Of a DNA stretch of 23,696 nucleotides, positions 1-23,696 are shown in pieces (positions within the stretch are counted from its first letter, which is position 1; every line of letters starts with the position of its first letter). The stretch covers positions 1 through 23,696 of the IMG/VR virus record IMGVR_UViG_3300005823_000014; one strand, given 5' to 3'. The notes under the pieces were generated by a model that saw only the letters and a program-made list of their open reading frames with translations, made no database searches and had not been told where the DNA came from. The stretch comes from a virus. Made by a program: the position numbers and the translations under genes.

Positions 1-116
1 GCTGCTGTACCCGCGACTGCAGTGTGCAGGGTTGTGCCTAGAGTAGCAGTTGGCACTACCAAAATTGCACGACCATTGGTTGATCCGCTTAGTAGTTCTT
101 TAGTATACGTGGCCAT
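1..116 (-). CDS. Virion-associated/tail protein, N-terminal fragment (runs off left edge)
   Basis: An ATG at 116 follows a strong Shine-Dalgarno (TAAGGAGGCCTCATG, in which the TAA is the stop of the preceding fibre gene). The frame stays open to the window edge and gives 38 residues beginning MATYTKELLSGSTNGRAILV. The opening, with its Leu-Leu-Ser-Gly-Ser-Thr and a following Thr/Ala-rich beta-type stretch, is like the start of small virion proteins I associate with the end of phage tail modules, but no function is established for them. Translation is probably coupled to the fibre gene because the stop codon and ribosome binding site overlap. The rest of the protein lies outside the window, so domain content and length cannot be judged. 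That a gene starts here is well supported; the product name is an inference. Confidence 0.75.
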   Translation of the reverse strand, partial: MATYTKELLSGSTNGRAILVVPTATLGTTLHTAVAGTA

Positions 117-125
117 GAGGCCTCC

Positions 126-3100
126 TTACATGAATACTTGCACTTCGAGAATATCAACGCCGCTGCCGGCGGTCGTGTCGGTTAGATCAAACTCTGTACC
201 ACTGTCATTCTTATAGTGAACATGCCCATCCGTCATGGCGTACAGAGCTCCAAAGCCCGTGCCGGGTTCGCCAGTGGCTGGAGCGGCTACTTCCTCAAGC
301 TCCATCCAGTTCTGCACTTGAACAATATCGGTGCCGGTGCCCTGGGTAAGAAACCCGCCAGATTCGGTCCACTCTCCGCCGCCGACTCCGGATGTTAGAT
401 CATACTCGGTGCCACCATCGTTCTTGGCATACACTTTGCCATCTGACTTGAAGTATATAGCGCCCCAGCCTGTGCCGGGCTCACCAGTGATAGGCGCGGC
501 CACTTCCTTGAGCTCGAGCCATGTACTAATCTGTGCTACTTCAAGACCGGCATCGACCCTAAACACTTCGGCAACATCACCATATACTATGAAGTCTGAG
601 TCGGTTAGGTCGCTGTTAAATAGGATGTCTCCACCCTCAACATCAATAGCAACAAAGGTTCCAGATGATGTATCGTCTTCAATCAAAATGCCAGTCGAGG
701 CGGTAATCGCACCAGCATAATAATACGGGGCGGATAGATAGAGTCCGTAGTAGTTAGCAATAATCGTATCGGTGTCGCTAACCTCAACGCGTGTCCAGTA
801 ACCATACACATTGGTGATATCGCCAGCGGCCGTAGCGCCAAGGCGGTTATAAACTCCAAAGAGATCACCCAGTGTATTGGTTGCGTCGGACCACTCGGGA
901 TTATTATAAAAGCCATACAGGTCATTAACACTGACGCCACTAACGTTCGTGGCCACGTAAACGCCCATTGGGGCACCGGAGCCGGCGTAGCCACCGCCAT
1001 TGATCTCAAGCCAAGCATTACCGCCATGACCTGTCGCTCCAATCACTACGGCGTCGGCAATCTCGGTTGGGTACAAGAATCCACCGGCGTCATCGGTCCA
1101 CTCGCTGCCAGCAGCGGCAACGGTTAGATCGTATTCTGTGCTGCTGTCGTTCGCATAATAAATCTTACCGTCAGGCTTTCCATATAGATGACCGACTTGT
1201 GCGCCAGTACTTGGGCCAGAGGGGGTATTGATTTCCGGAATGATGAATTCCTTGTATACCCTCATTCTCTCGGTAGTACCGTCCATCTCCATAATGGTGC
1301 TAGTGTCGCCCTGGAACGAATAGTCTACGTTGTCTCCTTCATAGTTGAAAGTCCACGTGCCATCGTTTCCGCTGGTTAGATTTAGCGTGCCGTTACCACC
1401 AAGACTAATTATAGACCCGCCAGCGGTTAGTTTGAGGTGCGTAGAGCCAGATGAAAGCGTCATGGTGCGATCATATGCTGTCCCTATGCCTGACGATACC
1501 TCAATACTGTCTGTAATTCCTGAACCAAATCTCCACTGAATTTTACTGTATGACGCATCGACGTCGCCCTGATCGAAGATGAGCCCACTATAGCCCTCTG
1601 GAGTTTTTACATAAATGTTGCCATACGAGAGAGAAGACCATCCAGTGTATGGATCGCCATCGTTAATAAGTAGTTGGTTGCCAAACGGAACAGTCTCGGC
1701 AGCGCCGATCACAATGGTTTCTGTAGTATTATCCGGGCGCAAGTATCCAGTTTCCTGGGTCCACTCGCCACCGGCGGATGCCGTTAGATCGTGAGATGTA
1801 CCATCTGCGCCGATCCAGTACAACAGATCGTCAGCGGCCAATGCAACCAGGAGACCATAATCAGCTCCAGTTGGCGGAGTAACACCTGAGCCATGCTGAA
1901 TGCGAGTGCGGTTTCCACCCAGGGATACCCATCCATCGTTGGAGTCTGTTTCAATGAGCCGCTTGCCAGAGCCGCCCATTACAAGAAAGTTGCCCTCCGA
2001 GTGCTCTTCGGGATTGACTACTGCAGCATATGGATCCTCGCCCGTTGACTCCATTGGGCCAATACGGAACATTTCTGTCATGCCGGCATCAGGATAAACA
2101 AAGAACTTAAACGCACTGCCAGGCTCGGCAGTGCCCCAGCCTTCAACCCATACAACGTCCATGAACGCTGCATAATTCATTGACGATGCTCCGTCTTGCA
2201 AGTACCATGCGGTTCGGTGTCCAAATCCAGCCTGCGGAGGGCTGGAGAATGGAGATGCCCATACCCAGTGTTGGAGATCTCCGCTAATATTAACACCATC
2301 GAGCTCTTCGTTGTGACCCCAGTTCCAGAATTCACCACCATTTTTGCCGGTGACCTGCATCCATGCCGCAGCGGTCCATCCAGTGGCTGCCTCGGCATCA
2401 GTGCCCATACTTGCACGACTGGTAGTACCCTGCACATAGATCCAGATTTCCCCTAAGCCACCAGAGAGACGACCGGTCAGGGTCTCGCCCGTAGTACTAA
2501 GACCATCTACCCAGCTAACAGAGTTCCAATAGTATTCTTCATCTCGGCTGCCCGAAGCCTCCAATACAAACCCACTATCGTCCAGTCGGCCCTGTCCGCT
2601 ACCAAACATAATGGATCCATCGGTATCAATATATGCACGTGTCGTGATGCCCGTGACAGACCCGTCTCTAAACTGCAACTGGCCCTCGCTCTGATCCCAC
2701 GACATATGGGCACCACTGTGATCCCCTATAAGAATATCGCCAGCGGTGAAGCTCTCAGAGTCCCAGCTTTGATCTGTGGTGAAGATCTTCATGCTGGTAC
2801 TGGATACTACGTCAATATCGGCACCAATTGTGAAGTTACCATCTGATGCGATCTCAAGGGTCCACAGCGATCCGTTGTACATGTTAAAATCGAGGTTGTC
2901 AAGCGTTAAATCTGTTCCGTCATATGTAAGTCTACCAGCGGCAGCCGATCCGATCGACACCTTGTAAATATAGTCGGTATCCTTGCCGGCCCAGAAACCA
3001 TCGTCCCCAAACTCACTGGCACCAAGGCCAATGTACGGTCTGGCTCCAGCATGCAATACTGCGTTTCCGGTGTCGGAAGTAAGACCATCGCTTGCTATGC

Positions 3101-3764
3101 TCCATCCACCAACTACACCCTTGCGAGCTATCATGTCGCCGTATTTGGTGACTGCAAACCCAGCAGCGTATGGATACACATGCCCCACCCAGAGACGGTA
3201 TTCAGTGTCATCTTCTGGGCTAGCGGGATCGTCCGGAGAACCAACGCTAGAAATTTTGACAATGTCATTGCCGCTGCCCAGCGAGAGTCCGCCGGCAGGA
3301 GAAATGCTAATGCCGGTATTGGAAATGATACCGGTAGTCTGATCTACGGTCCACCCAGCACGTGTAAGCGCGTCTGTTACATCAAACTCATCAGGAATCA
3401 TGAATGACAGATGCTCGCGCGAGACACCACCCTTCTTGACTCTAAGTCCAAAGCTGGAATTCTCAATTGTAACGTTGTCGGGCACCACGGTGGCACCAGA
3501 GGTTGACGCAAGGCCACCCGACCCAATCAGCATCACTACAGGGCGCCCATCATCCTTCCATGCAATCTGGACAGTATCACCAACATTAACGGTGTCAATA
3601 TTGCCAATCACTTCAACATGACGAACGATAGATACAGAGTCGTCCAGCCTGATGTCCGCGTGGCCACCATCAATACCATGAACAATCGCCTCAGTTGGGC
3701 GCTTATCCTTGGTTTGACCTAACACACTAATGACTGTCTCTGGAATGTTCTGATTAATTGGCAT
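126..3764 (-). CDS. Modular tail tip/fibre protein with C-terminal repeats
   Basis: This is a 1212-residue protein. Residues 1-84 look like a small beta-barrel, OB-like (Ala-Asp-Ile-Arg-Leu, then Val-Gly-Asp-Thr-Val near a Pro-Val-Val-Met strand), similar in style to the caps of tail tip/spike proteins. Around residue 216, Gly-Val-Val-Gly-Gly-Trp-Ser-Ile followed by strands about a coloured 'GARPYIGLG' segment is typical of phage tail tip and fibre proteins. Gly-Leu-Tyr/Gly-Phe-Tyr repeats lie near 950-1009. Four copies of a fibre motif ending in Asp-Leu-Thr (about 624-661, 842-881, 1085-1124, 1156-1195) occupy the C-terminal half, three of them followed by a Glu-Trp-Thr...Gly-Phe/Tyr-Leu segment. 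It probably binds the host surface at the tail tip. The frame is open back to an ATG at 3803, but 3764 is chosen because GAGGGCAGAG precedes it and the overlap with the hub gene falls to 11 bases. No catalytic domain was recognised. Confidence 0.75.
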   Translation of the reverse strand: MPINQNIPETVISVLGQTKDKRPTEAIVHGIDGGHADIRLDDSVSIVRHVEVIGNIDTVNVGDTVQIAWKDDGRPVVMLIGSGGLASTSGATVVPDNVTIENSSFGLRVKKGGVSREHLSFMIPDEFDVTDALTRAGWTVDQTTGIISNTGISISPAGGLSLGSGNDIVKISSVGSPDDPASPEDDTEYRLWVGHVYPYAAGFAVTKYGDMIARKGVVGGWSIASDGLTSDTGNAVLHAGARPYIGLGASEFGDDGFWAGKDTDYIYKVSIGSAAAGRLTYDGTDLTLDNLDFNMYNGSLWTLEIASDGNFTIGADIDVVSSTSMKIFTTDQSWDSESFTAGDILIGDHSGAHMSWDQSEGQLQFRDGSVTGITTRAYIDTDGSIMFGSGQGRLDDSGFVLEASGSRDEEYYWNSVSWVDGLSTTGETLTGRLSGGLGEIWIYVQGTTSRASMGTDAEAATGWTAAAWMQVTGKNGGEFWNWGHNEELDGVNISGDLQHWVWASPFSSPPQAGFGHRTAWYLQDGASSMNYAAFMDVVWVEGWGTAEPGSAFKFFVYPDAGMTEMFRIGPMESTGEDPYAAVVNPEEHSEGNFLVMGGSGKRLIETDSNDGWVSLGGNRTRIQHGSGVTPPTGADYGLLVALAADDLLYWIGADGTSHDLTASAGGEWTQETGYLRPDNTTETIVIGAAETVPFGNQLLINDGDPYTGWSSLSYGNIYVKTPEGYSGLIFDQGDVDASYSKIQWRFGSGITDSIEVSSGIGTAYDRTMTLSSGSTHLKLTAGGSIISLGGNGTLNLTSGNDGTWTFNYEGDNVDYSFQGDTSTIMEMDGTTERMRVYKEFIIPEINTPSGPSTGAQVGHLYGKPDGKIYYANDSSTEYDLTVAAAGSEWTDDAGGFLYPTEIADAVVIGATGHGGNAWLEINGGGYAGSGAPMGVYVATNVSGVSVNDLYGFYNNPEWSDATNTLGDLFGVYNRLGATAAGDITNVYGYWTRVEVSDTDTIIANYYGLYLSAPYYYAGAITASTGILIEDDTSSGTFVAIDVEGGDILFNSDLTDSDFIVYGDVAEVFRVDAGLEVAQISTWLELKEVAAPITGEPGTGWGAIYFKSDGKVYAKNDGGTEYDLTSGVGGGEWTESGGFLTQGTGTDIVQVQNWMELEEVAAPATGEPGTGFGALYAMTDGHVHYKNDSGTEFDLTDTTAGSGVDILEVQVFM
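129..545 (-). repeat. Tandem fibre repeat, two units plus a truncated third
   Basis: Within the fibre gene, two units with a period of 71 codons (213 bases) are visible at about 333-545 and 156-332. Each has an ...Trp-(Leu/Met)-Glu-Leu-(Lys/Glu)-Glu-Val-Ala-Ala-Pro block, then Thr-Gly-Glu-Pro-Gly-Thr-Gly, an Asp-Gly-(Lys/His)-Val block and a closing Asp-Leu-Thr. The DNA of the two units is clearly similar but not identical. A third unit starts at about 155 (Asp-Ile-Leu-Glu-Val-Gln-Val matching Asp-Ile-Val-Gln-Val-Gln) and stops after nine residues at the gene's stop codon. More diverged copies of the core motif lie at 1122-1241 and 1782-1895. Confidence 0.75.
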
Positions 3765-6700
3765 CTCTGCCCTCAACTTGCATATCAAATACCGCCGCAT
3801 CATTGCTTATGGTCATTCGATAGGCAATAGAATCTACCGATAGATCGTGATATCCCTCTACCGTTCTTGCTCTAATAATATCATTGGTTTCTACGCGTGG
3901 GTCTGCGGCGCCTATAAAGGAATGTACGTCCATGGAGGCCTGTGAATCCTCAAGAATAAAGGTACCCTCTGCGGCCGTCTCCCACTCATCATTGGCCTCG
4001 GTGGCGTTCACCAAGAAGAATAGATTGCCTTCCTCCCGGAAGCTTGTCCAATCAATTACTTCGGCTATCTCGGCCCCTTCGGCACGCACACGGTTAACTA
4101 ATGCACTGTCACTTGATGAGCGGCCAGCCTCTACCGTGAGGTCGGCGAGCTCGTACTCATAGTCTCCGATGGTGCGTACTCGCTCCATGTAAATTCCACC
4201 GGTTGATGTATCCTGATAAACAATTTTCTTTGGTCCAACTAAACCACTCAAGAGCTGGGCGCCTCTAGACCCAAGGTCCAAAACAAAGTTATCTGTACGG
4301 ATATCCAGTTCAGACCAATCGATATTGGTAATGTCATTAGTATAACCACTTGAGTACATACCCATATATTCGCCAGTCTCCAGCTCATCATCGTGGAACG
4401 TGACAATGTGACGATCATTTAGCCACACACTAAAAGAGTCTTGCTGTACAGACATAGTCAGTGTGCCTTGAGGGATCGAGTAGAAGATTGGGAAGTTTTC
4501 AATGAGCTCGGCTTCAGACTCGCTGGGTCGTAGAATCTGTAGCTCAATTGCCAAAAATGACGCGTAGTTCTTATACACCAGCTTATAGTATTGCTCAGCT
4601 GTAGCTAAATCTGCTGTATCTGCGCGTGCGATAATTCCGATCTCGGAAAGAGTGGGTGTTGACCCAGGGTGATCGAACTTCACAATACAGTGACGTCGTT
4701 CGCCAGGCATCCACTCAACCATCTCTTCAGTGGCAGTGTCCCAGTCACCAGAATAATCCTTGCCGGCGGAGAATTCTAGTACACCGGCCTTGGCGCACAA
4801 TTCCTTAGCCATATCTTCAAGGCGCATGTCCACTTCGCCTGAGTAATATCGCACTTCTTGACAAGCCACAGACAAGTCAGAGTAAATACTCACCTTGCCA
4901 GCTCCGTGTGATGTAGCGGTAGTGTCTTGTGCACCACGTAACGAGACAGTTAGCGATGGATAAATCTCAAGTATAGACCCCTCACCCAGAGAGCCGTATG
5001 GATTACGTAGAACAAAAATTCTACTTAGATCTTCATCAACCCAGCTACCATGTTCTAGATCGCCAATGTGATCCTCGATAGCATCCGGAGGTAGATAGGT
5101 TCTACTTGGCACCCACTGGTCCGGTGCTTTCCAGTCATAATCTGATATCTCAAATACCATGCCCTTGCCTGGCCCATCAGTTACAACCAGAGCCATGCCA
5201 TCGTAGTAGTCCTTAAGAACTGGGCTTGGGCCGTGTCCATCAATGTAAATTTCGTACCCAAAGCTTGGAATGTTTCCGATACCGTAAAGCTCAAACGGCA
5301 TCATTGAGTCACGACCAAAATACTGCGTTGGCGTATCCCAGTATGTATTGACGCTCCAGCCCAGCCACACACCAGTTGTGGCCGAAACCGTGTCGTCCAT
5401 TTTTACCCAGTAATAATTCGATGCGTCATCATATGAATCCCAGGCCGTGTAGTTGTTGTATCCATAGTCAAGACTTACCAGATACCAGGGAATTGTGGTG
5501 ATGATTAAGAAGAATCCCTTGCCACTCTCTCGATATTCTTTGTGCAGCCATCGTAGCTGTTCTGGAACATTACTAAAGTCGAATTCTACCCAGTCGTATT
5601 CTGTTGGCACTGTGTGGCCAGCAACTGGTGCAGAAATAGCGCTGACAATAGGAGCTCCGAATCGACCGATACCTTTAATAAAGTTGCCGCCATTATCGAA
5701 GTCATCGTTAACAATGCCGGCATACACTGGCATAGTTGGAATGCCCTCGCGCTTCATAACAACACGTACGCGATCAATTCGCTCTTCACCGTACGGGCCC
5801 TGAAAAGCCTGCGTTACTAGAAGTGCATAGTTCTTGCTACTACCTACGGCAACCTCCCCGGCATTTCCCTCAACCCAGTCAATATGGTGAATCTTTACAT
5901 CCTGCCAGTCGGGATTGTCATGCGTGGCGGCAAGATATGTATGCCCGGTGGCCCAATCCATGGCGCCAGGGTATAGACTAGCGGCAGTCTTTGCATCATA
6001 GTCAATAATCTCCGAATCTACAATGACAGTATCCGACGTCGGAAATATACTAACGTCCTCAACCGGTATCACAGTGGATGTACTGGTAAATCCGGGAGTG
6101 TTGGAATAGGACGACATATTATGAAGGGCGATCGCACCACGTCCGCGCTGATCTCTAAACCACGGTTCAGAGTAGGATCCACTGGTGTATTCAGTATCAT
6201 AGCGAAGTACAAAGAGCTCACCCCAATTGACTTCACTTGGGTATAGTGGTTCGTAATATGTAGATGCACTATGTACTGTAATATAGCCCTCGTTAAAGTG
6301 CATCATCAGCCAGTTCCATCTATTCTTATTATAGGCGTAGGCCTCAGAATAGATCTTGTGCCAGGTGCTATCCTTAACTACATAGAGCGCAACGCCCTCG
6401 TTATCCTCGTGTTCTTCAGGGCCAACCATAGCAAAAATACCGTTGTCGCCAAACTCGTTATCCGTAACGTCTTCGGACTCCTTAGTCAGACGCTCCGCAG
6501 CCTGTCCCCTACTCTCTCTATAATAATTCAGTCCGACGCCATATCGTCCATGCATCTTATGAGGAGGCAGTGCATTCTCTGGTACCCAGAACTTTGCCAC
6601 CACCTGACCGTTCCTAGACGACTTGGCAGTAGTGTAGAGAATTCCCTGCTCGTTTAGTCTATCCAAGCGAATTGGATCTGTTCCACCCTCAAGGGCATCC

Positions 6701-8193
6701 TCGTCAAAATCTTCATCGGTGCTCCACAATCCAGAAACTCTAATTACTTCAGATAGATCAGCTGGATTGGCGGCCAGTTTGGCCTGCGACCAATAGTCAT
6801 AGAAGGCATCCGAGCTCCATTGAGCAAGACGCTTGGTACCTATGCCTCTACCAACCATGCCTCGTGAATTGCCAGAATCAAAGAAGTCACGTGATAGAGC
6901 GTCTACGCCAAATACACCAAGCTGCGCCCACTCCCATACATCTGCGTCATTTTGTAAGCCAACATCGACCGTCACTCTACTATTGCGTCGAATGGCATCA
7001 TGGTCTGCAGTTGAACTTAGTTGAGCTGTAATGCCCAGTGAGCTAGATTTGCGTTGCTGTACAGATAGGTTAAGCACATCACTGGTTACATATAAATTAT
7101 CAAAGTTCTCATGCCCAACAAGATAGGTAGCCGGCGCCTTGGCGTAGTCGCCCCAGCTCAAGAACCACATGTATCCATCCGAGTACACCATCTTTCCTGG
7201 GTAGCTGGCTGGGAATTCCGTTGAATTACCAATGTACATATCGCGACCAATGGAGAAGTTGCCATCGCCATACATGTATAGTTCCATCTCGATGTTAGAA
7301 CCACGCTTAAGTCTTCCGGTGATCCAAATCTTATTGTCAATAATGCTGGCGGCGCCCAGTTTTAGATAGGACGTGTCATCAAGAATATCAATAGGCAGGA
7401 TATGTGATCCGTCACTCCAATCTCCTAGCTGGTATGCATCCAGAGCCCACAGTTGCTGCATCTTAAACATAAGCGGCCGACCTAGAGCATTGTCACTTGT
7501 AAACACATAATTAAATTCATTAAGCTGCACAGCATCGAAGCTGAACGCATGCGTCATATCGCCGTACACGCCACCTTTGAACTCATGGAAGTATGTTGTA
7601 TTACCAACGATTCGCCAGTATTGAATGATGGCATAGTTCACGCTTCTGGCTTCGGTGTATGGGAAGAACTGGACAAAGAACTCGTCCTCATCAACTGGCG
7701 CAATAGCCATGCCCTGATGCTCAGCAATACTGTACTCGCCAGGCCCACCGCCGATAGTAAAGTCATCGGTACGAATGGCATCGAGTTGCTGTGGCGTTGA
7801 TAGCGCACCGTCATATGTCATACGTACAAAGCTGTCGTCTCCACCAAAGTTCATCAATGCAATGATTTGTGCATTTCCATTTACGTCTACGACACCAGGC
7901 TTACAGTCTGACAATACATGGCCTGTAACAACCCAGTCAGGCCACGGAGTGGTGGTTGGGCTTGGGATATGCTGATAGCATAAATAGCCATCAGAGTTAC
8001 GCGCAACACGGAAGATGCCATTGCCGGCCAGGCCGACTGCATCAAACCGTAGACCATCCTCTAGGGCTGGTAGATTAGTTTCCTGTGTCGGAAACTTTTC
8101 GAATATGAGTCGCTCATCACGGAACGAAAAGCGCGTGCTAATACGCCGTACATTCTGGAGCAGATCCATGTATGCGCTAGGAATATCTCTCAT
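3754..8193 (-). CDS. Tail hub/tip protein with propeller-like and jelly-roll-like additions
   Basis: This is a 1479-residue protein encoded after the tape measure and the Dit-like gene, where siphoviruses encode the tail hub (Tal/gp27-like) protein. Residues about 368-440 (Leu-Asn-Leu-Ser-Val, Thr-Val-Asp-Val-Gly-Leu, Val-Phe-Gly-Val-Asp-Ala) and 1090-1140 with 1340-1479 (Asn-Arg-Val-Arg-Ala-Glu-Gly, Thr-Asn-Asp-Ile-Ile-Arg-Ala, ending in a beta-rich stretch) read like the pieces of a hub fold. Residues about 40-365 have repeated beta blades resembling a propeller. About 485-665 and 1150-1300 resemble concanavalin/LamG jelly rolls; the second has the typical Ser-Val-Trp-Leu-Asn-Asp followed by a Gly-Met-Tyr-Ser-Ser strand. 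About 700-735 resembles the short beta module (Thr-Val-Ile-Pro-Val...Asp-Ser-Glu-Ile-Ile-Asp-Tyr) seen in other virion proteins. The start overlaps the preceding stop as TAATG. It is much longer than simple hubs. Domain limits are by eye; no peptidase motif was found. Confidence 0.6.
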   Translation of the reverse strand: MRDIPSAYMDLLQNVRRISTRFSFRDERLIFEKFPTQETNLPALEDGLRFDAVGLAGNGIFRVARNSDGYLCYQHIPSPTTTPWPDWVVTGHVLSDCKPGVVDVNGNAQIIALMNFGGDDSFVRMTYDGALSTPQQLDAIRTDDFTIGGGPGEYSIAEHQGMAIAPVDEDEFFVQFFPYTEARSVNYAIIQYWRIVGNTTYFHEFKGGVYGDMTHAFSFDAVQLNEFNYVFTSDNALGRPLMFKMQQLWALDAYQLGDWSDGSHILPIDILDDTSYLKLGAASIIDNKIWITGRLKRGSNIEMELYMYGDGNFSIGRDMYIGNSTEFPASYPGKMVYSDGYMWFLSWGDYAKAPATYLVGHENFDNLYVTSDVLNLSVQQRKSSSLGITAQLSSTADHDAIRRNSRVTVDVGLQNDADVWEWAQLGVFGVDALSRDFFDSGNSRGMVGRGIGTKRLAQWSSDAFYDYWSQAKLAANPADLSEVIRVSGLWSTDEDFDEDALEGGTDPIRLDRLNEQGILYTTAKSSRNGQVVAKFWVPENALPPHKMHGRYGVGLNYYRESRGQAAERLTKESEDVTDNEFGDNGIFAMVGPEEHEDNEGVALYVVKDSTWHKIYSEAYAYNKNRWNWLMMHFNEGYITVHSASTYYEPLYPSEVNWGELFVLRYDTEYTSGSYSEPWFRDQRGRGAIALHNMSSYSNTPGFTSTSTVIPVEDVSIFPTSDTVIVDSEIIDYDAKTAASLYPGAMDWATGHTYLAATHDNPDWQDVKIHHIDWVEGNAGEVAVGSSKNYALLVTQAFQGPYGEERIDRVRVVMKREGIPTMPVYAGIVNDDFDNGGNFIKGIGRFGAPIVSAISAPVAGHTVPTEYDWVEFDFSNVPEQLRWLHKEYRESGKGFFLIITTIPWYLVSLDYGYNNYTAWDSYDDASNYYWVKMDDTVSATTGVWLGWSVNTYWDTPTQYFGRDSMMPFELYGIGNIPSFGYEIYIDGHGPSPVLKDYYDGMALVVTDGPGKGMVFEISDYDWKAPDQWVPSRTYLPPDAIEDHIGDLEHGSWVDEDLSRIFVLRNPYGSLGEGSILEIYPSLTVSLRGAQDTTATSHGAGKVSIYSDLSVACQEVRYYSGEVDMRLEDMAKELCAKAGVLEFSAGKDYSGDWDTATEEMVEWMPGERRHCIVKFDHPGSTPTLSEIGIIARADTADLATAEQYYKLVYKNYASFLAIELQILRPSESEAELIENFPIFYSIPQGTLTMSVQQDSFSVWLNDRHIVTFHDDELETGEYMGMYSSGYTNDITNIDWSELDIRTDNFVLDLGSRGAQLLSGLVGPKKIVYQDTSTGGIYMERVRTIGDYEYELADLTVEAGRSSSDSALVNRVRAEGAEIAEVIDWTSFREEGNLFFLVNATEANDEWETAAEGTFILEDSQASMDVHSFIGAADPRVETNDIIRARTVEGYHDLSVDSIAYRMTISNDAAVFDMQVEGRDAN

Positions 8194-8825
8194 TATGTCA
8201 CCGTCATTGCTGGAACGCTGCTTACTGTGCTTAATGTATCCATCACCATAACCTGTGGAACACCTTCCATATTGGCTGATGAAACGACATACAGCTCTTC
8301 GAGAATTACTGGTCGAGAGGTAAACATATACTCTAGCGAGCTTGCTACCACAAGCGAGTCCATCAGCGTGGTAACTGCTCCTCCCAGCGCTGCCGACTCA
8401 CTCACGGAGGAGGCAAGATTAAGGGTTGCCAATGGAACCAGGGCACCACCGCCCTGATCCACAACAAATCTTACCGTGACACGAAACTCATTGGATTCAG
8501 CGTCCCACATTGGAGTAAAGCTGGTTTCACCGTGTGGTCCAAATGCATACACAGTTGACGCCACTCCGTAATGATCGATGAGAGCAAGCGGCTCCCTCTT
8601 CTCGAGCGAGTCTCGCAGGTCATCGATATCTCCCCATCCGGTATCGTTTGGTGTGACCGGTGCTATTAATTGCCCAATCCATTCAAGAATTACACCCGGC
8701 CCATAGGTAACATCCGACGCTCCGGACAGTGTAATTCTCTCCGTAGCAGGCTTGTTACGCATAGGAGCATAGGCCAGATGTGGGGCAATGTATTTGAGTG
8801 TGTCAAAACTTACGTAGTTGTTCAT
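8193..8825 (-). CDS. Distal tail (Dit-like) protein
   Basis: This 210-residue protein lies between the tape measure and the hub, the usual place of the distal tail protein that links tube to tip. Residues 40-118 are beta-rich with an early Trp-Ile-Gly segment, a run of Asp-Asp-Leu-Arg-Asp-Ser-Leu, then Leu-Ile-Asp-His-Tyr-Gly and a closing Phe-Arg-Val-Thr-Val-Arg-Phe strand, a pattern common in phage tail proteins of this position. The remaining C-terminal part (about 125-210) is unusual, rich in Ser, Val, Ala, Leu and Thr, and may be an oligomerisation or tip-binding segment. The start is coupled to the tape measure stop by an ATGA overlap, and its own stop overlaps the hub start as TAATG. 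The assignment rests mainly on gene order and beta content; a different minor tail protein is possible. Confidence 0.5.
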   Translation of the reverse strand: MNNYVSFDTLKYIAPHLAYAPMRNKPATERITLSGASDVTYGPGVILEWIGQLIAPVTPNDTGWGDIDDLRDSLEKREPLALIDHYGVASTVYAFGPHGETSFTPMWDAESNEFRVTVRFVVDQGGGALVPLATLNLASSVSESAALGGAVTTLMDSLVVASSLEYMFTSRPVILEELYVVSSANMEGVPQVMVMDTLSTVSSVPAMTVT

Positions 8826-11800
8826 CCGCCATATCCTGACGTAGCCATTAGTGTTTGTAGATCACGAATTAGAACGCGTATACCACCCGAGTTGAGACCA
8901 CCAACAGTATTTGCCAGATCCTCAAGAGCCTTGGCCTCTAATGTGCCCATCTTATTAATGGCTATAGCCATGTCTGTCAGTGCATTCAACATTGGTATAG
9001 GATCATTCTGGGCAATAGTGGAAATGTCGCCAGAGATCTTCTCGAAAATGTCCTGTTGTACAATCAACATGTCGTCATTGTACTCTTTTTGTGCAATGGC
9101 CGACGCTGCCTGAATGCCCAGGGCCTTTTCGGCCAAGTCCATCTGAGCTACGGCATACTCGCGCTGCTTCTCCATCTGCTCGTCTTGGAGCTCATGCAGT
9201 TGCTCTGCTAGTTCAATCCGGCGCTCGAGATCTCCACGATCCATTTCGAACAGAGTCTCACGACGCTCTATATTCATATTGAACTGTTCTTCGTCAAGAG
9301 CGATGGTCTGCTCCATGTACTCACGTTTCTTTTCAAACTGTTCGTCTTCACGAGCCCACAGCTCTTCTTGTTGCTCACGTCCTCGCTCAGTTTGTTCATC
9401 TTGAACGTTCGTCATAGAGACGAATCGCTCCCTCTGAGTAACCATCTGGCGTCGTTGACGTCCGGAAGACATCCGGATATTTTCATCGAAGTCTTCCATT
9501 GTGAAGGCAGTTGACATTCCGCGCAATTGATCTTGGTACTGTCGGTTCTCCATTGTGAACTGACGAGAAAGATCCATGCCAGCTCGCTGGAATCCCATGC
9601 CCCATCGCTGGTAGTCCTGCTGTGCTCCCATGCGCCGGCCAGATAAATCTTCCTGCTGCATGGCAAACTGATTGCCAACATCCATTCTCTCAAGGGAGAA
9701 TGCGGCTGATGCCTGCTGTCCCTGCCATTGCAGAGATCGCATTCGATCCTGAATGCCCCACAGTGAGTCAGCTGATGGATTGCGCCAATCTCCACCGCCA
9801 TACTGGAATTGTCGCTGAAGAGCAATGCGCTCAAATCCAACGCCAATGCCAGCCATCTGATTACCAAATTGTTTATCTGAGAATTCTCTTTGATAGTCTG
9901 TTAGGCCAGCGTTTTGATTCTGCTCAAAGAAACTGGACATGGTTTCACTGACACCAATGCCACGAAGGCCAGCTCCCATACCAGCGCCGCCACCACCGGC
10001 GCCCTGGTACAACTGCATAAATTGGCTTAGATTATCCATACCCGGCGCACCAGCATACTGCCCGCCAGGGCCTAGACCCATTTGGCCAGCTACTTGATTA
10101 AGATTCAGCATACCTTGCTGTAAATTGCCCATCTGGGTCGGAGCTCCAGATAGATCAGTGAGCGCCATCCCCTCAAATCCAGGCAATGCGCCGGTATTGG
10201 CGGCAAAGGACATAGCGCCTAAGTCACCGCCAGCAATTCGTCCGGCAAGATCCATCTGGCCCTGTCCCATCTGTCCAAAGGCTTGCATAATTTGACCAGA
10301 TCTTACAGCGCTTGGCCCCATGTAGTCCCCCATCATGGTAGCCATTCCCATGCCGCCTTGGAACTGGTTCTGGGTCATCTGTCCGCCAGCCACGGCCATA
10401 CCGCCCTGTACACCTAATGCCAGAGCCTGCTGTTGACCCATGCCACCGGCAACAAGTCCTGATACTCCGCCAAATGCAATTTGCCCAGTCTGTTGAGTGT
10501 CAAATGCTCCCATCATGCTGCGCAATGATACTTCGCCAACCGCCTCGCGACTGATTACTTGTCTAAACTGTCCGGCCTGTCCAGCGCGTCTCTGTGCTGC
10601 CTGCATCATTTGAGATTGCTGTGCAACTCCCATGCCACCAAACATATTGGCAGCCTGGCCAAATCCCTGCTCTCCCGGCAAATATCCCACTGCTTCCGCG
10701 TACCCGCCCATCAATGCCGTGGCGCCACTGGCAGAAACACCACGTGTCTGCATAAGCTTATTCATGGTTGTAACAAGACCTAGGTTCTGACCCTCAAGAC
10801 CCTGTTCGCCAGTCATGCCAATTGCGCCAGCCAAAGTTTGTGAAATATCACCAGGTGCCACGTTAAGCTGACCAGCTATCTCAGCAACACGGCCCGCAGA
10901 CGCCATCCCAGATCCAACCCGCTTGACGCCCATCTCGCTGCCAAGCCACTGGCCATAGGCAGAGGTTTCCATGTGTTCCCCAAAACGTGCAGCATACTCA
11001 TCTTCTCGACCCAATAGGCTGGATACTCCATATCCCACACCGGCACTGATACCACCAAGAGTGCGTGCTACTGTTTGTCCCGCCGCGCCAATCATACCAA
11101 ATGTATTAACATCACGACCAGTTTGTGCGCCATACAGCTCCTGGCCAACCTGCATTGCGGTGACCGAAGCACCAGCCAAGGCAAGTGGAGCTGCGGCTCC
11201 CTTAAGAAATCCGCCTGCCCTACCGGCAAATCCTCCCATTCCTGACATAGAACTACCAAGAATTCTTGCGCCTAGTGCCGCACCGCCAAACAATCCAGCA
11301 CCAGCAGCAGCGGTGCCCATGCCGGGTGCTTGCATGGCCTGCGAGCTCAATCCCATGGCGCCGCCAACTATATTATATGCACCCTGCCCAAGCATGTATT
11401 GTCCAATGCTCTTCTGTGCCGCGTACGAGCCTGGCCCACCTTGGGGAACCTCACCGGTCATCATTGGTTCTAGGCCTGCTTGCACACCGGCGTATTCTTC
11501 CATTGCCCGCATGGCAGGAGCACCCGTATAACTCCAGAAGCGCTTGGCAATATACGCGCCATACATTAAACCACCAAGCTGACCTTCCCACATACCACGT
11601 CTGCCACCACCGCGATCGCCACCTGCGCCGCCCAGCGCACCGCCAGGTACATATCCAGATCCGCCGGCCCCAGCTACTGAGAATGCCGCGGCTCCTGTGC
11701 CTGGACCACCGCCGGACACGCCACCTGCGGCGGCTTGCCCCCATCCACCCACCTGTGCTACGGCTGCCTGTGCAGCTCCCTGTGCGGCCGGCCCAAACTC

Positions 11801-12952
11801 CCCACCGGCCATGCGCTTCAGGTCTTCGAATCCCATTCTCTGGGCGCCGCGCTGTATGTCTGCACCGCCAGCGCCACCCTGAGCCTTTTCGGTTTGATCA
11901 ACAATGGCATATGCAATCTTGCCAACCATCTGTCGTACGCGGTTGGTTACAGCGCGAGCACCAAACTCTGAACCCGCATCTCCGCCAGCAAGCTTCTTGC
12001 CTTCTTCTTCTACGGACTTAACATATTGCTGAGCTGTCTCTCCCAATGCGCGCGTGAGATTTTGAGACAGCATCTTTGGATCCATCGCAGCGCCTTGCTT
12101 CATGACGCCTTGATATGTCGCTTGTAGGGCCTGTTGCGCACCCTGAATATGTCTAGACTCAACATTAATTTGACCAGTCTCTGGATCAACGTATTTGGTT
12201 GGCATCAGGCCACGTTGTGGGTCTTCTCTAAACTGTAGGTTGCCTAGGCTTAGACTTTCTGATGGCAGGCCCAAGGCGCGAGAAATACCAGCGCCTACGC
12301 GCTGTGCTGTTGCCTCTCTACTTTCAATTGCGCCCTGGAATTCTTGAGGTGCAGCTGGCCGCAAGCCACCCAGGCGATCGGCCAGTGCTTGGTTGGGGGT
12401 TGGTACAGTGGGGGGCTGCACTAATGCCTGTCGGATTGCTTGTTCCGGAGGTGTCATTTCAGGACCAACACGACCGCCAGGAACCGCTGGAGCGCCAGTG
12501 CTTAAATCCCAGGCTAGGCCTTTAAACATGCGCGTCTGGCCTGGCGCAGGTTCAGGTAGCCCGCCCGTGTATCGTTGAAACTCGCCGGGCACCTTATAGC
12601 TCTCAGGATGCCCCGGCGTCGCCCATAAATTTGTTGCGCCAGTTGACACGTCTTGGTAATGAACGCGCGGAACCACATCTCGCCCAGAAGCAAGATGTTG
12701 CTGCGTTCGAGTGACAGCATAAGCACCGGCCATACCATAGTCTGTTGTAGCATACACGGATTGTTGGGCCGGGGTAGATCGAGGCTCTGCTGTTACACGG
12801 TCCGGAGGAACGAGTCCAGCTGACGCATAGCCAGTGTTGACTCCTTCTCTGCCCAGTAGCTCATGATGTTGAATAAGCCCCTTGCTAAATTCTTCGTCAA
12901 GGCGCTCTTCTTCCGATGTGGGACGTAGAGGATCTTTCTTAAATCCTGTCAT
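8822..12952 (-). CDS. Tape measure protein
   Basis: This 1376-residue protein acts as the ruler for tail assembly and, in other phages, enters or lines the tail lumen; by the usual 1.5 angstrom per residue rule it would set a tail of roughly 200 nm. Features fit the family: great length, position after the chaperone pair, Gly/Ala-rich hydrophobic segments (about 400-460 and 505-650) and a very Met/Gln/Gly-rich middle (about 750-1000), then a long charged coiled coil (about 1175-1310) with Glu, Arg and Gln in heptads. Residues about 1085-1160 contain repeated Phe-x-Met/Leu-Glu or Phe-x-Met-Gln blocks. The first 150 residues are not typical of tape measures and have a pattern recalling ADP-ribosyltransferase folds (see findings). 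AGGA lies six bases before the ATG. The stop overlaps the next gene (ATGA). No lytic or peptidase motif was noticed. Confidence 0.92.
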   Translation of the reverse strand: MTGFKKDPLRPTSEEERLDEEFSKGLIQHHELLGREGVNTGYASAGLVPPDRVTAEPRSTPAQQSVYATTDYGMAGAYAVTRTQQHLASGRDVVPRVHYQDVSTGATNLWATPGHPESYKVPGEFQRYTGGLPEPAPGQTRMFKGLAWDLSTGAPAVPGGRVGPEMTPPEQAIRQALVQPPTVPTPNQALADRLGGLRPAAPQEFQGAIESREATAQRVGAGISRALGLPSESLSLGNLQFREDPQRGLMPTKYVDPETGQINVESRHIQGAQQALQATYQGVMKQGAAMDPKMLSQNLTRALGETAQQYVKSVEEEGKKLAGGDAGSEFGARAVTNRVRQMVGKIAYAIVDQTEKAQGGAGGADIQRGAQRMGFEDLKRMAGGEFGPAAQGAAQAAVAQVGGWGQAAAGGVSGGGPGTGAAAFSVAGAGGSGYVPGGALGGAGGDRGGGRRGMWEGQLGGLMYGAYIAKRFWSYTGAPAMRAMEEYAGVQAGLEPMMTGEVPQGGPGSYAAQKSIGQYMLGQGAYNIVGGAMGLSSQAMQAPGMGTAAAGAGLFGGAALGARILGSSMSGMGGFAGRAGGFLKGAAAPLALAGASVTAMQVGQELYGAQTGRDVNTFGMIGAAGQTVARTLGGISAGVGYGVSSLLGREDEYAARFGEHMETSAYGQWLGSEMGVKRVGSGMASAGRVAEIAGQLNVAPGDISQTLAGAIGMTGEQGLEGQNLGLVTTMNKLMQTRGVSASGATALMGGYAEAVGYLPGEQGFGQAANMFGGMGVAQQSQMMQAAQRRAGQAGQFRQVISREAVGEVSLRSMMGAFDTQQTGQIAFGGVSGLVAGGMGQQQALALGVQGGMAVAGGQMTQNQFQGGMGMATMMGDYMGPSAVRSGQIMQAFGQMGQGQMDLAGRIAGGDLGAMSFAANTGALPGFEGMALTDLSGAPTQMGNLQQGMLNLNQVAGQMGLGPGGQYAGAPGMDNLSQFMQLYQGAGGGGAGMGAGLRGIGVSETMSSFFEQNQNAGLTDYQREFSDKQFGNQMAGIGVGFERIALQRQFQYGGGDWRNPSADSLWGIQDRMRSLQWQGQQASAAFSLERMDVGNQFAMQQEDLSGRRMGAQQDYQRWGMGFQRAGMDLSRQFTMENRQYQDQLRGMSTAFTMEDFDENIRMSSGRQRRQMVTQRERFVSMTNVQDEQTERGREQQEELWAREDEQFEKKREYMEQTIALDEEQFNMNIERRETLFEMDRGDLERRIELAEQLHELQDEQMEKQREYAVAQMDLAEKALGIQAASAIAQKEYNDDMLIVQQDIFEKISGDISTIAQNDPIPMLNALTDMAIAINKMGTLEAKALEDLANTVGGLNSGGIRVLIRDLQTLMATSGYGG

Positions 12953-12974
12953 GGGGTGTCCTGAGGAGATGTGA

Positions 12975-13002
12975 CAGGGGGGAGGGAGGCGGCTCCCCCC
13001 TG
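12975..13002. other. GC-rich hairpin between chaperone and tape measure
   Basis: There is a perfect 10-base inverted repeat: CAGGGGGGAG and CTCCCCCCTG with an 8-base loop. It begins 6 bases after the stop of the chaperone extension and ends some 20 bases before the tape measure start. No T run follows on the minus strand, so it is not a typical intrinsic terminator. It may protect the upstream mRNA end, cause pausing, or limit tape measure translation. Confidence 0.6.
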
Positions 13003-13008
13003 CTGGGG

Positions 13009-13299
13009 TTAAACAGGAGGCTTCGCCAGATCAGAGATCAATTGAAGCTCCTGGAAACCTTCTAGTATCCAAGGGCGGATATGTCGTTCCCAAAAGATCG
13101 GCCGGTCTAGAAGTCCACCCGTAAAGACTGGTACTCCCAGTTTTTCTTCTAAACGGACCAGGGAGATGTACTGATTGAGAATCGGATCGTCATCGCTTTC
13201 CTCAAGAATGTAATCCTTGAGGTAGTCCTCTAACTCTCCGAATCTCTCTTTCAGTCCTCTTCCTGATTCGCCCGGCTTAGTGGGTTTTTTGGGCCCCAC
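13009..13299 (-). CDS. Tail assembly chaperone, C-terminal extension read by -1 frameshift (gpT-like)
   Basis: This reading frame overlaps the end of the upstream chaperone frame in the -1 register. Its only start candidate, a GTG at 13299, has no Shine-Dalgarno, so it is most likely reached by ribosomal slippage at 13284-13293. The fused product would then be 230 residues: 138 from the first frame and 92 from this one, encoded by 13700 down to 13009. The extension opens Lys-Pro-Thr-Lys-Pro-Gly-Glu, followed by an acidic helical stretch with Glu/Asp-Tyr-Leu-Lys-Asp and a Trp-containing C terminus, as in the T part of lambda-type G/GT pairs. In such phages the G protein and the small amount of GT fusion bind tape measure and tube during tail assembly. 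The tape measure follows directly. If translated alone from GTG it would be 96 residues. Confidence 0.75.
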   Translation of the reverse strand: MGPKKPTKPGESGRGLKERFGELEDYLKDYILEESDDDPILNQYISLVRLEEKLGVPVFTGGLLDRPIFWERHIRPWILEGFQELQLISDLAKPPV

Positions 13300-13700
13300 C
13301 CAGGAACGTGTTCGGCGATTTTATCAGCGATCTCAGCAACCATTTCCATCGGCATGGTTTTTAGCTTGGCTTCAATGACCGATGCGGTTGATTTCTCTGA
13401 GACAAATGGCTTTCCGTCGTCGGAAACTGACTTATCAGCATCCGCTGGAATGTTAGTGCCGCCAAACAGGAGGGCAATCTCGTAGAAAAGTATGTCAAGC
13501 CAGGAGGGTGAACCTTCTGTCTCCATACCTCCATCTTTGTTGTAGATTGCCTTTCCGGTGTTCATGTAGCGAGTAAGCGCAAGCTCATCGCCAGCTGTGG
13601 GAGGTTTGATCTCCCACCAGTATTCTGATTCGTCTGCAAAGTTAAATCGAATATTCTCGATAATTGCATAGGAACCAAACGGTGATTTCTTTTCAGCCAT
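13251..13700 (-). CDS. Tail assembly chaperone (gpG-like)
   Basis: This 149-residue acidic protein is encoded between tube protein and tape measure, the invariant place for the siphovirus tail chaperone. It has an aromatic-rich N-terminal segment (Glu-Tyr-Trp-Trp-Glu-Ile-Lys at about 26-32, like the beginning of such proteins), a central hydrophobic helix (Trp-Leu-Asp-Ile-Leu-Phe-Tyr-Glu-Ile-Ala-Leu-Leu near 67-78) and helical C-terminal repeats of Glu-Ile-Ala. The start is well supported by TTAGGAGG ten bases upstream. The end of this frame overlaps the extension frame, and the codons Gly-Pro-Lys at 136-138 are the slip site. Sequence similarity of tail chaperones is low, so the name depends on location, overlap and frameshift signal. 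The protein is not part of the finished virion in known systems. Confidence 0.75.
   Translation of the reverse strand: MAEKKSPFGSYAIIENIRFNFADESEYWWEIKPPTAGDELALTRYMNTGKAIYNKDGGMETEGSPSWLDILFYEIALLFGGTNIPADADKSVSDDGKPFVSEKSTASVIEAKLKTMPMEMVAEIADKIAEHVPGWGPKNPLSRANQEED
13284..13293 (-). promoter_or_regulatory. Programmed -1 frameshift slippery sequence (double heptamer)
   Basis: The mRNA reads CCCAAAAAAC. In the zero frame this can be split as C CCA AAA, a fully matching X XXY YYZ heptamer, and, three bases later, as A AAA AAC, a second matching heptamer. Both lead from the chaperone frame into the -1 extension frame. Counting from the start at 13700, 138 whole codons end at 13287, so the register is exact. 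Confidence 0.8.
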
Positions 13701-13716
13701 AATTAAAGCCTCCTAA

Positions 13717-13740
13717 GTGCCCAGTATTAATACTGAGTAC
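13717..13740. other. Palindrome at the end of the tube protein gene
   Basis: The 14-base core CAGTATTAATACTG (13722-13735) is a perfect palindrome that contains the tube gene's TAA stop. Pairing extends on both sides to 24 bases with one mismatch and one possible G-U pair. It ends a few bases before the chaperone's Shine-Dalgarno. It may form an mRNA hairpin that stabilises the 3' end of the tube message, or be a protein-binding site; no T run follows, so it is not a standard terminator. Confidence 0.55.
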
Positions 13741-14779
13741 TTTGAGTGTTAGTTAACGTAGCAGTGATCGGTTCGTTCTCACTATTGAGAACCGTCCCAG
13801 TCACCTGCATTACAACCTGCCGACCAGACCGCAAGGCAATAGGAGCCGCAGACCAAACGATATTATCGTCTGTTGTATCAAAGTCAAAAGTCAGTGAGTA
13901 CGGAGTATCTCCACCCGTACTTGTGCCGGCGTTCTCGGGTGAGATCAGGTCAAGCTTGATATCGCCCTCTTTGAATACTTCTGCCGTCCATGCTGTTGCA
14001 GCACCGGCGGGATCATACATGATCTTCTCATATAGGTCAACATCATCTATCTTAAGATTCAAGGTGATGCTGGCTGATCTCTGGTTGATTGCGAAATCAT
14101 CCGGAGAATATGAGCCAACAATGAACTGTTCGTCCAGTGGGATCTGCAGACCGAATGCAATTGCGCCACTCAGTACTTTAGCAGCCGTTCCCGTTGGTAG
14201 TTCAATGTCAGTTACTGGAGACAGGAACTGTGGTCCTGCGTCAAGATACGTTGGCACGGCCCAGGCTGTTACCCAGCCTGTGCTGTCGATGTTTGGAGTT
14301 GGGAGGCCACCTACAAAAGTAGCTGCTCCTTCAACAAACCGCGCGCCTGTAAACGAGAGCACAAGTCCCGCCACTCGGCAGTCTTGGAGCTGTTCGGCCC
14401 AAATTCCACCAGGTGCTGATCTTACTGTCCAGTACGGAGCACTGAATTGATCCGTTGGCAGGGTGAATACATGTGAGTATGATCCGTCAGAGTTGTCAGC
14501 TGGGCTGGCAACCTCTCCGATCGCGCCAAGAAGTAGTTTCCCAAGATTGGTAGGACGCGGGATGATATCCATCGTTCCGCCACTAGTGATACCGACCTTT
14601 ACTACATCGCGGAGCATAGCCCCGCCACCGATTTCCTGGTCAAGCGGCAGGAACATGTTGTTCGGTGCCACCCCACCAGCTCGGAAGAGGAAGTAGGAAA
14701 AGTCAGCGTCAGTAGAGTTTGGGCTACCCTTAGCTGTCTGCTTGGCGATACCTAGATATGATCGTTCGGCAGCTGTCAT
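13727..14779 (-). CDS. Major tail tube protein
   Basis: This 350-residue protein comes immediately before the tail chaperone, where siphoviruses encode the tube subunit. The N terminus (Tyr-Leu-Gly-Ile-Ala-Lys-Gln-Thr-Ala-Lys-Gly-Ser-Pro, residues 8-20) matches the opening of the phage tail tube family in which 'GIAxExxxGT' leads into the first strand. The body is rich in beta strands with many Thr, Gly and Ile/Val alternations, including an Asp-Ile-Ile-Pro-Arg-Pro-Thr-Asn segment near 71-78 and a Ser-Ala-Ser-Ile-Thr-Leu-Asn-Leu-Lys strand near 235-243. It is larger than the smallest tube proteins, suggesting an extra decoration domain. The start overlaps the stop of the upstream gene as ATGA, so the two are co-translated. 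It should be abundant in the virion. Confidence comes from position plus fold pattern. Confidence 0.75.
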   Translation of the reverse strand: MTAAERSYLGIAKQTAKGSPNSTDADFSYFLFRAGGVAPNNMFLPLDQEIGGGAMLRDVVKVGITSGGTMDIIPRPTNLGKLLLGAIGEVASPADNSDGSYSHVFTLPTDQFSAPYWTVRSAPGGIWAEQLQDCRVAGLVLSFTGARFVEGAATFVGGLPTPNIDSTGWVTAWAVPTYLDAGPQFLSPVTDIELPTGTAAKVLSGAIAFGLQIPLDEQFIVGSYSPDDFAINQRSASITLNLKIDDVDLYEKIMYDPAGAATAWTAEVFKEGDIKLDLISPENAGTSTGGDTPYSLTFDFDTTDDNIVWSAAPIALRSGRQVVMQVTGTVLNSENEPITATLTNTQSTQY

Positions 14780-15309
14780 GTGTAAACCCCTGTTCTTGTT
14801 GTGTACACATCAAAATAAATCTTGATGTGAAAGTCATATGAGTCAGGAGGGCCACCCCCCTGAAGCATATCGGATTTGAGTGATGTGGCCATTGGTCCTC
14901 GACTGACATATTCGTCATCGGTGGCAATGCCTGTAAAAAGCTCCTTAAGAAGTGCCAGCTCTGCCCTGTCTCTCACAATAGCTGCGATTTCCATTGCAGC
15001 AGCTTGCCCTTCTCTAGTGTTCTCTAGCAGACATCGGATCTTGATTGTGAACCGGCGTACCCATGTTACGGTGCCGCCAATTTCCACAATCGCAACCACG
15101 TCCCGCCATTGCCCATCGATGTTTTCTGGGTCGTTGTGGTGAACCTCTACTGAGATTCGAGCAACGTCGGGATCTGGCTCGCCTTGCAGCGGGCCGACCT
15201 TGACAACACCGGCCTGAGCTGTGTCGCTATCATCAATGTTGGTGATGAGAGCAGCCTCCAGCTGATCGCGGGTGTATGTTATGATCTCGTTGACAATGCC
15301 CTCAGTCAT
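14776..15309 (-). CDS. Tail completion/terminator-like neck protein
   Basis: This 177-residue protein lies between the head-tail adaptor and the tube gene. In siphoviruses that location normally carries the proteins closing the head and ending the tube. Residues 1-25 form a likely helix (Glu-Ile-Ile-Thr-Tyr-Thr-Arg-Asp-Gln-Leu-Glu), followed by strands (Arg-Ile-Ser-Val-Glu-Val-His-His; Val-Ala-Ile-Val-Glu-Ile; Phe-Thr-Ile-Lys-Ile-Arg-Cys), a helix around 98-122 (Arg-Glu-Gly-Gln-Ala-Ala-Ala-Met-Glu-Ile-Ala-Ala-Ile-Val-Arg) and a closing Tyr-Asp-Phe-His-Ile-Lys-Ile-Tyr-Phe-Asp-Val strand. This alpha/beta order resembles tail terminator (gpU-like) or minor tail (gpZ-like) proteins. It starts as TAATG with the adaptor stop, with GGAAGGA upstream, and ends as ATGA with the tube gene. 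I cannot distinguish head closure from tail terminator. Confidence 0.5.
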   Translation of the reverse strand: MTEGIVNEIITYTRDQLEAALITNIDDSDTAQAGVVKVGPLQGEPDPDVARISVEVHHNDPENIDGQWRDVVAIVEIGGTVTWVRRFTIKIRCLLENTREGQAAAMEIAAIVRDRAELALLKELFTGIATDDEYVSRGPMATSLKSDMLQGGGPPDSYDFHIKIYFDVYTTRTGVYT

Positions 15310-15974
15310 TAGCGCATCCTTCCAGGCCGGCTCAATCGAACCGCTCCACCTTCAATCCGTTCGGCTATTTTCATGTAATATTCATCCATGATACTTGCAA
15401 CCTCTGGAGATAGTGGGTTATCTTCTCGCGTATTGCCGGAAGACACCTGTGTTTTGAAGCGATCGAGAGCGGACTGTCGAGAGCGCATTTGGCCATAGAC
15501 CTTTGCAGCAACGTAGAGTCGCGGCAGCTCGTGGTCAACGTCTGGTATGGTAACGTCACTAGTATCGTCGTTGACATTGTCTGGTATCGTATGCATTGCT
15601 GCATACGTCATCAGAACTGCCTCGGCATCATAGGGGGCAACGTCTAGCATTAGGCTGCCCCCTAGCAGATACCAATAAAAAGGTCTACCTGATTGGGAGG
15701 GATATCGCACGCCGGGGCGCGGCATACGTTCTTCCAGAAAGCGGTTCTCCGGCACTTCAATAAAGACAACGTTGATGAAGTCAGCTGGAAGCGTATAGGG
15801 ACCAGTGCCAGTTCCTGAGAGTTCAACTCTATCGGGCACTAAAGGAAACCACAGTGAGTAGTCCCTTACAGCGTCCGTCCAGAACACGTACAGGTCATTA
15901 TCGGTCCATCTGGGAGTTGCACCAGTATCTCTAAGATATGTGCGAAGATCAGCTTTCGTTTCACCCCAGTTCAT
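15309..15974 (-). CDS. Head-tail adaptor/connector protein
   Basis: This 221-residue protein directly follows the capsid gene. The N-terminal pattern, Trp...Thr-Lys-Ala-Asp-Leu-Arg-Thr-Tyr-Leu-Arg-Asp-Thr-Gly followed by Arg-Trp-Thr-Asp-Asn-Asp-Leu and a helix Trp-Thr-Asp-Ala-Val-Arg-Asp-Tyr-Ser, is characteristic of phage adaptor proteins (gp6/gp15-like) that bind below the portal and prepare it for tail joining. A beta-rich middle (Tyr-Thr-Leu-Pro-Ala-Asp-Phe-Ile-Asn-Val-Val-Phe-Ile-Glu-Val) and a C-terminal helical part (about 150-210, with Tyr-Tyr-Met-Lys-Ile-Ala-Glu-Arg-Ile) complete it. The ribosome binding site CGGAGG lies seven to eight bases from the start, within the 12-base gap after the capsid gene. 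Its end overlaps the next gene (TAATG). A role at the head-tail interface is probable; the exact adaptor type is uncertain. Confidence 0.7.
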   Translation of the reverse strand: MNWGETKADLRTYLRDTGATPRWTDNDLYVFWTDAVRDYSLWFPLVPDRVELSGTGTGPYTLPADFINVVFIEVPENRFLEERMPRPGVRYPSQSGRPFYWYLLGGSLMLDVAPYDAEAVLMTYAAMHTIPDNVNDDTSDVTIPDVDHELPRLYVAAKVYGQMRSRQSALDRFKTQVSSGNTREDNPLSPEVASIMDEYYMKIAERIEGGAVRLSRPGRMR

Positions 15975-15986
15975 GCGAACCTCCGA

Positions 15987-17273
15987 TTATGTTACTGAAC
16001 CGCCAGATTCAACGATTTCCAGCCATTCCGGTCGATAGATCTGCATCTTGAGGAAACCTCTCCATCCATATCTCTGGACCATCTGTAGGTCGTCGATCTT
16101 TGGTGGCATTGTTGGGTGTGGGCGTTCGCCAACACCGTACACAACAGCCGGTCCACCCATGAAGATGGATGCGCTGATGTCAACGCCGTTTACTACGTAA
16201 GCGCCTGCATCGTGAGGCTTTAGGAGCGGCTTATCAAAGGACAGCGTATTGGCTGTTCCTGAGTCTACCGCAACGATTCGACGTGTTTCTTGGGTACCAT
16301 CTGATTCCTCAGGTGGGTGCCCGCCAGCACCGTCATCGCCACCTACGCAGATTGTTACTACATCACCCACTGAGAACCCAGTGCTGTCGGTTACTTCGAT
16401 GTAGCCTGTTGCGCCAGACTGACCTACTGTATACACAGTGTCAACGGTCGCCGAAGCGCCTTGGCCAACAACGGTATCTCCGCCAGTTGGGATTGTAGTT
16501 TCAAGTGCTACTGTTCCGTGGTTGAAGAGTTTTAGACGGTTAGTTCGAATGAAACGAACGCCGGCCCACATGCCTGCTTCAGCAGTGAACTTGCGTCCCG
16601 TTTGTTCGTACTCTTGGAGTTCTAGCCAATCTGAATCAGCATCGGTTCGAATGTCATAGATTACACGAGGGGTTGTTGCACATACAACAACTTGACCTGG
16701 GCTGTCGGCTACCTGTACCACGCCGGGGATTTCTCGTTCCTCGAGGTGAACTCGTACAAGTTCGGCTAGGTCTGGATCGAAGACGTCGACTTGTGCGACA
16801 TCGAATCGATCGGTGCTTGCTGTTCCGGTGAAGATCTTGTAGCGGTCATCAACAGAGAGGAAAGCGTTTCGAGCAAGAATGTCCAGGTAGTCTACCTGGT
16901 TCTGTCCTAGCTTTCCCTTGACTAGACCACGAAGGTCTCCGTTATTCCAGAAGTTTACTAGCTCATTGTAGTCAGAGATCTTGAGCACGTCACCGTGAAT
17001 CTCAAGACCAATCTGAACTGTCCGGCTGTCCAGGTACGAACCTGTTAGCCAGATTCCGGTCTCGGAAAGAGCATTGTAGTTCGGGTCGGTATCATATACT
17101 TCTGAGAAGATAATGGTACCGGTGTCACGTGCGCGAAAGTCTTCCTTCATTGTTGTAAATGGAACAAGGATTGACTTCGTTCGCAGTGTTTCAAGGAGCA
17201 TTTGTTCGTAATAGTCACGCTGCCCACTTGGGTGGGTCGTTGACCACATTGCTCCGGTTTCGTATACAGCCAT
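15987..17273 (-). CDS. Major capsid protein with an inserted beta domain
   Basis: This 428-residue capsid shell protein is encoded just after the scaffold. It has a long N-terminal segment with Tyr-Tyr-Glu-Gln-Met-Leu-Leu-Glu-Thr-Leu-Arg, then Phe-Ser-Glu-Val-Tyr-Asp-Thr-Asp-Pro-Asn-Tyr and Leu-Glu-Ile-His-Gly-Asp-Val-Leu-Lys-Ile-Ser-Asp-Tyr (near 56-66 and 90-102), which is the order I associate with N4 gp56-type HK97-fold capsid proteins. The helix around 115-140 and the segment Arg-Val-Ile-Tyr-Asp-Ile-Arg (203-209) continue that pattern. Residues about 265-362 do not belong to the basic fold: they have a Gly-Tyr-Ile-Glu-Val-Thr-Asp-Ser-Thr-Gly-Phe / Gly-Asp-Val-Val-Thr-Ile motif and a final Thr-Leu-Ser-Phe-Asp-Lys strand, as in small beta modules added to virion proteins, perhaps exposed on the capsid surface. 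The start has AAGGAG 9-10 bases upstream, inside a predicted hairpin. Confidence 0.88.
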   Translation of the reverse strand: MAVYETGAMWSTTHPSGQRDYYEQMLLETLRTKSILVPFTTMKEDFRARDTGTIIFSEVYDTDPNYNALSETGIWLTGSYLDSRTVQIGLEIHGDVLKISDYNELVNFWNNGDLRGLVKGKLGQNQVDYLDILARNAFLSVDDRYKIFTGTASTDRFDVAQVDVFDPDLAELVRVHLEEREIPGVVQVADSPGQVVVCATTPRVIYDIRTDADSDWLELQEYEQTGRKFTAEAGMWAGVRFIRTNRLKLFNHGTVALETTIPTGGDTVVGQGASATVDTVYTVGQSGATGYIEVTDSTGFSVGDVVTICVGGDDGAGGHPPEESDGTQETRRIVAVDSGTANTLSFDKPLLKPHDAGAYVVNGVDISASIFMGGPAVVYGVGERPHPTMPPKIDDLQMVQRYGWRGFLKMQIYRPEWLEIVESGGSVT

Positions 17274-17275
17274 TG

Positions 17276-17304
17276 CGGCTTCTCCTTAGATAGGAGCAGA
17301 GCCG
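17276..17304 (-). promoter_or_regulatory. Hairpin that includes the capsid gene's ribosome binding site
   Basis: The gap between scaffold stop and capsid start reads as two paired 5-base arms: CGGCT with AGCCG, and CTCCT with AGGAG, around an ATCTA loop, with a small internal mismatch (three bases against one). The AAGGAG Shine-Dalgarno of the capsid gene forms the 3' inner arm. The hairpin starts one base after the scaffold stop and ends two bases before the capsid ATG, so in the folded form the site would be hidden. Confidence 0.55.
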
Positions 17305-17305
17305 A

Positions 17306-18007
17306 TTAGCCTTGTTTAGACGGGTCGTTCTTCTGTCGCCAGTCCCACCATTTGTCAAATAGCACAGTGCGCTTGGTTTGATCTGGTTCGGCTTCGATGG
17401 ATGCTGTCCATGCCTCATTAGTAGCAGGTAGGACCTCTCCAGGTGCCGGTGTTGGCGAGACGGCGGGAGTAATACCCGAAAGCAGGCTTTTCTCTCGCTC
17501 CTGAACTCGCTTTTCGGAGAACCCAAGGATATCTTCCATGGCCTTTTTTTGCAGAGCTTCGTCATCGAAAGTCGGAATAGTGTCGATAATCTCAACAAGC
17601 TCGGGATGTCCAAGCTCTTTCGCTATCTCAATCTTTCGCATCATGCTCTTCAGAGTTGCGGCCTCGGCCTCAATCGTAGTTTTCTCCAGTAAAGCAGCTT
17701 CAAGTTTCTTGTCCCGCTCACCGTACCCAGCCTGAGCTTCTGCGTCCTTGACCGCCTGTTGCGTCTTGAGTTGCTCGAGTTGAGAATTCAAGGCCGCCGC
17801 TTCTTGGTCTTTAGAGCGTAGCTCTTCTGTGAGCGTCTGTATCTTTTGTATCGCCCCGGTAAATCGCTTCTGTTCCACCATGGGTTCAGAAGGATCGTCC
17901 GTCTTGGGCGGGTCCTGAGGGGTAGGCTCAGGGGGAGGTGACGCTGGTTCCGGAACAATAGGATCCGGAGCAGGTGCTTCATCTCCCGGCTTAATTTGAT
18001 CGGACAT
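17306..18007 (-). CDS. Capsid scaffolding protein
   Basis: This 233-residue protein lies just before the capsid gene, as scaffolds do. Residues 1-42 are disordered and rich in Pro, Glu and Asp. From about 45 to 135 there is a strongly helical, coiled-coil region with alternating Glu, Lys, Gln, Leu and Ala (for example Leu-Thr-Glu-Glu-Leu-Arg-Ser-Lys-Asp-Gln). A second charged helical part (about 138-180) is followed by a Pro/Ala/Thr hinge and a C-terminal Trp-rich helix (Phe-Asp-Lys-Trp-Trp-Asp-Trp-Arg, near 217-224) that may be the capsid-binding end, as the C-terminal helices of other scaffolds are. The protein would direct procapsid assembly and then leave or be cleaved. No protease domain is visible within it, and no separate prohead protease gene is seen, so how scaffold is removed is unclear. 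AAGGAGG precedes the start. Confidence 0.72.
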   Translation of the reverse strand: MSDQIKPGDEAPAPDPIVPEPASPPPEPTPQDPPKTDDPSEPMVEQKRFTGAIQKIQTLTEELRSKDQEAAALNSQLEQLKTQQAVKDAEAQAGYGERDKKLEAALLEKTTIEAEAATLKSMMRKIEIAKELGHPELVEIIDTIPTFDDEALQKKAMEDILGFSEKRVQEREKSLLSGITPAVSPTPAPGEVLPATNEAWTASIEAEPDQTKRTVLFDKWWDWRQKNDPSKQG

Positions 18008-18025
18008 TAATGCCTCCTTGCATTA
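18008..18025 (-). promoter_or_regulatory. Stem-loop presenting the scaffold gene's ribosome binding site
   Basis: The minus strand reads TAATGC, AAGGAG, GCATTA, directly followed by the scaffold ATG. The two 6-base arms are perfectly complementary and the Shine-Dalgarno AAGGAG is exactly the 6-base loop. A site displayed in a small loop beside the start codon could raise translation or serve as a binding target for a regulator. The stem is short, mostly A-T, so stability is modest. Confidence 0.5.
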
Positions 18026-18032
18026 GTTAGGC

Positions 18033-18233
18033 TTATGAAGCCAGTAGTCCTACGGCTCGAAGTGCTGCTAGTATAGCATCTACTTTGTCGCTGATGGCTT
18101 GCGCCTCAGCGGCATCCGGACCACCAGTCGAAATGGTTTGGTCCAGATCAGCAATCGCTGGAATACTAAACTCGAGCTCCTTACGCTCGTTTTCGTTTAG
18201 TCGCCCAAAGGGAGTTTTTGATGCTTGTGACAT
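18033..18233 (-). CDS. Small head-associated protein, possible head fibre/decoration
   Basis: This is a 66-residue protein. An upstream ATG at 18296 is open in the same frame, but it would overlap the phosphoesterase gene by more than 50 bases without a ribosome binding site. The ATG at 18233 is preceded by TAAGGAGCGCCAT, in which the TAA is the phosphoesterase stop, so 18233 is preferred. The protein has a polar N-terminal part and ends in a helix, Val-Asp-Ala-Ile-Leu-Ala-Ala-Leu-Arg-Ala-Val-Gly-Leu-Leu-Ala, which resembles the C-terminal helix ('LLAALRAAGLLA'-like) found in phage head fibre/decoration proteins and small capsid-neighbour proteins. Its position beside scaffold and capsid agrees with a role on the head, but function is inferred only from that. 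Confidence 0.65.
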   Translation of the reverse strand: MSQASKTPFGRLNENERKELEFSIPAIADLDQTISTGGPDAAEAQAISDKVDAILAALRAVGLLAS

Positions 18234-18243
18234 ATGGCGCTCC

Positions 18244-19029
18244 TTAGGCCGTGTAGATGGAGTCACGCCAAATGGCGCGCTTCTGGCCACCGTCATTAAA
18301 GAACGGTATAGCCTCTACTTGAATAAGTGTACCATAAATTGTCGCAAGTACAAGGCCTTGTTGCCAATTTGGACTATTTACGTACGATGGATCAGTATCA
18401 CACAAACAGAAGCATTCGAAGGCCCTGGCCACGCCATTGCGCGTGTTGGCATAGTGCACTCCACCTCTGTGGGTATGGCCGGTGAAGAGAGTTGGAACTT
18501 GGTAAAACTCTTTCTCCATCTCTCCACGAGCAGTGTAGGCACTGTGCTTTCGTATCACAGTACCATGTTTGATAACCAACGGGCCAATCTCTAGCTCCGA
18601 TTGTCCATAGTTTTCGCCGATGACTCTCTCCTCGCACTCAATATTCAGATAGCGGAATCCAAGAAGATTGTTTAGGCTTAATACCTCGAGCCCAGCCATT
18701 TCTGGATGGCGCCAAATGTAACGACGCAATCTATCTTCGTGATTGCCCGGAATAAAGAATCTTCGGGCGTCGGGAGCTGCAGAGATCCAATCTCGCATCC
18801 CGCTTCTCCAAGAGTCAATCTCCGTCTGGAGATTAAAGGCACGCTTGGGATCTTTGTCAAACTTGCTGATAGAGTAAAAGTCTATAGCATCCGAACCACA
18901 AACCAGTAGATCAGGCGAAAAGTCCCGCGTGATCTGTAGCGCTATGTGACGTGCTGCTTCGTCCTGAAATGGATAGTGCTCGTCAGTTGGAAACGCTACT
19001 TTGTAACCCTCTGTGGGGTTGATAATCAT
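18244..19029 (-). CDS. Calcineurin-like metallophosphoesterase
   Basis: This 261-residue protein has the complete set of metal-ligand motifs of the calcineurin-like phosphoesterase family: Asp16-x-His18 (Thr-Asp-Glu-His), Asp47-x-x-Asp50 in Gly-Ser-Asp-Ala-Ile-Asp (the classic form is Gly-Asp-x-x-Asp, here with one Ser between), Gly95-Asn96-His97-Glu98-Asp99, Lys154-His155-Gly156 and Gly184-His185-Thr186-His187. These would hold two metal ions and cleave phosphoesters; the substrate cannot be read from the sequence. It starts inside the portal stop (ATGA overlap) and is followed at once by the 66-residue head protein, so it is co-expressed with head genes. A DNA or nucleotide role, or removal of a phosphate signal, is possible. 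No signal peptide is seen, so it should act in the cytoplasm. The phosphoesterase identity is strong; why it is encoded between portal and scaffold is not known. Confidence 0.88.
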   Translation of the reverse strand: MIINPTEGYKVAFPTDEHYPFQDEAARHIALQITRDFSPDLLVCGSDAIDFYSISKFDKDPKRAFNLQTEIDSWRSGMRDWISAAPDARRFFIPGNHEDRLRRYIWRHPEMAGLEVLSLNNLLGFRYLNIECEERVIGENYGQSELEIGPLVIKHGTVIRKHSAYTARGEMEKEFYQVPTLFTGHTHRGGVHYANTRNGVARAFECFCLCDTDPSYVNSPNWQQGLVLATIYGTLIQVEAIPFFNDGGQKRAIWRDSIYTA

Positions 19030-20522
19030 ACTGCCTCCGCCTTCGAAGGAGTACCTTGCTGAGTAGTTTCTATCAGAAACTCTTTCATATCCGGATCCTG
19101 AATCATTGTCATGATCCGTTCTACTTCAGCTGGGCCACGACCCAAAAGCACCTGAGCTGTATCCAGGGAGATCGCGGGAGGCCTGCAAGCGAGTAGCTTA
19201 ACCACCTCGTCTACAAGAGCCTGTTGATCCTTCGGCATGAGTGGCCAAAAATCTGGAACGACCGTACCGTCCACTGAGCGTAGAATATCCCATTCCGAAA
19301 TGCCTGGGAACTTCTTCTGCTCGAAGATCTTCGCAGCAATGCGCATGATCCTCTTGAGACCGTTAGCCATATAGCCCCGACTTCTACGAGTTGCTCGTAG
19401 GAGCGGCCACATTCTAATTTCCAGAGTGCGGCCCGACCGCTGCCCTCCGCCAGTATCCTCACCAAAAGCAATTGGTGGAGCAAAGGCAGAAGTTCTTGAC
19501 CAGTCGTAGATGAATTCTACAAACTTGAAAGCAGGCTCGGGAACGGGATTTTGAGCTTCCAGCAACCCTACTGTTGGTGGTGGGTTATTGCCCAACACAC
19601 GCCCCAAATCCCAGAAGGACTCAGGACCGATAGGAAAGTTAGCGCCATTGAACGTTCTTGGCATATTGAATCCCCATCGAATCGGGTGGGCATTGTAATT
19701 GATAGCATCGCCTAGATCGGCGAGCCGCATATTTAATTCGTCCTGCACTGGCATGATCTCAGGTGTAATGGCGTCTCCCCAGTACTCATTCGATCGCAGG
19801 CGTGGTATATATACAAAGGGAACTATTCGCCATGGATTAAGGCCCGAGAATTCATCGATACGTCGGCCGTCAATCCTATTCTCGTATGTGGTAGGCGTCC
19901 AGTGCTCTACTCTCCACACCTCGTCCTTGTCTGGGCCAGGATCAAAGCCATACTTGGCCTTGCATTGTTCCTTGGTCATCTTAGTGGAAACATAAACTTC
20001 CAGGAGGGTGTCCGCGTCATCCGGATCCCATATAGGGAAGAATGAGTTGAGGTCGATTCTAGAGAGCTTGATATGTCCAGGATAAATGAGATCTGGCGCA
20101 ACCTTAATGGCAGTGCCGCCATATACTTCGCGGTCTACTGCGCACTGGTGCAGCATAGATTGTGCATTATTGTCCGTGAGGATCTGTGCCCATAGCTTCA
20201 CGGCCTCGGCGCCACTCTTGGACTCGTCCTCATCTTGTCGGATACGGAATCTGATGATGTCTTCTTCCCACTCGCCAAAAATAGCATCGGCCTGGGCAAA
20301 AGCCAGCAGTTTTACAAGGTTCACACCCACGGGATATAACAGGGGAGTTTGTTCAGATGTGTCGATTCCTGCCTCTAGTGGGACACGCTCTTCGAATATC
20401 GCACCGGTGAAATACCTACTGTACTGCAACCGCTGCATAGCGTGATATTCCCAAGAGTTCTGTTGAACGCCGCTAATATCGCCGAGGTCAGACCACTCAG
20501 GCCAGTGAACATAAGACGCCAT
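19026..20522 (-). CDS. Portal protein
   Basis: This 498-residue portal would form the dodecameric ring through which DNA enters and leaves the head and to which terminase and tail attach. It lies downstream of the large terminase and upstream of scaffold and capsid, as expected. Visible features of SPP1 gp6-like portals include an N-terminal Trp/Tyr-rich segment, a helix (Gly-Val-Asn-Leu-Val-Lys-Leu-Leu-Ala-Phe, 66-75), the Arg-Ile-Asp-Leu-Asn-Ser-Phe-Phe-Pro-Ile-Trp-Asp segment (155-166), a beta stretch near 205-240 ending in Pro-Phe-Val-Tyr-Ile-Pro-Arg, a stem/wing helix containing Asp-Glu-Leu-Asn-Met-Arg-Leu-Ala-Asp-Leu (261-270), and a long C-terminal helix (about 380-400). The length is normal. 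It starts a few bases after the 72-residue gene, with GAGGAG overlapping that gene's stop, and ends in an ATGA overlap with the phosphoesterase. Confidence 0.92.
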   Translation of the reverse strand: MASYVHWPEWSDLGDISGVQQNSWEYHAMQRLQYSRYFTGAIFEERVPLEAGIDTSEQTPLLYPVGVNLVKLLAFAQADAIFGEWEEDIIRFRIRQDEDESKSGAEAVKLWAQILTDNNAQSMLHQCAVDREVYGGTAIKVAPDLIYPGHIKLSRIDLNSFFPIWDPDDADTLLEVYVSTKMTKEQCKAKYGFDPGPDKDEVWRVEHWTPTTYENRIDGRRIDEFSGLNPWRIVPFVYIPRLRSNEYWGDAITPEIMPVQDELNMRLADLGDAINYNAHPIRWGFNMPRTFNGANFPIGPESFWDLGRVLGNNPPPTVGLLEAQNPVPEPAFKFVEFIYDWSRTSAFAPPIAFGEDTGGGQRSGRTLEIRMWPLLRATRRSRGYMANGLKRIMRIAAKIFEQKKFPGISEWDILRSVDGTVVPDFWPLMPKDQQALVDEVVKLLACRPPAISLDTAQVLLGRGPAEVERIMTMIQDPDMKEFLIETTQQGTPSKAEAV

Positions 20523-20525
20523 AGT

Positions 20526-20744
20526 TTACTCCTCGGATTCGTCGATCTTTTCAGATGACTTGCGTGAGAGTGTGCTCTTCTCCAGCAGAGGCTGGCGCAA
20601 TACCATCTTACTGCCCTCCATGTCGTAGCCGCCAATGGCGCGGACCATCATATTGCCACTCTTGAGCTTAAGAACTTGGAACATTGCTCCCTTAATAGCG
20701 AGCTGTTCATTCTCTTCGAACGTCAATTTCTTACTTTTAGCCAT
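20526..20744 (-). CDS. Small conserved-type protein of unknown function
   Basis: This is a 72-residue basic-then-acidic protein with no motif I recognise. It begins Met-Ala-Lys-Ser-Lys-Lys-Leu-Thr-Phe and has a central Gly-Asn-Met-Met-Val-Arg-Ala segment that could be a short beta strand, and the final Lys-Ile-Asp-Glu-Ser-Glu-Glu is likely disordered. Start support is good: CAGGAG lies before the ATG at 20744. It is the only small gene here that follows a real gap (58 bases), which also holds a promoter-like sequence, and it ends three bases before portal, whose Shine-Dalgarno overlaps its stop. It may assist packaging or portal assembly, but nothing in the sequence shows this. Confidence 0.7.
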   Translation of the reverse strand: MAKSKKLTFEENEQLAIKGAMFQVLKLKSGNMMVRAIGGYDMEGSKMVLRQPLLEKSTLSRKSSEKIDESEE

Positions 20745-20756
20745 GTCTAACTCCTG

Positions 20757-20785
20757 ATTATAGCCTGTCTGGGGCTAAAAAGCAA
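20757..20785 (-). promoter_or_regulatory. Promoter-like sequence upstream of the 72-residue gene and portal
   Basis: On the minus strand a perfect TATAAT (20757-20762) lies 17 bases after TTGCTT (20780-20785, three of six consensus bases). The spacer contains a 5-base inverted repeat, TAGCC and GGCTA (20761-20777), touching the -10 box. The expected start would fall near 20750, that is after the Shine-Dalgarno CAGGAG, leaving a six-base leader. It could act as a late/head promoter, or be a chance match. Confidence 0.28.
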
Positions 20786-20802
20786 CCATTAGCACCAGGG
20801 TA

Positions 20803-21120
20803 CTATTTGCGAGCCTCGCCGATAATATCAGCCAGTGGTGTTAAATCAACACCATTGTCTTCAAGGGCACATACGAGTAGTGGCGACAGAGCGCGTATGA
20901 CGGGCTCTCCTAAATCTTGCCCCATAAGATACTCAAGCGCATGAAGCATTTCATGCACAAGCACAACTGTGGCTATTTCCCCATCTGCCTGCTCGTGGAT
21001 CCGGATTCGCAGCTTATCACTTCTGCAGTCGCCCCATCTCTCATTGTCGAATCCATCTGTGTCTTGCGCATTGGTTATTTCAATACTGTAGTTGTATGGC
21101 CCAATCTTAACTGATGCCAT
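20803..21120 (-). CDS. HExxH putative zinc metalloprotease
   Basis: This 105-residue protein has the zinc-protease signature His56-Glu57-Met-Leu-His60 (Val-His-Glu-Met-Leu-His-Ala-Leu-Glu) in a predicted helix, and a possible third ligand, Glu72. An N-terminal beta part (Tyr-Ser-Ile-Glu-Ile, and Leu-Arg-Ile-Arg-Ile-His near 37-42) and a C-terminal helix with Ala-Leu-Ser-Pro-Leu-Leu agree with small phage HExxH proteins, in which similar short alpha/beta architecture precedes the motif. Target and role are not evident; it may process a virion protein, or be a non-protease that uses the fold. Its start overlaps the zinc-ribbon gene's stop (TAATG) with AAGG upstream. It is followed by a 58-base gap. 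Confidence 0.7.
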   Translation of the reverse strand: MASVKIGPYNYSIEITNAQDTDGFDNERWGDCRSDKLRIRIHEQADGEIATVVLVHEMLHALEYLMGQDLGEPVIRALSPLLVCALEDNGVDLTPLADIIGEARK

Positions 21121-21311
21121 TATGCCTTACCTCCGTTGTTTGCGATTTGATCGTGTCCGCACTTGGGACACTTTGTAACGCCTTCCTTGATCATACGGGC
21201 GCATTGGATGCATCCCACGTAAATTGTCTTTGACACGGCGTCTGCCAAAGAAGAGACGTAGTAAATTTTTCCATCTGCGTACATTCGAATTTTCCCCACC
21301 TGGTTCTCCAT
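21120..21311 (-). CDS. Zinc-ribbon miniprotein
   Basis: This 63-residue protein has two Cys-x-x-Cys pairs at 34/37 (Cys-Ile-Gln-Cys) and 48/51 (Cys-Pro-Lys-Cys-Gly), ten residues apart, which fits a single zinc ribbon. The N-terminal part (Val-Gly-Lys-Ile-Arg-Met-Tyr-Ala-Asp-Gly-Lys) is a likely small beta hairpin. Both ends are coupled to neighbours by one-base TAATG overlaps, which supports it as real despite its size. It may bind nucleic acid or another protein. A weak Shine-Dalgarno suggests that it relies on translation of the FmdB-like gene upstream. Confidence 0.72.
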   Translation of the reverse strand: MENQVGKIRMYADGKIYYVSSLADAVSKTIYVGCIQCARMIKEGVTKCPKCGHDQIANNGGKA

Positions 21312-21601
21312 TAGGTGAAGACTCTAACTTTGCGATCGTCGCCATGTCTGAGTTTTTCGTCATAGTACTCAACCTGCTCAGCTTCCGTTAGCTGGTATTC
21401 GGGGTCTGTGATTTCGTTGAGCCTCTTGTCCGTTTGCTGAAACCCGGACCCACGAAACGTTATGCTTGGAGCCACAAATACGCGGCCAAGCACTCCTTTG
21501 TAGCCACACTCCGGACATACTTTTGGGTGTGGATCCAGCATCGACTTTTCGACGTCGGAAACCTTATTACACTTAGGACAACGGTATGAATAAATAGACA
21601 T
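21311..21601 (-). CDS. FmdB-type zinc ribbon protein
   Basis: This 96-residue protein begins Met-Ser-Ile-Tyr-Ser-Tyr-Arg-Cys-Pro-Lys-Cys (Cys8, Cys11) with a second pair at Cys29 and Cys32 (Cys-Pro-Glu-Cys-Gly), followed by Gly-Arg-Val-Phe and Ile-Thr-Phe-Arg-Gly-Ser-Gly-Phe (47-54). That order of two Cys pairs plus the Phe-(Lys/Arg)-Gly-Ser-Gly-Phe block is the pattern of the FmdB zinc ribbon family. Members are often called regulatory, but their biochemical role is mostly unknown. The acidic C-terminal part (Thr-Glu-Ala-Glu-Gln-Val-Glu-Tyr-Tyr-Asp) is extra. The start follows the terminase with AGAAGG overlapping its stop codon. Family assignment is good; the part played in the phage is unknown. 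Confidence 0.82.
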   Translation of the reverse strand: MSIYSYRCPKCNKVSDVEKSMLDPHPKVCPECGYKGVLGRVFVAPSITFRGSGFQQTDKRLNEITDPEYQLTEAEQVEYYDEKLRHGDDRKVRVFT

Positions 21602-21603
21602 AG

Positions 21604-23112
21604 TTACCTTCTGGCTCGTCTACTGCGCTTAGATCTAAATTTGCGTGACAGGCGCCCTGGCGGACGCCGTCTCTGGGCCTCTTCCTTAATCTCTCCAGGC
21701 ATGTAGCGCGCTAGGAAGGCCGCAATACCAAGAGTCATCACAATATCTTGCGGCTGCTTGTTGTTTTTGGTATCCATATCGCGTCGGTAATGACGCATCT
21801 GGAATAAAAGACCCTTGATCAATGGCCATTGAAACCAGTGATTCGTGACGGCAATCGAAAGGGCGTTAATAAGCGCCTGCTTATCGCTAGCAAAGTTGAT
21901 TCCGTCTACGATGATCCCTTCATTTTCAAAGGCTAGTTCATCAAGGGATTTCTGGGTACCGGTTGTGTCAATCCCTTTATAAACAGGGTTGTACTTGTCG
22001 ATCGCATATTTGAATGAGGATAGGAAGGGCGCGTACGCTCCACGACCGTATACCCAGTCAAAGTATACCATCTTATATGGCTTGCGGTCCACCCGAATTA
22101 CGATAACGCACGCTGCGTTTCTTTTTGGCGGATCGCCGGTTCCAGGATCTCCGGCCAGAAGATACACTCCATCTAGCTCCGGAGGCGTTTCAAAGTGCGT
22201 GATTCCATGGCGAGGATGTACCTCTTCTTTCCAGCCCGGCCTTGGCTTGCCAGTCTCTGGACGTGTAGCCTCGGTCATCAAGTCATTGAGCTCCTGGAAA
22301 GTACATGCATCAACATGGCTGCGTGGAAATGTGGTCATACCATAGTCCGGAAACTCGCCTAGAAGCTCGACATCGACCATCTCGTCGGTGTAATCTGCTT
22401 CCATAAGGCTGACTTGCTCTTCGGTGAGGAATGTATTCTCGTAAATGGTTGATCTAATACTGTTGTAGAGAGACAGCTCCGCCGAATGGTGACCGGCAAC
22501 ACCCTTATAGAAACGTTCCCTAAGCCATGGGGCGTCTGTAGGGCTCGTTGTAACGTCGAGTCTAGCCACTCTAGTACTGCCATCGAGTCTAATGCCTCTA
22601 AGTCGTCCACGGAGAGTTTTGAGCGATATTCCATCGTAGTCGAGTCCAGCTTCATCGTAATTGATACGATCAAACTCCTGTCCTCTAATGAAGCGTGCGT
22701 CCTTACCTGCGGTTCTGAATATCCAGCTTGAGTAATTCTTGAAGTCAATCTGTGGGTAAGGACGGAGGGAAACGTTGTCAATAAGGTGTTCGAGACGTTC
22801 ATTGGATTCAACCCATTCTGTGGCCATTTCAAAGGCCAGCTCGGCTTGCACAGATGTAACTGATGTATTGAGCGCCTTAAAATACGGGATACTCAAGCAG
22901 TCTATCATGTACGACGCCGCTACGCCACGCGTTTTGCCACACGCAATGCCTCCAAGCCATGTGACATTGGCGGCTGGCGCATGGTGAAAAGCCCATTGCT
23001 TAGGGAGAGGATCGGTCCCATAAAGATACCATTGCGAAGCAAGACCGTATCCTTGATTCTCCCTAAGCGCCGCGACTAGTAATGTCTCATCAGCTTCCGT
23101 CAGGATGCTCAT
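21604..23112 (-). CDS. terL: Terminase large subunit (packaging ATPase and nuclease)
   Basis: This 502-residue enzyme drives DNA into the head using ATP and cuts the concatemer. A Walker A motif, Gly-Gly-Ile-Ala-Cys-Gly-Lys-Thr, is at 54-61 and a Walker B, Asn-Tyr-Asp-Glu, at 151-154. A coupling-like Thr-Thr-Ser-Pro-Thr follows near 188-192. The nuclease half carries Asp322 (Leu-Ala-Gly-Asp-Pro-Gly), Asp382 (Gly-Ile-Asp-Thr-Thr) and Asp456 (Gln-Asp-Ile-Val-Met), the three acidic positions of the RNase H-like fold. The last 23 residues are highly basic (many Arg/Lys). The start at 23112 overlaps the previous gene by 23 bases and has no good Shine-Dalgarno, so it probably depends on coupled translation; no better upstream start was found. 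No small terminase gene is recognisable in the window. Confidence 0.96.
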   Translation of the reverse strand: MSILTEADETLLVAALRENQGYGLASQWYLYGTDPLPKQWAFHHAPAANVTWLGGIACGKTRGVAASYMIDCLSIPYFKALNTSVTSVQAELAFEMATEWVESNERLEHLIDNVSLRPYPQIDFKNYSSWIFRTAGKDARFIRGQEFDRINYDEAGLDYDGISLKTLRGRLRGIRLDGSTRVARLDVTTSPTDAPWLRERFYKGVAGHHSAELSLYNSIRSTIYENTFLTEEQVSLMEADYTDEMVDVELLGEFPDYGMTTFPRSHVDACTFQELNDLMTEATRPETGKPRPGWKEEVHPRHGITHFETPPELDGVYLLAGDPGTGDPPKRNAACVIVIRVDRKPYKMVYFDWVYGRGAYAPFLSSFKYAIDKYNPVYKGIDTTGTQKSLDELAFENEGIIVDGINFASDKQALINALSIAVTNHWFQWPLIKGLLFQMRHYRRDMDTKNNKQPQDIVMTLGIAAFLARYMPGEIKEEAQRRRPPGRLSRKFRSKRSRRARR

Positions 23113-23659
23113 TCGCTAGCCATTGAAGAATATCGCCCTTGCGAGTGATTGTGGTAGGCACTGGCGTCTCGTTCTTGCTTGCCCAGGCTCGCAGCTGTCG
23201 AATTGTCCAGTCGGCAGAAAAGTCTGTAGCGACGGGAGCAGCCAATGATGTATCGTCCAGCACGTCATCGGGTCTCTGTTGTGTTCTTGGCGGGGCGGTA
23301 TCGATACGCTCTCGATACGCTGTTTCTGGCGGTGCGCCTACTACATCGCGTCTTACTCGCTCTCTAGGCTCTGGCTGTAGTGGCAGATCGCTCCACGAGA
23401 ACAGATCTTCTCCAAGAACACTCTCTAGCATTCTGCCCGCCATAGTACGGTGCCCGGCCTTATTGATATCGAGCTCGTTTGTGCTGCGTCGTCCAAAGTG
23501 CTTGCCGTCCTTGAAAAAGTTAAATTCATGGACAAGGCTGGGTTGTTTCTTATGCGTAGCTTCAATACCCTTGTCTTCACAGTACTGTATGATAGTATCG
23601 ACAAGTAGTTGAGCGCGCAGCTTCTGCGTACGCGCATTCTCCTGCGCTGGCGAAAACAT
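23090..23659 (-). CDS. Unknown protein with SAP/HeH-like C-terminal motif, possible terminase partner
   Basis: At least 189 residues are encoded. Central residues are rich in Pro, Arg and Glu (about 90-135) and look disordered. The C-terminal 35 or so residues (Asp-Trp-Thr-Ile-Arg-Gln-Leu-Arg-Ala-Trp-Ala-Ser-Lys-Asn... then Thr-Arg-Lys-Gly-Asp-Ile-Leu-Gln-Trp-Leu) match the helix-extended-helix pattern of SAP/HeH domains, which bind DNA or RNA. The N-terminal part has a helix followed by Lys-Lys-Gln-Pro-Ser and a Lys-His-Phe-Gly-Arg segment of unknown kind. Lying just before the large terminase, it could be a small terminase or another DNA-binding helper. The ATG at 23659 has no clear Shine-Dalgarno and the frame stays open to the window edge (12 more sense codons), so the true start may lie outside. 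The alternative is coupling to an upstream gene. Confidence 0.6.
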   Translation of the reverse strand: MFSPAQENARTQKLRAQLLVDTIIQYCEDKGIEATHKKQPSLVHEFNFFKDGKHFGRRSTNELDINKAGHRTMAGRMLESVLGEDLFSWSDLPLQPEPRERVRRDVVGAPPETAYRERIDTAPPRTQQRPDDVLDDTSLAAPVATDFSADWTIRQLRAWASKNETPVPTTITRKGDILQWLANEHPDGS

Positions 23660-23696
23660 TACACCAGAAGCAAGGTTAATTTCATGCCCTCTTTTA
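23659..23696 (-). CDS. Possible C-terminal tail of an upstream gene (partial)
   Basis: One frame is open from the right edge to a TAA that overlaps the following ATG as TAATG (ending ...Lys-Leu-Thr-Leu-Leu-Leu-Val). The same stop/start overlap is used at four other junctions in this window, which favours a gene here. Only 11 codons are visible, so this could be chance. The competing reading is that the neighbouring gene extends to the right in its own frame instead. Confidence 0.3.
   Translation of the reverse strand, partial: KEGMKLTLLLV

Follow-up and report, generated by a model that had tools for sequence, protein, structure and literature searches.

In the window, by which we mean the whole 23,696-nucleotide stretch analysed (IMG/VR record IMGVR_UViG_3300005823_000014), a 1479-residue protein is predicted by structural modelling to be a tail hub of the gp27/Mu gp44 type (Tal/BHP), with a complete core split by accessory domains. 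The models place a six-bladed beta-propeller ahead of hub subdomain 1 and a jelly roll (LG1) between that subdomain and subdomain 2; a second jelly roll (LG2) likely lies between subdomains 2 and 3. A sequence-only reading had proposed a composite hub with propeller-like and two jelly-roll-like parts, and this architecture was largely right: the propeller, the gp27-like core and one jelly roll come out clearly, and the other jelly roll is probable. The hub gene sits between a gene in the Dit position and a fibre-like gene, and the source is an uncultivated phage, probably with a non-contractile tail. The genes concerned, in which relatives carry L numbers, are as follows.

126..3803, minus strand: tail tip/fibre-like gene (1225 aa), directly following the hub gene; part of it can be aligned to genes of L002 and L045
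3754..8193, minus strand: tail hub gene, a single intact ORF of 1479 aa with the hub fold
8193..8825, minus strand: small gene of 210 aa at the Dit position; an alignable gene lies immediately upstream of the hub in relatives
8822..12952, minus strand: tape-measure-like protein (1376 aa), by length, composition and position

Reading 3754–8193 on the plus strand gives many stops. Wherever a relative shows both upstream genes, the order is that of the window: tape measure, small gene, hub. The tape-measure-like protein matched its L002 counterpart at 52.8% over 1198 columns and no family at E < 0.02. The Dit-position protein, which has about 125 aa in most relatives aligned, gave no useful match in profile searches, and its identity as Dit is one of position; in its alignment we disregarded the L045 row, which was in the wrong frame (the likely ORF is 9589–9999).

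AlphaFold2 models were built on shallow alignments (16–17 sequences) and then used for fold search. Model A covers the propeller side (pLDDT 76, pTM 0.78) and model B the hub side (pTM 0.59; pLDDT 66.9 to 76.2 across five models), with model B residue 21 equivalent to window residue 366 and 1131–1134 to 1476–1479. Modelling in pieces, as the sequence-only reading had suggested, recovered separate propeller, hub and jelly-roll folds. Since models without a clear Foldseek match typically reach a best Z of 7–8, the Z of 18–21 for the hub, propeller and CBM66 matches lies beyond chance; whole-query Foldseek TM-scores were low (0.13 for the top hub match and 0.34 for the top propeller match). The parts of the protein, from N- to C-terminus, are:

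8113..8193, minus strand: residues 1–27, N-terminal helix/strand (strand 18–25 in model A)
7111..8109, minus strand: predicted six-bladed beta-propeller, residues ~29–361, from model A and fold matches
6844..7098, minus strand: predicted hub subdomain 1, residues 366–450; the Mu gp44 and many other hub alignments begin at 366
6742..6843, minus strand: residues 451–484, the most conserved stretch (around DYWSQ), with S469 and Q470 invariant (17/17)
6088..6777, minus strand: LG1, predicted concanavalin/CBM66-like jelly roll, residues 473–702, from fold matches to model B
4870..6087, minus strand: middle block nested in LG1, residues 703–1108, essentially missing from the 1056-aa homologue L037
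5269..5973, minus strand: residues 741–975 of the middle block, a dispensable segment reduced in 4/16
4840..4866, minus strand: probable closing strand of LG1, residues 1110–1118 (strand E765–773 in model B); CBM66-type matches stop at 1118–1123
4759..4869, minus strand: predicted hub subdomain 2 piece, residues 1109–1145, with the helix DMAKELCAKAG (H780–790 in model B), inside the hub alignment span
4294..4758, minus strand: LG2, probable second jelly roll, residues 1146–1300, with 11 strands in model B
3757..4293, minus strand: predicted hub subdomains 3 and 4, residues 1301–1479; hub alignments finish at window residues 1476–1479

Mu gp44 (1wru) aligned to model B with a Z of 19.3 (294/325 residues, rmsd 3.9, model residues 21..1134), followed by MuSo2 (19.2), T4 gp27 (16.3) and 80alpha Tal (15.4); the Foldseek E of the hub match was 2.2e-8. 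These alignments run from window residue 351–366 to 1477–1479, broken by the inserts, and we place the hub pieces at 366–450, about 1109–1145 and 1301–1479, where the sequence-only reading had hub strands at 368–440, 1090–1140 and 1340–1479. We infer that residues 1–27 are possibly hub strand 1; among the 17 aligned sequences the N-terminal arginines R2, R16 and R21 are kept in 14/17, 12/17 and 11/17. Residues 451–484 have the top mean identity among the segments measured.

The propeller matches listed for model A span about 29–361, in agreement with the 40–365 previously proposed. Sialidases (Z ~21) and the AAL/FleA fucose lectins (Z ~20) aligned over 260–300 residues, and the AAL match (1ofz_A, Z 20.3, 265/312 residues) covers the whole six-bladed propeller. 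PLL lectins top the Foldseek list (E 1e-6), which also contains the phi11 host-recognition protein (5efv).

LG1 matched CBM66 (4b1m_C) with a Z of 18.0 (158/161 residues, rmsd 2.3) and legume lectins at Z ~15, bearing out the first jelly roll that had been placed at 485–665. Both types of match extend from about 466–473 to 1118–1123, and LG1 as modelled probably consists of a body to ~702 and a final strand after the nested block. Within that block, segment 741–975 has shrunk to 1, 28, 31 and 17 residues in L037, L042, L044 and L056, respectively, and L036 has 204 residues there that fall below the segment's profile threshold (E 0.05). LG1 also matched Douge gp20 residues 690–878 (Z 17.1) and 8zdo_a residues 114–310 (Z 15.8), which by their residue numbering are the CFP CTD (689–878) and BppU-CBM (116–311); in the sections of the Douge paper that we drew on, these two domains bind mycobacterial LAM/AM and alpha-glucan experimentally (PMC13033339).

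The second jelly roll, previously placed at 1150–1300, fared less clearly: the strands in model B (block pLDDT 53–88, mostly 75–88) and a weak similarity to LG1 in hhalign (E 3.4e-4, probability 38%; control against the middle block, E 0.39) argue for it, and no fold match confined to LG2 appears among the model B matches listed (Foldseek and Z-ranked fold search). Pfam hints to LG2 were sub-threshold (3keto-disac_hyd 0.018 in 1/16, Gal-bind_lectin 0.066 in 2/16) and weigh little, as unrelated families score similar E values in the same search; its best PDB profile match has an E of 0.83.

The hub family has 15 complete members, two of them in MAGs titled Anaerolineae and Deltaproteobacteria. 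By tblastn against 50,697 phage records, no match was found for six hubs (E limits of 1e-3 for the window hub, 1e-2 for L045 and L037, and 1 for L056 and for the distant hubs L073 and L071), nor for the window TerL at 1e-3. The lysozyme-like ORF of L056, a positive control, matched 77 records, so the search works on these records, and more distant relatives than it reaches could escape. Sequence searches of the hub against Pfam, PHROGs and PDB gave nothing usable; the best PHROG match of the family was to an unnamed family (E 0.0012, 2/14 members). Profiles of the propeller matched 17/17 sequences and those of LG1 and LG2 16/16 members extending that far, counts in which members match by construction except L042 and L044 for LG1 (recovered at E ~1e-46). 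Among four distant hubs, profiles of subdomains 3–4 matched 4/4 and that of the propeller 3/4, where L071 and L074 had been collected via propeller-side matches and L072 is the only unselected propeller case; the LG1 and LG2 profiles matched 0/4 at E <= 0.05. Before counting we removed L028 and L035 (P0009; partial, and in that part identical to L032), L030 (from the record that also gives L002) and L043 (ORF coordinates equal to those of L042). Two rows are incomplete: L041 stops past the equivalent of residue ~484, and L040 is truncated at its 3' end. The genome matches L063 and L065, on short contigs, were left out, and L068–L070 match just a small motif at 703–745.

Three enzymatic or unrelated readings of this protein were weighed. 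That it is no hub but one unrelated enzyme or one uninterrupted fold would suit the absence of sequence-family and PDB sequence matches, but the full-length hub fold at Z 19 and the gene order contradict a continuous fold or unrelated enzyme and make this reading extremely improbable. The propeller could be a sialidase-like depolymerase, a glycosidase cutting host surface glycans, given that sialidases are its highest Z rows; the fucose lectins, however, are level with them (within 1). Asp boxes and the RIP motif are sialidase (GH33-like) motifs, and the Asp-box pattern is missing in 16/17 sequences, with L037 as the single match; none of the 17 has the narrow [FY]RIP pattern. We dropped the sialidase reading on these motif patterns and regard it as improbable. 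For LG1, the concanavalin-like fold is common to GH16 enzymes, whose catalytic motif is ExDxxE, and the kappa-carrageenase 5ocq stands in the model B Foldseek list (matched part unspecified there). An ExDxxE-type motif is, however, missing in 13/14 LG1 sequences (L042 and L044 were left out of the scan), the match in L031 being an acidic run. The reading in which LG1 is not a binding module but a glucanase of the GH16 type was dropped on this count, and we give it hardly any weight.

The sequence-only reading had further taken the hub itself as a sugar-binding device in place of separate fibres. The sugar-binding half is favoured by the LG1 fold of the glycan-binding Douge domains and by a propeller near fucose lectins and sialidases; the fibre-like gene at 126–3803 and the additional fibre-type genes of relatives count against a replacement of fibres. 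The fibre-like gene is 65.7% identical to that of L002 over the first 408 columns and then rearranged (1225 vs 2225 aa), collinearity being lost after about residue 412. With its L045 counterpart, which matches Phage_Tail_Tip, it shares 34.9% identity over 278 columns. The argument from variable fibres is mixed, because the next gene is rearranged after its first part in some pairs (window/L002 and L033/L034) and collinear and more conserved in L031/L045 (58.5% over 581 columns, where the hubs share just 39%). It is also collinear in L032/L045 (43.4% over 489 columns), and in L042/L044 both of the next two genes downstream are kept entire (71.6% and 78.6%).

Conservation also bears on the sugar-binding half. 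Over 95 distant pairs, mean identity was 0.313 for propeller blades 4–6, 0.286 for LG1, 0.266 for subdomains 3–4 and 0.197 for the subdomain 1 piece. Blades 4–6 and LG1 are at least as conserved as subdomains 3–4 and more so than the subdomain 1 piece, unlike a typical host-range module. In the four closest pairs core and accessory conservation goes either way: identities of hub core, propeller, LG1 and LG2 are 0.84, 0.73, 0.78 and 0.70 for window–L002, 0.83, 0.75, 0.76 and 0.74 for L042–L044, 0.53, 0.48, 0.58 and 0.60 for L033–L034, and 0.44, 0.61, 0.59 and 0.44 for L032–L045. The core is highest in the two closest, which runs against the argument from distant pairs. The conserved stretches (blades 4–6, LG1 and DYWSQ) look structural and fit packing and glycan binding alike. 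A dN/dS test was dropped, as most of the 20 comparisons had saturated synonymous sites.

Most likely the protein is a hub with a constitutive accessory crown, for which a glycan-touching and a structural role stand near an even call. Three hub copies would close the tube beneath a Dit-like ring, and three propellers with up to six jelly rolls would form a permanent crown around the tube end. The crown would touch host-envelope glycans broadly and with low specificity, orienting the tail tip, and probably stiffen the baseplate as well; fibres from the adjacent genes would mainly select the host, and opening of the hub would then free the tape measure and DNA. We hold this account, with permanent, broad glycan contacts and host choice left mainly to neighbouring fibres, at about an even chance. 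On the same anatomy, the propeller and jelly rolls could instead be structural and sugar-free, packing on the Dit-like ring, adjacent hubs and fibre base in place of the galectin-like arms of a fuller Dit, a reading that we consider a serious contender, somewhat short of even. The distant-pair identities agree with it, and we infer that a Dit-position protein of ~125 aa is short for belt plus galectin domain; the parts of PMC9437275 consulted note that the galectin domain of Dit may be missing, as in lambda. The crAss001 muzzle uses a seven-bladed propeller in the tube end, one that resembles the T7 nozzle, according to the portion of PMC10172136 covered. Against a sugar-free crown, most of the nearest folds listed for the propeller and for LG1 belong to glycosidases or to proteins that bind sugar, Douge domains with the LG1 fold bind glycans in the sections cited above (PMC13033339), and the hub core exceeds propeller, LG1 and LG2 in conservation in the two closest pairs. 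A rather unlikely further idea is that in this lineage the hub has taken over the lectin-type arms of the Dit ring, giving a ~125-aa Dit-like protein without galectin domain, a pseudo-sixfold ring of arms from the two jelly rolls of each hub chain, and a second, glycan-reading layer of three six-bladed propellers; the part that opens the tube would then also sense the envelope directly. If the glycan-touching crown is correct, sugar sensing would sit on the DNA-releasing part, and how adsorption connects to triggering becomes testable; if the crown is structural, it is a caution that a lectin-like domain in a phage need not be a receptor-binding protein.

Like the gp27/gp44-type hubs (1wru, 3cdd, 1k28, 6v8i), the window hub has the whole fold in order. 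The chains of Mu gp44, MuSo2, T4 gp27 and 80alpha Tal have 325–387 residues in the structures, whereas the window hub aligns ~290 residues over 1114 and carries a propeller ahead. In the parts of the literature covered, 'evolved' Tals and the functionalised Tal N-terminal domains of streptococcal phages likewise have a gp27-like hub with additional modules placed within or between its subdomains, a review describing two CBMs within the gp27-like domain (PMC7291167, PMC9437275); the window hub shares this feature, with LG1 within the hub span 366–1479. For Brussowviruses, an AlphaFold2 study puts a pair of lysin modules between subdomain 3 and subdomain 4, whereas the jelly-roll inserts of the window hub are assigned between 1 and 2 and between 2 and 3, in addition to the propeller. 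The Douge jelly rolls, in the sections cited, are on the upper baseplate protein (gp23) and central fibre tip (gp20), not on the hub (PMC13033339). The RcGTA hub contains a domain named oligosaccharide-binding, which resembles the T4 hub's own, and neither propeller nor jelly roll is among its domains in the part of PMC7296036 covered. Fucose and PLL lectins, the phi11 receptor-binding protein, the crAss muzzle and the T7 nozzle have beta-propellers, as does the window hub; in the sources as covered, the lectin propellers bind sugars, those of crAss muzzle and T7 nozzle sit at the tail end, and none of these is fused to a gp27-type hub. Among the papers listed for phage baseplate hubs with bladed propellers, no title or opening of the abstract shown names a propeller on a hub. 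Among predicted structures, model B with its hub and jelly rolls was matched best by A0A8F2IWA1 (E 1.3e-20), which is a Streptomyces phage KimJongPhill minor tail protein, and by A0A5Q2W5L8 (E 6e-19), whereas the window hub itself is without a match in the phage records searched. The window thus adds a hub architecture, propeller and jelly rolls on a gp27 core, in an uncultivated phage family, and its design appears to extend the known decorated phage hubs rather than to form a wholly new type of machine.

Model B, an AlphaFold2 model of residues 346-1479 of the hub protein (mean pLDDT 76.2, pTM 0.59), matched Mu gp44 (Z 19.3; 294 of 325 residues, spanning hub residues 366 to 1479) as well as T4 gp27, 80alpha Tal and VgrG proteins (Z about 15-18). 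On these matches the predicted hub is complete, with extra material separating its pieces. CBM66 aligned with the same model at Z 18.0 (158 of 161 residues, rmsd 2.3), and the matches to CBM66, galactocerebrosidase, legume lectin and Douge chains ran from about residues 466-473 to 1118-1123. These ranges, of which the fold alignments report the first and last matched residues only, are most simply explained by a predicted jelly roll (LG1) with its body at 473 to about 702 and its last strand at 1110-1118, which would nest the middle block, 703-1108, within LG1. This block was absent from the homologue L037, and its segment 741-975 was mostly missing from three others (L042, L044 and L056).

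The Tal scheme, as outlined in a passage of PMC9437275, has four subdomains, of which 1 and 4 are beta and 2 and 3 combine helix and sheet. Helices at 1125-1135 and 1311-1319 in model B would mark subdomains 2 and 3, and LG1 would therefore sit between subdomains 1 and 2, and LG2 (a probable second jelly roll, residues 1146-1300) between 2 and 3. LG2 was assigned from the strand pattern in model B and weak profile evidence. L073, a distant hub, matched Pfam GH43_C2 (concanavalin-like) at E 6.4e-4, short of the family cut-off. The small beta motif at 703-745 had a second copy ahead of LG2 in the L036 hub (frame residues 1047-1081). It also occurred in frames of 806-832 aa from three further genomes (L075-L077), one of them matching Phage-tail_3.

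Model A, covering residues 1-490 (mean pLDDT 76.1, pTM 0.78), showed grouped short strands from 32 to 354, followed by hub strands. It aligned (VIA alignments) with T. cruzi trans-sialidase (Z 21.2; 298 residues, rmsd 3.7) and with the six-bladed fucose lectin AAL (Z 20.3; 265 of 312 residues, rmsd 3.4), the gap in Z between the trans-sialidase and AAL-type fucose lectins being less than 1. The N-terminal strand at 18-25 may serve as hub strand 1, in which case the propeller would be an insertion. The sialidase and GH16 patterns searched for in the family hubs were not found, save single matches in L037 and L031. The sequence-only reading had proposed a composite hub with a propeller and two concanavalin/LamG regions; models and fold matches uphold this anatomy in outline, with corrected boundaries and with LG2 as a likely second jelly roll.

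Single-sequence search turned up one close relative, L002 (76% identity). Further relatives were reached via the tail-tube and TerL proteins and then by searching viral contigs and bacterial genomes with profiles. The hub family has 15 complete members, the window included, and two more (L040 and L041) cut by contig ends. Two hubs came from bacterial MAGs, one titled Anaerolineae and the other Deltaproteobacteria; counting the seed genomes, matches occurred in 7 of 346 genomes sampled from the class of the former and 4 of 345 from the phylum of the latter. The class sample also yielded four distant hubs (1282-1576 aa), one in a 278-kb contig and another, L072, in a 1.5-Mb contig, which suggests integrated copies in this class and, for L072, an integrated prophage or tail-like element. 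Six hubs searched against phage records gave no match, while the control search worked.

Segments were compared across 95 hub pairs at 15-30% identity (68 pairs for the middle block). Mean identity was 0.388 for residues 451-484, 0.313 for blades 4-6, 0.286 for LG1, 0.279 for the subdomain 2 piece, 0.266 for subdomains 3-4, 0.261 for the whole propeller, 0.249 for residues 1-27, 0.231 for the middle block, 0.214 for blades 1-3, 0.205 for LG2 and 0.197 for the subdomain 1 piece. The hub core was ahead in the two closest pairs (0.84 and 0.83 versus 0.70-0.78 for propeller, LG1 and LG2); it was not ahead in another two close pairs. Conservation in the distant pairs counts against a simple host-range role for the lectin-like domains.

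The window is a 23,696-base virus record whose nameable genes are all encoded on the minus strand:
minus strand, TerL (Terminase_6N)
minus strand, portal, SPP1-type
18244-19029, minus strand, Metallophos ORF (calcineurin-like phosphoesterase; Metallophos E 7.4e-5)
minus strand, capsid protein
minus strand, adaptor, SU10-type
minus strand, tail tube, Phage_tube_2
minus strand, tape-measure-like gene, by position
minus strand, 210-aa gene in the Dit position, by position
3754-8193, minus strand, 1479-aa hub gene, an intact ORF
126-3803, minus strand, fibre-like gene, 1225 aa

The Metallophos ORF falls between the portal and capsid genes, a seemingly unusual site. A zinc-ribbon protein (21311-21601, minus strand; Zn_ribbon_8 E 1.5e-9) lies between terminase and portal, and a 105-aa ORF (20803-21120, minus strand) carries an HExxH motif with a sub-threshold match to YgjP-like metallopeptidase (E 0.0026).

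The gene following the hub was 65.7% identical between the window and L002 over the first 408 columns, after which collinearity was lost (1225 versus 2225 aa); the L002 homologue exceeds the window gene by 1000 residues and has its segments shuffled, and recurring units around DGKVYxKNDxGTEYDLT were seen by eye near the C-terminus of the window gene. The next gene was likewise rearranged between L033 and L034 (817 versus 1678 aa) and collinear between L031 and L045 (58.5% over 581 columns; hubs 39%) and between L032 and L045 (43.4% over 489 columns). In the third post-hub gene of L042 and L044, the first ~265 of 412 residues aligned, and the L042 copy had a tail-spike match. Thus, there are separate fibres, some of them variable, and the hub carries its lectin-like domains as a constant part. 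Elsewhere, L033 has an 824-aa ORF (7086-9560) whose N-terminus seems to correspond to the Dit-position protein and which continues into a long extension, and in L046 a glycosyltransferase plus methyltransferase ORF (14310-15572) lies one small gene past the hub, with a collagen-repeat fibre next.

The earlier proposal that the hub replaces fibres in sugar recognition is not established by these results, and either the fibres or the hub's lectin-like domains may choose the host. It is fold alone that suggests sugar binding by the hub; in phage Douge, domains that share the fold of LG1 bound glycans of mycobacteria in the assays that passages of PMC13033339 describe. We give roughly an even chance to propellers and jelly rolls forming a low-specificity, glycan-touching crown around the gp27-like core, and a somewhat lower one to a purely structural crown; the mixed fibre comparison weighed against the former and in favor of the latter. 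A literature search of titles, abstract openings and passages returned no gp27-type hub with a built-in propeller. Decorated hubs as such are already known, and a passage of a review describes hubs with carbohydrate-binding modules in the gp27-like domain (PMC7291167).
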